Shown piece after piece: positions 1-63,781 of a DNA stretch of 63,781 nt; position 1 is the first letter of the stretch, and every line of letters begins with the position of its first letter. The notes under the pieces are model-generated. The model searched no databases and had not been told where the DNA came from. It was given only the letters and a program-made list of their open reading frames with translations. Source of the DNA: Candidatus Coproplasma stercoripullorum (lineage in GTDB: Bacteria > Bacillota > Clostridia > Christensenellales > Borkfalkiaceae); contig DVHB01000036.1 in the NCBI GenBank assembly GCA_018712405.1, forward strand, positions 1-63,781, written 5' to 3'. The translations under genes and the position numbers were made by a program.

Positions 1-39
1 TTATACTTTTACTGTAAACTTATACTTATTTTGTAAATG
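1..39. repeat. Tandem direct repeat at the window edge
   Basis: Two adjacent copies of about 19-20 bp begin TTATACTT and end GTAAA (positions 1-19 and 20-39). They lie about 250 bp upstream of the giant surface-protein gene and could be regulator half-sites on one face of the helix. The repeat may continue beyond the left edge of the window. Function is inference only. Confidence 0.4.
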
Positions 40-239
40 TTTGCAACGTAAGATGCTCCGGCTATATACGCCCGGACCAAAATGCGGCAAAAAAGACAAA
101 AATAGCCAAAATAAGCCGCGGGAAGCGAATATTTTGCCGGGCGACATGTGTACACTAAAACATATAATTGCAATATTATTTAATGTTGCGCCTGCGGGTG
201 GAGTTTGTTGCTTGTTTTTCTTGAATTTTGAATTATCGG
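40..239. other. Non-coding leader region of the giant gene
   Basis: No convincing gene. A 79-codon open frame covers it but has no ribosome binding site and runs into the terminator hairpin, so I do not call it. A TATAAT hexamer at 163-168 could be a -10 box for the giant gene, but no good -35 is visible 16-18 bp before it, which would fit an activator-dependent promoter. Confidence 0.4.
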
Positions 240-278
240 GCAGAAAACCGCCGCACGGCAGTTTTCTGCTATTTTTTT
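240..278 (+). terminator. Terminator-like hairpin in the leader (possible attenuator)
   Basis: GCAGAAAAC at 240-248 pairs with GTTTTCTGC at 261-269, with a further GCC/GGC pairing inside, followed by TATTTTTTT. The ribosome binding site of the giant gene (GGAGG) begins 3-4 bp after the T-run, so there is no room for a promoter between them. Transcripts of the giant gene must therefore pass through this hairpin, which suggests attenuation or a leader stem rather than a simple end of an upstream gene. Confidence 0.7.
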
Positions 279-292
279 AACGGAGGTAAATT

Positions 293-3200
293 ATGTTGCG
301 TTCCAAAAAGTGGTTGATAGGCATACTTGCGGCCATATTATTGATATGTGCCGCCCTTTCGCTTGCCTTTTTGCCCGGGCCCGCCACCGAGGCGAATGCC
401 GAGCCGAACTCGCTCGCTGCTGATTTCGACGACGATTATCAGCTTGCTGAATCGGGCGATTATAAAAAAGCATATGTGGACGGGGAGTATCTGGTATTTA
501 CTACCGATATGCAGTGGTCAGCCGTGGCGGAAAATCTCGTCGTTACCTATTATGACGAGAGTGGTTCGCCGAGCGTGATAGCATATGACTCTTCAGGAGT
601 AAACGGCTATACTTTTACCGGTAATACGTATGTAGATAACGGCACAAGCGTTACTGTTACCGTGGCGTATAACGGCCTGCAGACGACGGTTGACCTCGGC
701 ACTCTTTACGACAGGGCCGTGGTAGGTATCACTGTAAGTGCCGGCACACAGAGTCGGAATATACCCTCAAGTTATTCAGGAAACGTGAATGACCTTGCTT
801 CAGAGATAAAAAGTTATTTCCCCGATTTTTCATTAACCGCCACATATAATAACGGAGAGGAAGAGGAGCATACAAGCAGTCTTTCATCATACTTTACGTT
901 CAGCGGTGATTTATACATAGCGAACGACAGCAATGACAATGAAAAAGAGATTGAAGTAACTTACATAGGCAGCGATGCAAGCCAATCAGTAAACGCAGAG
1001 CTTTCAGCCGCGTTCAATGCCAATGTCGATGCATCGGAAATTTTAGGAGGCAGTTTTAGCGGTGAAATTGCCGCCGATCAGTATGCTTTGCAGCCTGTTG
1101 ATTTAGGCGGCCTGTATATAAATATAATTTACAGTAGTAGTTTGCGCTCAAAAAGAGTGGAGTTTGCCAACGCTCCTGCGGGCCGCTATACGGTACAGTA
1201 TTTTACCGGCGAATATGATGAGAGTGAGGGGGAGGAGAATAACTATGGCCTCACCGAACAGGCCGGGGAATATGCTGCTTGCCTTACGCGTGACACTACC
1301 TACATAAAAGTCACTTATACAGAAAGCGGACAAAATTTTTCTTCATTTATCGAAATCGATAAGGATGTCGAGCTCCAGTCAATGCCTCAGCCCGTTTTCG
1401 ATAACACCTCGGGCACATACGGTGACGACGATTCTCTCTCAAAGACCATGTCGGGTTTCGTCAGCGACGGAATGAAGATAACATACACGGCAGTCGATGC
1501 TGAAAATTCGGCGACATCTTATGGCAGCACCGGCTTAACAATAAATGATAATCAGGACGGTACGGTGAGCATCGTGGCTAATGCCGCGGGCGTTTACACC
1601 ATAACCGTTGAACTGACTGACGGAAACTATCAGTGGGCGACAGGCAATGCCGAAATAGGCGGCACCGACAACAGATTCCTCACTTATACATGGAGGGTAA
1701 ACAAGGCTGCCGCGGCCAATGTCACTGTTGATATAGATGACTGGACTTATGGCGAAACGGCATCCGATCCTTCGGCTTCTGTTTCAGACGATTCAACCAC
1801 AACTTTTGAATATTACTACTACGGCACACCGAACGGCGGCGTGGAAACGGATAGGGAAGATGCCACAACAACAAGGCCGGGCGCCGCGGGCAGTTACTAT
1901 GTATATGCCACAATAATTTCCTCGCGCAACTACTTGAGCGGCTCTTCCGAACCTGCTCAATTTACGATCTCCCGCGCGACGGTAACGCCCCCCGTGATAG
2001 AAAGCAAAACATATAACGGCGGCACGCAGACTTCAGGGCTTTCCGAAACCGACGATTACACCGTTATCAGCGACGTCGGCGGCACAAACGCAGACGAGTA
2101 TTCTGTAACGCTTGAGCTTAAAGATTCAGACAACTATAAGTGGAGCGATCAGAATGACGGCGTTGCACAGACGACTGTAAAATGGCAGATAACCGCCAGG
2201 CAGCTTTCAATGCCCGGGTTTGTATCTGGCAGCCAGATGTATGCAGACAGAGATCTGACGTTCACGATTGCAGATTATGATGCAAATTATAAGGATCAAT
2301 TTGGCGATGCTTACGGCATAGTCATTTCCGGCGTTACGGGCACAAACGGCGCCTCCGCAACCATAAACGGCAGCACGGTGACTGCAAAAGATGTTGCGGT
2401 CTATACCGTGACGATAAGCCTCAACAATGCCGGCGGCGTTACCAACTATGCCTGGGCAGAGGGGGTGACTGCCAATGAAGACGGCACGGTAACTCTTACA
2501 TTTGAAATAATTACAGGCGAAAACAGCCTTGAATTCACGATTTCAGGCTGGACTTATGGTGAAACTGCAAATTCGCCGGATGTCGTCGATCTGGAGTTCG
2601 GCAACCCGGACGATATTAAATATACTTATTTTTATAAGCCCTTCGGTTCTGAGGACAGCTGGCAGAATTTGGGCAGCAATCAGGAGTTCAACGCAGGCGA
2701 ATATTATGTTGTCGGCAAAATAGGTGCAACAGATAACTACGGCGCGGCCGAATATGGCGGTGAGGATGTTACTGGCTTCACCGTGGCCCGCCGGGGTGTT
2801 GACAGGCCTGAAATAAGCGGCGAATACGTTTATAACGGCGGCGAGCAGACCGTTGAGCTTTCAGATAACAGCGGAACTTATTATTCCGTAACTGAAAACG
2901 GCACGCAGACAAATGCCGGCACCTATCAGGTGACCGTAACTTTAAACGATAACTACAAGTGGAGCGACGAAACTTCAACCGCCGCCGGTATAAACCGCAC
3001 TTGCACGCTTGAATGGACTATCAATGCCAAAGAGCTTTCAGCGCCCGTTCTCGGGGAGCCGAGCAGCGGAAGTTATACAGACCAAAATATAACAGCGGCA
3101 ATAACGAACTGGGCCGGTTTTGAAGATGAAGAGGGTGACGGCGTTGGTATTGCTGTGAGTGTTTCGGGTCTTGTCAACGATAATGCCGTTGCAACCGTCC

Positions 3201-6200
3201 CCGTTTTCGGTAACGGTACGATAACCGTTGTAAATGCGGGTACCTATACCGTGACGGTAAGGCTGAACAATGCCGACGACGTTACAAACTACGCCTGGGC
3301 AAACGGCGTTGACAGTGACAGCGACGGCGTTGTAATTTTAAAGTTTGCCATAGCGCAGGCGGACAATTCTGTCAGCGTTGATTTAAGCGCGCTCGACGGC
3401 CTTACTTACGGTGAAGAGTTCAATGCGGAAAATATAGAAATCACCGCAGGTTTCGGCGGAAGTAAAGCAGAAATCACCTATTATTACAAAGCGTTCTATC
3501 CCGAGGAATCTTCTTATGTCGAAGTTGATTCGCCCAAAAATGCCGGCGATTATTATGTCGTGGTCAATATTTCAGGAACGTCCGATTACAAGGGAACAGA
3601 TTGCGGCAGCGCCGAAACTACGCACTTTGTGATAGCAAAACAGTTGGTTGATGTCCCTACTCTTTCGGGCGGCACAGACAGCGCTCACCCCGGCAGATAT
3701 TTCCAGTATCAGGCGAATACACCTCAAGCCCCCGGTGTAGTAGTGGTAGAGCTTGACGGCAGCTTGTATGAGCGGTCCATAAATGGCGGCGCGGACAGTA
3801 TAAACCGCGGCAACTATTGGCTCACCGTGACGCTTAAAGACTTCAATAATTACGAGTGGTCAGATTCAGGGCTCGATACTGACGACAGCGGCGACCTCAA
3901 AGATCATATTGAAGAAGGCGTCATACACATGTGGTACAGGATTACCGCAATAAGGTATAGCGCTGATGTTAATATTGAAGGCTGGGTATACGGCGGGTAT
4001 GATTCTGCCCAAAACAGCCCTGAGCTCGATCTCAGCAATACCGGCCTTTCTGAGAGTGACCTTGCCGATGTGCAAAGCGCATATGCTCAAGCAACCTTTA
4101 TATATTTAAGCGTTGGCGAAGACGGTACTCTTACTGAGATTGACGGCAGGCCTGCAGAAGCCGGCAGTTATGTTGCGAGGATAACAATAGCTGAAACTGG
4201 CAACTGCGAACAGATGACATTCACTTCCGATCCTTTCGAGATAGAGGAGGCGGAACTTGCCGTTGAATATTCTGTATACGGTAATGGTTCAAGTGTTGCT
4301 TATAACGCGCAGGATAATGCCGCGTTTACAATAACTTCCGTTACGGCAAAGACCGATGACGGCACAACCTGCGGCGAAACTTCGCTTGATGCGGGTCAGT
4401 ATACAGTTGAATACAGCACAACCGGTACCGACGGATGGCAGACCGGCATTCCCGAAGTGCGCAAAGCGGATACATATACCTACTATTTCCGCATAACCGG
4501 CGTTGCAAACCATGAAGATTATAGCGGATCTTTCACCGTGACTATAACACAGGCGGAAGTAGAAGTTATCTGGAATGCGCCCGGTACTATTACATACAAC
4601 GGCTCGGATCAGCTCCTCGATGATGAAAACCATGATCCTGTAGTCACCGCGTCTGTAAATTTATTGGGCGATGACGGCCAAAATATTTCTCTCGCCGTAA
4701 GCGTACAGGGCGGCGGTGAATTTAAAAATGCCAATGCGGAAGGGGAGTATTATACCCTTGAGGCAAGTTTTGGCAGTAATGTATCAGACGATATCCTCGG
4801 CAATTATGAATTAACAGCTTACACTAATATTTACACTATAGAGCGTCTTGCTGTCACCATTGTGGCGGAGGGCGGTACCTCTGTATACGGCGAAGATCCC
4901 AACCCGCAATGGGATTATGCCGATGGCAGTGCGCCTTTCGTCGATGACGGCATTTCCGTCTCCGTGGGAACCGATGCCTCTGACACCGCTGATGTAGGCG
5001 AAAGTTACCGTACCTATATCACCGGTATTGTTCCCGCGGATGACGGGGCGCTCACTCAGGAAGAACTTGAAGAGCTCCTCAAAAACTACACCATCAACGG
5101 TACGGCCGGCGAATCGTTTGAAGGCTACACCGCTGATGACGAAAACAGCTATGGCGGCGCCTGGATTATAACCGCCCGCCCGATAAGCGTTGCCATAACT
5201 ACGCACGACGGCTATGAATACAGCGGCGAAAATCAGTATGTTGGCGTTGCAGCGGACGCGGCGCAAGGTTACGCACCTCTTACAGGCGATTACGCGCCTC
5301 AGTTTAATGTTGCCTATACATTCGGCGGCAGCGCAAGCGATGAGGTCATTCATGCGGGCAGCTATAACTATTCGATAACCGTAAACAGCAATTATCAGAT
5401 AGTCAGCGTTACGGGCACAGAGGGTACGCTTTCCGATAACACTGTGACAGGTTCGTTTGACATAGCTCCTCACACGATAACTTCAGGTGAACTCAATTGG
5501 GACGGTACAACTTTCACTTATAACGGCGAAAACCAGGCTCCAAGCGAATCCCCGTTGCAGCTTGCCTCGTTTACAGGCAAAGGCGATGACGGTACTATAA
5601 GACTTGTCACCACTCCGGACAGAGATTTTATAAACGCAGGCGCGTATACGTTTACAGCCACCGCGCTTGTAGAAGGCGACTATGCTGCAAGCGACTATAA
5701 GCTGCCTAAAACATTGACGCATGGCTACACAATGCAGCATCGCACGGTTGAGATAACCATTGGCAGCGTTGGCGGCGACGGAAGCGTTGAATACGGCGAT
5801 GAGCTTCCTGCATTCTCGTGGAATTACTCCGGCAACAGCACAGACGATCCTGACGCGCAGTTTGTGACGACCGACGGCGATCCCGCGGAATTCTACACGC
5901 TTTCTGCAAATGTTGCAACAGAGGTAATAGACGGCGTAACCTATATCACCGGCTCTCAAAACGATTATGCAATAACTGCCACCGTGGTGGAAGATTATGC
6001 CGATATCCTCGCCAACTACAGCGTGGATATAAATAACGGCACTCTTTCGGTTTCCGCAAGGAGGATAAGCGTTACAATAAATCCTGTAGATAGTGTGTAC
6101 GGCGATGCCGACGATATCGCCGAAACATTAGCTGCACTCTCTGCAACTGTAAGTGAAGATACGCCGCTCTATACAGGCGATACGCAGGGTGAGGTATTCA

Positions 6201-9200
6201 GTCTTTCGGCAAATATCGATACAAATACGTCCGTAGGTAATTACCCTATTGTTCTCACAAATAAAATGGAGGGCTGTTATGTAATTATCTATGAGGTAAG
6301 TAATCGTCTTTACGAGGTTACGCCTGCTTCAATTGAAGTAAATGTAACTCCTTCTGATAATCTTATTTATACGGGTATAAATCAGTTCAGTGACGCGTTT
6401 GATGCAACTGCAAATACTGCAGATGCAGAAGATGATAAAACTGTAACGTGGCAGTTCAGCACTGATGACCGAACTTATTCAGACAGCGTTGAGCTCAAGA
6501 ACGCCGACACATATACCGTATATTATAAGGTAAGCGATCCCGACGGTAACCATAACGACGCTTCTGGCAGCTTCACCGTTACTATCGGCAAGGCGACTTT
6601 GAATGTCACCGTTACGGGAAGTACGACGTATGGCGAAAATGCACCCTCAGATGCAAATTATGAGATCGGCGTGGGCGAAAACGAGCTCCAGGGCACAGAC
6701 AGAGTACAAAGCATAGGCCTTGTTGCGGGTGAAACATTCATCATAAACCATGAGTATTCCGTCGGTGATGACGCGGGCACATACCTGCTTACCATTACCG
6801 ATAATACAGACGGCGAATATCTTGCAAACTACACCATAACGTATACGCAGGGTACTGAAGACGGCGGCGAATACAGCGGCAGCCTTCTCACCGTAAACCA
6901 GCGCGAAATAACGCTGCAGATTGCAGATATCGATGTAGATTATGGCGATGAACCCGGAACACTCTCTCTCGCGTTGACCGGAGGCTCATTCTATAACGGG
7001 CACAGCGAGAGCAATTTCCTTGGTTATCTTTCGGTAAATTCTGAAAGCGATGGTACGGGTAGTGTCATAACGCCCAGCAACGAATTGGCACGCGGTACCT
7101 ATTACATAATCGGCAACGACGATAATACGGGTATTGCCGCTAATTATGCTATAACGTTTATCGGCGAAACATACGACGATTATGGCCTGTACCAGGTAGC
7201 GGTTACAACTATAAGCATTGTGGTGACGCCTCCCGATCCCGTTTATACCGGCGAAGAAAAGCCCGTTGTGGCAACTACCGCCACACCCAATGTTTCTTTC
7301 GAATATTCCTATGAAAAATGGGATGCCGAAACAGAAGCATGGATCGGATTAGGTGAAAATGTTGTGCCTACCGATGTGGGAACTTACAGAGTTACTATAG
7401 AATCTAAAAACGATAACTATAGCGTAAATGCCAGCCAGTCGGTAAATACTTTCTATATTACACCGGCGAAAATCACAAATGTAAGCGTGAGTGCTTACGG
7501 CGGGCAGTACGGAACGGAATACGACGGCGAAACGCATCGGGTTGCAACAGAATACAGTGCAACGACCGTAAACAATCAGGAAATCACATGGACTTTCAGC
7601 CTCGACGGAACTAATTACTACGGCATAGACGATGAAAATGTTCTGCTGAAAGATGTTCTGCGCGGCGAGGATGGTAATTACACCTATTACACCGTGCATT
7701 ACAGAGTAACAGCGCCCAATCACGGCGATATTACGGGAACGTTTAACGTAACGATAATTCCGCATACGATAACCATCGACTGGGCGGAGGAAGATTTCAC
7801 CTATAACGGTACGCAACAGACGGTAACCGCCACATACGACAGCTTTGAGGCGGATGATATAGCCCTTGAAGTATCGCCCGTTGTAGATGACAGCGACTTC
7901 GCAACATTTGTAAATGTAGGCAATTATACGTTCAGAGTATCTTTTGCCGACGGCGACGGCGGCAGTTCCAACTATGAATTGCCCTTAGTTGCTACCAATT
8001 CTTACACCATGAAGGCGGCCTACGTTGAAGTTGCTCTTCAAATACCTTCGCAGGTGTATACGGGTGAAACGTTCAATACGCTCGTTGGCGAGAAAGGTGC
8101 CGACTACACCGTAAGCGGCGATATGTATTCACAGGGCGGTACCCCCGACGACCTCGGCATCGTTATCACAATAAACGGTACCGCGGGCGCAACAAATGTC
8201 GGCAGTTATGACGTAACGGCGTCATGGGATAACGATAACTATTCCGTAACTTTTGCCGACAGTACGTTTAACGGCGCGTTTGTGATCACGGCCGCAGGCA
8301 TCACGCAAGTTTCTGTTTCAGATAAAGTATTCGAATACAGCGGCGCTTCGCGGTTTGACGAAGCTGTTGCGGATATTTCCGCTTCAACGGTTGACGGAAC
8401 AGACGCAACATGGATTTACAGCTTGACCGACGGCAGCGAAACGGGCGAAGGGTATAACGAAAGCCTTGTGCTCCGCAATGTTCTGCGTGACGGCGATGAT
8501 GCGGTTATCGCCTACACCGTATACTACAAAATAACGGCCGATAATCACGCAGATTACTACGGTCAGTTTGAAGTGACCATCAACCCTGCCGAAGTTTCGG
8601 TCGTATGGTGTGACGACGATTTCACCTACACGGGCTCCGACCAGAGCGGCAGCGTCACCGCATATTATGTTGCTGCGCATGACGGCAATGTTGAAGTTAC
8701 GCTTGACACGGCGCTCACAAATGGCGGAGAGTTTACAGACGTAAACGGCGGCGCTGATTACAGTTTCACCGCAACGTTCGCCGGCGACGAGCTTGATAAT
8801 AACTACAGCCTTGCAAGCGCAACCGCAGATTTCCATATGCAAAAGGCGGAGCTTGTATGGGATACAGAGTTTACGTGGGCGGATACCGGCAACGAGAGCT
8901 ATGCGTGGATATACGGCGACGCCGATCTTATGGGCAACCGCACGTCCCCCGTGGCAGAGCTTGCAAATAACGGGAACTTCACCATAACGGAGGGCGAAGA
9001 GCAATACGGCATAACGGTTGAATATTTCACCGACGAAGATTGCCTCGTACCTTTCGGGGACGAATTCAGCTCTGCGACGAATGCGGGCGTATACTATGCG
9101 CGCGTAACCGTCCCCGCCACCGATAACTACGGCTATGGCGCGGATCTGACGGAAGACCTTGTTGTAATTTACAGCTTTGAAGTTGAACAGAAGGCAGTTT

Positions 9201-12200
9201 CCCTGGCGTGGTCGCCCAATTCCGAAGTGTTTGACGGTAGTCTCAAAACAAGCACTTTGAATTATCAGAGTTTCATGCAGATAGGCGAGCCGAGCGGCAC
9301 GGGTCCCGACAGCAGCACCGTAGATTTTACTTTTACAAATAATGCGGGCGAACATACGGCCACTATGTCGGCCACAAGCGTAGGCACTTACGGCGTTACC
9401 GTGACTCTCGATGACGAAAACGGTGCAAACTATAAGTGGTCGATATACGATAACGACGACGATGAAAGCAATGACGGCATAAGGAGCTTCTTTGTAAGCT
9501 GGAGCATCACTTCCGAAGAGAACGGGTGGGAAGTAACTCTCAGCATAACGGAGTGGACCTACGGCGAGTATGACGACGGCATAAATTACCCCGAGGCCGA
9601 CGCCGTATACGGTGAAGTGGAGTTCTATTTCACCGCAGCGGGCGCAAGCGAGCCTGCAGAGGGCAACTATAACAATCTCACTCATGTAATTCCTCAGAAT
9701 GCGGGCACCTATTGGGTCGTTGCCGTGGTAGAAGGCACCACAGACTACGGTTCCCTCTGGGCGACGGAGCAGTTTACCATACATCAGGCAACTGTAGAGG
9801 CGCCCGTAATGCCGGCAGGTGGCTGGAACTACACCGGTGATGCCCTCAGCGTTACTCTCGGCATAGATAACGGCCTCGATCTCAGCATCATGGCGATAAG
9901 CTCCATGAGCGACGGCTTAAGCGCCTCGGCCGACGGACAGTCGCGCACGTTCTCTGCAGTGAATGCGGGAAGCTATGATATAGGCATTTCGCTCACAAAC
10001 AGCAACTATACATGGGCCGGAGATGTGACGGCCGATGAAAACGGCGTTGTGTTCCTCACGTGGACGATAACGGGAGCCGTAAACAGCTGGACCGAAGAAC
10101 TTTCGATAGTTGGCTGGACGTACGGGCAAGCGCCCAGTGCGCCTGCGGCCGCATCGATGTACGGCGAGGTAGTGTTCACCTATTATCAGTTTGTTGACGG
10201 CGAATATGTAGCAGTCGAAGCGCCCGGATATCTCACAAATGCAGGCACCTACTATGTGACCGCAAAAGTTGATGCAAGTGCAGATGGCAACTACGGCGCG
10301 CTTGCAGAGACCGGTTATTATGAGTTCGATATTCTCAAGGCCGATTATTCGCAGAGCGATATCGAAGCAATAATCTGGAGCAACACCGTCGTTGAATACA
10401 CGGGTCAGCCCCAGTCGCCCATAGCGGTAAATCTGCCCGCAGGCTTAGACGGGATCACGCTCGGCTATGAGGTCGAAGAGAGGACTGACGCGGGCACATA
10501 TACCCTTAAAGTAACGTTCTCGACTTCAAGCCCCAACTATAACGTACCTTCTGACGGCACTGTTGAATTTGAAATAACCGCTAAGGTTGTGGAGGTTGAT
10601 TGGTGTGAAGATAACTTCACTTACAACGGCGAAAATCAGAGCGGTTACGTTGCGGCAACTTACACCGATATAAACGGCGACGAACAGCCGCTTGAAATCA
10701 GTGTCAGCGGCGGCGAGTTCATATATGTGAACGAAGACGGCTACACCTTTACGGCAGCAATGCCCGAAGGCGTTACCAACTACGTGCTGCCCGAAGACGC
10801 TTCGGCCGTATTCCATATCCTGCCGGCAGAGGTGACGGTGACTATAGGCAATCAGTCGGCTACATACACAGGCAGCGACCTCTCGGGCGAGCTTGACGAC
10901 AGTATGTATGATGTCACCGCAGGTAAAGTTTATAACGACGACCTTGAAATAACGCTGTATATCACCTCGGGCGAGGCGGTAGCCGCAGGCCCCTACACGA
11001 TAGGCGGCACATCAGCAAACGCAAACTACAGCGTCACGTTCATTCCGGGCGTGTTCATGGTCGAAGGCCTCGGCATAGAGGTTGAAATCACCCCCGGCGG
11101 CGGCACGTTCGGCGGTGAAATAACCGAGGCGACCGCAGAGGTGGTTGGCGGTACGCCCGATGGCGTAACGCTCGCCATAACTTATACTGGCAGAGCCAAC
11201 GACGGCACGGAGTATGTGAACAGCGAATCAGCTCCTACGCAGGCAGGTACTTATACCGTGCGCGTGACCGTCGGAGGCAACACCAACTATTACATAAGCG
11301 GCATAGACGTCGCGACTATGATAATAGCCCGCGCATATGTGCAGCTGCCCGATATCGATTCAAAACCCTACAACGGCAGCGCACAGACGGCGGATATAGC
11401 TGACAATGCTCTCTATACCTTCGAGCAGGGCGACGACTGGATAGATGCCGGTTCTTACGAAATAGTGTTCACGCTTACCGACTCCAACAATTACCGTTGG
11501 GAGAGCGCAAGCGGCGATACCGCCACGGCGATATTCCAGATCACCCGCGCCGAAATCAGCGTAACGGCGCCCGTGGTTCCTTCGTCGGGTCAGCAGTACA
11601 CCTACGGCGACACTGTAAGCCCGAGCGGCTCAACGGTGTTGTCAGGCGGTCAGACAGTGACGTTCGCGCAACCTTATTATGTGTACTCGGCCGATCCGAA
11701 CAGCGGTTACACGGCTGCGGTTCCTACAGAAGTGGGAGTGTATTATGTTCGCGCGGCTGTCGCAGCGACGGATAATTATTCAGGCGCAACTTCCGGGTAT
11801 GTTATGTTCGAGATCGTTCGCGCAGAGGTGGAGTTGCCAAAACTTGAATATGAAACGTCCGTTTACGACGGCACCGAGCAGACCAACCTTCTGAGCGGAT
11901 ATATAAGCTCCGCCATGGCGATAGATATCGGGTCGCTCACCGCAACGACGGTGGAGAGCGGACTCGAGCTCCGCGCTACAGTTGTCGGCGTATATGAAAT
12001 CACCATAACGCTCAACGATTCGCACAACTATGTATGGGCGGGCGGCGAAGATACGCTTACGCTCACTTGGGAGATAACGCAAGCCACAGAAAACGCCGTC
12101 ACCGTAACGGTTACGGGCGGCGGCACGGTATACGGCAACGCGCTTGAAGTAGTTGTGGGCGCCGCGTTTGGCGAAGATGCGGCAACGCTTGCATGGTATG

Positions 12201-15007
12201 CAGATAATAACGGCGAGCGCGGCGAACTGCTCACAGGTCAGCCTACAGACGCAGGCACCTACTGGGTAGTCGCAACTATTGAAGACACGGAAAATTATGT
12301 CGGCGGCGAAGGGTCGGCTCAGTTTACGATCACACCCGCGCAGGTGACGGCGCCAGTATTCAGCGGCGAAGACGTATCTTATGACGGGGAAGCGCACACC
12401 GCGTCGGTGAGCGGCGTAAACACCTCGCTCATGGATATCGATTCTGAAAGCACGCTCGTATACAGCGGCGGAAGCTGGATCATAACGGAGACTGACGCGG
12501 CCGAATATACGATAACCGTATCGCTTCTGGATACGCACAACTATGTATGGGCGGACGGCGAACAGATCGGCACTTCAAACGACATCGTATTCACCTGGAC
12601 GATATCGCAGGGAGAAAACGAGTGGACTGAAGAGCTTTCGATAGAGGGCTGGACTTACGGTCAGACGCCGGGCTCACCGTCGGCCGAGGCAAAATTCGGC
12701 GAAGTCGAGTTTACTTATTATGAGTATGAAGGCGGCGTTCGCGGCGACGAGATCACGCCCGACAGATTGACGCCTGCAGGCAGCTATCTTGTAGTCGCAA
12801 CCGTTGAAGGAAACAGTAATTTCGCCGGCCTTGAAACTGAACTTGAGTTTGTGGTCGAGAAGGCGGATTACGATATCTCGGGCATAACCTGGAGCAATAC
12901 CGCAGTTAAATACACAGGTCAGCCCCAGTCGCCTGTGGCCGGCAACCTGCCCGCAGGATTAGACGGGATCATGCTCGGCTATGAAGTAGGCAGCGCGACG
13001 AATGCGGGCACATACACCCTCACGGTAACGTTCTCAAATTCAAGCCCCAACTATAACGTTCCGGCAAGCACGACGGTTGAATTTGTTATCAGCAGGCTGG
13101 CGGTCAGCGCAGACTGGTGCGAAGACGACTTCACATATACTGGCTACGACCAGAGCGGCAGCGTTACGGCAACTTACACCGACGTGTTCGGCAACGAGCA
13201 TGAACTTGAAGTAACGCTTACCTCTGCAGATGAATTTATAAACGTCAATGCGTCCGGTTACACGTTCACGGCAACATTCATGGCCGGCGACGCGGCAAGC
13301 GTCAACTACCTGCTCGGAAACGCCACGGCGGTATTCCATATCCGTGCGGCGCAGGTAAGGTTAAACATCAATCCCGGCGGCGGCACATACGGCGGCGTGA
13401 TAACTCCCGCGACCGCCACGGTAGTGGGCGCTGAAGGCGTTGCTGTAAGCATAACTTACAGCGGCACCGCAAACGACGGCACCGTATACAGCAACAGCAC
13501 CGCCGTTCCCACGCAGGCAGGCAGTTACACCGTGCGTGCGACCATCTCCGATACCAACTATACGGTGGTGGGAGGGAATACCGCAGTCATGGTCATAGAA
13601 CGCGCAACAGTAGCAGTTCCGGACGCAGGCTCAAAGACATATACGGGCAATCCTCTCACGTCAGACCTTGCTTCAAATTCGCGCTACAGCGTTGAGCAGG
13701 GCGATGACTGGATAAATGTCGGCGAATATGAAGTAACGCTCACCCTCACCGATCCCTATAACTATCGTTGGGAGAATGGCGACGGCACGGCAACGGCTAT
13801 ATTCCGCATAACGCGCGCGGGCAACAGCGTTACCCCTCCCGAAGTGGAAGATGTATACGCCTACGGCGACGAGATAGTGCCCACCGGTTCGGTAGCGCTG
13901 CACGGCACCGTGTATTACGTTTTCTCGGCTGACGAAGATTTCTCCGAGTATTCCCTCACAGCTCCCACAGCAGTCGGCGTATATTACGTCCGCGCCATGG
14001 TGGATGCGACAGCCAACTATGAAGGCTGCGTATCCGAGGGCGTCCGTTTTGAAATAGTGAGCGCTGTGGTGGCAGTCCCCGAACTTGACTTCACAAGCTC
14101 GGTATTCGACGGCAGTGAACAGTTCAATGCCATAAGCGGCGCCGATACCGCAATAATGGACATAACTGCCGACTGCGAAATCGTCACGGACGGCGTAATG
14201 GGCCTCTCGGCTACCAATGCGGGGACATACACCGTAACGTTCACTTTAAAGGACGGCATAAGCTATGCGTTCTCAACGGGCGAAAGGGAGGTAACGCTCA
14301 CCTGGAGCATCTCGCGCATGGCGCTTGAAAAGCCCGCCGCAGACGACAGCTACTTCATGGAAAACGGCGATCCTCTCACATATATGCCCGAGGGCTTTGA
14401 CGAGGAACTTATGAACATCGTCGGCAACGTGCAGGATGCTGCCGGAGAATACATCGTCTCCGTAACTCTCGCCGATCCCGATAACTATGTCTGGGCAGAC
14501 GGCACTACAGATCCCGTGCTCTTCACGTTCACGGTGGATGTAAACTACTTGTGGCTTATAATCCTGCTCTCCGTATTGCTCATCCTGGCGATAATAGCGC
14601 TCGTTGTGCTTGCGGTGTTGCTTGCAAAGCGGCGCAACAATAAGTCGGACGACGACCCTGAGGGCGGCACTCCCGCAAACGACGGCGCATACGGCTTTGC
14701 GCTCCTGGCGGCATCTCCTCTAATAACGTCGACAGCACAGATATGGATATGCGTCGGGCTGGGGATTGCGCTGGCAGTAGTTATAGCCATAGATATCGTT
14801 CTTGCGGTCAAATTAAAAAAGGCCGCAGCGTTCGAAGGCAATGCGGAGGCTGCAGCGGCGGGTGATGCGGAAGGTGCCGAAGAAGGCAATGCCGGGGTTA
14901 CAGCCGGTGACAATGCCGAAGGTGCTGAAGCAGGCGTTGAAGCCGCGGAGGAAGGCAGTGCGGAGGCTGCAGAAGAAAGCGGCAATAAAGGCGCCGATTC
15001 GCAGTAA
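293..15007 (+). CDS. Giant MBG-repeat surface protein
   Basis: A 4,904-residue predicted cell-surface protein. Residues 1-36 look like a signal peptide (charged MLRSKK start, hydrophobic core, likely cleavage after EANA). The body is a chain of roughly fifty beta-sandwich modules of 70-95 residues with signatures of the MBG family: YxG..Q early in a module, TYG or GWTYG, and NAGTY or DAGTY before the last strand. Hydrophobic segments at about 4751-4777 and 4817-4841 are followed by an Ala/Gly/Glu-rich acidic tail; there is no LPXTG signal, so anchoring is probably by the membrane segments. The start is fixed by GGAGG 8 bp upstream. The gene stands alone between a leader hairpin and a strong terminator. 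Adhesion or a stalk-like role is inferred from the family; no catalytic domain is visible. Residues from about 3,075 to 4,675 form two copies of one large super-repeat. Confidence 0.9.
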   Translation: MLRSKKWLIGILAAILLICAALSLAFLPGPATEANAEPNSLAADFDDDYQLAESGDYKKAYVDGEYLVFTTDMQWSAVAENLVVTYYDESGSPSVIAYDSSGVNGYTFTGNTYVDNGTSVTVTVAYNGLQTTVDLGTLYDRAVVGITVSAGTQSRNIPSSYSGNVNDLASEIKSYFPDFSLTATYNNGEEEEHTSSLSSYFTFSGDLYIANDSNDNEKEIEVTYIGSDASQSVNAELSAAFNANVDASEILGGSFSGEIAADQYALQPVDLGGLYINIIYSSSLRSKRVEFANAPAGRYTVQYFTGEYDESEGEENNYGLTEQAGEYAACLTRDTTYIKVTYTESGQNFSSFIEIDKDVELQSMPQPVFDNTSGTYGDDDSLSKTMSGFVSDGMKITYTAVDAENSATSYGSTGLTINDNQDGTVSIVANAAGVYTITVELTDGNYQWATGNAEIGGTDNRFLTYTWRVNKAAAANVTVDIDDWTYGETASDPSASVSDDSTTTFEYYYYGTPNGGVETDREDATTTRPGAAGSYYVYATIISSRNYLSGSSEPAQFTISRATVTPPVIESKTYNGGTQTSGLSETDDYTVISDVGGTNADEYSVTLELKDSDNYKWSDQNDGVAQTTVKWQITARQLSMPGFVSGSQMYADRDLTFTIADYDANYKDQFGDAYGIVISGVTGTNGASATINGSTVTAKDVAVYTVTISLNNAGGVTNYAWAEGVTANEDGTVTLTFEIITGENSLEFTISGWTYGETANSPDVVDLEFGNPDDIKYTYFYKPFGSEDSWQNLGSNQEFNAGEYYVVGKIGATDNYGAAEYGGEDVTGFTVARRGVDRPEISGEYVYNGGEQTVELSDNSGTYYSVTENGTQTNAGTYQVTVTLNDNYKWSDETSTAAGINRTCTLEWTINAKELSAPVLGEPSSGSYTDQNITAAITNWAGFEDEEGDGVGIAVSVSGLVNDNAVATVPVFGNGTITVVNAGTYTVTVRLNNADDVTNYAWANGVDSDSDGVVILKFAIAQADNSVSVDLSALDGLTYGEEFNAENIEITAGFGGSKAEITYYYKAFYPEESSYVEVDSPKNAGDYYVVVNISGTSDYKGTDCGSAETTHFVIAKQLVDVPTLSGGTDSAHPGRYFQYQANTPQAPGVVVVELDGSLYERSINGGADSINRGNYWLTVTLKDFNNYEWSDSGLDTDDSGDLKDHIEEGVIHMWYRITAIRYSADVNIEGWVYGGYDSAQNSPELDLSNTGLSESDLADVQSAYAQATFIYLSVGEDGTLTEIDGRPAEAGSYVARITIAETGNCEQMTFTSDPFEIEEAELAVEYSVYGNGSSVAYNAQDNAAFTITSVTAKTDDGTTCGETSLDAGQYTVEYSTTGTDGWQTGIPEVRKADTYTYYFRITGVANHEDYSGSFTVTITQAEVEVIWNAPGTITYNGSDQLLDDENHDPVVTASVNLLGDDGQNISLAVSVQGGGEFKNANAEGEYYTLEASFGSNVSDDILGNYELTAYTNIYTIERLAVTIVAEGGTSVYGEDPNPQWDYADGSAPFVDDGISVSVGTDASDTADVGESYRTYITGIVPADDGALTQEELEELLKNYTINGTAGESFEGYTADDENSYGGAWIITARPISVAITTHDGYEYSGENQYVGVAADAAQGYAPLTGDYAPQFNVAYTFGGSASDEVIHAGSYNYSITVNSNYQIVSVTGTEGTLSDNTVTGSFDIAPHTITSGELNWDGTTFTYNGENQAPSESPLQLASFTGKGDDGTIRLVTTPDRDFINAGAYTFTATALVEGDYAASDYKLPKTLTHGYTMQHRTVEITIGSVGGDGSVEYGDELPAFSWNYSGNSTDDPDAQFVTTDGDPAEFYTLSANVATEVIDGVTYITGSQNDYAITATVVEDYADILANYSVDINNGTLSVSARRISVTINPVDSVYGDADDIAETLAALSATVSEDTPLYTGDTQGEVFSLSANIDTNTSVGNYPIVLTNKMEGCYVIIYEVSNRLYEVTPASIEVNVTPSDNLIYTGINQFSDAFDATANTADAEDDKTVTWQFSTDDRTYSDSVELKNADTYTVYYKVSDPDGNHNDASGSFTVTIGKATLNVTVTGSTTYGENAPSDANYEIGVGENELQGTDRVQSIGLVAGETFIINHEYSVGDDAGTYLLTITDNTDGEYLANYTITYTQGTEDGGEYSGSLLTVNQREITLQIADIDVDYGDEPGTLSLALTGGSFYNGHSESNFLGYLSVNSESDGTGSVITPSNELARGTYYIIGNDDNTGIAANYAITFIGETYDDYGLYQVAVTTISIVVTPPDPVYTGEEKPVVATTATPNVSFEYSYEKWDAETEAWIGLGENVVPTDVGTYRVTIESKNDNYSVNASQSVNTFYITPAKITNVSVSAYGGQYGTEYDGETHRVATEYSATTVNNQEITWTFSLDGTNYYGIDDENVLLKDVLRGEDGNYTYYTVHYRVTAPNHGDITGTFNVTIIPHTITIDWAEEDFTYNGTQQTVTATYDSFEADDIALEVSPVVDDSDFATFVNVGNYTFRVSFADGDGGSSNYELPLVATNSYTMKAAYVEVALQIPSQVYTGETFNTLVGEKGADYTVSGDMYSQGGTPDDLGIVITINGTAGATNVGSYDVTASWDNDNYSVTFADSTFNGAFVITAAGITQVSVSDKVFEYSGASRFDEAVADISASTVDGTDATWIYSLTDGSETGEGYNESLVLRNVLRDGDDAVIAYTVYYKITADNHADYYGQFEVTINPAEVSVVWCDDDFTYTGSDQSGSVTAYYVAAHDGNVEVTLDTALTNGGEFTDVNGGADYSFTATFAGDELDNNYSLASATADFHMQKAELVWDTEFTWADTGNESYAWIYGDADLMGNRTSPVAELANNGNFTITEGEEQYGITVEYFTDEDCLVPFGDEFSSATNAGVYYARVTVPATDNYGYGADLTEDLVVIYSFEVEQKAVSLAWSPNSEVFDGSLKTSTLNYQSFMQIGEPSGTGPDSSTVDFTFTNNAGEHTATMSATSVGTYGVTVTLDDENGANYKWSIYDNDDDESNDGIRSFFVSWSITSEENGWEVTLSITEWTYGEYDDGINYPEADAVYGEVEFYFTAAGASEPAEGNYNNLTHVIPQNAGTYWVVAVVEGTTDYGSLWATEQFTIHQATVEAPVMPAGGWNYTGDALSVTLGIDNGLDLSIMAISSMSDGLSASADGQSRTFSAVNAGSYDIGISLTNSNYTWAGDVTADENGVVFLTWTITGAVNSWTEELSIVGWTYGQAPSAPAAASMYGEVVFTYYQFVDGEYVAVEAPGYLTNAGTYYVTAKVDASADGNYGALAETGYYEFDILKADYSQSDIEAIIWSNTVVEYTGQPQSPIAVNLPAGLDGITLGYEVEERTDAGTYTLKVTFSTSSPNYNVPSDGTVEFEITAKVVEVDWCEDNFTYNGENQSGYVAATYTDINGDEQPLEISVSGGEFIYVNEDGYTFTAAMPEGVTNYVLPEDASAVFHILPAEVTVTIGNQSATYTGSDLSGELDDSMYDVTAGKVYNDDLEITLYITSGEAVAAGPYTIGGTSANANYSVTFIPGVFMVEGLGIEVEITPGGGTFGGEITEATAEVVGGTPDGVTLAITYTGRANDGTEYVNSESAPTQAGTYTVRVTVGGNTNYYISGIDVATMIIARAYVQLPDIDSKPYNGSAQTADIADNALYTFEQGDDWIDAGSYEIVFTLTDSNNYRWESASGDTATAIFQITRAEISVTAPVVPSSGQQYTYGDTVSPSGSTVLSGGQTVTFAQPYYVYSADPNSGYTAAVPTEVGVYYVRAAVAATDNYSGATSGYVMFEIVRAEVELPKLEYETSVYDGTEQTNLLSGYISSAMAIDIGSLTATTVESGLELRATVVGVYEITITLNDSHNYVWAGGEDTLTLTWEITQATENAVTVTVTGGGTVYGNALEVVVGAAFGEDAATLAWYADNNGERGELLTGQPTDAGTYWVVATIEDTENYVGGEGSAQFTITPAQVTAPVFSGEDVSYDGEAHTASVSGVNTSLMDIDSESTLVYSGGSWIITETDAAEYTITVSLLDTHNYVWADGEQIGTSNDIVFTWTISQGENEWTEELSIEGWTYGQTPGSPSAEAKFGEVEFTYYEYEGGVRGDEITPDRLTPAGSYLVVATVEGNSNFAGLETELEFVVEKADYDISGITWSNTAVKYTGQPQSPVAGNLPAGLDGIMLGYEVGSATNAGTYTLTVTFSNSSPNYNVPASTTVEFVISRLAVSADWCEDDFTYTGYDQSGSVTATYTDVFGNEHELEVTLTSADEFINVNASGYTFTATFMAGDAASVNYLLGNATAVFHIRAAQVRLNINPGGGTYGGVITPATATVVGAEGVAVSITYSGTANDGTVYSNSTAVPTQAGSYTVRATISDTNYTVVGGNTAVMVIERATVAVPDAGSKTYTGNPLTSDLASNSRYSVEQGDDWINVGEYEVTLTLTDPYNYRWENGDGTATAIFRITRAGNSVTPPEVEDVYAYGDEIVPTGSVALHGTVYYVFSADEDFSEYSLTAPTAVGVYYVRAMVDATANYEGCVSEGVRFEIVSAVVAVPELDFTSSVFDGSEQFNAISGADTAIMDITADCEIVTDGVMGLSATNAGTYTVTFTLKDGISYAFSTGEREVTLTWSISRMALEKPAADDSYFMENGDPLTYMPEGFDEELMNIVGNVQDAAGEYIVSVTLADPDNYVWADGTTDPVLFTFTVDVNYLWLIILLSVLLILAIIALVVLAVLLAKRRNNKSDDDPEGGTPANDGAYGFALLAASPLITSTAQIWICVGLGIALAVVIAIDIVLAVKLKKAAAFEGNAEAAAAGDAEGAEEGNAGVTAGDNAEGAEAGVEAAEEGSAEAAEESGNKGADSQ
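9522..12081 (+). repeat. Super-repeat copy 1 inside the giant gene
   Basis: A block of about 850 codons whose module order and local sequence recur in the following block. Anchors: GWTYGQ codon at 10112 versus 12647 (2,535 bp apart) and EQGDDW codon at 11423 versus 13694 (2,271 bp apart). Copy 1 contains one extra module of 88 codons (264 bp, around 10.8-11.1 kb), which accounts exactly for the difference in offset. Confidence 0.75.
12082..14316 (+). repeat. Super-repeat copy 2 inside the giant gene
   Basis: Second copy of the block described for 9522-12081, shorter by one 88-codon module. Shared landmarks in order: WTEELSI, GWTYGQ, YTGQPQSP, NLPAGLDGI, SSPNYNVP, DWCED, GGGT.GG, TQAG.YTVR, EQGDDWI, YRWE. 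The protein copies have diverged, so the duplication is old rather than an assembly echo. Confidence 0.75.
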
Positions 15008-15073
15008 AAGGCATTTGCAGGCAAATAAAAAATAAGGTTTAATCCTTTACAATACCTTATAAACCCGATAAAA

Positions 15074-15112
15074 GCAACGGGCTGCCGTGAAAGCGGCAGC
15101 CCGTTGCTTTTT
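15074..15112 (+). terminator. Rho-independent terminator of the giant gene
   Basis: Perfect 14-bp stem: GCAACGGGCTGCCG (15074-15087) and its complement (15094-15107), six-base loop, then TTTTT. It lies 67 bp after the stop codon. Confidence 0.93.
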
Positions 15113-15175
15113 CATGCTTAGATTGTGCGGTTTGCGGTAATTTAACGGCAACAGAAAATGTATGTGTTTTCTGTA

Positions 15176-15204
15176 TTGATAATTTGTAACAGTTGTGGTG
15201 TAAT
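15176..15204 (+). promoter_or_regulatory. Promoter of the decayed LytTR locus
   Basis: TTGATA (15176-15181), 17-bp spacer, TGTAAT (15199-15204), about 105 bp before the response-regulator start. An inverted repeat ACAGAAAA/TTTTCTGT (15151-15174) lies just upstream and overlaps nothing else. Seen by pattern only. Confidence 0.45.
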
Positions 15205-15309
15205 GTCAAAAACGGCAGTTTTTTGTCGAGACGTACGCCGTGAGCATCCCTTTGTTTCGGGTAATTTTTCCGTGGGGCAGTTTATATGGCGGAGGACTAA
15301 CGGAGAAAA

Positions 15310-15756
15310 ATGGTTAAAGTTGTTATCGTTGAAGACAATCAGAGCGATGAGGACCAACTGAGGGATCACCTTTCGCGCTACGAGCGCGAAAACGGCGAAA
15401 GCTTTTTCATTACCGCCTATAAGAGCGCATTGGATTTTCTTTCGGCATATAAGGGCGACGCCGACATGATCTTTATGGATATAGAGTTGCCCGATATAAA
15501 CGGCATGGACGCGGCGCACAGACTGATATACCACACAGACGAGGGCGACTTCGAGGTGACGGGTGTGCTCTCCAAAGTAGAGGAAAAACTCATTCCGTTC
15601 GGTTTTTTCCGTTGCAATTATTGTTATCTCGTCAATATGAACAGGGTAGAGTCGGTCGATAAAGACAGCGTTATGGCAGGGGGGGATAGCCTTCAGATAA
15701 GCCGCTCCCGCAAAAAGGACTTTTTAAAGGCGCTTGCCGATTATTACGGGGGCTGA
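15310..15756 (+). CDS. LytTR response regulator with internal deletion
   Basis: 148 residues, where intact relatives such as the one at 34849 have about 240. Residues 1-68 are the first half of a receiver domain (acidic VEDN at 8-10, phosphoacceptor D57 in FMDIELP). At residue 69 the sequence jumps into the LytTR DNA-binding domain: AHRL.YH matches residues 154-160 of the intact paralogue, an in-frame loss of about 85 codons. The lost part holds the receiver's conserved Thr/Ser and Lys, so normal phosphorylation switching is unlikely. The LytTR half keeps TGVL, FFRCNYCYLVN and LQISRSRK. Start supported by GGAG 5 bp upstream. The reading frame is open, so a shortened, perhaps constitutive product is possible; I favour decay because both downstream genes are also damaged. 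Confidence 0.85.
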   Translation: MVKVVIVEDNQSDEDQLRDHLSRYERENGESFFITAYKSALDFLSAYKGDADMIFMDIELPDINGMDAAHRLIYHTDEGDFEVTGVLSKVEEKLIPFGFFRCNYCYLVNMNRVESVDKDSVMAGGDSLQISRSRKKDFLKALADYYGG

Positions 15757-15757
15757 T

Positions 15758-16445
15758 ATGACGCTTTTCAATTTCCTTACGGAAAAAATGTTTATATTCG
15801 ATATGCTGATAATCGCAGTTGCGCTGTGCGTGCGTTTCCCCGCCGTAGATTGTTCTGGCTGCGTTTTATAATCTCCGTGCCTGCGTGTGTCGCACTCTCG
15901 TATTTTCTGCCCCGCTGGATAACGATAGGCGGGGCGATAGGCAATATCATATGGTTTGCGGTCGACTTTGCGCTTATCGCCGCAGTCATAGCAATATGCC
16001 TCAGTCTCAGGCTGTGGAAAGTGTTTTTTGTCGCGTCGAGCTGCTATTTTATCCAGCATGGCGCCTTCTGTCTTGACAGGGTGATACGAGGGGCATTACC
16101 GATCAATGTAGGCAACTATTTCGTGCATTACGGATTTATCGCCCTCTTTCTCTTGGCGGTATGGCTTATATACTGGCGCAAGGTCACGTCGGAGTCGCTC
16201 GATTCGGTAAACTGGCTCGACGCCGTGGTGCTCATGTTCATTGCGCTCGCAGTGTGCATAGGCGTATCCTCGTTTTCGGACGACATCGAAGGGGACAGAG
16301 GCAGCGGCTAATTGCGCGCAAGTACGGCGGCGAAGTATCTTTCGTGCAGGAGGGCGACATATTCAACGTCAATGCCGTCTTCCCCTGCAGGGGACAGTCT
16401 GCCGGGCAGCCGGCCGAGAGCGCTTCGGCGGCGGAAAATGTCTGA
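15758..16445 (+). pseudogene. Remnant of a GHKL sensor histidine kinase
   Basis: Begins one base after the regulator stop, as expected for the partner kinase. The membrane half is recognisable in two frames: MTLFNFLTEK... up to LCVRFP, then a one-base loss near 15836-15842, then RRRLFWLRFI and several membrane segments, resembling the N-terminus of the intact kinase at 35561 (RSRMFWLKLF). After SSFSDDIEGDR at about 16300 it jumps, again out of frame, into the last 30 residues of the ATPase domain (RLIARKYGG, compare RMIVNKYGG in the paralogue). The histidine region and most of the ATPase domain, about 220 codons, are gone. It cannot make a working kinase. Sequencing error could explain the small frameshift but not the missing domain. 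Confidence 0.85.
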
Positions 16446-16474
16446 AACAATTGATAATATGATTGATTTATTAA

Positions 16475-16500
16475 GGCGGGCATTTTGCCCGCCTTTTTTT
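16475..16500 (+). terminator. Rho-independent terminator
   Basis: GGCGGGC (16475-16481) and GCCCGCC (16487-16493) with a five-base loop, followed by seven T. It ends the two-component remnant, 30 bp after its stop codon. Confidence 0.92.
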
Positions 16501-16726
16501 GCGTTTGCTCCTGAATCCCCCGTGCCTGCGGACTTTTTTAAGTCTTAAAACCGTGTAGGAATAAAATTCAGCCGCTTATGATTGTCGATATTGCGTTTTT
16601 TGTGTTTGTTTATAAAATTTAATGTGATAAAACAACACTGACGCGGCTCTAAAAGATTGGAAGTAACAGCATGCGCGTATTGCGCACAAAAATAAAGCTG
16701 ACAAAATATCTTAAGGAGGACAACAT

Positions 16727-18060
16727 ATGGCTAACAAGAGAAAGAGCAGAAGCGGCGCGGTTATGGGTATAGCGGTACTCATCGTGCTTTTGCTCGTTCT
16801 GAACGTTGCGGCTTCGCGGATGTCTGCCACCATTGCCATGGGCATAGGCAGGTTCACCAGCGATGCGCTCAACGAGGACACCGATTACACCGTAGAGAGC
16901 AACTATCTCGACGGGTTTGAGGCAAGCGTCGATATTATGAGCGAGGGCACCGTCCTGCTCAAAAACGACGTCATCGGCGGCGGGGAGGATAGCGATTCGC
17001 TCCGCTCGCAGCTTGAGGTGCCCTATAACCTCACATACGACTTTGAGGCAGGCACATTCTCTTTCACTGCGGTGGAAAACGCCGCTTATTACCGCGTATA
17101 TTTCTATAACGTTACAGAACCTTCGGAAGACCTCGGAAATACCGGTTATTTCCAGTCTGAAACGAAGGAGGTGGAACAGGAAAATCCTGACGGCACGACG
17201 AGCACTGTTACTGAGACCGAGTACCTCACCGATGAAAACGGCGACTATCTGTTGCAGCCGCTCGAAACCATACTTTCCCTCACGCCTACATACAGCAAGC
17301 GTTTTAACGCCCAGTACACCGATGAGAACGGCGACAGGCAGACTTACGAGGCCGGCGACACGGTAACTTTCGAGCTGCCCAACTCCAATATCGGCGGCGG
17401 CGAATACATAGTCGGTATAAGGGCGGGCGGCCCCATAGCTCTGTACACTATGTCCGATTATCTCGTTGACGAAGAGCCCACGACGCTTATTCTGCATAAC
17501 GTCGATCCTGAAATTTCCACCAGCACTGCGATGGACGGATTCTCTACTACTTTCTCGCAGTACGGCACTACCGAAACTACGGGCGGAATGGGAGGAACCA
17601 GCAATTCGATCGATACGAGCAACGTGGTGCTTGAAAATGACGGCATGATGTTTGAAATAGATAACGCCGATACATACTGCAGTGCAAACCCCGATACACA
17701 GCTCATATACTATATTACCGAAACCGAGGACGGCACCGAGTCCGACGCTGTCACCTTCTCTTATGAGAACATCAAAATGACCCGAAACGACAGCAACACT
17801 TTCTGCGGCTGGATAGAGGTGGAGCAGGGAACTGACGTTACCGAGGGCACCGCGAGCGTAAATAACTACATTACTCGCACTCCGGTCCCACCATGGAATA
17901 TCAGACGACGGGTTGGTTCTGGATTTCGGGACTCACCGAGGGGCAGACGTACTATCTGCACATTTATGTACCCGGTGACGACGGCGCAACGAGCTATGAC
18001 TCCGAGTATGTGACGGTAGAGTTTGTATACAGTGTGTTCACCGATTTTGAAGCGGTCTGA
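16727..18060 (+). pseudogene. Chimeric, frameshifted GH3-type membrane protein remnant
   Basis: Good ribosome binding site (AAGGAGG) before ATG 16727. Residues 1-81 match the opening of the reversed-order GH3 enzyme at 40524: membrane segment, then DTDY, then EGTVLLKND, the hallmark start of a GH3 C-terminal domain. Directly after that (about 16970) the expected NALPL and the rest of the enzyme are missing, and the frame continues as an unrelated extracellular protein with fibronectin-like strands (AAYYRVYFYNVTEP) rich in Thr, Glu and Asp. Near 17875 one base is lost: the open frame ends at 18013, while the phase-shifted frame continues naturally (TMEYQTTGWFWISGLTEGQ) to TGA at 18060. No catalytic aspartate remains. 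Most likely a deletion fusion of two neighbouring genes followed by a frameshift. The second protein's function is unknown. Confidence 0.75.
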
Positions 18061-18178
18061 TCTCCCGATCGCAACCAGGCGTTATTCTGACTGCACATGG
18101 TTTCTCGCTGATGAGAAGCTGCGTTAAAAACTTTGCGTCAGATGATGCCTGATTGATCGCATAGCGAAAACGACTCAT
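18038..18178 (-). CDS. Candidate small protein, 46 residues
   Basis: Starts MSRFRYAINQASSDAK. Ribosome binding site AAAGGAGGG lies 7 bp before ATG (18176-18178), better than many real genes here. The codons are less G/C-ended than in the neighbours. Its end overlaps the last 23 bp of the chimeric pseudogene on the opposite strand. I do not recognise it. A GC-rich hairpin (18198-18227) sits just upstream. It could be a genuine small gene, or a leftover of foreign DNA that came in when the locus decayed. Confidence 0.35.
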   Translation of the reverse strand: MSRFRYAINQASSDAKFLTQLLISEKPCAVRITPGCDREIRPLQNR

Positions 18179-18197
18179 TTCTTTTCCCTCCTTTTCA

Positions 18198-18227
18198 GCG
18201 GCCGGGCGCAGATTTGTGCCCGGCCGC
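18198..18227. repeat. GC-rich hairpin
   Basis: GCGGCCGGGC (18198-18207) pairs perfectly with GCCCGGCCGC (18218-18227). On the plus strand it is followed by AAAATTTTG, a poor T-run; on the minus strand it sits directly before the ribosome binding site of the 46-residue frame. It may act as a weak terminator of the pseudogene or as a leader stem. Confidence 0.5.
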
Positions 18228-18282
18228 AAAATTTTGAAATCGAAATCGATGAAATGCGTCGGTTTCGCCGGGAGGTTTAATC

Positions 18283-18351
18283 ATGCATATTTTATATGTA
18301 TATCATATCTATTTGTTATTTTACAAATGTGTTTTATGTGCTAATATATAG
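18283..18351 (+). CDS. Candidate hydrophobic peptide, 22 residues
   Basis: ATG at 18283 follows GGGAGG with a 6-7 bp spacer; the product begins MHILYVYHIYLLFYK, strongly hydrophobic, and stops at TAG 18349-18351, about 80 bp before the pyrophosphatase start. It could be a leader peptide or a small membrane peptide. Length is too short for confidence from sequence alone. Confidence 0.25.
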   Translation: MHILYVYHIYLLFYKCVLCANI

Positions 18352-18432
18352 GTATGATATATTACATTCTCTACGGATTTTGCCCTCGTTTTGCGGGTAT
18401 ATTCGGCAGAGGGGGAACTTACGGAGGTACAA

Positions 18433-18978
18433 ATGAATATCTGGCACGACATAAGGGAGGATCGCATAGCCGAAAACAGGTTCGAGGCGTTAGTCGAGAT
18501 CCCCAAGGGCTGCAAAGTCAAATATGAACTCGACAAGGAGACGGGACTGCTGCGCATGGACAGGGTGTTGTACACGTCCACCGTGTACCCTTCAAACTAC
18601 GGCTTTATCCCGCGCACCCTCGCCGACGACGGCGACCCGCTCGACGTGCTCGTCCTTTGCAACGAGTCCATCTATCCCATGACGCTCGTCACCTGCATGC
18701 CTATAGGCGTCATAACGATGACCGACAGCGGCGAGCTCGACGAAAAGATAATCGCCGTGCCCGTGAACGATCCCAACTATAAGCACTATTACGACATAAA
18801 GGAGCTGCCTAAGCACATATTCGAGGAGATGATGCACTTCTTCGAGGTGTATAAGATGCTCGAGCATAAGTCCACCACGGTAAAGGAGATCAATCATAAG
18901 TATGAGGCGATACAGATAATACGCAAGTGCATGGCGCGCTATAACGAGACTTTTTTGAACGGGAAGCAGGACAAATAA
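18433..18978 (+). CDS. ppa: Soluble inorganic pyrophosphatase (family I)
   Basis: Hydrolyses pyrophosphate to two phosphates in the cytoplasm, pulling biosynthetic reactions forward. 181 residues, the usual length for family I. Signature features: EIPKGCKVKYELDKETG near the start, YPSNYGFIPRT, and the metal-binding block DDGDPLDVLVL with three aspartates. An open frame extends further upstream, but ATG 18433 is preceded by GGAGG at good spacing and gives the normal N-terminus. A possible promoter is TTTACA (18320-18325) with TAATAT (18342-18347). Monocistronic, closed by the hairpin at 19045. The same window encodes a membrane pyrophosphatase (61514), so two routes for pyrophosphate use exist. 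Confidence 0.95.
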   Translation: MNIWHDIREDRIAENRFEALVEIPKGCKVKYELDKETGLLRMDRVLYTSTVYPSNYGFIPRTLADDGDPLDVLVLCNESIYPMTLVTCMPIGVITMTDSGELDEKIIAVPVNDPNYKHYYDIKELPKHIFEEMMHFFEVYKMLEHKSTTVKEINHKYEAIQIIRKCMARYNETFLNGKQDK

Positions 18979-19044
18979 TACAAATTGATGTAAACGGGGG
19001 GCTTGTCGAGTCCGCCTGTGTGCAGTATATGCGTCTGAATACAT

Positions 19045-19090
19045 ATGCGCCGCGGCAAAATTTGCCGCGGCGCATGCCTTTTATGTTTTT
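19045..19090. terminator. Terminator between convergent ppa and LysR genes
   Basis: ATGCGCCGCGGCAAA (19045-19059) pairs perfectly with its complement at 19061-19075, followed on the plus strand by T-rich DNA. Serves ppa; may also stop minus-strand transcription from the LysR gene. Confidence 0.8.
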
Positions 19091-19207
19091 TTATAGTTGT
19101 TTTTGCGTTCATCTGTTCGGCCGGGTGTTAATTCTTGAGGCTCCAAAAGTGCGGGCATTGATGCCGATGTCTTTAACACGGCAGGCGTTGTTCAGATCCG
19201 GATGAAT

Positions 19208-20104
19208 CTATTGACGCTCGGCCATACTCTCGGATATCATTCTGTTCAGCTCGCGCGAGGCGTTCGTCTGCGGGTGGCGCGGATCTGTCACCATGCATAT
19301 GTGCCGCGCGGGCATTTCAAAGTCCAGCGGCACGCGGAACACCTCGCCGCGCTCTATGGCCGCCGCCGCCATAGATTCGGGCACGAAACCTATGCCGAAA
19401 TTGTGGCTTATAAGCGGCACCAGAAGGTCGGCGCCGTCGGCTTCTATGTCGGGAGAAACTGTAAGTTTGTTCTGAGCGAACACGTCGTCCAGAAATTGCC
19501 TAAGCTGCATGCTCTGCCTCAGTCCTACATAGGGATAACCGGCTATATCCTTGAGGTCAAACCGTCTGTCTCTGAGACGGGAAAAGCCGTTGCCCGCGAT
19601 CAGCACGTCGAAGAACGAGCGCACTTTAACAAAGTTCAGCGCCTTGTCCGGCAAACACGGCGTGGAAACAAAGGCAAGGTCAATGGCTCCGCTCCTCAGT
19701 TTTTCTATAGTGCTGTTGTTGGAGCCCGTACTTATCTTAAGTTTCACATGCGGGCGCCTGCTTCTGAAAATATTCAGACAGTCAAATAAAAATTCATACA
19801 GCGACGTTACCGACGCGCCAATGTATATCGTGCCCGTCTCGGCGTCTATCGTGCGCCGCACCTCGTCCTCGCCCTTTGTAAGCTGGCTGTATGCCGCGCT
19901 GACGTAATCGTACAACGTCTTTCCTTCGTGGGTAAATTCTACGCCGGACTTGTTGCGCGTGAACAGCCTGCACCCCAGCTCCCGCTCTAGATTCTGAATG
20001 GCGCGCGTCACCGCGGGTTGGCTGGAGTATATCTCGGCAGCCGCCTTCGTTATGTTTTTGTGCTTGCCCACATAGTAAAATATTTTGTAATATTCGTAGT
20101 TCAC
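19208..20104 (-). CDS. LysR-family transcriptional regulator
   Basis: About 298 residues, the normal LysR length. N-terminal winged helix-turn-helix: MNYEYYKIFYYV, ITKAAAEIYSSQPAVTRAIQNLE, GCRLFTR; then a two-lobed effector domain (IGASVTSLYEFLFDCL, then LISHNFGIGFVPE). I chose GTG 20104 because GGTGAGG lies just upstream and the product then starts exactly like its relatives; a TTG at 20119 in the same frame would add five residues but has no ribosome binding site. Divergent from the malic enzyme with 126 bp between starts, the classical LysR layout, so it probably controls that gene in response to a C4 acid or related metabolite (inference). Confidence 0.9.
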   Translation of the reverse strand: MNYEYYKIFYYVGKHKNITKAAAEIYSSQPAVTRAIQNLERELGCRLFTRNKSGVEFTHEGKTLYDYVSAAYSQLTKGEDEVRRTIDAETGTIYIGASVTSLYEFLFDCLNIFRSRRPHVKLKISTGSNNSTIEKLRSGAIDLAFVSTPCLPDKALNFVKVRSFFDVLIAGNGFSRLRDRRFDLKDIAGYPYVGLRQSMQLRQFLDDVFAQNKLTVSPDIEADGADLLVPLISHNFGIGFVPESMAAAAIERGEVFRVPLDFEMPARHICMVTDPRHPQTNASRELNRMISESMAERQ

Positions 20105-20141
20105 TGCCCTCACCGCCAAAAAATTATCATGCGTTTAAGTC

Positions 20142-20194
20142 ATAATGGTTATACCTTATTATTATTTTACATTATAGCACAACAAGTTTATAAT
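20142..20194 (+). promoter_or_regulatory. Malic enzyme promoter and possible LysR site
   Basis: TTTACA (20166-20171), 17-bp spacer, TATAAT (20189-20194). Just upstream, GGTTATACC (20147-20155) is a palindrome flanked by TAA on the left and TTA on the right, in the right place for a LysR activator site. Promoter call is firm; the operator is tentative. Confidence 0.65.
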
Positions 20195-20230
20195 GTAAAT
20201 GTAATCGAACTACCATCGGAGGAAATAAAA

Positions 20231-21409
20231 ATGAATTACAGGAAGGAATCGCTTAAAAAACATGCCGAGTGGCGCGGCAAGATAGAAACAAAAGTGCGCG
20301 TGCCCGTATCGTGCAGGGAGGAGCTCTCTCTCGCATACACCCCGGGCGTGGCTGAGCCTTGTATGGCCATAAATGCCGACGTTGAAAAGAGCTTCGATCT
20401 GACCAGGCGCTGGAACACCGTGGCTGTCATAACCGACGGTACCGCTGTTTTGGGTTTGGGGGACATCGGCCCTGAAGCGGGAATGCCCGTAATGGAGGGC
20501 AAGTGCGCGCTTTTCAAGGCATTCGGCGACGTCGACGCCTTCCCCATATGCATAAAGTCTAAGGATCCCGAAGAGATAATAAAGACGATCAGTTTAATTT
20601 CGGGCTCGTTCGGAGGAATAAATCTCGAAGATATCTCCGCTCCTCGTTGCTTCGAGGTCGAAACCAGGCTTAAAGCCGAGCTCGACATCCCCGTATTCCA
20701 CGATGACCAGCACGGCACGGCGATTGTCATGACGGCGGCTCTCAGAAACGCGCTCAAGCTCGCCGGAAAGCGTGCGGATGAGATAAAGGTGGTAATAAAC
20801 GGCCCCGGCGCCGCAGGCATAGCCATAGCAAAATTTTTGCTCGCCTACGGCGTGAAGGATATAATCATGTGCGGCAGGACGGGCATGCTGTGCGAGGGCG
20901 ACGAGGGCCTCAACTCCGCAAAGCAGGAAATAGTAAAGCTCACCAACCTCTCCCGCAGGCACGGCTCCCTCGCCGATGCATTGAAGGGCGCCGACGTGTT
21001 TATCGGCGTTTCGGTGGCAAACTGCGTCACCAAAGAGATGGTCGCATCCATGGCGGATAAGGCAATACTCTTCACCTGCGCCAACCCTGTGCCCGAGATT
21101 AATCCCGTCGATGCAAAGGAGGCGGGTGCGTTCATAGTCGGGACGGGCTCTTCCGAATACAACAACCAGATAAACAACGTGCTCGTGTTCCCCGGCGTGT
21201 TCCGCGGAGCGCTCGACGTGCGTGCAAATACCGTCAATACCGAGATGATGATAGCGGCGGCGAACGCCATAGCCGACTTTGTTCCTGCAGACAAACTCTC
21301 GCGCGAGTACATTCTGCCTGAGGCGTGGAATAAGGCTGCGCACGAGGCCGTCGCGAAGGCGGTGGCTGAAGCGGCCGTAAAGTCCGGCGTTTCAAAGCTC
21401 AATAAATAA
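20231..21409 (+). CDS. Malic enzyme (malate to pyruvate, NAD(P)-dependent)
   Basis: Oxidative decarboxylation of malate to pyruvate and CO2 with NAD(P) reduction. 392 residues, the short bacterial form without a phosphotransacetylase domain. Motifs: SLAYTPGVAEPC, TDGTAVLGLGDIGPEAGMPV, metal-site block SFGGINLEDISAPRCFE, DIPVFHDDQHGTAIV, and the nucleotide-binding GPGAAGIAIAK. The open frame runs further upstream, but ATG 20231 has GGAGG 8 bp before it and the usual N-terminus. Alone in its operon, divergent from a LysR regulator, ended by a strong terminator. In a fermenter it links C4 acids to pyruvate and supplies reducing power. Confidence 0.95.
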   Translation: MNYRKESLKKHAEWRGKIETKVRVPVSCREELSLAYTPGVAEPCMAINADVEKSFDLTRRWNTVAVITDGTAVLGLGDIGPEAGMPVMEGKCALFKAFGDVDAFPICIKSKDPEEIIKTISLISGSFGGINLEDISAPRCFEVETRLKAELDIPVFHDDQHGTAIVMTAALRNALKLAGKRADEIKVVINGPGAAGIAIAKFLLAYGVKDIIMCGRTGMLCEGDEGLNSAKQEIVKLTNLSRRHGSLADALKGADVFIGVSVANCVTKEMVASMADKAILFTCANPVPEINPVDAKEAGAFIVGTGSSEYNNQINNVLVFPGVFRGALDVRANTVNTEMMIAAANAIADFVPADKLSREYILPEAWNKAAHEAVAKAVAEAAVKSGVSKLNK

Positions 21410-21440
21410 ATGTATTATAAAATAAATATTGCAGCTTTTT

Positions 21441-21480
21441 GCGCGGCGGCGCCGTAAACGGCGCCGCCGCGCCTTTTTTT
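21441..21480 (+). terminator. Rho-independent terminator of the malic enzyme gene
   Basis: GCGCGGCGGCGCCG and its complement at 21441-21472 around a TAAA loop, followed by seven T. Confidence 0.93.
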
Positions 21481-21499
21481 GTACAGTATTAAGTCCGAA

Positions 21500-21536
21500 A
21501 AAAATATTGCCGCGGGGCAATTTTGCTCCGCGGCAA
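21500..21536 (-). terminator. Terminator of the GH2 gene
   Basis: Stem of about 14 bp (TTGCCGCGG at 21507-21515 with CCGCGGCAA at 21528-21536); read on the minus strand it is followed by ATATTTTTTT. Confidence 0.85.
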
Positions 21537-21597
21537 GTATAGAGGGGAATGACGCAGACTTTATGTCTGTCGTACGAAATTATTCCTGAAACTTTGC

Positions 21598-23538
21598 TTA
21601 TTTCTGCCAGCTCTGTGTTTCGGAGTGCACGTGCAGGCGGTAGCTCTCGTCGGGCTTATCCACCTTGCGTATAACGCATTCGTCCACGCAGTCGCCGCTG
21701 ACGGCGCGCAGGTTGTTCACGTCGGCAAGTTTGACCTTATATACGAACACGCGCCCGTCCTTCGTCTTTCCGCTCAGTTTTTTATCGTTGCAATAGAGGT
21801 CAACGCCGCCGCAGTTGGTGTAAACCTTAACGGTGGTCGTGCCGCCGGTGCGGTTGGCAAAGCGCTTGCCGGCTATATATACGAAGGGCTGTTTGCTCCA
21901 GTATGCCTTGTAGGCATAAAAGCTGTCTTTCTTTATCTTTCTGTCAAACGTCACAAGCCCCTTGTGGTTCATGCCGGGTTCGCCGCCCTGGTTTCTGGCG
22001 TCGGCGGCAAAGTCGAACATGTTCCACACATATGTGCCCCACATATAGGGATGTCTGTTAAAACAACGCAGCATGAACTCGTGGTACGAAGCCTGGTATT
22101 CTTCGCTGTTGTCGCCCCTTCTGGGATGTTTCGAGTGGAGATGCGGCATGCATTCCGCGCCGTACTCTGAATACCCGAGCGGGCGTTTGGGGTATAGGGT
22201 ATGGAAGAGCGATATCCACAGGTCATTGAGGAAGAAGCCGGGCACATACCAGCCGAGGTACAGGTTCCAGGCCACCACGTCGGTTATGTGCGCCGTCTTG
22301 TTCATGGGGCCGGCCATCGCAAACACCGCAAGCGTCGTAAGGCGGGTGGGGTCTGTCTTGTGAACGAGGTCGTTCAGTTTCTTGTGGAAGGCAAGCATGT
22401 CCTTCTTGTGCTTGTGATACATGGTTATCTCGTTTGAAACGCCCCACATAACTATGCAAGCATGGTTGTATTGCTGATAAATGAGCTCTTTCATCTGCGA
22501 CACGGCGTTGTCGTTCGCCTCCGGCATGTGGCGGGAGATATAGGGTATCTCTGCCCAGACCACAAGGCCGGCCTCGTCGCAGAGGTCATAGAAGTAATCG
22601 TCGTGCTGGTAGTGTGCAAGGCGCAGCGTATTGGCGCCTATCTCCTTTATTATGGCTATGTCCTCTTCGTGCATCTCGCGCGTTAAAGCGTTGCCCACGT
22701 CGCGCCTGTCCTGGTGTCTGCACACGCCGCGCAGGGGATAGCTCCTGCCGTTTAATATGAAGCCCTTTTTGGGGTCGATCGCAAAGCTCCTGAACCCGAA
22801 CTTCTTCTGCAGAACGTCGCACACCTTGCCGCCGCATATAAGTTCTGCTTTTGCCGAGTAGAGGTAGGGGTCGTCAATGCCGTCCCAAAGCCTGGCGTTT
22901 TCAATCTTTATCGCTTCGCCGTTTTTGCCCTCGGCAACGGTATTTCCGTCGCCGTCGAGGATGCTTATCCTTACTTCGCCTTCGCCGGTAACGTATGCGT
23001 CCGTTTTTACCACGCATTCGCCGTCTTTCACGGTGGGGGTTATGGCAATGCCGGGCGCTCCGTAAAAGTCGAGGTCGAAGTGGTTTTTGCCCACGCATAC
23101 AAGGTTTACGTCGCGGTATATTCCGCCGTAAAATGTAAAGTCGGCCGTCTGCGGATATACCTTCTCGGTCTTGGAGTTGTCAACATACACGAGCAGCAGG
23201 TTGTCCTTGTTCAAAAATTCCGTCACGTCGCAGCGGAAGGTGGAGTAGCCGCCGTCGTGCGAGGCCACTTCCTGCCCGTTGAAAATCACGCGGGCGGAGG
23301 AGTTCACGCCCTTGAATTCAAGGTAAAGCCTTCCGTCTTTTTCAAGCTCGGGCGCGGGAAACCGCTTTACGAACAGACACGTGCCGCGATAGTAGTCGTT
23401 GCCGCCGTCCTGGCCGTCCTTGCCGTTCCAGGTGTAGGGCAGGTCGAGTTTCACGCCTTCTGCGGTCTCCGCCTGTTCGGGTGCCGCGTTGGCCTTTATG
23501 AATTTCCAATTCTTGTTGATATTGATTACAGTTCTCAT
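21598..23538 (-). CDS. GH2 glycosidase (beta-galactosidase or beta-glucuronidase)
   Basis: About 646 residues: sugar-binding jelly roll, immunoglobulin-like domain, then a TIM barrel. Predicted acid/base E370 (GVSNE) and nucleophile E458 (YSEYGAE), 88 residues apart as in the family. No signal peptide, so cytoplasmic, acting on imported glycosides. The block GMNHKGLVTFDRK carries an N-x-K pattern known from glucuronidases, but GH2 beta-galactosidases have a similar NDKGLVTYDRK, so substrate is unresolved; the uronate genes across the divergent region favour a glucuronide. ATG 23538 is chosen because the ATG just before it almost touches GGGAGG. Its promoter has TATAAT but no real -35 and carries a copy of the putative AraC site. 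Confidence 0.88.
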   Translation of the reverse strand: MRTVININKNWKFIKANAAPEQAETAEGVKLDLPYTWNGKDGQDGGNDYYRGTCLFVKRFPAPELEKDGRLYLEFKGVNSSARVIFNGQEVASHDGGYSTFRCDVTEFLNKDNLLLVYVDNSKTEKVYPQTADFTFYGGIYRDVNLVCVGKNHFDLDFYGAPGIAITPTVKDGECVVKTDAYVTGEGEVRISILDGDGNTVAEGKNGEAIKIENARLWDGIDDPYLYSAKAELICGGKVCDVLQKKFGFRSFAIDPKKGFILNGRSYPLRGVCRHQDRRDVGNALTREMHEEDIAIIKEIGANTLRLAHYQHDDYFYDLCDEAGLVVWAEIPYISRHMPEANDNAVSQMKELIYQQYNHACIVMWGVSNEITMYHKHKKDMLAFHKKLNDLVHKTDPTRLTTLAVFAMAGPMNKTAHITDVVAWNLYLGWYVPGFFLNDLWISLFHTLYPKRPLGYSEYGAECMPHLHSKHPRRGDNSEEYQASYHEFMLRCFNRHPYMWGTYVWNMFDFAADARNQGGEPGMNHKGLVTFDRKIKKDSFYAYKAYWSKQPFVYIAGKRFANRTGGTTTVKVYTNCGGVDLYCNDKKLSGKTKDGRVFVYKVKLADVNNLRAVSGDCVDECVIRKVDKPDESYRLHVHSETQSWQK

Positions 23539-23566
23539 CATTCCTCCCAAAATTGTGTTATTCTAT

Positions 23567-23628
23567 ATTATATATGTTAACTCTGAACAAAAAAAATAGC
23601 AATAGCAATTTTTGCACAAAAGTATTGC
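23567..23628 (-). promoter_or_regulatory. GH2 promoter with candidate AraC site
   Basis: On the minus strand a TATAAT lies at 23572-23567 and the -35 position is only a T-run. A 24-bp site (23628 to 23605, minus strand: GCAATACT, TTG, AAAAA, TGC as fixed blocks) sits about 10 bp upstream of the -35 position and matches a site before the transporter operon at 24542-24565 in 20 of 24 positions. The weak -35 plus adjacent site fits activation by the AraC protein encoded next door. Confidence 0.6.
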
Positions 23629-23690
23629 GTTTTTATCTTAATTTAACAAAAATCGGCGGAAATGCGGTTAAAAACTGCCGGCATAAAACA

Positions 23691-23717
23691 AAAAACGGCA
23701 TTAAATGCCGTTTTTTT
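23691..23717 (-). terminator. Terminator of the AraC gene
   Basis: ACGGCAT (23695-23701) pairs with ATGCCGT (23705-23711); read on the minus strand the stem is followed by TTTTTTGTTTT. It separates the AraC gene from the GH2 gene, which therefore needs its own promoter. Confidence 0.85.
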
Positions 23718-23736
23718 GTGTTTTAACCCCGGCTTT

Positions 23737-24507
23737 TCACTCGGTTTCGCTGTTTATGTTCAGAAGTTTGCGGTAAGAGCGGAAAAATGTGGAGTAGTTC
23801 ATAAATCCGAGTTTTTCGGCGGCTTCGCTCTTTTTCATGCCGTTCATTATAAGTGTATGCGCAAACAATATCTTTTTGGAGCGCACATACTGCATCATGG
23901 GTATGTGCATGTATTTTTTGAATTCGTTGCTTATGTACGATTTTGAATACATCAGATCTTCGGCAAGACTGTCCAAAGTTATTTCGCTCGTGATATTGTT
24001 GTTGATGTACGTTATTATTTTTTCAATAAAGGGGTTGGCCTTTTGTTTTCCGAGGCTTGCGGAGCGGTTCATCATAATAAGAAGTTTTGAAAGCTCGCAG
24101 GTAAACAGCGTGTATGTCTCCGCTTTGGAAAAGTTCTTCCGGTATTCGTCTAACTTGGCAAATATGGGCGTATATTCCTCCGAAGGCAGAAAGAACGGCC
24201 TGTGGGCAAGCAGCGCTTCTTTCAAATAGTCGGGGACCAGTATTTCGGGAAACTTCAGCACATATCTTTCATATGGTTTTTCGTTCAGGTTTACTATTGC
24301 AAAGTGCAGTTTTCCCGGCGCAACGAGTACTGTGTCGCCGGGCTGAAGAGTGCGGGTTTCCGATTCAACGGTATAGTCAACGTCGCCCTGTACGAAATGC
24401 AATATCTCCATGAATGTGTGGATATGTTTGTAATAATCTTCCGTAGGCGAAGAAGGATTGTCTATTTTATGGGAAAAGTCGATATTTCCGTAAGCAAAGC
24501 TAAACAT
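23737..24507 (-). CDS. AraC-family regulator with cupin sensor
   Basis: 256 residues. N-terminal cupin-like sugar-sensing domain (HIHTFMEILHFVQGDVDYTVE, LQPGDTVLVAPGKLHF), C-terminal double helix-turn-helix (ITLDSLAEDLMYSKSYISNEFKKYM and KKSEAAEKLGFMNYSTFFRSYRK). Probably controls the flanking GH2 gene and transporter-uronate operon in response to a sugar. The start codon has no ribosome binding site: TTGCAA (24545-24540) and TATAAT (24522-24517) with a 17-bp spacer place the transcription start within a few bases of ATG 24507, so the message looks leaderless. The -35 box overlaps the putative AraC site, which suggests autoregulation. Confidence 0.92.
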   Translation of the reverse strand: MFSFAYGNIDFSHKIDNPSSPTEDYYKHIHTFMEILHFVQGDVDYTVESETRTLQPGDTVLVAPGKLHFAIVNLNEKPYERYVLKFPEILVPDYLKEALLAHRPFFLPSEEYTPIFAKLDEYRKNFSKAETYTLFTCELSKLLIMMNRSASLGKQKANPFIEKIITYINNNITSEITLDSLAEDLMYSKSYISNEFKKYMHIPMMQYVRSKKILFAHTLIMNGMKKSEAAEKLGFMNYSTFFRSYRKLLNINSETE

Positions 24508-24516
24508 CTTATATGT

Positions 24517-24545
24517 ATTATAGCATGTCGGTAATTAAATTGCAA
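24517..24545 (-). promoter_or_regulatory. Promoter of the AraC gene (leaderless geometry)
   Basis: Minus-strand TTGCAA (24545-24540), 17-bp spacer, TATAAT (24522-24517). The start codon begins at 24507, leaving only 2-4 bases of untranslated leader. Confidence 0.7.
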
Positions 24546-24565
24546 TACTATTGAGTAAAAAATGC
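24542..24565 (+). promoter_or_regulatory. Candidate AraC operator before the transporter operon
   Basis: A 24-bp site with fixed blocks GCAATACT (24542-24549), TTG (24551-24553), AAAAA and TGC (24563-24565); 20 of 24 positions equal the site in the GH2 promoter (23605-23628, opposite strand). It overlaps the -35 box of the AraC gene and lies 75 bp upstream of the transporter -35. Confidence 0.6.
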
Positions 24566-24640
24566 AAAGATTTTTCATATATATTTTAGTATTTGTGAGG
24601 TTTGTACTAAAATTGCAATATTTTTTAATAATTTACGTAA

Positions 24641-24668
24641 TTGAAATTGATAAAAATTTAGCTATAAT
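24641..24668 (+). promoter_or_regulatory. Promoter of the transporter-uxuA-uxuB operon
   Basis: TTGAAA (24641-24646), 16-bp spacer, TATAAT (24663-24668), 79 bp before the transporter start codon. The leader between contains a CGCGCGGCG-rich stretch able to fold. Confidence 0.65.
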
Positions 24669-24747
24669 AGTATGTATAGGCAGGTGAGCACAGCGCCCGC
24701 TTCCATGCGCGCGCGGCGCAGCCGCGTAAATTTTTTTCAGGGAGTAA

Positions 24748-26490
24748 ATGATGGAAACTTCAAAAAAGAAAAAGAGCATTTTTGAAAATCCGCTGTTCTC
24801 CACGAAGGTAAAGTCGGCCAACGTAAAGCCGCCGGAGCTCCTCTTCGGCTACTTTATCGGCCCGTTCGGCGCCCTTCTGGCGAGCGGCATTTTCACCAAC
24901 TTCTTAAACAGGTACTGGACAGACGTATTGTTTGCCAACTACAGGGAAACTGTAACCATCAATGGTGATACAGTCACCCAGTGGACTGCAGGCGCAGGTA
25001 CTGCGATAGGCACATTCCTCACGCTGCTGCCCCTCATTTCGACTATTCTGATAGTCATCGGCAACCTGCTTGTCGGACAGCTGATAGAGCGCACCAAGAC
25101 GCGCGCGGGCAAGGCAAGGCCCTGGCTGCTGCTCTCGTCCGTGCTGCTTGCAATAGGCTGTATAGTGCTGTTTATCGCGCCAATGGGCAACGGAACTGAC
25201 ACGCCCGTTTTGACCATGGTTTTAACCGCAATAGCGTATAACGTGTATTACGCCGTTGCATACCCCATGTACAATACGTCGAACAGCACGCTCGTTCCCG
25301 TATCCACCCGCAACAGCTCGCAGCGCAGCTTACTTGCTTCGTTCGAAAACTTCGCCCACCTCGGCGTTATGGGCGCGGGCGGCATGGTGTTCCCCTTCCT
25401 CGTAAGTTTGTTCCTCGGCGGCTGGACAAATCCCAACACCACCGCATGGACCATACTCTTCATAGTAATCGGTATCGTAAGTTTCCTCTTTACCGTCCTT
25501 CAGTACTACTTCACCCGTGAGAGGGTAACTGAGGAATCTTTCCACCTCGAAACGGAGGTCACCGCCAAGAAGTCCATATCCATGGGCAAGCAGTTCAAGG
25601 CAGTCGGCACCGACGCGTTCTGGTGGATAGTTATCATTTTCTACCTCATATTCCAGTTCTCAGGCTCGCTCAAGAACATGTCGTGCAACTATTTCTGCAC
25701 AGGCCAGTGGGGCGATGAGATGGGCGGCATATATAACGGCACCATAAACATTCTCGGCGCCGTTCCCATGGCGGTTGCCATGGCGTTCATCTGGCCGCTC
25801 TCGCGTAAGTTCAGCAAGCGCCTCGTCGTTATGGTCGGCCTGCTCGTCGGCGCCGTCGGCGGCGTCATCGCCGGTATCTGGCAGAACAACATCTACGCCG
25901 TATGCGTGGGCGTAGCTTTAAAGAGCTTCGGCTCGGCCCCCGCATGCTACATGATCCTCGCCATGATCTCCGACGTTCTGGACCACCTCGAGGCAAAGCA
26001 CGGCTTCCGCTGCGACGGCCTCACCATGAGTATCTACAGCTCGATAATGGCGGCCACCACGCCCCTCGCGCAGTCCTTCTTCAACGCAGTTACGGGCGGC
26101 AGCGACACGAGCGCATGGGTACCCGTATGCTACATCTGGATCGAAACGGGCGTATATGTCGCATGCGCAATAATGATGCTATTCTTCATCGTCGAGAAGT
26201 ACTTAAAGGGCGACAGGGAACAGATCCTCGAGCGCCAGAAAGCCGAAGCCCTTGCCGCGGGCGTAGAGTGGATAGAACCCGAAGTAAGGCTTGCGCAGGA
26301 GCAGGCCGAAGCTGAGAGGCTCTCCGAAGAGGCACGCAAGCTGGAGCTCAAGGCAAGATGTGAAAAGAAGGGGCTTTCTTTCGAAGAGGAAGAGGCCAAG
26401 TATCAGGCCAAACAGGAAGAAAAGCGCCGCAAGGCCGAAGAAAAAAAGGCTGCCAAGGCGGCTAAGTCTAATAAGAAAGAAGGAGAATAA
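24748..26490 (+). CDS. GPH-family sugar:cation symporter
   Basis: 580 residues, twelve-helix glycoside-pentoside-hexuronide transporter of the MFS superfamily, cytoplasmic membrane. The family hallmark loop RTKTRAGKARPW is present. Residues after about 490 form a long charged, helix-prone cytoplasmic tail (LERQKAEALAAGVEWIEPE, then lysine/glutamate repeats). The same tail and the N-terminal STKVKSANVK occur in the paralogue at 31668, so the tail is a lineage feature rather than chance. Start has GGGAG four bases upstream. First gene of an operon with mannonate dehydratase and mannonate oxidoreductase, which makes a hexuronate or glucuronide the likely cargo. Confidence 0.92.
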   Translation: MMETSKKKKSIFENPLFSTKVKSANVKPPELLFGYFIGPFGALLASGIFTNFLNRYWTDVLFANYRETVTINGDTVTQWTAGAGTAIGTFLTLLPLISTILIVIGNLLVGQLIERTKTRAGKARPWLLLSSVLLAIGCIVLFIAPMGNGTDTPVLTMVLTAIAYNVYYAVAYPMYNTSNSTLVPVSTRNSSQRSLLASFENFAHLGVMGAGGMVFPFLVSLFLGGWTNPNTTAWTILFIVIGIVSFLFTVLQYYFTRERVTEESFHLETEVTAKKSISMGKQFKAVGTDAFWWIVIIFYLIFQFSGSLKNMSCNYFCTGQWGDEMGGIYNGTINILGAVPMAVAMAFIWPLSRKFSKRLVVMVGLLVGAVGGVIAGIWQNNIYAVCVGVALKSFGSAPACYMILAMISDVLDHLEAKHGFRCDGLTMSIYSSIMAATTPLAQSFFNAVTGGSDTSAWVPVCYIWIETGVYVACAIMMLFFIVEKYLKGDREQILERQKAEALAAGVEWIEPEVRLAQEQAEAERLSEEARKLELKARCEKKGLSFEEEEAKYQAKQEEKRRKAEEKKAAKAAKSNKKEGE

Positions 26491-26494
26491 TTTC

Positions 26495-27532
26495 ATGAAG
26501 ATGACGTTTCGCTGGTACGGCGAAAAGGACTGCATACCTCTGAATTACATCAAGCAGATACAGGGTATGACGGGCGTGGTCACCGCGGTATACGACGAAC
26601 CCGTCGGCGCGGTGTGGAGCATGGATAAACTTCTGCGTCTCAAAGAACTCGCAAACAATGCGGGGCTGGAGATGGAAGTCATCGAATCTGTGCCCGTGCA
26701 TGAAGATATTAAGCTCGGCAAGCCCACAAGGGACAAGTATATCGAGGCCTACAGGCAGAATATAATCAACTGCGGCAAGGCGGGCGTAAAGTGCATTTGC
26801 TATAATTTCATGCCCGTATTCGACTGGTTCCGCACCAATCTCTATTTCAAGCACGGCGACGGTTCCACTTCCCTTTCGTACAGCGAAGCCGATTTTGCAA
26901 AGCTCGATAAGCACAATCTCCGCCTTCCCGGCTGGGACGAGAGTTACACTCCCGACGAGCTCAACGGGCTTTTGAAAGAATACGAGGGCATGACCCACGA
27001 GCAGCTGTTTGAAAACTTCGTGTATTTCCTGAACGGCGTAATGCCCGCCTGCGACGAGGCCGACGTAAATCTCGCCGTCCATCCCGACGATCCCCCCTGG
27101 GATATCTTCGGCCTGCCCAGAATAGTGGGCAGGGAAGAGGACTACGACAAACTCTTTGCCGCCGTTCCCAACAGGCATAACGGCATAACGTTCTGCACCG
27201 GTTCGCTCGGCGCCGGAAGATTCAACGACCTGCCCAAGATGGCTGCAAAATATGCAAAGCGCATATATTTTGCACACCTGAGGCAGCTTAAATATACGTC
27301 GGATACCGATTTCTTTGAAAACGGTCACATGACATGCTGCGGCAACGTCGACGTGTATGCCATAGTCAGGGCGCTCGTTCAGAACGGGTTTGAGGGTTAT
27401 ATACGTCCCGACCACGGCAGGAATGTATGGGGCGAGGATGCCAAGCCGGGCTACGGCCTTTACGACAGGGCCATGGGCGCCTGCTATTTAAGCGGACTGT
27501 TTGAAGCTGTTGAAAAAGATCTTAAATCATAA
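26495..27532 (+). CDS. uxuA: Mannonate dehydratase
   Basis: Converts D-mannonate to 2-keto-3-deoxygluconate in hexuronate breakdown. 345 residues, TIM-barrel fold. Family features visible: MKMTFRWYG start, GVKCICYNFMPVFDW, the metal and substrate region AVHPDDPPWDIFGLPRIV, GITFCTGSLG, YFAHLR and YIRPDHGR. An open frame runs back into the transporter gene, but ATG 26495 follows AGGAGA at normal spacing and gives the family N-terminus. It starts 4 bp after the transporter stop and ends 16 bp before the oxidoreductase. The upstream isomerase (UxaC) and downstream KDG kinase and aldolase are not in this window. Confidence 0.95.
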   Translation: MKMTFRWYGEKDCIPLNYIKQIQGMTGVVTAVYDEPVGAVWSMDKLLRLKELANNAGLEMEVIESVPVHEDIKLGKPTRDKYIEAYRQNIINCGKAGVKCICYNFMPVFDWFRTNLYFKHGDGSTSLSYSEADFAKLDKHNLRLPGWDESYTPDELNGLLKEYEGMTHEQLFENFVYFLNGVMPACDEADVNLAVHPDDPPWDIFGLPRIVGREEDYDKLFAAVPNRHNGITFCTGSLGAGRFNDLPKMAAKYAKRIYFAHLRQLKYTSDTDFFENGHMTCCGNVDVYAIVRALVQNGFEGYIRPDHGRNVWGEDAKPGYGLYDRAMGACYLSGLFEAVEKDLKS

Positions 27533-27548
27533 AAAGGAGGCATGGGTT

Positions 27549-28403
27549 ATGCAATTACCCATAATCGTAGAAGATTTGAAAGATAAAGTGGCGGTTGTCA
27601 CGGGCGCGGGCGGCGTCATCTGCTCGGAGCTCTCCAGGGCTCTCGCCGCTGCGGGCGCAAAGGTTGCTCTTCTTGACAGAACCGTTGAGAAGGCTGAGGC
27701 TGCTGCGGAAGAAATCAGAAAGGAAGGCGGCGTTGCAAGGGGTTACTTTGCCAACGTGCTTGATTTAAAGACTCTTGAAGACTGCAGGCAGCAGATATTA
27801 AAGGATCTCGGCCCCTGCGATATCCTTATCAACGGCGCGGGCGGCAACAACCCCAGGGCGCAGACAGATAAGGAGTATTTCGAACTCGGCGATGAAGACA
27901 ACAACGAGATAAAAACATTCTTCAACCTGAGCGACGAGGGTATACAGTTTGTGTTCAACCTCAACTATCTCGGCACGCTCATGCCCACGCAGGTTTTTGC
28001 GCGCGACATGATAGGCCGCAAAGGTTGCTGCATACTCAACATATCTTCAATGAACGCATTCACTCCGCTCACCAAAATACCTGCATACTCTGCGGCCAAG
28101 GCGGCGGTGTCAAACTTCACCCAGTGGCTTGCCGTTCACTTCGCAAAGGTCGGCATCCGCGTAAACGCCATAGCGCCCGGCTTCTTCTCCACTGCGCAGA
28201 ACAAATCGCTTTTGTGGAACGCTGACGGCACTCCCACGGCGCGCACCGGTAAAATAATTGCCGGCACGCCAATGGGCAGGTTCGGCGAAGTTGACGAACT
28301 CGTAGGTTCAACTCTCTTTCTCGTATCAGACAGAGCCGCAGGTTTCATCACCGGCGTTGTCCTGCCGATAGACGGCGGCTTCTCTGCATACAGCGGCGTT
28401 TGA
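27549..28403 (+). CDS. uxuB: SDR-type D-mannonate oxidoreductase (fructuronate reductase)
   Basis: Reduces D-fructuronate to D-mannonate with NAD(P)H, the step before UxuA. 284 residues, classical short-chain dehydrogenase: cofactor loop VTGAGGVICSEL (TGxxxGxG type), INGAGGNN, catalytic Ser in NISSMNAF, YSAAK with catalytic Tyr and Lys, and IAPGFF. It is the short Bacillus-like version, not the long polyol-dehydrogenase type of E. coli. ATG 27549 is preceded by AAAGGAGG; a nearer ATG at 27542 is in another frame. The call rests on family resemblance plus the uxuA neighbour. Confidence 0.9.
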   Translation: MQLPIIVEDLKDKVAVVTGAGGVICSELSRALAAAGAKVALLDRTVEKAEAAAEEIRKEGGVARGYFANVLDLKTLEDCRQQILKDLGPCDILINGAGGNNPRAQTDKEYFELGDEDNNEIKTFFNLSDEGIQFVFNLNYLGTLMPTQVFARDMIGRKGCCILNISSMNAFTPLTKIPAYSAAKAAVSNFTQWLAVHFAKVGIRVNAIAPGFFSTAQNKSLLWNADGTPTARTGKIIAGTPMGRFGEVDELVGSTLFLVSDRAAGFITGVVLPIDGGFSAYSGV

Positions 28404-28433
28404 TTTGGATTTTCATCCTTTTCTCCTATATAG

Positions 28434-28479
28434 AAAAAACGAAACCGGCGTGCGATTCCGCACACCGGTTTCGTTTTTT
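28434..28479 (+). terminator. Terminator of the uronate operon
   Basis: GAAACCGG (28441-28448) pairs with CCGGTTTC (28465-28472), with inner GTGCG/CGCAC, followed by GTTTTTT. Confidence 0.92.
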
Positions 28480-28636
28480 CAAAATGTAAAACATTTTTTA
28501 CAAGAGGCCTGTCTTTCGGCCTTGACAAACGCTGCCGGAGTCGGGTATGATAGATAGGTAATGTGCAGGCGTCGTCTGCCGTCTTGTTATCAAAAACGTT
28601 ATTCGGGCCGCATAGACCTGCGGCAAAGGGGGCATC

Positions 28637-28999
28637 ATGGATAAGAAAGTCATCGCTCTGATCGCGCACGACGGAAAAAAAGATGAGATCGTGGCGTGGG
28701 CGCTCAAAAACAAGGAGAAATTAGAAAAGTACAAGCTGTGCGGCACGGGACATACCGCCGGCAGAGTGGCGGAAGCCACCGGGCTGGAAGTTGAAAGCTT
28801 TCTTTCGGGGCCACTCGGGGGCGACCAGCAGATAGGCGCCCATGTGGCAGAGGGCAAGATCGACGCGATCGTCTTTTTATGCGACCCGCTCACCGCGCAA
28901 CCGCACGATCCCGACGTCCGCGCGCTGCTGCGTATAGCCGTCGTGTACGACGTGCCGATCGCTACGAATATTTCTACGGCAGACTGCATAATTAAATAA
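28637..28999 (+). CDS. mgsA: Methylglyoxal synthase
   Basis: Converts dihydroxyacetone phosphate to methylglyoxal and phosphate, a bypass that frees phosphate when sugar phosphates pile up. 120 residues, close to the usual length. Motifs: [31 protein letters not shown] (catalytic Asp and phosphate loop), [21 protein letters not shown], and [20 protein letters not shown] precedes ATG 28637. Separate from the uronate operon by a terminator, but its position next to sugar uptake genes makes sense for a safety valve when imported sugar outruns phosphate. Confidence 0.95.
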
Positions 29000-29041
29000 A
29001 AAGGCGCCGCTTCGCCTTTCGTGCTGAAGCAGCTCTCGGAG

Positions 29042-29077
29042 GGGGAGGAACAGCAGTCTTCCTCCTCTCTGTTTTTA
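29042..29077 (+). terminator. Probable terminator of mgsA
   Basis: GAGGAA (29045-29050) pairs with TTCCTC (29059-29064), extended by G-T and G-C pairs, followed by GTTTTTA. Weaker than the others here. Confidence 0.55.
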
Positions 29078-29082
29078 TCCGG

Positions 29083-29167
29083 AAATGCAATCCGTGCTTT
29101 AAATCTTGCGTTTTTGCGCCGTGCCGACGTCTTAAAAAAGGCGCGCTGAGGCGTACGGATTGCATTT
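29083..29167. repeat. 85-bp element with perfect 13-bp terminal inverted repeats
   Basis: AAATGCAATCCGT (29083-29095) and ACGGATTGCATTT (29155-29167) are exact reverse complements around a 59-bp core that itself holds GCGCC/GGCGC. No open frame. It lies 95 bp before the GH3 gene. It could be a small non-autonomous mobile element, or a long structured RNA stem. Confidence 0.6.
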
Positions 29168-29262
29168 TATGTAAAATAAAGTACAAATTGTGCCATTTCT
29201 CTGTTAATTATAAAAACAATGTGATAGAATGATGCGGAAAAAAGCAAGGGGGGATAATATTT

Positions 29263-31668
29263 TTGAAATACGCAGAAAAGATAAAAAAACTTACGCACCG
29301 CCAGAAGGCAGACCTGCTTACCGGTAAAGATTTCTGGACCACGCTCGAGGTGGAGGATATCGGCCTTCCTTCGGCTTGGCTCTCCGACGGCCCCAGCGGC
29401 ATAAGGAAACAGGTGGCCGACAGCGACCATCTCGGACTCAATCCCAGCGTGGAGGCGACCTGTATGCCTTCGGCGGCCAGCATGGCCAACAGCTGGAACG
29501 TTGAACTTCTCGAAGAGGCTGGAGAACTTCTGGGGCTGGAGGCGACGGCGCAGAGCGTCAATATGCTCCTCGGCCCTGGCGTTAACATAAAGCGCAACCC
29601 GCTGTGCGGCAGAAACTTTGAGTATTATTCTGAGGACCCGTACCTCGCCGGTAAAATGGCGGCTGCGTGCATAAGGGGTATTCAGAAGAGCGGCATCTAC
29701 GCCTGCGTAAAGCACTTTGCCGCCAACAACCAGGAGCTCAGGCGCATGATTGTAGACAGTGTGGTGGACGAGCGTGCCCTGCGCGAAATATATCTCACCG
29801 CCTTTGAAATTGCCATAAAAGAGGGCGGAGCAAAGTCTATAATGTCTGCATACAACAGGCTCAACGGCACCCACGCCAATGAAAATTATCATCTCCTTGT
29901 GGACATTCTTCGCAACGAGTGGGGCTTCGGCGGTCTGGTGGTTACTGACTGGGCAGGCTGCAACGACAGGGTCGACGGCGTGCGCTGTGGCAGCGATCTT
30001 GAGATGCCCGCATGCAAATACGGCGCCGACGACGTGTTCAAGGCGCTGGAGGACGGCAGTCTTGACGAAAACCTCGTCGACGAGTGCCTCGACAGGTTAT
30101 TTGAATTTGTATATTCCACCGATGAGGCGGTAAAGAAGGCAGTTAAACAGTTCGATAAGGACGCTCACCATGATATAGCCCGCCGCTGTGCCGAAGAAGC
30201 TATAGTTCTTCTCAAAAACGACGATGAAGTTCTGCCGCTCGGCAATGAGAAGGTGTGCTTTATAGGCGATTTTGCCGATACTCCCCGTTATCAGGGTGCA
30301 GGTTCGTCGGTAGTAAATCCGACCCGCACCGAAAGTTTTATCAAAGAAGTTAAAAATTCAGGCATAAATTATATAGGCTACGAGCCGGGCTTCAAGCGTT
30401 ACGGACAGAATAGCGGTTCCCTCGCCAAAAAGGCGCTTGAACTTGCAAAAAAGGCCGATACCGTAGTATTTTTCGCCGGTCTGGATGAAGTGACCGAGGC
30501 CGAGGGGCTCGACAGGCAGGATATGAAACTGCCCTTGAACCAGCTTGAGCTTTTAACGCGCATATACGCGCTCGGCAAAAAAGTGGTGGTGGTGCTTTTC
30601 TGCGGCAGCGCCGTGGAACTCGACGTTTTAAACGACGCCCAGGCTCTTGTGCATGCATATCTTGGCGGACAGGCGGGCGTCACGGCCATGCTCAACGTGC
30701 TCACCGGCAAGGTCAACCCCTCGGGCAAACTCTCTGAAAGCTATCCCGTAAGGTATGAGGATTGCTCCTCGGCAAGCCATTTCCCCGGTGAAAAGTTCAC
30801 TACAGAATACCGCGAAAGCATCTTTGTCGGCTACCGTTACTATCAGACGGCAGGCGTAAAGGAGTGCTATCCTTTCGGCTACGGCCTTTCGTATACCACA
30901 TTTGAATATTCCGGCCTTAAGGCCGATGAAAAGGGCGTAACATTCACCATAACAAACACCGGTTCCGTCGACGGCGCCGAAGTCGCACAGCTGTACATAG
31001 GTAAGCCCGACAGTGCCATCTTCCGTCCCGCCAAGGAGCTCAAGGGCTTCAAAAAAGTATTCTTAAAAGCGGGCGAAAGCGCAAAGGTTTCCATTCCGTT
31101 TGACGAATATACCTTCAGGGTGTTCAATCCCAAGGCGGAAAAGTGGCAGGTGGAGGGCGGCACCTACGTAGTCGGCATAGGCGCGTCCGTCGCCGATATC
31201 AGGCTGGTCGGTTCCGTCGAAGTTAAAGGCAACATGACGGATTTCGGCTACGACAGGGACGAACTTAAAGATTACTACAGCGGCCGCGTCGCCAACGTGA
31301 GCGACGAGCAGTTTGCCGCAGTGCTCGGCAGGGAGATACCTCCTGCAGATTATAAATTCTATAAACGCAACAGGATCGTCATTGACGAAAACAGCACCGT
31401 TGCCGACCTGAGATATTCAAAGCGCTGGGTGGGCAGGCTGTTCTCCGGAGCCATCCGTTTTGCTATATCTTTAATGAAGGGAGTGGGCAAGCGTGCCACG
31501 GCAAATATGCTCATTCAGGGCGTGCTGCACCAACCCATGCGCGGACTGGCCAAATACGGCGGCATGTCGCGCAGGCAGATGGAGGCGCTCATCATGATTT
31601 TCAACGGTCATTTGTTCAAGGGTGCCGGCCGGTTTCTCTCCAAGGAGAAGGCGGGAGGTAAAAAGTAA
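29263..31668 (+). CDS. GH3 beta-glycosidase (cytoplasmic)
   Basis: 801 residues, beta-glucosidase or xylosidase type. Standard order: GH3 TIM barrel (DGPSGIRKQ, GRNFEYYSEDP, KHFAANNQE), catalytic nucleophile D229 in VVTDW, then the alpha/beta sandwich beginning EEAIVLLKNDDEVLPL, then a fibronectin-like domain (YPFGYGLSYTTFEYS) and a C-terminal helical extension of about 130 residues seen in some clostridial GH3 enzymes. No signal peptide, so it acts on imported glycosides. Start is TTG 29263 with GGGGGG upstream. Its stop overlaps the start of a GPH transporter by one base, so the pair form an operon for uptake and cleavage of a beta-linked glycoside. Confidence 0.92.
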   Translation: MKYAEKIKKLTHRQKADLLTGKDFWTTLEVEDIGLPSAWLSDGPSGIRKQVADSDHLGLNPSVEATCMPSAASMANSWNVELLEEAGELLGLEATAQSVNMLLGPGVNIKRNPLCGRNFEYYSEDPYLAGKMAAACIRGIQKSGIYACVKHFAANNQELRRMIVDSVVDERALREIYLTAFEIAIKEGGAKSIMSAYNRLNGTHANENYHLLVDILRNEWGFGGLVVTDWAGCNDRVDGVRCGSDLEMPACKYGADDVFKALEDGSLDENLVDECLDRLFEFVYSTDEAVKKAVKQFDKDAHHDIARRCAEEAIVLLKNDDEVLPLGNEKVCFIGDFADTPRYQGAGSSVVNPTRTESFIKEVKNSGINYIGYEPGFKRYGQNSGSLAKKALELAKKADTVVFFAGLDEVTEAEGLDRQDMKLPLNQLELLTRIYALGKKVVVVLFCGSAVELDVLNDAQALVHAYLGGQAGVTAMLNVLTGKVNPSGKLSESYPVRYEDCSSASHFPGEKFTTEYRESIFVGYRYYQTAGVKECYPFGYGLSYTTFEYSGLKADEKGVTFTITNTGSVDGAEVAQLYIGKPDSAIFRPAKELKGFKKVFLKAGESAKVSIPFDEYTFRVFNPKAEKWQVEGGTYVVGIGASVADIRLVGSVEVKGNMTDFGYDRDELKDYYSGRVANVSDEQFAAVLGREIPPADYKFYKRNRIVIDENSTVADLRYSKRWVGRLFSGAIRFAISLMKGVGKRATANMLIQGVLHQPMRGLAKYGGMSRRQMEALIMIFNGHLFKGAGRFLSKEKAGGKK

Positions 31669-33383
31669 TGGCTCAGTCGGGCAAGAGCGTTTTTAACAAT
31701 CCTTTCTTGTCCACAAAGGTAAAATCGGCCAACGTAAAAATCGTGCCCGAGGCGTTGCTCGGCTATCTCGTGGGGCCCTTCTGCGGCCTGCTTGCAAACA
31801 GCCTGTTCGGCACTCTTCTTGTGGCGTATTTCCAGGATGTTCTGTTTGCCGAAGAGTTGGCGGCAGGCAACACAGGCGTTCAGACCTTTTTAACTATCTT
31901 CCCAATGCTCTCGGCAATACTTATAGTTGCCGGCAACCTGCTTGCGGGGCAGATAATAGAGCGAACCAGGTCAAGAGCGGGCAAGGCCCGTCCGTATATA
32001 TTGCTGTCATCCGTTGTTCTGGCGGTTGCAAGCGTGCTGATGTTTATCCAGCCCATGCCGGAAAACACAACGTTTAAAATGGTATGGCTGGCAATTGCCT
32101 ACAACCTCTTTTATGCGGTTGCCTTCCCCCTGTATAACACGGCAAACAGCGCGCTCGTTCCCGTCTCTACGCGAAACGGCAAGCAGAGGGGTCTGCTCGC
32201 TTCCCTCGTAAATATGGCCACGCTCGGCGGCGCCGGCGCAGGCTCGATAATATTCCCCCAGATACTCCTTGCTCTTACCGGCGGATTCCCCAACGATCAC
32301 AGCACAGAGCTTCCCAATGCCAACGGCTATCTGGTCATGTTCATAGCGATAGGAATAATAACCTTCATCGGTTGCCTCGCTCAGTATTATTTCACGCGCG
32401 AAAGGGTCACCGAAGAGAGCATGATCCAGGCTGTGGCGGCAAGCGCCTCCGAAGGTTCGGAAAAGGCAAAGGGGCCTTCCATAGGCAAACAGGCCAAGGC
32501 GCTGTTCTCCGATAAGTTCTTTGTAGTAACCATAATATTCTATCTTTTATACCAGCTCTCGGGCGGCATCAAAAACGCGTCAATGCAGAACTTCACCAAC
32601 AACGTAGTGTTCGAAGGTTTCAGCGGTGCTGCCGCGATGAGCGTGCTCGGCATAGTCGGCGCCGTGCCCATGGCTGTCGCAATACTCTTCGTTTCGCCGC
32701 TTTGCAACAAGTTCGGCAAGCGCCCTGTGGTGTTTGCGGGCATGGTTCTTGGTGTTATAGGCGGCGTGATAGCCGGCATATGGTATGATAATTTTATTAT
32801 AGTGGCCGTCGGCGTGGCGCTTAAGTGCCTCGGCTCGGCCCCTGCCGGATATATGATCCTCGCGATGATAGCCGACTGCCTCGATCACATGGAGGCAAAA
32901 AACGGCTTCCGCTGCGACGGCTTCGGTATGTCGCTGTACAGCTCAATCTTAATCGCCGCAACGCCCCTTGCAACGGGCATAGTCAGCGGCATGACCAGCG
33001 CCTTCGGCGCGGAGATGGGCTCTGTGGTATCCTATATCTGGATAGAGACGGGCGCCTATGCGCTCTGCGCGATAGTAGTGCTCTTCTTCGGCGTCGAAAG
33101 ACATCTTCCCGAAGATAACAGGATAATTCTCGAGCGTCAGAAGTCTGAGGCCGAGGCCGCGGGCATAGAGTGGATACCTCCCGAAGAGAGGCTGCGCCGC
33201 GAAGAGGAGGAGGCCGACCGCCTCGCCGATGAAGCGCGCAAGGCCGAGCTTAAGGCCCGTTGCGAAAAGAAGGGGCTCTCCTATGAAGAGGAAGAGGCCG
33301 CTTATCAGAAAAAGCTTGCCGAAAAGCAGGCGAAACAGGCGGCAAAACAGGCTGCCAGGGCGGAAAAAAATAATAAAGAGTAA
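31668..33383 (+). CDS. GPH-family sugar:cation symporter (second copy)
   Basis: 571 residues, twelve membrane helices, paralogue of the transporter at 24748 (shared STKVKSANVK start, RTRSRAGKARPY loop, and the charged tail LERQKSEAEAAGIEWIPPE). ATG overlaps the GH3 stop codon (TAATG) with GGGAGG upstream, so translation is probably coupled. Cargo is likely the beta-glycoside cleaved by the GH3 enzyme. No terminator with a T-run follows on the plus strand; the hairpin at 33510 lacks one. Confidence 0.92.
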   Translation: MAQSGKSVFNNPFLSTKVKSANVKIVPEALLGYLVGPFCGLLANSLFGTLLVAYFQDVLFAEELAAGNTGVQTFLTIFPMLSAILIVAGNLLAGQIIERTRSRAGKARPYILLSSVVLAVASVLMFIQPMPENTTFKMVWLAIAYNLFYAVAFPLYNTANSALVPVSTRNGKQRGLLASLVNMATLGGAGAGSIIFPQILLALTGGFPNDHSTELPNANGYLVMFIAIGIITFIGCLAQYYFTRERVTEESMIQAVAASASEGSEKAKGPSIGKQAKALFSDKFFVVTIIFYLLYQLSGGIKNASMQNFTNNVVFEGFSGAAAMSVLGIVGAVPMAVAILFVSPLCNKFGKRPVVFAGMVLGVIGGVIAGIWYDNFIIVAVGVALKCLGSAPAGYMILAMIADCLDHMEAKNGFRCDGFGMSLYSSILIAATPLATGIVSGMTSAFGAEMGSVVSYIWIETGAYALCAIVVLFFGVERHLPEDNRIILERQKSEAEAAGIEWIPPEERLRREEEEADRLADEARKAELKARCEKKGLSYEEEEAAYQKKLAEKQAKQAAKQAARAEKNNKE

Positions 33384-33399
33384 AATAAATGACAGCTTA

Positions 33400-33492
33400 T
33401 TAAACCGCCTCGTTCTCCAATTTCCGCACCGCCGTCAGTGCGGGCGGAAAAAACGATTGCCGGCTGTTTAATATGTTCATAGTTTTTTTCAT
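33400..33492 (-). CDS. Candidate small protein, 30 residues
   Basis: Minus-strand frame starting MKKTMNILNSRQSFF with AAGGAG 8 bp before ATG (33490-33492) and a stop at 33400-33402, ending 17 bp from the transporter stop on the other strand. The ribosome binding site is near ideal and a 16-bp hairpin (33510-33546) lies in its leader. No similarity recognised. It fills a stretch that otherwise has no gene. Confidence 0.4.
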   Translation of the reverse strand: MKKTMNILNSRQSFFPPALTAVRKLENEAV

Positions 33493-33509
33493 CAATTTTC
33501 TCCTTAATT

Positions 33510-33546
33510 TTTTTGCTTGCCGCGCATTTTGCGCGGCAAGCAAAAA
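33510..33546. repeat. Perfect hairpin without a terminator T-run
   Basis: TTTTTGCTTGCCGCGC pairs with its exact complement around an ATTTT loop. The T and A runs are part of the stem, so neither strand shows a terminator layout after the hairpin. Confidence 0.6.
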
Positions 33547-33613
33547 TCTTTCCTCAGATTAACGGCATTTCAGCCGAATACATTTTAATTTATACACAGG
33601 AATGTAAAAAATC

Positions 33614-34639
33614 ATGAAACTTATTACATTTGCCGTGCCGAGCTATAATTCTCAGGACTATCTCGACAAGTGCGTAAACAGTCTGCTTGCGGGCGGCGAC
33701 GAAGTCGAAATAATCATAGTGGACGACGGCTCCACAGATAATACGGGCAAGATCGCCGACGATTACCAGAACAAATACCCGGGCATAGTCCGCGCCGTGC
33801 ACAAAGAAAACGGAGGGCACGGTTCGGGCGTCAACAAGGGCCTGGAATGTGCTGCGGGACTGTATTACAAGGTGGTCGACTCCGACGACTGGCTCGACGG
33901 AGAGGCTTATAAAAAGCTTCTCGATACCATAAGGGATCATGTGTCTCAGGGTATAGAGGCCGATCTGTATATCGTAAACTTTGTGTACGAGCATGTCAAC
34001 GACAACACGTCGTATGTCAGCAACTATGTAAGGAACTTTCCGCAGAACAGGTTTTTCGGCTGGGAAGAGATAAAACCTTTAAAACTGTGGAAGATGCTTT
34101 TGATGCATTCGCTCGTGTACAAAACGGAGAAACTCCGCGAGAGCGGCATAGTCATGCCCGAACATACATTCTACGTCGATAATTACTTCGCCTATCAGCC
34201 GCTCGCTTACATGCATAAGCTGTACTATCTCAACGTCGACCTCTATCGCTATTATATAGGCAGGAGCGACCAATCGGTCAACGTTGAAAACGTGGTAAAG
34301 CGCTATGCCGACCAGATCCGCTGCATGAGATACATGCTTGCGGCATACAGCTATGAAGAGCTCGAGGCCATGTGCCGCCCGCTGAAGAAGCTCATGTATC
34401 ACATACTGCATGTTATCATGTGCAATACCTACTTTTTTACAACCGCAAAAGACAGCCCTGAGCGCAGGGCAGATTTTAAAGTGATGTGGGACGAGCTGAA
34501 ATCGCGCGATGAAAAGCTCTACCGCCGCATAAAGCGCATGCCCGCATTTTTCTTTTTGGATATGCTGAGTTGGAAGGGCAAGGGCAGGATAACTACGGCG
34601 AGCTATAAATTTTTGTGCAGGCACGTCAAGCTCGGCTGA
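33614..34639 (+). CDS. Family 2 glycosyltransferase
   Basis: 341 residues, inverting GT2 (GT-A fold) enzyme that moves a sugar from a nucleotide sugar to an acceptor at the inner face of the membrane. Motifs: FAVPSYNSQDYLDKCVNSLL, VDDGSTDNTG (nucleotide site), KVVDSDDWLD (metal-binding DxD region). No membrane anchor is obvious. Ribosome binding site is weak (AGGA 12 bp upstream). It stands between the GH3-transporter pair and the LytTR system; acceptor and sugar cannot be told from sequence. Confidence 0.88.
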   Translation: MKLITFAVPSYNSQDYLDKCVNSLLAGGDEVEIIIVDDGSTDNTGKIADDYQNKYPGIVRAVHKENGGHGSGVNKGLECAAGLYYKVVDSDDWLDGEAYKKLLDTIRDHVSQGIEADLYIVNFVYEHVNDNTSYVSNYVRNFPQNRFFGWEEIKPLKLWKMLLMHSLVYKTEKLRESGIVMPEHTFYVDNYFAYQPLAYMHKLYYLNVDLYRYYIGRSDQSVNVENVVKRYADQIRCMRYMLAAYSYEELEAMCRPLKKLMYHILHVIMCNTYFFTTAKDSPERRADFKVMWDELKSRDEKLYRRIKRMPAFFFLDMLSWKGKGRITTASYKFLCRHVKLG

Positions 34640-34648
34640 TCAAAAATT

Positions 34649-34736
34649 AAGGCGGCGCGCCGCCTTTGCGTTGAATTGAATATAGAGTTAAAATAGTTTA
34701 TCATTCCCCGCGGAGAGCTTTCCTGCGGGGATTTTC
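34649..34736 (+). terminator. Two hairpins after the glycosyltransferase gene
   Basis: An 18-bp palindrome AAGGCGGCGCGCCGCCTT (34649-34666) and a second stem CCCCGC/GCGGGG (34706-34730) followed by ATTTTC. The second is a plausible weak terminator. Confidence 0.5.
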
Positions 34737-34782
34737 ACGCCTTTGGAGCGTCCTTTGAGCCCATTGCCGAAAAATGCCGCTA

Positions 34783-34811
34783 TTGACAATCTGCCGTTTG
34801 TGTGATAAAAT
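34783..34811 (+). promoter_or_regulatory. Promoter of the intact LytTR two-component operon
   Basis: TTGACA (34783-34788), 17-bp spacer, TAAAAT (34806-34811), 37 bp before the start codon. Confidence 0.75.
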
Positions 34812-34848
34812 TTATTTTACTTAATAAGGTTCATCTTTTGGGGGAAGC

Positions 34849-35568
34849 ATGAGGAACATAGCAATTGTCGAAGACGATAACAACGATGCCGGTTTACTCA
34901 TTTCGTATATAGAGCGCTACTCCGCGGCGTCAGGCCAGAAGTTCAAAGTGTGGCGGTTTACAAACGCCGCCGATTTCCTTGAAAATTATAAGGCGGTATA
35001 CGCCGTGGTGTTCATGGATATACAGATGCCCAAAATGAACGGCATGAACGGCGCGGTGGAGCTCAGAAAGGTGGACAAGTCTGTTTCCATAATCTTTATA
35101 ACCAATCTCGTTCAGTATGCGCAGAAGGGATATGAAGTGGACGCCGTCGGCTTTTTGGTAAAGCCTGTCAGCTATTTCGATTTTTCGCTGAAGTTCCGCA
35201 AGGCGCTCGATATCTATGTGATGAACGAGGAGCGCAGCATAACCATTAACCACCGCAGCGGGCTATTCCGCTTTTCCACCGATAAGCTCATGTACGTGGA
35301 GATAATCGCCCACAGGCTCTATTATCACCTCATCGACGGCGACATAGAGATGACGGGCGTGCTTTCGGAAGTTGAGCGCGACCTTGCCGGGTACGGTTTT
35401 TTGCGGTGCAACAACTGTTATCTCGTCAATCCCAAATTTATCGTAAGCGTGCAGGGTTCGGAAGTGCAGGTGGGCAACCGCATGCTCCAGATAAGCCGTC
35501 CCCGCCGCGCGGCCTTTTTAACGGGCCTCGCCAACTGGTATGCAGGGCAGGGGAACAGGCATGATTGA
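34849..35568 (+). CDS. LytTR response regulator (intact)
   Basis: 239 residues. Receiver domain residues 1-120 with acidic pocket EDD (8-10), phosphoacceptor D57 in FMDIQMP, FITN and switch Lys in LVKPVSYF. LytTR DNA-binding domain from about 130 (FRFSTDKLMYVEIIAHRLYYH, MTGVLSEVE, FLRCNNCYLVN, LQISRPRR). AgrA/VirR-like, binding direct repeats upstream of targets. Overlaps the partner kinase by 8 bp. The two GH16 glucanases and a GH3 follow, so control of surface glycan degradation is a reasonable guess. Confidence 0.94.
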   Translation: MRNIAIVEDDNNDAGLLISYIERYSAASGQKFKVWRFTNAADFLENYKAVYAVVFMDIQMPKMNGMNGAVELRKVDKSVSIIFITNLVQYAQKGYEVDAVGFLVKPVSYFDFSLKFRKALDIYVMNEERSITINHRSGLFRFSTDKLMYVEIIAHRLYYHLIDGDIEMTGVLSEVERDLAGYGFLRCNNCYLVNPKFIVSVQGSEVQVGNRMLQISRPRRAAFLTGLANWYAGQGNRHD

Positions 35569-36931
35569 CGAAGTTGTTAAAATTTACCTCAACATAATAC
35601 TCGAATTTCTGCTGGAGCTGTACGTCTTTTACGTGCTCGCCATGTTCAGGTTCTACCGCTCGCGTATGTTTTGGCTCAAGCTCTTTTCGGGGCTTGTTGT
35701 GCTCGCGGGCATAGCCTTCGGCGCGGCGGTGTTTTATTACTATTTCGGCTCGAACTCATTCGGCAGGATAGCCGTGTATCTCGTGCTGTTCGCCGTCACC
35801 ACTGGCCACGCCTGCCTGTGCTTTTCCGAGGAAAAAAAGACGGTGCTCTTCGGCTGTTCCGTAGCTTACGCCGCGCAGAACCTCGCCTATAAGCTCTTTC
35901 TGATTTTCTATTGCGCGGGCGAGCAGTTGCGCATATTCGACAGCTGGGGTTCAAATTTCTCGCTCTTTTACCGCTTTATGTATTACGCCTTCTTTATAGC
36001 GGCGGCCGCAGCCATATACTTCTTCGCGATACGCCGGATAATAAGGCGTTTGGGGGAGAGCGCAATAGAATACCGAATGCTCGCGATATCCGTCATAGTG
36101 CTCGCGATAACTGTGATTTTATGCTCGGTGGAGGACGTGCATTTCGCGGCGCTCAGCACCGGCAGGGAAAACCGTTTCGATTCTTACGATATCTATGTGT
36201 TGCGGCAGGCGGGCAACGGCTTTTCCGTAGCGTGCTGCTTTATCGTGTTGCTGCTCATTGCAAAGACGCTCGTCGAGCGGCATCTGCAGAGAGAGGTCGA
36301 CTATCTGCAATATGCCGTCCGCCAGGGTGAGAAGCAGTTTGAGATAGCAAAAGACACCATAGATATGATAAATATTAAGTGCCACGACATAAAGTATAAA
36401 GTGAATTCCGTCATGTCGCAGAGCGGAAATATGTCCACCGACGTCATTGACGATCTGAACAAGAGCATTTCGATATACGATACGCGTGTAGCCACGGGCA
36501 ATAAGATCCTCGACGTAATTCTGACGGAAAAGAGCCTGTACTGCGAACAGAACGGCATCACTTTTTCGTGCATGGCCGACGGACAGAAGCTCTCGTTTAT
36601 CGAAAGCGGCGATCTTTACTGCCTGTTCGGCAACATAATAGACAATGCGCTCGAGGCCGTCAACAAGGTGCACGACAGGGAGCGCAGAGTCATCAATATC
36701 GTCATAAAAGAAAAGAGCGGTACGCTTGTCATTCAGGAGGAGAACTATTTTGAAGGCGAGCTTGAATTCAAAGACGGACTGCCGCAGACCACAAAAGGCG
36801 ATAAGGCGTATCATGGCTTCGGTACGCGCAGCATACGCATGATAGTAAACAAATACGGCGGCGCGTTCAGTACCCGCGCTGTGGACGGAGTTTTTTACTT
36901 AAATATCATTTTTTTGCCTGAACGGAGATAA
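35561..36931 (+). CDS. GHKL sensor histidine kinase (AgrC type)
   Basis: 456 residues. About seven membrane segments fill residues 1-230 (sensor), then a coiled dimerisation region with the phosphoacceptor His in KCHDIKYKVNSV, and an HATPase_c_5 domain (NIIDNALEAVNKV, GFGTRSIRMIVNKYGG). The open frame extends 21 bp further, but ATG 35561 gives a sensible N-terminus and overlaps the regulator end by 8 bp, typical for such pairs. Ligand unknown. It is the intact counterpart of the remnant at 15758. Confidence 0.93.
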   Translation: MIDEVVKIYLNIILEFLLELYVFYVLAMFRFYRSRMFWLKLFSGLVVLAGIAFGAAVFYYYFGSNSFGRIAVYLVLFAVTTGHACLCFSEEKKTVLFGCSVAYAAQNLAYKLFLIFYCAGEQLRIFDSWGSNFSLFYRFMYYAFFIAAAAAIYFFAIRRIIRRLGESAIEYRMLAISVIVLAITVILCSVEDVHFAALSTGRENRFDSYDIYVLRQAGNGFSVACCFIVLLLIAKTLVERHLQREVDYLQYAVRQGEKQFEIAKDTIDMINIKCHDIKYKVNSVMSQSGNMSTDVIDDLNKSISIYDTRVATGNKILDVILTEKSLYCEQNGITFSCMADGQKLSFIESGDLYCLFGNIIDNALEAVNKVHDRERRVINIVIKEKSGTLVIQEENYFEGELEFKDGLPQTTKGDKAYHGFGTRSIRMIVNKYGGAFSTRAVDGVFYLNIIFLPERR

Positions 36932-36967
36932 AAATTTACAAAATAAGTAATTAATTAGCAATCTGAG

Positions 36968-36997
36968 GAACGCCCATTGACTTCGGGCGTTCTTTTT
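36968..36997 (+). terminator. Terminator of the LytTR/GHKL operon
   Basis: GAACGCCC (36968-36975) and GGGCGTTC (36985-36992), nine-base loop, then TTTTT. Confidence 0.92.
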
Positions 36998-37060
36998 ATT
37001 ATATTGTAGTGGCAAAGGGGCCGCGCAGACGGCTGTGAAAACTGTTAGATGAAACTTTTA

Positions 37061-37098
37061 CAGGGGACGTCCCCTGTTTGCCTGCAGGGCAGGCAAAC
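37061..37098. repeat. Two abutting perfect palindromes before the GH16 gene
   Basis: CAGGGGACGTCCCCTG (37061-37076) is a perfect 16-bp palindrome. It shares its last base with GTTTGCCTGC (37076-37085), which pairs with GCAGGCAAAC (37089-37098) around a 3-base loop. The second hairpin ends 13 bp before the chosen start codon. They may be operators or an RNA stem controlling translation; no T-run follows. Confidence 0.65.
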
Positions 37099-37111
37099 AT
37101 ATGAATTTACT

Positions 37112-37888
37112 ATGAAATTTTCGGTAAAAATAATATCAGCCGCATGCGTCGCCGTTTTGGTTGCGGCCTCCTGCCTCCCCGGCTGCGGCAGAATTGCCCG
37201 CGGGATAGACGGCTCGGTTTCCGGCGTGCCGGACAGACTCACCAAAGAGGAGGAAATAATAGTAAACTTCGCCACCGGCGAAACCGGCGGCTTTTATGCC
37301 GCTCACAACTGGGCAAACTATAAGATGTTCAACTGCGAGTGGAGCAATAACAATGCCGTTATAGAAAACGGCGTGATGAACATGTCGGTCACAAAGGCTG
37401 AAGGGAGCACGCCGCACGGTTTTGATTATTACGGCGCCGAATACCGCTCGCCGGAATACTTCAGCTACGGTTTCTATTCGGTGTGCATGAAGGCCGCCGA
37501 CTGCTCTGGCGTGATATCCTCAATGTTCACATATACGGGCGATCCGTGGGACGAGATAGACATTGAAATCCTCGGCAAAAATATGACGCAGGTTCAGTTC
37601 AACTACTACACGAACGGCAAAGGCGGTCATGAGTATCTGTACAGCCTCGGCTTCGATGCGTCGGAGGAATTTCATGAATATGCCTTCGACTGGCAGCCGG
37701 ATTCCATAACCTGGTATGTCGACGGCAAGGCCATTTACAGGGCGACCGAAGATATTCCGTCGCATCCCCAGCAGTTTATAATGAATGTATGGAACTGTAA
37801 GGGCTACGACGGCTGGTCGGGAAAATTTGACGAAAGCTCGCTGCCTGCCACAGCGCAGTACAAGTGGCTGGCATACAGTCCCGCCTGA
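37112..37888 (+). CDS. GH16 endo-beta-glucanase lipoprotein
   Basis: 258 residues. Lipoprotein signal ending in CLPGC, so probably anchored outside the membrane. One GH16 (lichenase/laminarinase) domain with the catalytic motif DEIDIEILG near residue 147: the first Glu is the nucleophile and the last the acid/base. Cleaves beta-1,3 or mixed beta-1,3-1,4 glucans. An in-frame ATG at 37049 would add 21 residues across the palindromes and spoil the signal peptide, so I prefer 37112 even though neither has a strong ribosome binding site. First of three extracellular glucan-degrading genes after the LytTR system. Confidence 0.88.
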   Translation: MKFSVKIISAACVAVLVAASCLPGCGRIARGIDGSVSGVPDRLTKEEEIIVNFATGETGGFYAAHNWANYKMFNCEWSNNNAVIENGVMNMSVTKAEGSTPHGFDYYGAEYRSPEYFSYGFYSVCMKAADCSGVISSMFTYTGDPWDEIDIEILGKNMTQVQFNYYTNGKGGHEYLYSLGFDASEEFHEYAFDWQPDSITWYVDGKAIYRATEDIPSHPQQFIMNVWNCKGYDGWSGKFDESSLPATAQYKWLAYSPA

Positions 37889-37988
37889 TGCGGAAGCGTT
37901 TAAAATATCGATTAAATTTGTATCTTAAGTTGTCGGGGTGCATTCAGCCACGCCGATGACTGTAAAAAATTTATAGGGAGAAAAAACC

Positions 37989-40424
37989 ATGAGAAAAAAA
38001 CTATTGTATCTCTTGTCAGCTACGGCAATCGCGGCCACGCTTTCGGCGGGCTCGCTCATGCTCGCCGGCTGCGGCCCCCAGGGTAAGACTGACAACCTTA
38101 CCGACGAACCTTTGAATACAACCACGACGGTTGCAGACTGGTCGGAGGGGGAGGCTCCCGCCGTGTTCGAGTCGGACGGCTGGACAAACGGCAGTCCTTT
38201 CAACACACAGTGGACAGCTAACAATGTTATCTATGACAACGGCGTTGCAAAGCTCACTATAACCGATAACCCCAATGGTTCGGAGGAGACGTTTACCGAG
38301 TATTACGGCGGTGAAATGCGTACTTACCAGTATTTCGGTTACGGCGACTATGAAGTCAGCATGAAGCCCTCCAACAAACCCGGCACGGCAAGCACCTTCT
38401 TTACCTGCACAGGCAGTTACGATACCAACCCTCATACCGGACAGCCCAATCCCTGGGACGAAATAGATATAGAGTTCCTGGGTGAAGATACCACCAAGGT
38501 GCAGTTCAATTATTATGTTAACGGCGTGGGCGGACATGAATATATGTATGACCTCGGTTTCGACGCTTCGGAGGATTTCCATACATACGGTTTCCGCTGG
38601 ACGGAGGACTACATCACCTGGTTCGTTGACGGCGAGCCCGTATACAGGGTGAACGCGACCGAAAGCAGTCCCATGCCCTCTACCGCAGGCCGTGTGCTCA
38701 TGAATTATTGGTGCGGTTCTTCGGCGGCTGAAAACTGGATGGGTAAATTTGAAAATCCCGACGATAAGGGCCCCGAATACCAGTGGGTAAAGACCTCTGC
38801 CGAAGTTGACTGGGGAGAGATTCCCGAGCCCGTTGAAGTTGAGGAATATGAGGGCGACTGGTCCAAGATAGATGCCGCCTCCGTAGAATTCAGCAACAGC
38901 GACAACGGCGTCGGCACCGACTATAAGGTAACTCCTGCCGCCGACGGCAAGTCTGCGCAGATAACTTATACCAAGGCGGGCAATTACGATAACGTAAACT
39001 TCAACGCGTCCGAGGCTGCTGCAGAAAAGAACTGGATGCATCTGACTTTAAAGAATAACTCTTCTACGGCAACCAACAACATCCGTATCAATATCCGCAA
39101 TGCCGAAAATACCGCCACGATAAATGCATTTGGTTTCGGTAACGATTCGCTTTTAGTTACCAATGCCGGCGAAGGAACAACAATTTCGCTTTCGCCCAAC
39201 ATGACCATGGAGGTAGAGATCAAGTTCAACGGCATTGCCGGCAATGTGGAGCTCATGCTCGACTCCATGCAGGCTAACGTCGTTGAAAAAGCCAGCGATA
39301 TCACCATAAGCGATATCAAATTCGATATTCAGGGCGAGCTTGAGATACCTGAAACGCCAGTCGAAGACAACAACGGCGTTACTATAAACGGCCAGAAAGT
39401 CAAATTCGACGGAAACGTAGGCGGCCAGCCCTATGCCATCAATACCGACGAAGAGTCCAACTCCATGAACGTCACATATACGGCAGCGCAGGGCGAAAGC
39501 TACCATAATATAAAAGCCGATATAGCCGCCATAGCAAGCGATAAGAACATTTTCTCCGCAACAATTACAAACAACGGCGAAAATGTAGTCTCCGTCCGCG
39601 TCGATATTGTTGCATCGAGGGCTGTAAATGCCAATACGAACGTATGCAACCTCTCAGCCACGATGGACGGCGAGAGCGTCTATACAGATCTTGAATGGGG
39701 CGGCTCCATGTTTAATATCCCCGCAGGCGCGACTGTCGAGATAGAAGTGGTTTACGATACCTCATACGGCCCTTCAACCCTTCAGTTCCTCATCGATACG
39801 GCCACTTATGGCGATACGGCCACTCACGAGGGTGACGTGACCTTCTCGGAAATGGAATTTTCAGGCGAAGGCGAAGTGACAGATCCCGAACCTGAAGAGC
39901 CCATAACCCCTCCAGAGGGCGGCACGACCGAGGTTGATCTTGGCGCCGTTAAGGTGGAGGGCAACACCGTGGAGAACGGCGGCCCCTACACCGCGAAAGT
40001 TGAAGACGGAAAGCTTGGCGTAACTTATACCGAGGCAAAGGGTAATTCTTATCTCAACGTAAATCTCACCCAAGGCGCTATCGAAGTTGCCGCGCAGAAC
40101 AACGTTCTCACCGTTCAGGTCACAAATAACGGTACCGCAACGGTGGAGCTCAGGATAGACGTGATGACTGATACAAAGGTCAACAATACCAACGCCTGCA
40201 ATATTTCTGCGACCCAGGATGGCGTGGCAGTGCGAACCGATACCGATTGGGGCGGCTCGTTCTTCACGATAGAGGCCGGCAAAACCGTCACCATTCAGGT
40301 AGTTTATGACGGTGCAAGAACTATAACAGGCATACAGTTCCTCATCGATTCGTTTATGGGCACTGATACAACGCATGCGGGCAATATAACCATCGGCGAC
40401 ATGGCGTTCTTCAATCACGAGTAA
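37989..40424 (+). CDS. GH16 glucanase lipoprotein with three C-terminal modules
   Basis: 811 residues. Lipobox LMLAGC near residue 27, then a GH16 domain to about residue 285 with catalytic DEIDIEFLG near 157, closely related to the preceding enzyme (NYY.NG.GGHEY, LGFDASE.FH). Three beta-sandwich modules of about 150 residues follow (roughly 295-450, 465-640, 655-811), the last two clearly repeats of each other (NNG....RVDI, NVCNLSAT/NACNISAT, WGGS, LQFLIDT/IQFLIDS, DVTFSEM/NITIGDM). They look like carbohydrate-binding modules. GGGAG precedes ATG 37989. Likely holds glucan near the cell while the first domain cuts it. Acidic linkers with Pro and Glu separate modules. Confidence 0.9.
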   Translation: MRKKLLYLLSATAIAATLSAGSLMLAGCGPQGKTDNLTDEPLNTTTTVADWSEGEAPAVFESDGWTNGSPFNTQWTANNVIYDNGVAKLTITDNPNGSEETFTEYYGGEMRTYQYFGYGDYEVSMKPSNKPGTASTFFTCTGSYDTNPHTGQPNPWDEIDIEFLGEDTTKVQFNYYVNGVGGHEYMYDLGFDASEDFHTYGFRWTEDYITWFVDGEPVYRVNATESSPMPSTAGRVLMNYWCGSSAAENWMGKFENPDDKGPEYQWVKTSAEVDWGEIPEPVEVEEYEGDWSKIDAASVEFSNSDNGVGTDYKVTPAADGKSAQITYTKAGNYDNVNFNASEAAAEKNWMHLTLKNNSSTATNNIRINIRNAENTATINAFGFGNDSLLVTNAGEGTTISLSPNMTMEVEIKFNGIAGNVELMLDSMQANVVEKASDITISDIKFDIQGELEIPETPVEDNNGVTINGQKVKFDGNVGGQPYAINTDEESNSMNVTYTAAQGESYHNIKADIAAIASDKNIFSATITNNGENVVSVRVDIVASRAVNANTNVCNLSATMDGESVYTDLEWGGSMFNIPAGATVEIEVVYDTSYGPSTLQFLIDTATYGDTATHEGDVTFSEMEFSGEGEVTDPEPEEPITPPEGGTTEVDLGAVKVEGNTVENGGPYTAKVEDGKLGVTYTEAKGNSYLNVNLTQGAIEVAAQNNVLTVQVTNNGTATVELRIDVMTDTKVNNTNACNISATQDGVAVRTDTDWGGSFFTIEAGKTVTIQVVYDGARTITGIQFLIDSFMGTDTTHAGNITIGDMAFFNHE

Positions 40425-40464
40425 GCGACCAAGCAATCAACAAACGGCAATTCAACCAACTCTG

Positions 40465-40490
40465 CGCGCGGCCGCTGCCGCGGCCGCGCG
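40465..40490 (+). repeat. Intergenic hairpin between GH16 and GH3 genes
   Basis: CGCGCGGCCGC (40465-40475) pairs with GCGGCCGCGCG (40480-40490), loop TGCC, followed by TAAATT rather than a T-run. More likely a message-stabilising or partial-termination stem inside an operon than a full terminator. Confidence 0.6.
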
Positions 40491-40523
40491 TAAATTATCC
40501 GTATATAGAAAGGTGTGTAAATA

Positions 40524-43500
40524 ATGAAAACAAAAAAACTCGGCATAATAATTATTTCCGTAGCTATAGCGGTAATAGTTGTTTTTACCTTCTTCCTGAA
40601 TTACCTGTCGCTGACAAAGTTCGATAACATTTTCGAGCAGTTTATCGGAAAAACAGCTGATTCGACCCGCGGCGATACAAAGGGCGCCGATACCGACTAT
40701 GTAAAGAGCGATTTTGAAACGGCCTCCGATCTCTATGAATATGAAACCGATCTTGTATCGGAGATCGCAATGGAGGGCGCCACGCTCCTTAAAAACGACG
40801 GCAATGCGCTTCCTCTTGAAAAGGGCACGACTTTAAGTCTGTTCAGTCATTCTTCGGTTGACCTTGTGAGCGGCGGTTCGGGCTCCGGCTCCGGCAGCTT
40901 CGAACTCACGGTGAACCTGAAAGACGGCCTCGAGGCTGCCGGACTCAAAGTTAACGAACAGCTCTGGAATTTCTATGAAAGCGGAAACGGTTCAGACTAT
41001 GTTCGCGGAGTCGGCTCTATAAACTACGGCCGTGCGCTTGACTGGAACATAAACGAGTGCCCCTTAGGCGTAATTTTGCAGGAACCCGGAATGTATGATT
41101 CATTCAAAGACACCACGGCCGTGTTCGTGCTTTCCCGAACCGGCGGCGAGGGCGCCGACCTTGCCCGCGACATGGCGGCTTACGGCGGCGAGGCGGGGCA
41201 GCACTACCTTGAACCCGATGAGACCGAGCTCGAAATCATCGATTTCCTAAACCGCAACTTTGACGAGGTTATCCTGATAGTCAACACAAACAACGCCATG
41301 GAGCTCGGCTGGGTAGATGAGTTTGAAAATATCAAAGCCGTAGTAAACTTCCCCGGCGCGGGCAGAATGGGCGCATACGGCCTCGGCTATATGCTTACGG
41401 GCTATGATGCGGACGGCAACGAAATTTCCCCTTCCGGGCATCTCGTGGATACTTTCGTTTACGACAATTTTTCAGCCCCTGCAATGCAGAATATGGGCGA
41501 CTTCAACTACGAGGGCACCGATTACTATTACGTTACCTATTCTGAGAGCATATATGTAGGCTATAAGTACTACGAAACGAGGTACGAGGACGTCGTTCTC
41601 AACCAGGGCAATGCGGGCAGCTACGACTATTCCCGGACTGTGCTCTATCCCTTCGGCTACGGCCTTTCGTATACCGACTTCGAGTGGTCTGACTACAGCG
41701 TATCCGCTCCCGACGAAAACGGAGACATAACCGTTTCGCTCAACGTCAAAAATGTGGGCGGCCGTAACGGCAAAGATGTGGTTCAGGTGTATGTAAGCGT
41801 GCCCTATACCGAATACGACATCGAAAACGGGGTAGAAAAGTCCTCCGTCTCTCTTGTGGGCTTTCACAAGACGGCGAATCTTGCCCCCGGCGAGGATGAG
41901 GATGTGGAAATCACCGTCAACCTCGAGGACTTCGTGTCATATGATTCAAACAATGCAAAGACCTATATCCTGGAGGACGGCACCTATTATATAACTGCGG
42001 CGAGCGACGCGCACAAGGCACTCAACAATGTGCTCGTTGAAAAGGGCGTAAGCAACGCCGATCTGGATGCGGCAGGTGCGGTTCCCGCTTCAGAACATGT
42101 TGGCGACGCTTCGTTCGTCGGCACATATGTTCAGGAAACTTTCGACAGTACAACCTATTCTACCAGCCGCTATACCGGCGAAAAGATAACAAATCAGTTC
42201 GACGGCGCAGCTCTCACCGATACCGAATATCTCTCGCGTTCAGACTGGAGCGTGATGGATAACGACGGCCTGCGCTACGGCACCGCCTCCGACGTAGACA
42301 GCGGCGCCGAGATAGGCGGCAAGCAGTGGAGCCACTCCATAACTTCCGAACTCAAGGCCGCACTCGATTCCGACTCTTCCGGCAACCCTAACGAGGGTAA
42401 TGTTACCCAGACTTACGAATGGGGCGTGGACCACGGCATCGATCTCATCGATATGCGCGGCAAGGCTTATGACGACGAAGATTGGGATCTCCTCATCGAG
42501 CAGATAACGCTCGAAGAACTTGCGTTGCTCATCGACGAGAGCGGCTACTGCACTCCCGAAATAAAGTCGATAAATAAACCTAAGGTCACCGACCTCGACG
42601 GCCCTGCAGGCCTCAACCTCGTTGTCGGGCACGGTTCTGTAGACACCGGCGACGGCTTGAAGGCCATGACGTGGCCGAGCGAATATATGCTGGCTTGCAC
42701 CTGGAACGTCGATCTCGCCACTCAGATGGGTGAAGGCGTGGGCGAAGACGGCCTCCACGGCGGCGTGGTGGGCTGGTACGGTCCTGCCGTAAACATTCAC
42801 AGAACGGCTTTCGCCGGCAGGAACTTTGAGTATTATTCTGAGGACAGCTTCATAAGCGGCGAGTTCGGCAACGCTGTAGTTCAGGGCGCGGCGCGCAAGG
42901 GCATGTATGCATATCTTAAGCACTTTGCTCTTAACGACCAGGAGACCCATCGCGACCACCTCGGTATAGTCACTTGGGCGGACGAACAGACCATCCGCGA
43001 GATATATCTGAAGCCCTTTGAAATGACTGTCACCGACAATTATGTGGACGTAAAGTATAACGAGCCTATATATGATTCCAACGGCGAAATAACGGGTTAT
43101 ACCATGAAGACGGCCGAAAATATGCCTGCCGCTACAGGTATAATGTCGTCCTTCAACCGCATAGGCACGACCTGGGCCGGCGGCAGCTACAGCCTTCTTA
43201 CCGAAGTGCTGAGGGAGGAGTGGGGCTTTAACGGCTTCGTTCTTACCGACTACGAAGTTTCCAACTATATGTTCACCGGTCAGTGCCTTGCGGCGGGCGG
43301 CGACGCCAAGCTCAAAACGGTGGGGCTTTCGGGTAACTTCCTGTTCGGTTATTCGCTCGAGGGCAATGCCGAGGACCAGGCTTACGCGCACGAGGCTGCT
43401 CACCATATACTGTACACCGTGGTAAATTCCGCCGCGATGAACGGATATGTGCACGGCGTTGAATATGTAAACGGATTTGCCTACTACAAGATAATTCTTA

Positions 43501-43604
43501 TAGTGTGGGACGTTCTCGCTGCGGCGGGCGTGGCTGTGCTCATATTCTTCCTTGTAAAAAAGATTAAGCGCAACAGAATGATAAAGTCAGGCAACAACAG
43601 ATGA
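40524..43604 (+). CDS. Membrane GH3 glycosidase with reversed domain order
   Basis: 1,026 residues with a membrane segment at each end (about 8-28 and 990-1012). The usual C-terminal GH3 domain comes first (EIAMEGATLLKNDGNALPLEKG, residues 75-300), then a fibronectin-like domain (YPFGYGLSYTDFEWS, 375-500), and the TIM barrel last (VTDLDGPAGLN, AGRNFEYYSEDSF, KHFALNDQE), with catalytic Asp near 909 in VLTDYE. A few rumen and gut GH3 enzymes are known to have this reversed order. With both ends in the membrane, the catalytic part is displayed outside as a loop. AAGGTG lies upstream of ATG 40524. Probably trims oligosaccharides from the two GH16 enzymes. Confidence 0.9.
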   Translation: MKTKKLGIIIISVAIAVIVVFTFFLNYLSLTKFDNIFEQFIGKTADSTRGDTKGADTDYVKSDFETASDLYEYETDLVSEIAMEGATLLKNDGNALPLEKGTTLSLFSHSSVDLVSGGSGSGSGSFELTVNLKDGLEAAGLKVNEQLWNFYESGNGSDYVRGVGSINYGRALDWNINECPLGVILQEPGMYDSFKDTTAVFVLSRTGGEGADLARDMAAYGGEAGQHYLEPDETELEIIDFLNRNFDEVILIVNTNNAMELGWVDEFENIKAVVNFPGAGRMGAYGLGYMLTGYDADGNEISPSGHLVDTFVYDNFSAPAMQNMGDFNYEGTDYYYVTYSESIYVGYKYYETRYEDVVLNQGNAGSYDYSRTVLYPFGYGLSYTDFEWSDYSVSAPDENGDITVSLNVKNVGGRNGKDVVQVYVSVPYTEYDIENGVEKSSVSLVGFHKTANLAPGEDEDVEITVNLEDFVSYDSNNAKTYILEDGTYYITAASDAHKALNNVLVEKGVSNADLDAAGAVPASEHVGDASFVGTYVQETFDSTTYSTSRYTGEKITNQFDGAALTDTEYLSRSDWSVMDNDGLRYGTASDVDSGAEIGGKQWSHSITSELKAALDSDSSGNPNEGNVTQTYEWGVDHGIDLIDMRGKAYDDEDWDLLIEQITLEELALLIDESGYCTPEIKSINKPKVTDLDGPAGLNLVVGHGSVDTGDGLKAMTWPSEYMLACTWNVDLATQMGEGVGEDGLHGGVVGWYGPAVNIHRTAFAGRNFEYYSEDSFISGEFGNAVVQGAARKGMYAYLKHFALNDQETHRDHLGIVTWADEQTIREIYLKPFEMTVTDNYVDVKYNEPIYDSNGEITGYTMKTAENMPAATGIMSSFNRIGTTWAGGSYSLLTEVLREEWGFNGFVLTDYEVSNYMFTGQCLAAGGDAKLKTVGLSGNFLFGYSLEGNAEDQAYAHEAAHHILYTVVNSAAMNGYVHGVEYVNGFAYYKIILIVWDVLAAAGVAVLIFFLVKKIKRNRMIKSGNNR

Positions 43605-43642
43605 CAGACTGTGCGTGCATGCGCATACACATGTGCCATTAT

Positions 43643-43683
43643 AAATTTACGGGGCGGGCATTTTGCCCGTCCCGTAAATTTTA
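43643..43683 (+). terminator. Terminator after the membrane GH3 gene
   Basis: AAATTTACGGG.CGGGC (43643-43659) pairs with GCCCG.CCCGTAAATTT (43665-43681) around ATTTT, then T-rich DNA. Confidence 0.88.
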
Positions 43684-43741
43684 TGCCCGAACATATAAAC
43701 GGCCGTGCATATAAATGTTTTTTAAAGCCTGCGCAAACCGC

Positions 43742-43770
43742 TTGCCCAGCGCGCGGCAAGGTGATATAAT
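43742..43770 (+). promoter_or_regulatory. Promoter of the DUF2798-like gene
   Basis: TTGCCC (43742-43747), 17-bp spacer, TATAAT (43765-43770), about 120 bp before the start codon. Confidence 0.6.
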
Positions 43771-43891
43771 ATATACAATAAATTCAATACGATTGGTATT
43801 AATTGGAAACGCACACCGTCTTTTTGCGGCGATAACGAACAACACGGCGACGTGTTGTTTTTTTATGCAAATTTTCGGAGGTAATCAACTA

Positions 43892-44395
43892 ATGCCAAAA
43901 AATCTGTTACAGGAAATCGTGTTCACTCTCATCATGGTGGCGGTAATGGTGTACGCCATGGTGTGCTACAACATAGCGCTCGATTTCGGCGAGCTCAACA
44001 ACGAAGTGTTCGTCGCCGCCTTTTCCGAGCTGTGGTATATGGGTCTCATCGCCTTCGGCTTCGAGCTTGTAATCGTCGGCCCGCTTTCAAAAAAGCTGGC
44101 CTTCCGCATAGTCGACCCGCAGAAGCACGCGCCCATAATAGTTACACTGGCGGTTTCCGCCATAACGGTGTGATTCATGTGCCCTGCAATGAGCCTCATG
44201 GCCGCGTTTATAATCAAACAGCCCGAAGCGGCAGATTTCTTCGCCGCATGGGAACAGACGACGGCAATGAATTTCCCCATGGCGCTGTGCTGGCAGATAT
44301 TCTATGCCGGCCCGCTCGTAAGGCTGATATTCCGCGCCATATTCGTATATTCCGCCCGCCTTGCGGCAAAGAGGCGGGAAAAGAGGAGCATTTAA
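43892..44395 (+). pseudogene. DUF2798-like membrane protein interrupted by in-frame TGA
   Basis: Two four-helix halves of a small membrane protein of the DUF2798 type lie in one frame: MPKNLLQEIVFTLIMVAVMVYAM to LAVSAITV, a TGA codon at 44171-44173, then FMCPAMSLMAAFIIKQP to a TAA at 44395. Without the stop the product is 167 residues. CGGAGG lies 10 bp before ATG 43892. From memory of the family, a Cys is a plausible residue at the stop position, so the simplest explanation is TGC or TGT to TGA, a recent nonsense mutation with the rest undamaged. Selenocysteine insertion would also fit a Cys position, but I see no convincing stem-loop after the TGA. Other genes here end in TGA, so the code is standard. 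Confidence 0.7.
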
Positions 44396-44401
44396 CGGCA
44401 G

Positions 44402-44432
44402 AAAGCCCCGTGCGCGCATAGCTTTGCACGCA
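44402..44432. terminator. Hairpin between convergent genes
   Basis: AAAGCCCCGTGCG (44402-44414) pairs with CGCACGGGGCTTT (44420-44432). It separates the DUF2798-like gene from the glycosyltransferase on the other strand and could stop both. Confidence 0.7.
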
Positions 44433-44472
44433 CGGGGCTTTCCCTTTGACTGAATATTTCAAATTTTATGCG

Positions 44473-45648
44473 TTATGACCTCGAAAAGAGCGAAAAGCGT
44501 GAAAGCGCGGGCGCCTTTCTCTCAAGCTTGCGTGAGGAGTAGTCGCATATCTCGTCGGCAAACATCTGCTCGGCGAGCGAAAGGGAGTTGTCAAGGCTGA
44601 ATTTTTTGGCGAATACGGCGTACCTTCCGCTCATGGAGGCGCGCTCGTCCGGGTGCTCGTACCAATAGTCTATTCGCTCTGCCAGCTGTTCAAAATCTCC
44701 GTCTTTAAACAGCGATTTATCGCCAAGCGCAAACTGTTTGGTCGCCGAAAGATCGCTCTCGGCTATAACGGGCACCAGTCCGCAGGCTATTGCCTCTATC
44801 GCCGCTATCGCTTCGATCTCCACCGTGGCGGAGTGCACATAGAGATCGCTGGCCTGCAGTCTTTTTATCAGCTGCTCTTTCGGCAAAAAGTCGAAGCTGA
44901 CGTCCGCGTCAAGTTTTTCAGCAAGTTCGGCGAGCTTGTTTTTCAACGGTCCGTTGCCCAGAAGCGTGAGGTGAATGTTATCCTTGTATTTGCTCTTCGC
45001 GATGGCGCGTATTATCACTTGCTGGTTTTTTTCGGGCGAGAGCCTGCCCGTCATAACTATTTCAAACTTTTTGTTGTGCGGCCTTTCCTTTGGCGGAACG
45101 AAGGCGGGATCGTAACCGTTGGATATTACATACAGTTCGCCCTTATATCCGTGGTTTGCAAGTTGCTGCGCTATAAACGACGTGGGACAGTGGATCCTTT
45201 CAAACTGCCTGTAAAATGTGTGTTTCAGATAGGCGTATATCATCGAATTGAATGGTTTGCACCAGCCCAGGTGTACGTTGAACGAGACGTTTTCGGGCTG
45301 AACGTGGAATGCGGCGGTTGTAGGTATTCCCATTTCGTCGGCAAGTTTCTTGCACTTTTTTTCTAGTTTGAAAGGGAATATAAAGTGTACGATATCCGCG
45401 CCCGTAAAGGCTTTCCGTATCTTGCCTTCATCGAATTTTCCGAACTTTATCTGGTTCTTTGCCGAAACTTCGGTGAGTACGGGCACATAGCGCTCCTTCA
45501 CGTTGCAGTCGTTCTCTCCGTCGGCGCCGACGGCCACAAGTCTCACTTCGTGGCCCTTCGCCCGCAGTCCGTCTGCAAACCTTCTGGCCGTCATGACAGA
45601 GCCGTTAGTAAGGCAGTCGATAAGGTCTATAACAATGGCGATCGTCAT
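44473..45648 (-). CDS. Family 4 glycosyltransferase
   Basis: 391 residues, retaining GT-B enzyme. N-terminal domain IAIVIDLIDCLTNGSVMTARRFADGLRAKGHEV, acceptor-side His in HFIFPF and AAFHVQPENV; C-terminal nucleotide-sugar site MTGRLSPEKNQQ, LTLLGNGPLKNKL and IEAIAAIEAIACGLVPV (E-x7-E). Related to enzymes that glucosylate diacylglycerol in Firmicutes, so a glycolipid or lipoteichoic acid anchor role is possible; acceptor not provable. AAGGAG precedes ATG 45648. Alone on the minus strand. Confidence 0.9.
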   Translation of the reverse strand: MTIAIVIDLIDCLTNGSVMTARRFADGLRAKGHEVRLVAVGADGENDCNVKERYVPVLTEVSAKNQIKFGKFDEGKIRKAFTGADIVHFIFPFKLEKKCKKLADEMGIPTTAAFHVQPENVSFNVHLGWCKPFNSMIYAYLKHTFYRQFERIHCPTSFIAQQLANHGYKGELYVISNGYDPAFVPPKERPHNKKFEIVMTGRLSPEKNQQVIIRAIAKSKYKDNIHLTLLGNGPLKNKLAELAEKLDADVSFDFLPKEQLIKRLQASDLYVHSATVEIEAIAAIEAIACGLVPVIAESDLSATKQFALGDKSLFKDGDFEQLAERIDYWYEHPDERASMSGRYAVFAKKFSLDNSLSLAEQMFADEICDYSSRKLERKAPALSRFSLFSRS

Positions 45649-46012
45649 AAAATTCTCCTTGGATTATGTATGCCTGTGCAGTACTAAAATTATATTGCCG
45701 CACAATTATGTTTTTATCATATTAAAGTAAATACATTTACAATATTTTGTAAATATTGTGTTAATTATATTATTTTTTGCGGGGTTTGCGGCTGTGCCGT
45801 CACGATTGGTCTATTTACCTTATAATGCAATTTTATTCGCCGAATATAAATCTTTCATAACTGCAATATAAACTGAACATTAACTTTTCCATATTTTGCC
45901 GATTTTCGGGCTTGCATGTTGCAATTTTACCGCCTTTTTGTTACAATATCAGCTGAAGCGGGCGCACCGCACCCGTGCGGCGCGCCCGCGCGGAACAGAT
46001 AAGAGGTATAAA
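45649..46012. other. Divergent intergenic region with palindrome, promoter and leader hairpin
   Basis: No gene. ATTTACAA (45735-45742) and TTGTAAAT (45747-45754) form a palindrome that could be an operator. TTGCAA (45919-45924), 17 bp, TACAAT (45942-45947) is a good promoter for the response regulator. The leader then folds into a long GC stem (GCGGGCG...CGCCCGC with inner CCGCAC/GTGCGG, 45958-45990) ending about 10 bp before the ribosome binding site. Confidence 0.6.
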
Positions 46013-46684
46013 ATGGCAAATATACTTGTTGTTGAAGACGATGCAAACATGCGTATACTTTTGAACGCACAGCTAAAAAACAGATATAACGTAATTCTCG
46101 CCGAGGACGGAAATGAAGCTTTAGAACTCTACGAAGGCGGGAATATCAACCTCATAATAACTGATATAATGATGCCTGCCATGGACGGTTATACGCTTGT
46201 CGAAATTTTGCGCGGCAGAGGCGAAACCGTGCCTGTAATAATGCTCACGGCAAAAGACGGCATATCTGATAAGTGCCGCGGTTTTTCTGTGGGCACCGAC
46301 GACTATATGACCAAGCCGATCAATTTTGAAGAACTGACTTGGCGCATAGACGCGCTGCTTCGGCGCAGCAAGATAGCCAACGAGGGCAGGATAGTCATGG
46401 GAGATGTCGTGGTTGATAAGGAAACATACTCTGTCACGCGCGGCGACGAGGTGGTGGAACTGCCGTCCAAGGAATTCCAGCTTTTATTTCTGCTCTTGTC
46501 TTATCCCAACAAGATACTCACCAAAGAGAATATTCTCGATACAGTTTGGGGTTACTCATCGGAGAGCGATGAAAATACCGTGCGCACGCACATCAATCGT
46601 CTTCGGAACAAGTTTGAAAATTATCCCGAATTCGAGATCGTCACGATGCGCGGCATAGGCTATAAGGCGGTGATAAAGAAATGA
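46013..46684 (+). CDS. OmpR-family response regulator
   Basis: 223 residues. Receiver domain with VVEDDAN, phosphoacceptor Asp in LIITDIMMP, MLTAKD and TKPINF; winged-helix DNA-binding domain from about 125 (LPSKEFQLLFLLLSYPNKILTKENILDTVWGY, ENTVRTHINRLRNKFE, IVTMRGIGYKA). The open frame extends upstream, but ATG 46013 after AGAGG gives the standard MANILVVEDD start. Overlaps the kinase by 4 bp (ATGA), so the two are translationally coupled. No resistance or transport target gene is adjacent, so the stimulus is unknown. Confidence 0.95.
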   Translation: MANILVVEDDANMRILLNAQLKNRYNVILAEDGNEALELYEGGNINLIITDIMMPAMDGYTLVEILRGRGETVPVIMLTAKDGISDKCRGFSVGTDDYMTKPINFEELTWRIDALLRRSKIANEGRIVMGDVVVDKETYSVTRGDEVVELPSKEFQLLFLLLSYPNKILTKENILDTVWGYSSESDENTVRTHINRLRNKFENYPEFEIVTMRGIGYKAVIKK

Positions 46685-47787
46685 ACGTCTGGAGCAGGAT
46701 AAAGGGCTTATTTTCAGACAGGCAGGATAGCCCGAAAACGGTAACGCCCGCGCTCAGACCGGCAAAAGCGCGCAAACGGCGCAGAACGGGGCACTTTATG
46801 CTCATGTTTTTGCTTGTATTCATCGCGCTCGTAGTGGTCTCGGAGGCCGCCCTGGCCATAATCAATTTTTTCTTCTGGGATACCGTAAGCGTGGGTTCGT
46901 ACGTCGTGCCCATAGCGATAATGCCCGTTATAGCGGTGGCGATCACCGGCGTTATAATTTGGATCAACAACGAAAACGCCAAGCTTGCGAACAGGTTTGC
47001 CGACGCATTTGAAAGGCTCTCGCACGGCGAATTCGGTTATCAGCTCGAGGCTCCTCAAAAGGGACAGTTCAGGCTGCTGTTCGAAAATTTCAATAAGATG
47101 AGCAAGGAGCTCTCAAGCATACAGACCTTGAAGGATGAGTTCATTCACGACTTTTCCCACGAGTTCAAAACGCCGATCGCCTCAATAAACGGCTTTGCGA
47201 ACCTTCTTTTGGAGGGAGGCCTTACGGACGACGAGCAGAGGCAATATCTTAAGATCATTGCCGACGAATCTGCCCGTCTTTCCGGCCTGGCCGAAAGTAC
47301 ACTGATGCTCAACAAGCTTGAAAACCAGCAGTTTATCGGCGAGGTCAAGCCCTATAGCCTCGATCTGCAGATAAAGGAATGCATAATTCTTCTTGAACGC
47401 GAATGGTCGGCAAAGGAAATAACGATCAATTCCGAGCTCCCGTCCGTTAGGTTCGAGGGCAACGCGCAGCTCATGCAGCAGGTGTGGCTCAATCTTCTGT
47501 CAAATGCCATAAAATTTACTCCGTCGCACGGCGAAATAGGCGTATCCATAAAGTTGATGGGAGGCGTTATAACGGTGCGCGTGTCCGATACGGGCATAGG
47601 CATGAGCAAGGAAGTTGCCTCTCACGTGTTCGATAAGTATTACCAGGGCGATAAGTCGCATTCAACCCGCGGCAACGGGCTGGGGCTCTCCATAGTAAAA
47701 CGCATAGTCACCCTCTCTGGCGGCGACGTCACCGTTGAGAGCAAAGAGAACGTCGGCTCGACATTTATCGTCAGACTTCCTGTATAG
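46681..47787 (+). CDS. HisKA sensor histidine kinase
   Basis: 368 residues. Two membrane helices (about 38-60 and 75-97) with only a short outside loop, so it probably senses a signal in or near the membrane. HAMP linker, then HisKA with phosphoacceptor His in HDFSHEFKTPIASINGF, then HATPase_c with N box NLLSNAIKF, G1 DTGIGM and G2 GNGLGLSIVKRIV. Partner of the OmpR-type regulator directly upstream. Confidence 0.95.
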   Translation: MNVWSRIKGLFSDRQDSPKTVTPALRPAKARKRRRTGHFMLMFLLVFIALVVVSEAALAIINFFFWDTVSVGSYVVPIAIMPVIAVAITGVIIWINNENAKLANRFADAFERLSHGEFGYQLEAPQKGQFRLLFENFNKMSKELSSIQTLKDEFIHDFSHEFKTPIASINGFANLLLEGGLTDDEQRQYLKIIADESARLSGLAESTLMLNKLENQQFIGEVKPYSLDLQIKECIILLEREWSAKEITINSELPSVRFEGNAQLMQQVWLNLLSNAIKFTPSHGEIGVSIKLMGGVITVRVSDTGIGMSKEVASHVFDKYYQGDKSHSTRGNGLGLSIVKRIVTLSGGDVTVESKENVGSTFIVRLPV

Positions 47788-48001
47788 CGAAGCAGTAAAC
47801 TTTGCCGCAATTAAGGCTCCCCGTTTTAAGGGGGGCTGGCATATTCTAAGCTATGCGAGAATATGAATGAAGGGTTTATAATTTTGTGCCTTGTAATGCG
47901 TTAAAGAGTGTGAACTCTTTTGTGTTTATCTCACTGTTTAATTTAACCTGCATAGTTTAAATAGCGGGCGCGCAAATTTTTGCGCGCCCGCACTTTCCCT
48001 C
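47788..48001. other. Intergenic region with several hairpins
   Basis: No gene. Visible stems: CCCC/GGGG (about 47818-47834), ATATTCT/AGAATAT (about 47839-47863), AAAGAG/CTCTTT, and a strong one, GCGGGCGCGCAAA/TTTGCGCGCCCGC (47964-47991). Only the last looks like a terminator-type barrier before the MarR promoter; its T-run is poor. A short RNA is possible but I cannot support one. Confidence 0.4.
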
Positions 48002-48030
48002 TTGACAATTCATTTATGCCGCGCTATAAT
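48002..48030 (+). promoter_or_regulatory. Consensus promoter of the MarR-ABC operon
   Basis: TTGACA (48002-48007), 17-bp spacer, TATAAT (48025-48030): a perfect housekeeping promoter, which therefore needs a repressor to be controllable. Confidence 0.93.
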
Positions 48031-48037
48031 ATAAATA

Positions 48038-48066
48038 GTTGCGCGCGCAACTGTTGCGACCGCAAC
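48038..48066 (+). promoter_or_regulatory. Two tandem MarR operators
   Basis: GTTGCG-CG-CGCAAC (48038-48051) and GTTGCG-AC-CGCAAC (48053-48066): two copies of the same 14-bp palindrome 15 bp apart, covering the expected transcription start. The MarR protein of this operon is the obvious ligand. Confidence 0.88.
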
Positions 48067-48110
48067 TAAATTGAGCGCATTCCGCCGACGCGGGCGGAGG
48101 AGGGAGAGTT

Positions 48111-48542
48111 ATGGCAAAGTTTATGAAGAATATAAACCTGGTGTCGCGCAGCGCGGAGGTGTTCAGGGAGGAGAGATTGAAGGACTGCGGCATACGCGGC
48201 TGTCAGTCGAAGTATGTGCTTGTGATAGCGCAAAATCCCGGCGTTTCGCAGGAGGATATCTCGCGCATGTTATTTGTAAACAAGAGCAACGTGGCGCGTC
48301 AGATAGGCTTTTTAGAGACAGCCGGCTTCGTAAAAAAGGTGGGCAACGATAAAGACAGGCGTGCAGTTCATCTGTATCCGACCGAAAAACTACTGGGCGC
48401 GCTTCCGCGCGTAAAAGAGGTGCTTGCAGAGTGGCGTGCGCTCGTAACAGAGGGGTTTACCGAAGAGGAAAAGGCCGAGCTTGCCCGCCTGAGTGAGAAA
48501 ATGGTGGAAAACGCGCGCAAATTTATGGAAGGCCAGGGCTGA
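48111..48542 (+). CDS. MarR-family transcriptional repressor
   Basis: 143 residues, winged helix-turn-helix dimer. Recognition region NPGVSQEDISRMLFVNKSNVARQIGFLETAGFVKKVGNDKDRRAVHLYPTEK, with the wing DKDRR typical of MarR. GGAGGGAGAG precedes ATG 48111. First gene of an operon with two ABC exporter half-subunits, behind a consensus promoter overlapped by two palindromes, so it very likely represses itself and the exporter until a toxic compound binds it. Confidence 0.94.
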   Translation: MAKFMKNINLVSRSAEVFREERLKDCGIRGCQSKYVLVIAQNPGVSQEDISRMLFVNKSNVARQIGFLETAGFVKKVGNDKDRRAVHLYPTEKLLGALPRVKEVLAEWRALVTEGFTEEEKAELARLSEKMVENARKFMEGQG

Positions 48543-48552
48543 GGGGTATCTT

Positions 48553-50250
48553 ATGAAAAGGACGCTCTCATACCTCAAGCCGTATTCAGGGGGGCTGGCG
48601 CTGGGCATGACGGTAAAGATAGTCGGCAGCGCCGCCGAGCTTGTGCTGCCGTATATTCTCTCTTATATAATCGACGAGCTCACGCCCCTTAAAGATTCGG
48701 GCAGAATATATCTTATGGGCGGCGTTATGCTCTTTTTTGCGCTCGTCGCCCTCGGCGGAAATATATGGGCGAACAGGCTGTCGGCCAAAGTTGCGGGCAA
48801 CATGACGCACGATATCCGCTATGATCTCTTTAAAAAGACGAGCTATTTAAAGTGCAGGCAGGTGGACGAAGTGACGGTGCCGTCGCTCATCTCCCGCCTT
48901 ACGTCTGATACTTATTATGTAAACCAGATGGTGGCGCGCACGATGCGCATGGGCGTGCGCGCGCCCATTCTCCTTTTGGGAGGGCTGGTGTTCTGCTTTC
49001 TTTTGAACCTACGGCTCGCGCTCGTGCTGCTCGCCGTGGTGCCGGTAGTCGCCGCGCCCATGTGGCTGATAACGCGCAAAAGCATACCCATGTACTCCGC
49101 CGTGCAGCGTCGAGGCGACAACATGGTGCGCTCCGTTCAGGAGGATATCACGGGCATCAGGGTTATAAAGGCGCTCTCCAAAACGGAGTACGAGGATAAA
49201 AAGTTCGAGGGCGTGGCGGGCGACCTCGCCTCCACGGAGTTTAAGGCCCAGCGCATAATGTCGCTTACCAATCCCCTGACCTCGCTCATCCTCAATCTGG
49301 GTTTAGTCGGCGTGATAGTCGCCGGAGCCTATTTTTCGAGCGAGCCGGGCGACATAACGGGTTTTCTGACCTATTTTACTATAGTTCTTAACGCCATGCT
49401 CGGTATATCCAAGATATTCGTCATAATCTCGCGCGGGGCGGCCTCGTCGGAGAGGATAGAGCGCGTTCTGGAGCTTGACGAGCGCGAAACTGTTGAGGAG
49501 CGCCCCGCCGGCGACGACAGGTATGCCATACAGTTCAAGAACGTCAGCTTTTCTTATAACGGCAAGGAGGATAATTTATATAACATATCTTTCGCGTTAA
49601 AGCGCGGGCAGTCTCTGGGGATAATAGGTGCGACGGGCTGCGGCAAGTCGACGATAATCAATCTTCTGATGCGGTTTTACGACGTAAACAGCGGCGCCGT
49701 GTATGTCGGCGGCGAGGATGTGCGCTCGGTGCCCGCCGATAAACTGCGCGAAAAATTCGGCGCAGTTTTTCAGAACGACTTTTTGATGGCGGCCTCCGTG
49801 CGCGAAAATATCGACTACGGCAGGAACCTTACTGATGAGCAGATAGAGCGCGCCGCAGACTGCGCGCAGGCGCGGGAGTTCATCGAGGGTCTTTCGGGCG
49901 GGCTCGATTACGATCTTGCGCAGAAGGCCGGCAACCTTTCGGGCGGGCAGAAACAGCGCCTTCTAATCGCCCGCGCGCTTGCCGGCGACCCCGAAATTAT
50001 CGTGTTGGACGACAGCTCCTCCGCGCTCGACTACGCCACCGATTCCGCCCTCCGCCGCGCGATCGCGCGCGAATATGCCTCGGCAACAAAGGTGATAGTC
50101 GCCCAGCGCGTGAGTTCGGTAAAAAACTGCGACCTCATAATGGTGCTCGACGACGGCAGAATAGACGGTCTCGGCACGCATGATGAGCTCATGGCAAGCT
50201 GTGCAGAATACCGCTCTATCGCCAAAACGCAGATGGGGGTGGCGGTATGA
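48553..50250 (+). CDS. ABC exporter subunit with degenerate ATPase site
   Basis: 565 residues: six membrane helices fused to one nucleotide-binding domain. Walker A GATGCGKST, signature LSGGQ (NLSGGQKQR) intact, but Walker B reads IIVLDD, with Asp in place of the catalytic Glu, and the switch His is Gln (VAQRVSSV). This is the non-hydrolysing partner of a heterodimeric multidrug exporter such as BmrCD or TM287/288. The open frame begins earlier, inside the MarR gene; ATG 48553 after GAGGGG is the sensible start. Overlaps its partner gene by 4 bp. Confidence 0.92.
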   Translation: MKRTLSYLKPYSGGLALGMTVKIVGSAAELVLPYILSYIIDELTPLKDSGRIYLMGGVMLFFALVALGGNIWANRLSAKVAGNMTHDIRYDLFKKTSYLKCRQVDEVTVPSLISRLTSDTYYVNQMVARTMRMGVRAPILLLGGLVFCFLLNLRLALVLLAVVPVVAAPMWLITRKSIPMYSAVQRRGDNMVRSVQEDITGIRVIKALSKTEYEDKKFEGVAGDLASTEFKAQRIMSLTNPLTSLILNLGLVGVIVAGAYFSSEPGDITGFLTYFTIVLNAMLGISKIFVIISRGAASSERIERVLELDERETVEERPAGDDRYAIQFKNVSFSYNGKEDNLYNISFALKRGQSLGIIGATGCGKSTIINLLMRFYDVNSGAVYVGGEDVRSVPADKLREKFGAVFQNDFLMAASVRENIDYGRNLTDEQIERAADCAQAREFIEGLSGGLDYDLAQKAGNLSGGQKQRLLIARALAGDPEIIVLDDSSSALDYATDSALRRAIAREYASATKVIVAQRVSSVKNCDLIMVLDDGRIDGLGTHDELMASCAEYRSIAKTQMGVAV

Positions 50251-52043
50251 GGAGGGAATCAAACGTAAGGGACACGCGCACGTTCGCCCGCCGCAAGGTA
50301 AATGTAGGGTACATAGTCAAAAACATGGGCAGATATCTGCGGCCGTACGCCGCGCTGTTCGTGCTCATATTCTTCGCCTCGCTCGCGGGCACGGCGCTCT
50401 CGCTTCTCGGTCCGCAGGTGTGCGGCATGGCGATTGACGAAATTAAGTCGGACGGCTCCACAGATCTCACACAGATATGGATATACGCCGCCGTGCTCGC
50501 GGCGGTGTACGTCGCCTCGGGCGTGCTCACCTATCTTTCCTCGATAGGACTTTCATATCTGTCGCGCTGCATAATAAAGCGCATCCGCACCGATATCTTT
50601 GCGCGGCTCATGTCGCTGCCCGTGTCCTACTTCGATACACGCCAGGCTGGCGACATAATCTCCGTTTTGTCATACGATCTGGATACGCTCGGCGAATCGC
50701 TCGCCAACGACGTGATGATGGTGCTCACAAGCATTGTGACTATTGTCGGCTCTCTTATAATGATGTTCGTAACAGCGCCGATACTTGTCGTGGTGTTCGT
50801 CGTCACAATTCCGCTCTCGGCGCTGTTCACCTGGTGGCTCACCAAAAAGGTCCAGCCGCTCTTTCGCGCCCGCTCGCGCAAACTCGGGCAGCTCAACGGC
50901 TTTATCGAGGAGATAATAACGGGACAAAAGACGACAAAGGCCTACAACTGCGAAGAGGCGGTGATAGGCCGCTTCGAGGAGAAGAATAAGGACGCGACAG
51001 AGGCCTACACCGTGGCAGAGAGCTACGGCACGATCTCCGGCCCCTCCGTAAACTTCATGAACAACTTATCGCTCGCGCTCATAAGCGTGTTCGGCGCGAT
51101 AATGTATATGACGGGAGTAATCCCCAGCGTGGGCAAAATAGCCTCCTTCGTGCTCTATTCGCGCAAATTCTCCGGCCCCATAAACGAGATTGCCAACGTT
51201 TTAAGCGAGTTCCAATCGGCCCTCGCCGCGGCCGAGCGCGCCTTCCGCGTGCTCGAGGAAGGGCCCGAGTCCCCGGATACAGAGGGCGCAGAGGAGCTCA
51301 GGGACGTCAGAGGCGACGTGGAGATAGAGCATCTGAGGTTTGGCTACACGCCCGGAAAGGTGGTCATAAACGATTTTTCGCTCAAGGCCTCCGCGGGCGA
51401 CGTCGTTGCCATAGTCGGGCACACGGGCGCGGGCAAGACGACTATAATCAATCTTCTGATGCGCTTTTACGACGCGCAGTCGGGCACTATAAAGATAGAC
51501 GGGCACGACATAACCAAGGTCACGAGGAGTTCCTTGCGCCGCTCGTTCACCATGGTGCTGCAGGACACCTGGCTGTTTTCGGGCACCATTTGCGAAAACG
51601 TAGCCTACGGCAGCGAGAACGTGACGAGGGAGGACGTCGAGCGCGTGTGCAGGGCGGCAAAGATACACTCCTTCATCTCAAGGCTGCCAAAGGGGTACGA
51701 CGCCTTGCTCACCGACAACGCCGTGAACATCTCCAAGGGGCAGAAGCAGCTTCTTACCATTGCCCGCGCGATGCTCTCGTCATCGCCCATGCTGATTTTA
51801 GACGAGGCGACTTCCAACGTCGATACCCGCACCGAGCAGTACATCCAGCAGGCCATGGAAGAGCTCATGCGCGGCAGAACGTGCTTCGTCATCGCGCACA
51901 GGCTGTCCACCATAAAGCACGCCAAGACTATAATCGTCATGGACCACGGCGACGTGGTGGAGCAGGGCACGCACGAGGAACTCATGGCGCTAGGCGGCTA
52001 TTACGCAAAGCTGTACTATTCGCAGTTCGACGCCGCGGAATAG
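50247..52043 (+). CDS. ABC exporter subunit with canonical ATPase site
   Basis: 598 residues, same layout as its partner, with about 20 extra N-terminal residues. Walker A GHTGAGKTT, Walker B LILDEATS with catalytic Glu, switch His in IAHRLST, but the signature reads ISKGQ instead of LSGGQ. In the heterodimer this signature faces the partner's Walker A, so both defects fall in one site, leaving exactly one working ATPase site, as in known asymmetric exporters. Probably exports a toxic hydrophobic compound sensed by the MarR repressor. Confidence 0.93.
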   Translation: MRRESNVRDTRTFARRKVNVGYIVKNMGRYLRPYAALFVLIFFASLAGTALSLLGPQVCGMAIDEIKSDGSTDLTQIWIYAAVLAAVYVASGVLTYLSSIGLSYLSRCIIKRIRTDIFARLMSLPVSYFDTRQAGDIISVLSYDLDTLGESLANDVMMVLTSIVTIVGSLIMMFVTAPILVVVFVVTIPLSALFTWWLTKKVQPLFRARSRKLGQLNGFIEEIITGQKTTKAYNCEEAVIGRFEEKNKDATEAYTVAESYGTISGPSVNFMNNLSLALISVFGAIMYMTGVIPSVGKIASFVLYSRKFSGPINEIANVLSEFQSALAAAERAFRVLEEGPESPDTEGAEELRDVRGDVEIEHLRFGYTPGKVVINDFSLKASAGDVVAIVGHTGAGKTTIINLLMRFYDAQSGTIKIDGHDITKVTRSSLRRSFTMVLQDTWLFSGTICENVAYGSENVTREDVERVCRAAKIHSFISRLPKGYDALLTDNAVNISKGQKQLLTIARAMLSSSPMLILDEATSNVDTRTEQYIQQAMEELMRGRTCFVIAHRLSTIKHAKTIIVMDHGDVVEQGTHEELMALGGYYAKLYYSQFDAAE

Positions 52044-52085
52044 GCCGTAAACGGCAATATTTAACTCAATTTACAGTATCTGACG

Positions 52086-52114
52086 GCGGCGGCACAATTT
52101 GTTTGTGCCGCCGC
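52086..52114 (+). terminator. Terminator of the ABC exporter operon
   Basis: GCGGCGGCACAA (52086-52097) and TTGTGCCGCCGC (52103-52114); a short T-run follows after seven bases. Confidence 0.7.
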
Positions 52115-52157
52115 ACACATTTTGTGCAAATTTAACAGTTTAACGGCGGAATATTGT

Positions 52158-52186
52158 TTGTAAATTAAAAAATTTAATGATATAAT
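52158..52186 (+). promoter_or_regulatory. Promoter of the hydrogenase operon
   Basis: TTGTAA (52158-52163), 17-bp spacer, TATAAT (52181-52186). The leader before the first gene is about 130 bases and G/C rich (a CGCGGCGCAAAGGGCGCCCGC stretch can fold). Confidence 0.65.
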
Positions 52187-52323
52187 ATATGGGTATTTGG
52201 TATTTTTTTATCGAAATTGCGGGCGCGTGCGTGCAGGTTCGGTAAAATTCATGCGCGGCGCAAAGGGCGCCCGCCGCCGCTTTAAATGCGGAAAAGCTAA
52301 ACGTATTTTATCAGGAGTATTTT

Positions 52324-52812
52324 ATGGCACAGTTCACTTTTGAGGGAACCGCTGAGCAGGAGAGGGAACTTAAAGAGTTCATCGCCAAAGAAAAGGGCGA
52401 AAAGGGTTGCCTTATGCCCATAATGCACAAGGCCAATCAGATTTACGGCTACCTGCCCGCAGAGGTTCAGACGATGATCGCCGACGAGCTGGATATTCCG
52501 CTCGCCGAAGTTTACGGCGTGGCGACCTTCTATTCGCAGTTTTCGTTAAAGCCCAAGGGCAAGCACCGCATAAGCGTATGCCTGGGCACCGCATGCTACG
52601 TAAAGGGCGCCGACAAGGTGCTCGACGCAGTTGAAAAGGAGCTGAGGATCTCCTGCGGCGAACTCACGCCCGACAGAAAATTTTCTTTGGACAGCTGCCG
52701 CTGCGTGGGCGCATGCGGCCTTGCGCCCGTCATGATAGTCGACGACGAAGTGTACGGCAGACTTACCGAAAAGGAAGTCAAGGCCGTGCTTGATAAATAT
52801 TTAAAGGAGTGA
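52324..52812 (+). CDS. hndA: Bifurcating [FeFe] hydrogenase, NuoE-like subunit
   Basis: 162 residues, thioredoxin-fold [2Fe-2S] protein like NuoE/HydC. Cluster ligands in CLGTAC (first pair) and CRCVGACG (second pair). Family helix MPIMHKANQIYGYLPAEVQTMIADELDIPLAEVYGVATFYSQF is complete. First gene of three (E-, F- and catalytic subunits) with gaps of 7 and 16 bp. In the complex it helps carry electrons between the flavin subunit and the hydrogenase. GAGTATTTT precedes ATG; the ribosome binding site is modest. Confidence 0.94.
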   Translation: MAQFTFEGTAEQERELKEFIAKEKGEKGCLMPIMHKANQIYGYLPAEVQTMIADELDIPLAEVYGVATFYSQFSLKPKGKHRISVCLGTACYVKGADKVLDAVEKELRISCGELTPDRKFSLDSCRCVGACGLAPVMIVDDEVYGRLTEKEVKAVLDKYLKE

Positions 52813-52819
52813 GCGTGCT

Positions 52820-54712
52820 ATGACCATAGAAGAATTAAAGAAAAAGTCGGAAGTGCTGGCCGATCTCATAAAGGTGAGGAGGCTCGTGCGCGAGCAGGCC
52901 GAAAAACTGGCTCCCGTTACGGGCTACAGAAAGCAGGTCCTCGTCTGCGGCGGCACCGGCTGTACGTCCAGCCACTCCTTAAAGGTCATCGAACAGCTCG
53001 AGGCCAGCTTTAAAGAGCTGGGGATAGACGACGTTCTTATCGTAAAAACGGGCTGCTTCGGTCTGTGCGCCCTCGGCCCCATCATGATAGTTTATCCCGA
53101 AGGCGCATTTTATCCCCACATGACGCCCGAACACGCAAAAACTGTGGCGGAAAAGCACCTTGTAAAGGGCGGGGATATAGTAAAGGAGCTTTTATACGAA
53201 GGCACCGTGCACGAGGACGGCTCGATAATTCCCTTCGCTGAAATTCCCTTCTATAAGCACCAGATGCGCATAGCTTTAAGAAACTGCGGCGTGATTGCAG
53301 CCGAGAGCATCGACGAGGCCATCTCCGCGGGCGACTACATGGCGCTTGCAAAGGTGCTTTCGGGAATGTCGGGCGACGATGTGATAGCTGAGATAAAGGC
53401 GTCCGGACTTCGCGGCCGCGGCGGCGCGGGTTTCCCCACTGGTATAAAGTGGGAGACATCAAAAAATGCTCCCGGCGATGAAAAGTACGTCGTGTGCAAT
53501 GCCGACGAAGGCGACCCCGGCGCGTTCATGGACCGCTCCGTTCTGGAGGGCGACCCTCACTGCGTTCTGGAGGCTATGACTATAGCGGGTTACTGCGTGG
53601 GCGCGCACCAGGGCTTTATATATGTGCGCGCTGAATATCCCATTGCCGTTGAAAGGCTGGAGATTGCCATAAAGCAGGCGCGCGAATACGGCCTTTTGGG
53701 CAAAAATATTTTGGGCAGCGGCTTCGACTTCGATATAGAGATCCGCCTCGGCGCGGGTGCGTTCGTATGCGGCGAAGAGACGGCGCTCATGAAGTCTATC
53801 GAAGGTTTCCGCGGCGAGCCCCGTCCCCGTCCGCCGTTCTCTGCAACGTGCGGCGTGTTCTCAAAACCCACCGTTTTGAATAACGTTGAAACCTGGGCAA
53901 ACGTTGCGCCCATACTACTCAACGGCTCCAAGTGGTTTGCCTCCATCGGCACCGAAAAGAGCAAGGGCACCAAGGTGTTCGCCGTCGGCGGCAAGATTCA
54001 CAACGTCGGCCTGGTTGAGGTGCCCATGGGCACCACGCTCCGCACGATAGTTTACGATATCGGCGGGGGAATTCCGGGCGGCAAGGCGTTCAAGGCCGCG
54101 CAGACGGGCGGCCCCTCTGGCGGCTGCATCCCCGCAAAATACATAGATACCCCCATGGATTTCGACAGTCTGAAGGCTATCGGCTCCATGATGGGCTCGG
54201 GCGGTCTCATCGTCATGGACGAGGACACCTGTATGGTGGATATCGCAAAATTCTATCTCGAGTTCACCGCCGACGAAAGCTGCGGCAAGTGCAACCCCTG
54301 CAGAATAGGCACCAAGCGCCTTCTGGAAATTCTTACGAGGATCACAGAGGGCAAGGGCAGGCCGGAGGATATCCGGAGCATACGCGACCTTGCGGAATAC
54401 ATGCAGGCCTCTTCGCTGTGCGCCCTCGGCCAGTCGGCGCCCAACCCCATACTCTCTACGATGAATCATTTCCTCGATGAGTACGAGGCGCACATCAACG
54501 AAAAGCGGTGCCCCGCGGGCGTGTGCAAATCGCTCCTCAACTACTACATACTCACCGATAAGTGCCGCGGCTGCACGCTTTGCGCGCGCAACTGCCCCGT
54601 TCAGGCAATATCGGGCTCGGTAAAGTCGCCGCACATTATCGATACCGCAAAGTGCATAAAGTGCGGCCAGTGCATAGCGCATTGCAAGTTCGGCGCTATC
54701 ATAAAGAAGTAA
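52820..54712 (+). CDS. hndC: Bifurcating [FeFe] hydrogenase, NuoF-like flavin subunit
   Basis: 630 residues. Order: N-terminal thioredoxin-like [2Fe-2S] domain (CGGTGCTSS, KTGCFGLCALGP), NuoF core with FMN and NAD(P) sites (GLRGRGGAGFPTGIKW, CNADEGDPGAFMDR, GAGAFVCGEETAL), [4Fe-4S] site ESCGKCNPCRIGTKR with a later Cys (SSLCALGQSAPNP), and a C-terminal pair of [4Fe-4S] motifs (CRGCTLCARNCP, CIKCGQCIAHCK). This is the HydB/HndC design in which NAD(P)H is oxidised or reduced at the flavin that splits electrons with ferredoxin. GGAG lies just before ATG 52820. Confidence 0.95.
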   Translation: MTIEELKKKSEVLADLIKVRRLVREQAEKLAPVTGYRKQVLVCGGTGCTSSHSLKVIEQLEASFKELGIDDVLIVKTGCFGLCALGPIMIVYPEGAFYPHMTPEHAKTVAEKHLVKGGDIVKELLYEGTVHEDGSIIPFAEIPFYKHQMRIALRNCGVIAAESIDEAISAGDYMALAKVLSGMSGDDVIAEIKASGLRGRGGAGFPTGIKWETSKNAPGDEKYVVCNADEGDPGAFMDRSVLEGDPHCVLEAMTIAGYCVGAHQGFIYVRAEYPIAVERLEIAIKQAREYGLLGKNILGSGFDFDIEIRLGAGAFVCGEETALMKSIEGFRGEPRPRPPFSATCGVFSKPTVLNNVETWANVAPILLNGSKWFASIGTEKSKGTKVFAVGGKIHNVGLVEVPMGTTLRTIVYDIGGGIPGGKAFKAAQTGGPSGGCIPAKYIDTPMDFDSLKAIGSMMGSGGLIVMDEDTCMVDIAKFYLEFTADESCGKCNPCRIGTKRLLEILTRITEGKGRPEDIRSIRDLAEYMQASSLCALGQSAPNPILSTMNHFLDEYEAHINEKRCPAGVCKSLLNYYILTDKCRGCTLCARNCPVQAISGSVKSPHIIDTAKCIKCGQCIAHCKFGAIIKK

Positions 54713-54728
54713 AGGAGGGAGCGGAAAA

Positions 54729-56444
54729 ATGGTCAATCTTAAAATCAACGGCATACCCGTATCGGTTCCCGAAGGGTCTACCATACTTCAGGCGGCAAAG
54801 CTCGCCAACATACGCATTCCCACCCTCTGCTATTTAAAGGACGTCCAGTGCGTCGGCTCCTGCCGCATGTGCCTGGTCGAAGCCACCGGCGCGCGCGGCC
54901 TGGTTGCGGCGTGCGTCTATCCCGTATCCGAGGGCATGGAGGTGCGCACAAACACCCCCAAGGTGCGTAAATCAAGGAAGATGACGGTGGAGCTCATTCT
55001 CTCCACCCACAAAAAGAAGTGCCTCTCCTGCGTGCGCTCGATGAACTGCGAGCTGCAGAAGCTGGCGCTCGAATACAACGCCGAGGAGGACGAGTACGGC
55101 ACCGACCACGATATCCAGCCGATAGACGATCTCTCTCCCTCGGTGGTAAGGGACAACTCCAAGTGCATACTCTGCACCCGCTGCGTTGCGGCGTGCGAGC
55201 ACCAGACGATAGGCGCCATAGGCCCCAAAAACAGGGGCTATGCAAAGGTGATAGGCTCGCCTTACGACGTGTCTCTCGCCTTTACGCCCTGCGTAAACTG
55301 CGGCCAGTGCATAGTTGCATGCCCCGTCGGCGCGCTGTATGAAAAGTCGGCGGTTGCCGACGTATGGGGCGCTATAGTCGACGATAAAAAGAAGGTGGTG
55401 TTCTTCACCGCGCCCTCCGTGCGCGCAACGCTCGGCGAGGCGTTCGGCCTGCCCGTCGGCACAAACGTGGAGGGTAAGATGGTCACCGCCATAAAGCAGC
55501 TCGGCGACGTGAAGTGTTTCAACATGGACGTCACCGCCGACCTCACGATAATGGAGGAGGCCACCGAGCTTATAAACAGACTCAAAAACGGCGGCACCAC
55601 GCCCATGTTCACCAGCTGCTGCCCCGCTTGGGTAAAGTTTGTCGAACACTACTATCCCGAATTTATGGATAACCTCTCTACATGCAAGTCGCCACAGGAG
55701 ATGTTCAGCGCCGTTTTAAAGACGTATTACTGCATGAAGGAGGGAATTAAGCCCGAGGATCTGTACGTCGTTTCGGTGATACCCTGCACGGCAAAGAAAT
55801 TTGAGATTTCGCGCGATGAGCTCGGTCATTATACCGATGCCGCGCTCACCACGCGCGAGCTTGCAAAGATGATAAAGGAGGCCGGCCTCGACTTTGCCAA
55901 CCTCCCCGAGAGCGAGTTCGACGATCCCTTCGGCCAGGCCTCTGGCGGCGGAGCCATATTCGGCGCTACGGGCGGCGTAATGGAGGCGGCCCTCCGACTT
56001 GCCGCGCGCACTTTGGGCGACGAGGACGAACCCATCGTGTTCGACGAAGTCCGCGGCACCAAGGGTATAAAGGAGGCGACCTACACGCTCGGCGGCGTTA
56101 CGGTAAACGTTGCCGTTGCCAGCGGCCTCGGCAATGCCCGCAAGGTTATGGAAGACATAAAGAGCGGCAAAAAGAACTATACCTTTGTCGAAATAATGGC
56201 CTGCCCCGGCGGCTGTATAAACGGCGGAGGCCAGCCCTACATACACGACGAAGTGCGCAACAATATGGACTTAAAGACGCTGCGCGCCACCGCGCTGTAT
56301 GATTTCGATAAGTATAACAAGTACCGCATATCCAACGAGACTCCCGCGGTCAAAAAGCTTTACGAAGAGTTTTTCGGCGAGCCGAACAGCCATAAGGCGC
56401 ATGAGTTGCTGCACACCCATTACATAGCAAGAACCAAGTATTAA
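54729..56444 (+). CDS. hndD: [FeFe] hydrogenase catalytic subunit
   Basis: 571 residues, makes or uses H2. N-terminal [2Fe-2S] (CYLKDVQCVGSCRMC), His-ligated [4Fe-4S] (HKKKCLSCVRSMNC), two [4Fe-4S] (CILCTRCVAAC, CVNCGQCIVACP), then the H-cluster motifs: L1 TSCCPAWVKF, L2 IPCTAKKFE, L3 MACPGGCINGGGQP, and the small-subunit-like tail ending at NSHKAHELLHTHY. L2 normally reads MPC; here residue 351 is Ile (ATA). Third gene of the hydrogenase operon, ended by a terminator. Maturases HydEFG are not in this window. AAAGGAGGG precedes the start. Confidence 0.96.
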   Translation: MVNLKINGIPVSVPEGSTILQAAKLANIRIPTLCYLKDVQCVGSCRMCLVEATGARGLVAACVYPVSEGMEVRTNTPKVRKSRKMTVELILSTHKKKCLSCVRSMNCELQKLALEYNAEEDEYGTDHDIQPIDDLSPSVVRDNSKCILCTRCVAACEHQTIGAIGPKNRGYAKVIGSPYDVSLAFTPCVNCGQCIVACPVGALYEKSAVADVWGAIVDDKKKVVFFTAPSVRATLGEAFGLPVGTNVEGKMVTAIKQLGDVKCFNMDVTADLTIMEEATELINRLKNGGTTPMFTSCCPAWVKFVEHYYPEFMDNLSTCKSPQEMFSAVLKTYYCMKEGIKPEDLYVVSVIPCTAKKFEISRDELGHYTDAALTTRELAKMIKEAGLDFANLPESEFDDPFGQASGGGAIFGATGGVMEAALRLAARTLGDEDEPIVFDEVRGTKGIKEATYTLGGVTVNVAVASGLGNARKVMEDIKSGKKNYTFVEIMACPGGCINGGGQPYIHDEVRNNMDLKTLRATALYDFDKYNKYRISNETPAVKKLYEEFFGEPNSHKAHELLHTHYIARTKY

Positions 56445-56454
56445 ACATTTTCAC

Positions 56455-56487
56455 AAAAATGCCGAGCAGGCCGTGCTCGGCATTTTT
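56455..56487 (+). terminator. Terminator of the hydrogenase operon
   Basis: AAAAATGCCGAGCA (56455-56468) pairs with TGCTCGGCATTTTT (56474-56487) around a five-base loop. Confidence 0.93.
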
Positions 56488-56496
56488 CGTGAGGCG

Positions 56497-56661
56497 GAGA
56501 AACCAGTTTCTCTTGCCGCGATTATTAGGGGCCCACGATTATATAATCGCGGCAATTCACTTCCGGTGAGCCTGCTGTCGCAGCAAATCGGGTCGCGCTA
56601 ACGGCGGGAAACCCGCCTTGCGCACGAAATTATTTTGAATTTGTCATTATTGGCGTACGCC
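56497..56661. repeat. Array of five consecutive hairpins plus a palindrome, no gene
   Basis: In order: GAGAAAC/GTTTCTC (56497-56512), TTGCCGCGATTAT/ATAATCGCGGCAA (56513-56555, perfect 13 bp), TCAC/GTGA (about 56557-56569), TGCTG/CAGCA (about 56571-56583), GGCGGG/CCCGCC (about 56603-56617) nested in GCGC/GCGC, and the palindrome GGCGTACGCC (56652-56661). No frame with a ribosome binding site. The dense folding suggests a structured RNA or a repeated intergenic element. Confidence 0.55.
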
Positions 56662-56720
56662 TTGCTCTGCTCGCTTCTTTGAAGTTGTTATGGACGATGA
56701 TTAATAAAGTATAAATTTTA

Positions 56721-56746
56721 AAAACCCGCAGGTCTGTACCTGCGGG
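56721..56746 (-). terminator. Terminator of the MATE gene
   Basis: CCCGCAGGT (56725-56733) pairs with ACCTGCGGG (56738-56746); read on the minus strand it is followed by TTTTTAAAATTT. Confidence 0.88.
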
Positions 56747-56769
56747 CTTCGTTTGTTAAAAAATGTTGA

Positions 56770-58179
56770 TTATTCCGCTGTCTTTTGCCTGCGGTGGTGG
56801 AATCTGCGCTTTTTTAAATCGTCCTCGCCGTTTATTCTGCGGCGTATCACCTTGGGGAAGAAGATCGCAAAGCATATGCTTGTAAGTATCGCCGCGGCAA
56901 TGTCGGCAAACGGCTCGGCATAGAAGGCCGCGCTCACGTCCCATATCAGAGGGAAGGCTATCAGCGCGCCCAAAAAGAACACAACTTTCCTCGCAAGCGA
57001 GAGCGTTATGGCATATTTAGGCTGGCCGAGCGCCGTAAAGCAGTCCACAAACGCGTATTGGAATGACAGGGGTATGACGCCCATCATGAACACCCGTATG
57101 CCCCAAACCGATTTTTCGGCTATCTCGGCGTTTTGGGTGAACAGCCGCACAAACGGCTGCGCGCAGAATATGGACATCACCGTCATAAACGTCGTGAACA
57201 CCAGGCAGGCTACCGTTATCCACAGCTCCGCTCTCTTTATCAGCCGCTCGTTTTTCGCACCGTAGGCGTAGCTCAACACGGGCTGCGAGCCTTCGCTTAT
57301 GCCCAGCATGGGCATGGACGTCAGCGAAAAGAAGGCCTGCACCACAGTGGATACCGTTATCCACATGTCGCCGTCGGCGCCGCCGCGCGCCTGCAGAATT
57401 GCGTTTTGCACTATTATTATCAGGCTGTCGGAGGCCATTATAATAAATGGCGATATGCCCAGCTTTATTATTCTTCCCGTTATGCGCAGCTCGGGTTTTA
57501 CAAAGGTGAGGCGTATCTTGGTGTTCTTCAGCCGCAGGAAGGTGACGACGAACACAAACGTTAAAAATTGCGAAATTATCGTGGCTATGGCTGCGCCCGC
57601 CACATTCATGTTGAACACGAATATGAACAGCGGGTCGAGCGCGATGTTTGCAACGGCGCCTATTATCGTGGAGGTCATGGCTATGCCCGAATAGCCCTGC
57701 GCAGTAATATACTGGTTGAGTCCCGTACCCGTTATCGAAAATACCGCCCCTGCAGCATATATCATCAGGTACTCGCGCGCATAGTCATAGGTCGTGTCGC
57801 TCGCGCCGAAGGTGAAGAGTATGGGACGCTGAAAGATGAGGAATATCGCGGCGACCACAACGCCGAGCGCGGCAAGCGCATAGGCGGCGTTTGCAAGAAT
57901 TTTGCGCGCATTGTCCTCGCGTCCTTCGCCTAGCGACATGGCAAACAGAGGCGCGCCGCCCGTGCCTATCAAAAAGGCGAACGAAGATATCAGCGTGGTT
58001 ATCGGCGCGCACACGCCCACGGCCGCCAGCGCCGTGTCGCCTATGCCCTCGATATTTCCTACGTACATTCTGTCTACAATGGAATAGAGCACGTTTATAA
58101 ATTGCGCTATCATCGCCGGAATAATAAGTTTAAGGACGGTTGAAAGCACTCTTCCGCTGCCTAAATTTATCGCCTTCAT
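56770..58179 (-). CDS. MATE-family efflux transporter
   Basis: 469 residues, twelve membrane helices in two six-helix halves, cation-driven drug or metabolite exporter. Start MKAINLGSGRVLSTVLKLIIPAMIAQFINVLYSIVDRMYVGNI is typical of the NorM/MepA group; GTGGAPLFAMSLGEG and GLNQYITAQGYSGIAMTSTIIGA (first half) and GISEGSQPVLSYAYGAKN (second half) are further landmarks. Monocistronic with its own promoter and terminator. No regulator adjacent. Substrate unknown. Confidence 0.93.
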   Translation of the reverse strand: MKAINLGSGRVLSTVLKLIIPAMIAQFINVLYSIVDRMYVGNIEGIGDTALAAVGVCAPITTLISSFAFLIGTGGAPLFAMSLGEGREDNARKILANAAYALAALGVVVAAIFLIFQRPILFTFGASDTTYDYAREYLMIYAAGAVFSITGTGLNQYITAQGYSGIAMTSTIIGAVANIALDPLFIFVFNMNVAGAAIATIISQFLTFVFVVTFLRLKNTKIRLTFVKPELRITGRIIKLGISPFIIMASDSLIIIVQNAILQARGGADGDMWITVSTVVQAFFSLTSMPMLGISEGSQPVLSYAYGAKNERLIKRAELWITVACLVFTTFMTVMSIFCAQPFVRLFTQNAEIAEKSVWGIRVFMMGVIPLSFQYAFVDCFTALGQPKYAITLSLARKVVFFLGALIAFPLIWDVSAAFYAEPFADIAAAILTSICFAIFFPKVIRRRINGEDDLKKRRFHHRRQKTAE

Positions 58180-58251
58180 AACTCTCTCACAAAATAGAAT
58201 ATGCAGCCCGTGAGGGCGTGCGTCTGCCGCCGTACGGCTATGCCGCAGGAT

Positions 58252-58280
58252 ATCTTACCACCTAAAAAATATAAAGTCAA
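58252..58280 (-). promoter_or_regulatory. Promoter of the MATE gene
   Basis: On the minus strand TTGACT (58280-58275), 17-bp spacer, TAAGAT (58257-58252), about 70 bp before the start codon. Confidence 0.78.
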
Positions 58281-58359
58281 CGCGAATTGCGGCGGAGGAA
58301 AAATATTTTTTCACAACGCTCAGAGTGTGTATTTTTTAATACATGATCCCGCACTGAAA

Positions 58360-58406
58360 ATACAAATAAAAGGTGCGCGGGGCGGCAAAAATTGCCGCCC
58401 CGCGCA
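58360..58406 (-). terminator. Terminator of the unknown membrane protein gene
   Basis: TGCGCGGGGCGGCAA (58374-58388) pairs with TTGCCGCCCCGCGCA (58392-58406); on the minus strand followed by TTTTATTTGTATTTT. Confidence 0.85.
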
Positions 58407-58430
58407 TATGTTGTTGCACGCATGATATTA

Positions 58431-59048
58431 TTATTTTTCCGCCGGCGTATCTGCGTTGCCGTTGAGTAGCTTTTTTACCAAAACAATAAATACGACAACT
58501 CCGCCAACCACTACGCCGATAAACTTGAGAATAAACAGGCCGAAATTTTCTTTTCCGTGTGAAATTTCATAGCGCCCGTCTTTTTTGCTTATTTTAACTT
58601 TGCCGTCATCCTGCATTTCGGCTTCAAGATAGGGGTCACTGTAATGCGTTTCAGTTTCTATCCATTTTCCGTAGCTGCAGCCTCCGATAATTGCGAGCAC
58701 CGTAAATACCATGCATAACCAAACGAGCAAATTGTCAATATATATTCCGTCTATGAAGAAGTAAACGGGGACCATAATAAATAGCGCAAGCCCAAAGATA
58801 AGAAAATAAATAGCGGGGACAGGCCATAATACTATCAATAAAATCAGTTCAACCATTGCATAGCTGTTCGGCTCGTTAATAGATTCAGACAGCGAGTTTA
58901 GCGGTTCCATATAGCTTTCGTAAAAATCACCGAAAAATCCCGAAAATTGCAGTTCGATCCCGTTGAACAGGCAGTAAAACAGAAAGAACCAGAAGAACAG
59001 GCAGGGCAACAGAATAAAAAACATGTGCTGTATTATTTTGCTTTTCAT
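58431..59048 (-). CDS. Membrane protein of unknown function
   Basis: 205 residues, not recognised. Hydrophobic helices at about 8-30, 64-85, 86-105, 112-135 and a last one near 172-193 (LFILKFIGVVVGGVVVFIVLVKK), with a charged stretch of about 35 residues (ETETHYSDPYLEAEMQDDGK) before the last helix. AT-richer than the neighbours. GGAGGAGAG precedes ATG 59048. Divergent from a small XRE regulator with 82 bp between starts, which holds a palindrome, so the regulator probably controls it. The pairing resembles small accessory modules, possibly acquired. Confidence 0.8.
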   Translation of the reverse strand: MKSKIIQHMFFILLPCLFFWFFLFYCLFNGIELQFSGFFGDFYESYMEPLNSLSESINEPNSYAMVELILLIVLWPVPAIYFLIFGLALFIMVPVYFFIDGIYIDNLLVWLCMVFTVLAIIGGCSYGKWIETETHYSDPYLEAEMQDDGKVKISKKDGRYEISHGKENFGLFILKFIGVVVGGVVVFIVLVKKLLNGNADTPAEK

Positions 59049-59074
59049 ATCTCTCCTCCATTTTTAATAAATTA

Positions 59075-59091
59075 TATCTCAAAATGAGATA
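59075..59091. promoter_or_regulatory. Candidate XRE operator
   Basis: TATCTC (59075-59080), AAAAT, GAGATA (59086-59091) form a perfect inverted repeat; a weaker copy (ATCTC then GTGAT, 59101-59115) lies 25 bp further. Located between the divergent membrane protein and XRE genes. Confidence 0.65.
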
Positions 59092-59130
59092 AAAGTCAAT
59101 ATCTCGAAGTGTGATTTTTATAATAATATT

Positions 59131-59352
59131 ATGTTGAGGCTCAGAGAATTGAGGGAAGAGAGAAAGGTCACGCAGTTGCAGATTGCCGAGGCTCTTCACA
59201 TCAAACAGAATACATACTCCCAGTACGAAACGGGGCAGAGGCAGATACCCATAGAGTTATTGATCGCCGTTGCCGATTTTTACAATGTTTCGGTAGATTA
59301 CGTTCTTTGTCTTACCGACGAAGAGGACAGATATCCGCGTCCGCTGAAATAA
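59131..59352 (+). CDS. Small XRE-family regulator
   Basis: 73 residues, a single helix-turn-helix of the lambda Cro type: MLRLRELREERKVTQLQIAEALHIKQNTYSQYETGQRQIPIELLIAVADFYNVSVDYVL, plus a short acidic tail. No ribosome binding site is present; TATAAT at 59119-59124 would start transcription at or within a base or two of the ATG, so the message looks leaderless. Probably represses itself and the divergent membrane protein through the palindrome at 59075. Confidence 0.9.
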   Translation: MLRLRELREERKVTQLQIAEALHIKQNTYSQYETGQRQIPIELLIAVADFYNVSVDYVLCLTDEEDRYPRPLK

Positions 59353-59367
59353 ATATCAATTTTTTAA

Positions 59368-59397
59368 GCGCGCCGCAGCAGGTCTGCCGCGGCGCGC
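59368..59397 (+). repeat. Hairpin after the XRE gene
   Basis: GCGCGCCGC (59368-59376) pairs with GCGGCGCGC (59389-59397), with inner GCAG/CTGC. It follows the XRE stop by 16 bp; no T-run on the plus strand, so termination is uncertain. Confidence 0.5.
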
Positions 59398-59455
59398 ATA
59401 TGTGTTTGGGTCAATATATAATAATCGTTTTTGTTGGGAATTAAAGCGGGAGTAG

Positions 59456-59496
59456 AGCAAAAAAATTGCGGCGGCGCACACATGTGCGCCGCCGCA
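59456..59496 (-). terminator. Terminator of the GltD-like gene
   Basis: TGCGGCGGCGCACA (59467-59480) pairs with TGTGCGCCGCCGCA (59483-59496); on the minus strand followed by ATTTTTTTGC. Confidence 0.9.
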
Positions 59497-59508
59497 TCTA
59501 TTCATTGC

Positions 59509-60762
59509 TTATTTGTTTTCTTCGGCATTTTCGCCGCCCTCTTTGGGTAGATTCTTCAGATAGGCGTCCATGGCATTGGCCACGCGCTTTGCCTGTTCAA
59601 CGGCTTCAACAACCGTCTTTGCACCTTTCACCACGTCGCCCGAGGCGAACAGTCCCGGGATGGAGGTCATGCCGTTCTCGTCGATCTTTGCAAGCCCGCG
59701 GCTGGTGAGCTCCAGGCCGAAAGTTGTGGTAAGCAACAGGGTAGAAGGTTTCTGCGAAACGGCTATTATAACCGAATCGGCCTTTATGAATTCGGTTTCG
59801 TCCGACATGGATACCACTTTGTGGTTCTCGTCGCAGACGGTGTTTTTAAAGTAAACGCCGGTATCGGTTATCTCCACGGGCGCCTTGTTGTATATCATTT
59901 CCGCGCCCTCTATCTCGGCGTACTCCAGTTCGTCCACATTGGCGGTCGCGCGGTCGCTGCGCACGATTATCTTGACGTCCCGCACGCCGTGACGAAGAGC
60001 CGTGCGCGCCACGTCCATCGCCACGTTGCCCGCGCCTATAACTATAAGGCTCTTGCCAAGATCGTACACGTCGGGCGATTCAAGGTAGTGCACGCCGTAG
60101 TGCACGTTGCCCAGCGTTTCGCCCTTTATGTTCAGCGTATTGGGCCAAGTCACGCCCGTGCCTATGGAAATGGCCTTAAACCCGTCGCGGAACAGTTCCT
60201 CGATTCCGAACACCTTGCCTATCGTCATGTTGGGCCTTATCTTTATGCCCAGCCCGCGCATGAGCGAATCGTAACGGTCTATAAAGCTCTTCGGCAGTCT
60301 GAATTCAGGTATTCCGAACCGCAGAACGCCGCCTATTTTTGCTTTTGATTCAAATATTGTAACGTCGTATCCGAGCTGTGCCATCTTGATCGCGGTGGTA
60401 ATTCCCGCGGGGCCGGAGCCTATTACGGCAACTTTTATGCCGTTTGCGGGAGCGCAGTCTATCTTCAGCACGTCGAGGTACCTTTCTGAGATGAAATTTT
60501 CGATTGTGCTTATCTCAACGGGGTCGCCCTTTATTCCGCGCACGCAATGCCCCTGGCACTGACGGCCGTGGTCGCAGACTATTGAACAGATGACGGAGAG
60601 CGGGTTGTTGTCGAACAGCATCTTGCCCGCGCCGTCGATATCTCCGTTCAGAAAAGCCTGAATCATCTGAGGTATTTGTGTGTTTATCGGACAGCCTGTC
60701 CTGCACAACGGTTTTTTACAATTCAAACATTTTTTTGCTTCGGCAATTACGTTATGCGCCAT
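59509..60762 (-). CDS. GltD-like NAD(P)H-dependent FAD oxidoreductase
   Basis: 417 residues, resembling the beta subunit of glutamate synthase and NfnB. N-terminal double [4Fe-4S] cysteine region (CLNCKKPLCRTGCP, CSIVCDHGRQCQGHC), FAD site VIGSGPAGITTAIKMAQLGYDV, NAD(P) site VIGAGNVAMDVARTALRHG, and the closing FAD motif GLFASGDVVKGAKTVVEAV. No glutamate synthase large subunit or NfnA is next to it, so it may serve another electron acceptor. AAGGAG precedes ATG 60762; an upstream in-frame ATG at 60786 lacks one. Follows the HIT gene by 47 bp, so the two are probably one transcript. Confidence 0.9.
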   Translation of the reverse strand: MAHNVIAEAKKCLNCKKPLCRTGCPINTQIPQMIQAFLNGDIDGAGKMLFDNNPLSVICSIVCDHGRQCQGHCVRGIKGDPVEISTIENFISERYLDVLKIDCAPANGIKVAVIGSGPAGITTAIKMAQLGYDVTIFESKAKIGGVLRFGIPEFRLPKSFIDRYDSLMRGLGIKIRPNMTIGKVFGIEELFRDGFKAISIGTGVTWPNTLNIKGETLGNVHYGVHYLESPDVYDLGKSLIVIGAGNVAMDVARTALRHGVRDVKIIVRSDRATANVDELEYAEIEGAEMIYNKAPVEITDTGVYFKNTVCDENHKVVSMSDETEFIKADSVIIAVSQKPSTLLLTTTFGLELTSRGLAKIDENGMTSIPGLFASGDVVKGAKTVVEAVEQAKRVANAMDAYLKNLPKEGGENAEENK

Positions 60763-60809
60763 AATTTTCTCCTTAAAAAATTTCACAAAATCCCGCGCAG
60801 ACGCGGATG

Positions 60810-61241
60810 TTAAAGCGCAGATTTAATTTTTTCTATCATTTCGGCGTACTGCTCGTCCGAAAGATACGTCTTTTGCGGATTCATTTCGAACACGCCGCCC
60901 CATTCAAAGCCGTCTTTGTACTTGGGACAGAGGTGAACGTGCAGATGACAGCCGGTATCGCCGTATGCGCCGTAGTTCACCTTGTCGGGTTTGAACGCGG
61001 CGTGTATGGCCCTCGCCGCACGCGCAACGTCGGCAAAAAATCTGTTGCGATCTTCATCGGAAATGTCCACAAGCTCGCTCACGTGGTCTTTATACGCCAC
61101 GATGCATCTTCCCGGGTGGGACTGCTCTTTAAAGAGTATAAGCGTGCTCACGTCCAGGTCGCAGATATATATGCCGAACTTTTCTAAAAGTTCGCCGCGC
61201 ATACAGTATCCGCAGTTCTTGTCTTTTATGTTTTCCGCCAT
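60810..61241 (-). CDS. HIT-family nucleotide hydrolase or transferase
   Basis: 143 residues. Histidine triad HLHVHLCPKY at about residue 102-111, preceded by GDTGC; N-terminal CGYCMRGELLEKFGIYICDLDVS carries a Cys pair that may bind zinc. Family members cleave nucleotide phosphoramidates or dinucleoside polyphosphates in the cytoplasm. AGAGGG precedes the ATG. Promoter at 61278-61306. First gene of a likely two-gene transcript with the GltD-like gene. Confidence 0.92.
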   Translation of the reverse strand: MAENIKDKNCGYCMRGELLEKFGIYICDLDVSTLILFKEQSHPGRCIVAYKDHVSELVDISDEDRNRFFADVARAARAIHAAFKPDKVNYGAYGDTGCHLHVHLCPKYKDGFEWGGVFEMNPQKTYLSDEQYAEMIEKIKSAL

Positions 61242-61277
61242 TTGGTTTCCCTCTTGATTTTAATATTTATCTATAAT

Positions 61278-61306
61278 ATTATACCATGCGCCGACACGAT
61301 ATTCAA
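61278..61306 (-). promoter_or_regulatory. Promoter of the HIT-GltD transcript
   Basis: On the minus strand TTGAAT (61306-61301), 17-bp spacer ending TGG, TATAAT (61283-61278). Confidence 0.8.
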
Positions 61307-61422
61307 TAGCAAATTTTAGCCATTTGTTGAAATTTGATTGCAATTTTGCTCATTTTTTACAATATATGGCTGGTTTCAAACATTTTATACCGCACTGCCG
61401 CGTTCCTCATCAAAATTGCCTA

Positions 61423-61451
61423 TTGCATTTTCGGTATTTGTGTGATATTAT
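61423..61451 (+). promoter_or_regulatory. Promoter of the membrane pyrophosphatase gene
   Basis: TTGCAT (61423-61428), 17-bp spacer, TATTAT (61446-61451), 62 bp before the start codon. Confidence 0.65.
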
Positions 61452-61513
61452 TAAAATGTAAATAACTTCCATATTATGTTATGTGCAAACAATAATGCGC
61501 GGGAGGTATTATC

Positions 61514-63682
61514 TTGGATCTGAATTTATTGCTCATAATAGTCGGCGCGGCGGGGGTGCTTGCGTGCTCCTACGCATTTTTTAACTACTTCAGCGTAAAA
61601 AAGCTGGAGGAGGGAACGGAGAAGATGGCCGGGATCGCCGGTTCCATCCGTTCCGGCGCAGATACGTTTATTAAGTATGAACTAAAGATCGTCGCAATAA
61701 TCTGCGCGGTGATAGCCGTAATACTGGGCGTGGTGATAAGCTGGCAGGCCATGCTCTCGTTCATACTCGGCGGCGCGATGAGCGCCGCGGCGGGCTGGGT
61801 AGGCTTAAAGATTGCAACGTACGCAAACGTCAGGGTGGCCAACCGCGCGCGCACCACGGGAAATCTTGGCAGAACGCTCAAAGTGGCCCTGAAGGGCGGC
61901 TCGGTGATGGGCCTGTGCGTGGCGGGCTTCGCCCTTTTGGGCGCGCTTGTCGTCTACCTCGTGTTCGGCATAGCGCTCGGGCAGATAGACGACGTTACAA
62001 ACGGCGCCAACGCCCTCAACTGGCTGGGGCTTTCGGCGGGCTTCACCATGACGCTCTCCGGGTATGCGCTCGGTTGTTCTGTAATAGCTCTCTTCAACCG
62101 CGTGGGCGGCGGAATTTACACAAAGGCCGCCGACATGGGCGCAGATCTCGTCGGCAAGACGGAGGAGCATATACCTGAGGACGACCCGCGCAACCCTGCG
62201 GTCATCGCCGACAACGTGGGCGACAATGTGGGCGACGTCGCAGGTTTGGGCAGCGATCTTCTTGAGAGCTACGTCGGCGCAATACTTTCGGGCGTCATAC
62301 TTGCCTGCGAGCAGTTTCTGCACGGCGTGTATGCCTCGGCGGAGCTTTTATCGAAGCTCATGCTCTTTCCCGTCATATTTGCCGCGTGCGGACTCGTCGC
62401 GTGCATTGCCGGGCTGATGTTCGTGCTGCTCAGGCGCGGCTTTTCCAAAAACCCTCACAGGGAGTTAAACGCCGCAACATGGATATCGGCGGGGCTTGCG
62501 GTGGTCTTCGGCTGTATACTAAGCTACTTCCTGTTCAGGGGCGAGGGCGAAAGCTTTTCCGATCTCGGTTTCCGGGCGGGCGCCTTTTCGCCGTGGATAG
62601 CCTCCGTGCTCGGCATTGCGGCCGGCATAGCAATAGGTTTTATTGCCGAATACTATACGAGTTATGATTACAAGCCCACAAAAAAGGTGGCGCAGTCCTC
62701 GCGCGAGGGGCCCGCGCTCACCGTAACCCAGGGCATGGCAAACGGCATGATAAGCTGCATGATTCCCGTCATTGTGCTCGCCGTGGCGCTCTTCGGCTCG
62801 TACATAATCTCCGGCTTCTACGGCATCTCGTGCGTGGCCATGGGCATGCTTTCCTTCGTGGCGGCGACGGTATCCGTCGATACCTACGGCCCCATCTCCG
62901 ACAACGCGGGCGGCATTGCCGAAATGAGCGGCCTCGACCATTCCGTGCGCGAGATAACCGACAAGCTCGACAGCGTCGGCAACACCACGGCGGCGGTGGG
63001 CAAGGGCTTTTCAATAGGCTCGGCGGCGCTTGCGGCCACCTCGCTGATGATATCCTATATGTACGCCTTTTCCGATGGCTCTTCGCCCACGCTCGATATA
63101 ATCAATCCGATAGCGCTGTGCGGCGCGCTCGTCGGGGCGGCGCTTCCATTCATGTTTTCGGGCATGCTCATAGAGTCTGTCGCAAAGGCGGCGCGCGCGA
63201 TAGTAGACGAGGTCCGCCGCCAGTTCCGCGAGATAGCCGGTTTAAAGGAGGGGCAGGCGGGGCCCGACTACACTGCGTGCATAAAGATCTCCTCGCAAAA
63301 CGCTCTGCGCGGCATGAAGGTGCCGTGCATACTCGCGGTAGTGTTCCCGCTTGCTGCGGGCTTCATATTCGGCGGTCACTTTGTAGGCGGTCTTCTTATA
63401 GGAGCAACGCTCACGGCAGTAATGCTTGCTCTGTATGCTGGCAACGCAGGCGGTTCGTGGGACAATGCAAAGAAGTATATCGAGGCGGGCGGCCTTGAAG
63501 ATTGCGGCAAGGGTTCTTCCGCGCACGACGCGTCTGTCGTGGGCGACACCGTAGGCGATCCGCTCAAAGATACCGTCGGCCCGTCGCTCAACATACTCAT
63601 AAAAATAATGTCAACCGTCTCGCTTGTGGCAGTGGCAGTGTTCAGTGAATATAACCTCTTTGCTGTTTTGGGTTGGGCATAA
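61514..63682 (+). CDS. hppA: Membrane-bound ion-pumping pyrophosphatase
   Basis: 722 residues, about sixteen membrane helices. Uses pyrophosphate cleavage to pump H+ or Na+. Active-site blocks: GGGIYTKAADMGADLVGK, DDPRNPAVIADNVGDNVGDVAGLGSDLLES, DTYGPISDNAGGIAEM, and DAS.VGDTVGDPLKDTVGPSLNI near the end. The block GNTTAAVGKG has Ala where K+-independent enzymes have Lys, so this is the K+-dependent class; H+ versus Na+ pumping cannot be settled here. Start is TTG 61514 behind GGGAGG. With the soluble enzyme at 18433 the cell has both wasteful and energy-saving pyrophosphate routes, common in anaerobes with low energy income. Confidence 0.96.
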   Translation: MDLNLLLIIVGAAGVLACSYAFFNYFSVKKLEEGTEKMAGIAGSIRSGADTFIKYELKIVAIICAVIAVILGVVISWQAMLSFILGGAMSAAAGWVGLKIATYANVRVANRARTTGNLGRTLKVALKGGSVMGLCVAGFALLGALVVYLVFGIALGQIDDVTNGANALNWLGLSAGFTMTLSGYALGCSVIALFNRVGGGIYTKAADMGADLVGKTEEHIPEDDPRNPAVIADNVGDNVGDVAGLGSDLLESYVGAILSGVILACEQFLHGVYASAELLSKLMLFPVIFAACGLVACIAGLMFVLLRRGFSKNPHRELNAATWISAGLAVVFGCILSYFLFRGEGESFSDLGFRAGAFSPWIASVLGIAAGIAIGFIAEYYTSYDYKPTKKVAQSSREGPALTVTQGMANGMISCMIPVIVLAVALFGSYIISGFYGISCVAMGMLSFVAATVSVDTYGPISDNAGGIAEMSGLDHSVREITDKLDSVGNTTAAVGKGFSIGSAALAATSLMISYMYAFSDGSSPTLDIINPIALCGALVGAALPFMFSGMLIESVAKAARAIVDEVRRQFREIAGLKEGQAGPDYTACIKISSQNALRGMKVPCILAVVFPLAAGFIFGGHFVGGLLIGATLTAVMLALYAGNAGGSWDNAKKYIEAGGLEDCGKGSSAHDASVVGDTVGDPLKDTVGPSLNILIKIMSTVSLVAVAVFSEYNLFAVLGWA

Positions 63683-63781
63683 AATCTTTCACGAATTTTT
63701 CGTTCGGACCGCGCCCGCGCGAGCCTAACGACACTCTGCCGAGGCTCCTGAAGGGAAACGGCAGACAAATTCCGTGATTTG
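63683..63781. other. Window end, no gene seen
   Basis: The last 99 bases hold no frame with a ribosome binding site and no terminator with a clear T-run directly after the pyrophosphatase stop. Confidence 0.5.

Follow-up and report, generated by a model that had tools for sequence, protein, structure and literature searches.

The window, i.e. the whole stretch of 63,781 nucleotides that was analysed, is one contig (DVHB01000036.1) of the assembly GCA_018712405.1 of Candidatus Coproplasma stercoripullorum, which totals 1.70 Mb in 130 contigs and is 82% complete. Between a gene for a giant surface-type protein and a pyrophosphatase gene it carries a cluster of three damaged genes, recognisable as a LytTR response regulator, a GHKL sensor kinase and the start of a glycoside hydrolase family 3 (GH3) gene, and further downstream a locus in which the same kinds of genes are intact. 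The features concerned are as follows.

15008..18282, + strand: block without aligned counterpart in the sister genome G035, in which the pyrophosphatase gene comes next after the giant surface gene
15310..15756, + strand: probable LytTR response-regulator pseudogene, an open frame of 148 codons with 85 codons gone between receiver residue ~72 and the LytTR domain
15505..15525, + strand: in-frame deletion junction of the regulator, both flanks of which, in relatives, frequently code for similar short words (A-A-x-x-L, H-x-L)
15758..16445, + strand: probable GHKL sensor-kinase pseudogene, with a frameshift at ~15826-15840 and a deletion junction at ~16287-16305
16473..16495, + strand: terminator-like stem-loop after the kinase remnant
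16727..16972, + strand: start of a domain-permuted GH3 gene, from a hydrophobic segment to EGTVLLKND
16973..18060, + strand: remnant joined in frame to the GH3 start and weakly similar to the mature portion of a predicted lipoprotein
34849..43604, + strand: intact paralogous locus with a LytTR regulator, a GHKL kinase, two GH16 genes and a permuted GH3 gene

The loss within the regulator is the most clearly delimited of the three. When the protein is aligned with its best full-length relatives, its residues 1-72 pair with residues 1-72 and its residues 69-148 with residues 154-233, an offset of 85 residues, and on a 237-position profile made from 85 full-length relatives the two halves occupy positions 2-74 and 156-234 in a single frame. 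Both results bear out the in-frame loss of about 85 codons at residue 69 that had been read from the sequence alone. The 148-residue product does not contain complete receiver and LytTR domains: its receiver scores 28.6 bits, under the Pfam cut-off of 30.2, and its LytTR domain scores 50.2 bits against a cut-off of 22.6, with a match that starts at profile position 18. As a deletion stays in frame in one out of three cases, no special cause is needed for this loss of 255 bases. The short words encoded on both flanks of the junction in relatives suggest a possible microhomology, which would fit a deletion between short repeats without proving one.

The kinase remnant is distributed over three frames altogether. 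Its start is read from 15758, its middle from 15826 to 16287 (profile positions 26-182) and its end from 16305 to 16397 (positions 401-431), and the ~218 positions in between, 183-400, are missing, among them most of the HATPase domain, of which only about the last 30 profile positions are left. No Pfam match was obtained in 15826-16308, and hence none to the HATPase domain of a GHKL histidine kinase. A frameshift near the start and a gap of this size are what had been described as a frameshift and the loss of about 220 codons, and that description holds. The stem-loop that follows is one of seven terminator-like sites in the region, compared with a mean of 4.0 (sd 2.1) in shuffled sequences, and a promoter scan found five candidates versus 5.1 in shuffles.

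The third gene is more complicated. Its first ~82 residues are collinear from residue 1 with the starts of permuted GH3 proteins (best E 2e-4, local ORF set), and many of these proteins have the EGTVLLKND motif in a comparable position. A 1037-position GH3 profile, however, found no match in the gene, its start included, and Pfam found no domain in 16727-18010, be it GH3 C, Fn3 or GH3 N. The sole non-self match of the tail at E < 1 in a BLAST search of the local ORF set is a predicted lipoprotein ORF of the genome G044 (E 0.003), which is 506 residues long, has what we read as a lipoprotein-type start and is the second gene after a GH3 gene. The match, 20 of 49 residues, starts a few residues past the presumed lipobox cysteine, and its E value is 5e-6 when the two sequences are compared directly, without composition correction or low-complexity filtering. 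Because a GH3-like start is thus followed by a non-GH3, lipoprotein-like remainder, the third junction probably joins two genes. Most likely, judging from these similarities, it fuses the GH3 start to a downstream lipoprotein gene, and the link is weaker than the findings on the regulator and the kinase. The gene had been described as a GH3-type protein without its middle, fused after EGTVLLKND and with one base lost: the GH3-like start, the motif and a further change of frame near 17880 were confirmed, while a GH3 remainder and a fusion within one gene were not. A single-sequence structure model of the tail is of low confidence (mean pLDDT 40.6), the tail has no match in 397 other family genomes, and a scan of a genome collection with the third gene gave 21 pattern matches, none of which was confirmed.

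The downstream locus at 34849-43604 invites comparison, and the sequence-only reading took the damaged cluster for its collapsed twin. A recent duplication followed by collapse would account for the same kinds of genes standing in the same order on the same strand ~17 kb apart, and the regulator, kinase and GH3 genes of the downstream locus are indeed open and full length, the last (40524-43604) with the permuted domain order C-FnIII-N. The order is the same only in part, since two GH16 genes, found in the intact locus alone, intervene between kinase and GH3. Nor is there the high identity along homologous parts that a recent duplicate would show: identity to the copy at 34849 is 37.5% and 53.8% for the two halves of the regulator, some copies in other genomes are closer to each half than that copy is, the GH3 start has no clear match to the GH3 at 40524 (E 0.66), and 15310-18060 has no 18-mer in common with the window outside 15001-18400. 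The twin explanation therefore retains next to no probability. With GH16 genes next to its GH3 gene, 34849-43604 may serve the use of beta-glucan, and from its gene content it looks like a self-regulated locus for this purpose.

The history of the site was traced through the pyrophosphatase gene, whose product, compared with a named collection, has its best identity, 97%, in uncultured Clostridia assemblies, and 66% to a Candidatus Borkfalkia. About 70 pyrophosphatase neighbourhoods were found, and among the eight examined at length, both neighbours of the cluster are present in G035 only. In that genome a relative of the giant surface gene, the pyrophosphatase gene (product 96% identical to that of the window) and relatives of the next three window genes follow one another in the same order; the first base that aligns comes after ~0.34 kb, and nothing left of the cluster aligns at the site. 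The segment 15008-18282 was thus either gained in the lineage of the window or wholly lost in G035. No intact version was found at this site in G035, nor did the whole third gene have any match in the 92 other genomes of a genus sample of 93 that includes the source genome. As no intact orthologue was found, the ancestral sequence and the sizes of the deletions are deduced from distant relatives. Searched against phage records, the DNA of the locus gave no match. The giant surface-type protein upstream (293-15007) is 4904 residues long and matches MBG_3 in 14 stretches (E 5e-9), and its relative at the same place in G035 has at least 4886 residues and is 53% identical over the last 1200 residues.

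Since the locus is known here from assemblies alone, the short forms might be products of the assembler, collapsed or chimeric sequence put together from mixed strains or paralogous copies, and the incompleteness and fragmentation of the genome, the large number of paralogous loci and the frameshifts that accompany the deletions would agree with such a fault. The words of assembler length in common with the compared loci that a collapse would leave were, however, not found. No 18-mer of 15310-18060 occurs in ten loci of the own genome, no 21-mer is common with the other genus loci compared, and there are no 12-mer repeats within the region. Elsewhere in the whole own assembly a similarity search returned only two short matches, of 75% and 82% identity. 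Similar collapses are moreover seen in other assemblies, although these are assemblies too. An assembly fault is on balance unlikely.

LytTR-GHKL-GH3 loci are numerous in the genus and unevenly distributed. Among the matches listed, LytTR matches were found in 45 of the 93 genomes, with 0-11 per genome. Their absence from 48 of the 93 genomes beside numbers of 10 to 11 in others points to a strong lineage-specific expansion, again among the matches listed. Where an intact regulator has at least 6 kb of downstream sequence, a kinase follows directly in 32 of 37 cases and a GH3 gene lies within 6 kb in 29 of 37. The regulators were counted in two surveys. The wider one gave, among the matches listed, 115 distinct regulator-like matches, namely 89 intact ones and 26 others, among them adjacent pairs that the script had merged, LytTR proteins that stand alone, other receivers and stretches truncated at an end. 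The narrower one covered 91 stretches, a subset of loci among the matches listed that includes seven regions selected for short or interrupted LytTR frames, and contained 96 distinct regulator matches: 82 intact, one end-cut and 13 others. Three of these 13 are receiver-only and were taken as other response regulators, one (L175) is whole but its first match comes late, and nine are broken. With the three receiver-only rows and the end-cut row set aside and L175 counted as whole, 92 family regulators remain, of which nine, the window copy included, are broken, a rate that is inflated since six of the nine come from the seven regions picked for short or interrupted frames.

In the own genome, five of the ten LytTR loci have a damaged or shortened member, the window locus included, and loci in other genomes are damaged in comparable ways.

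Contig C126 of the own genome, first locus: GH3 gene interrupted by stops between profile positions 616 and 715, where only 138 bases stand for an expected 98 positions
C126 of the own genome, second locus: frameshifted regulator and a GH3 remnant of profile positions 456-506 (51 positions)
C102 of the own genome: kinase reduced to profile positions 9-174
C18 of the own genome: kinase reduced to profile positions 218-428, the N-terminal part gone
G046:C17: kinase up to position 275, then GH3 position 918 within ~120 bases
G046:C18: regulator up to position 221, then GH3 position 823 within ~120 bases
G066:C6: regulator up to position 63, then GH3 position 890 within ~120 bases
G034:C26: kinase without its N-terminal part and GH3 without its first half

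A large gap within the regulator with both ends kept is found in the window copy alone among the regulators of both surveys, so the exact pattern of this regulator is unusual in the sample; the collapse of whole loci is not. The decay pattern had been called odd, and this is right for the gap inside the regulator; middles have been lost at other loci of the genus too, and gene starts are lost in some cases, as in the kinases of C18 and G034:C26, which have no N-terminal part.

Several further details were recorded at these loci. Positions 6437-15733 of the stretch L099, from C126, hold two neighbouring LytTR-kinase-GH3 loci, both damaged, and the GH3 remnant of the second seems to have kept its start, fused to an Fn3 part. 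In L182 (G066:C6, 4817-10995) an intact regulator-kinase pair is separated from another GH3 by scraps of a regulator (2-63), a GH3 (890-988) and a kinase (24-87), the remains of decayed loci. On its minus strand, L020 (G044:C62, 1336-1557), which lies outside the narrower survey, reads as a regulator fragment (profile positions 3-77) that may be a truncated copy.

The pieces of the cluster still look like coding sequence. In their own frames, the codon-bias log-odds of the remnants range from 0.16 to 0.36, compared with 0.26 to 0.38 for 13 intact window genes, on which the score was also trained. The remnants contain no in-frame stops within piece limits that we set at the frame changes. As 3.6% of the possible single changes in the six remnants (791 codons) would create a stop, the absence of stops implies, by our arithmetic and with equal rates assumed, a divergence of less than ~3.5% since the loss, and the decay therefore looks recent.

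We consider it very probable that the cluster is an ordinary group of pseudogenes, a lineage-specific locus that recently lost its function and is being eroded by deletions. Its members can still be recognised as homologues of intact genes, if weakly so in the tail of the third gene, and have lost their reading frame or essential domains; with similar wrecks in the own genome and in relatives, ordinary decay in a fast-changing gene family is the most likely cause. In the parent system a membrane GHKL kinase would have sensed a signal, probably a sugar, and the LytTR regulator would have turned on a cell-surface GH3 glycosidase, whose gene was presumably followed by that of a surface lipoprotein. 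Interstitial deletions would then have removed 255 bases from the regulator and ~650 bases from the kinase, and a third one, probably of at least 3 kb, would have run from the GH3 gene into the lipoprotein gene, with two small frameshifts on top of the three; ordinary slippage or recombination between short repeats may have produced them. What is observed are the gaps, the shifts of frame, the lack of the cluster at this site in the sole sister genome with both neighbours, and the other damaged loci; the loss of function, the size of the third deletion, the mechanism and the sugar-sensing role are our inferences.

One point against this reading is that the in-frame regulator junction fits a functional short form as well. 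The 148-residue regulator and the GH3-lipoprotein fusion would then be selected products, as in-frame junctions with intact starts in both and a LytTR domain well above its cut-off might indicate. On the other hand, the receiver falls below its cut-off and the LytTR match lacks the first profile positions, a frameshift has cut the fusion gene off from its own end, the partner kinase is destroyed, no other surveyed family regulator has such a deletion, and G035 has no locus at the same site, so that selected short products are most improbable. We also see a slight chance that damaged loci recur through rapid gain and truncation driven by a specific process, which would feed new fusion surface proteins and would often keep the beginning of a regulator or kinase with the end of a GH3 or surface protein; the driver could be, for example, dispersed paralogues that recombine with each other, or frequency-dependent selection acting against particular sugar-sensing surface systems.

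Ordinary decay also has close parallels. That inactive genes wear away through small deletions, under a deletional bias, is standard in bacteria (PMC5447742, which cites Mira et al. 2001). As in other deletion-eroded bacterial pseudogenes, several internal deletions and frameshifts have hit neighbouring dispensable genes whose remnants are recognisable; nothing essential differs, and the coding appearance of the pieces makes the decay seem young. LytTR regulator-GHKL histidine kinase systems are matched in domain types, gene order and adjacency, whereas the window receiver is without its second half, the LytTR domain without its beginning and the kinase without most of its catalytic domain. 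The C-FnIII-N order of permuted GH3 enzymes such as BrGH3A and GlyA1 (PMC11233000) is that of the intact GH3 at 40524-43604, and the first ~82 residues of the broken gene resemble their starts, but the broken copy itself has no GH3 domain that could be recognised. Among the titles and abstract openings of the top literature matches there was no account of such LytTR-GHKL-GH3 loci.

By itself the cluster, one more decaying operon, carries little weight. It does point, however, to a regulator-kinase-GH3 family with fast turnover in an uncultured gut Clostridia genus, through which the coming and going of sugar-use loci in host-associated bacteria can be studied. Neither the 148-residue regulator nor the GH3-lipoprotein fusion should be annotated as functional. 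Downstream of the decayed cluster, a short open frame on the minus strand (18038-18229), with an ATG near 18177 that is preceded by purine-rich sequence, may be due to chance.
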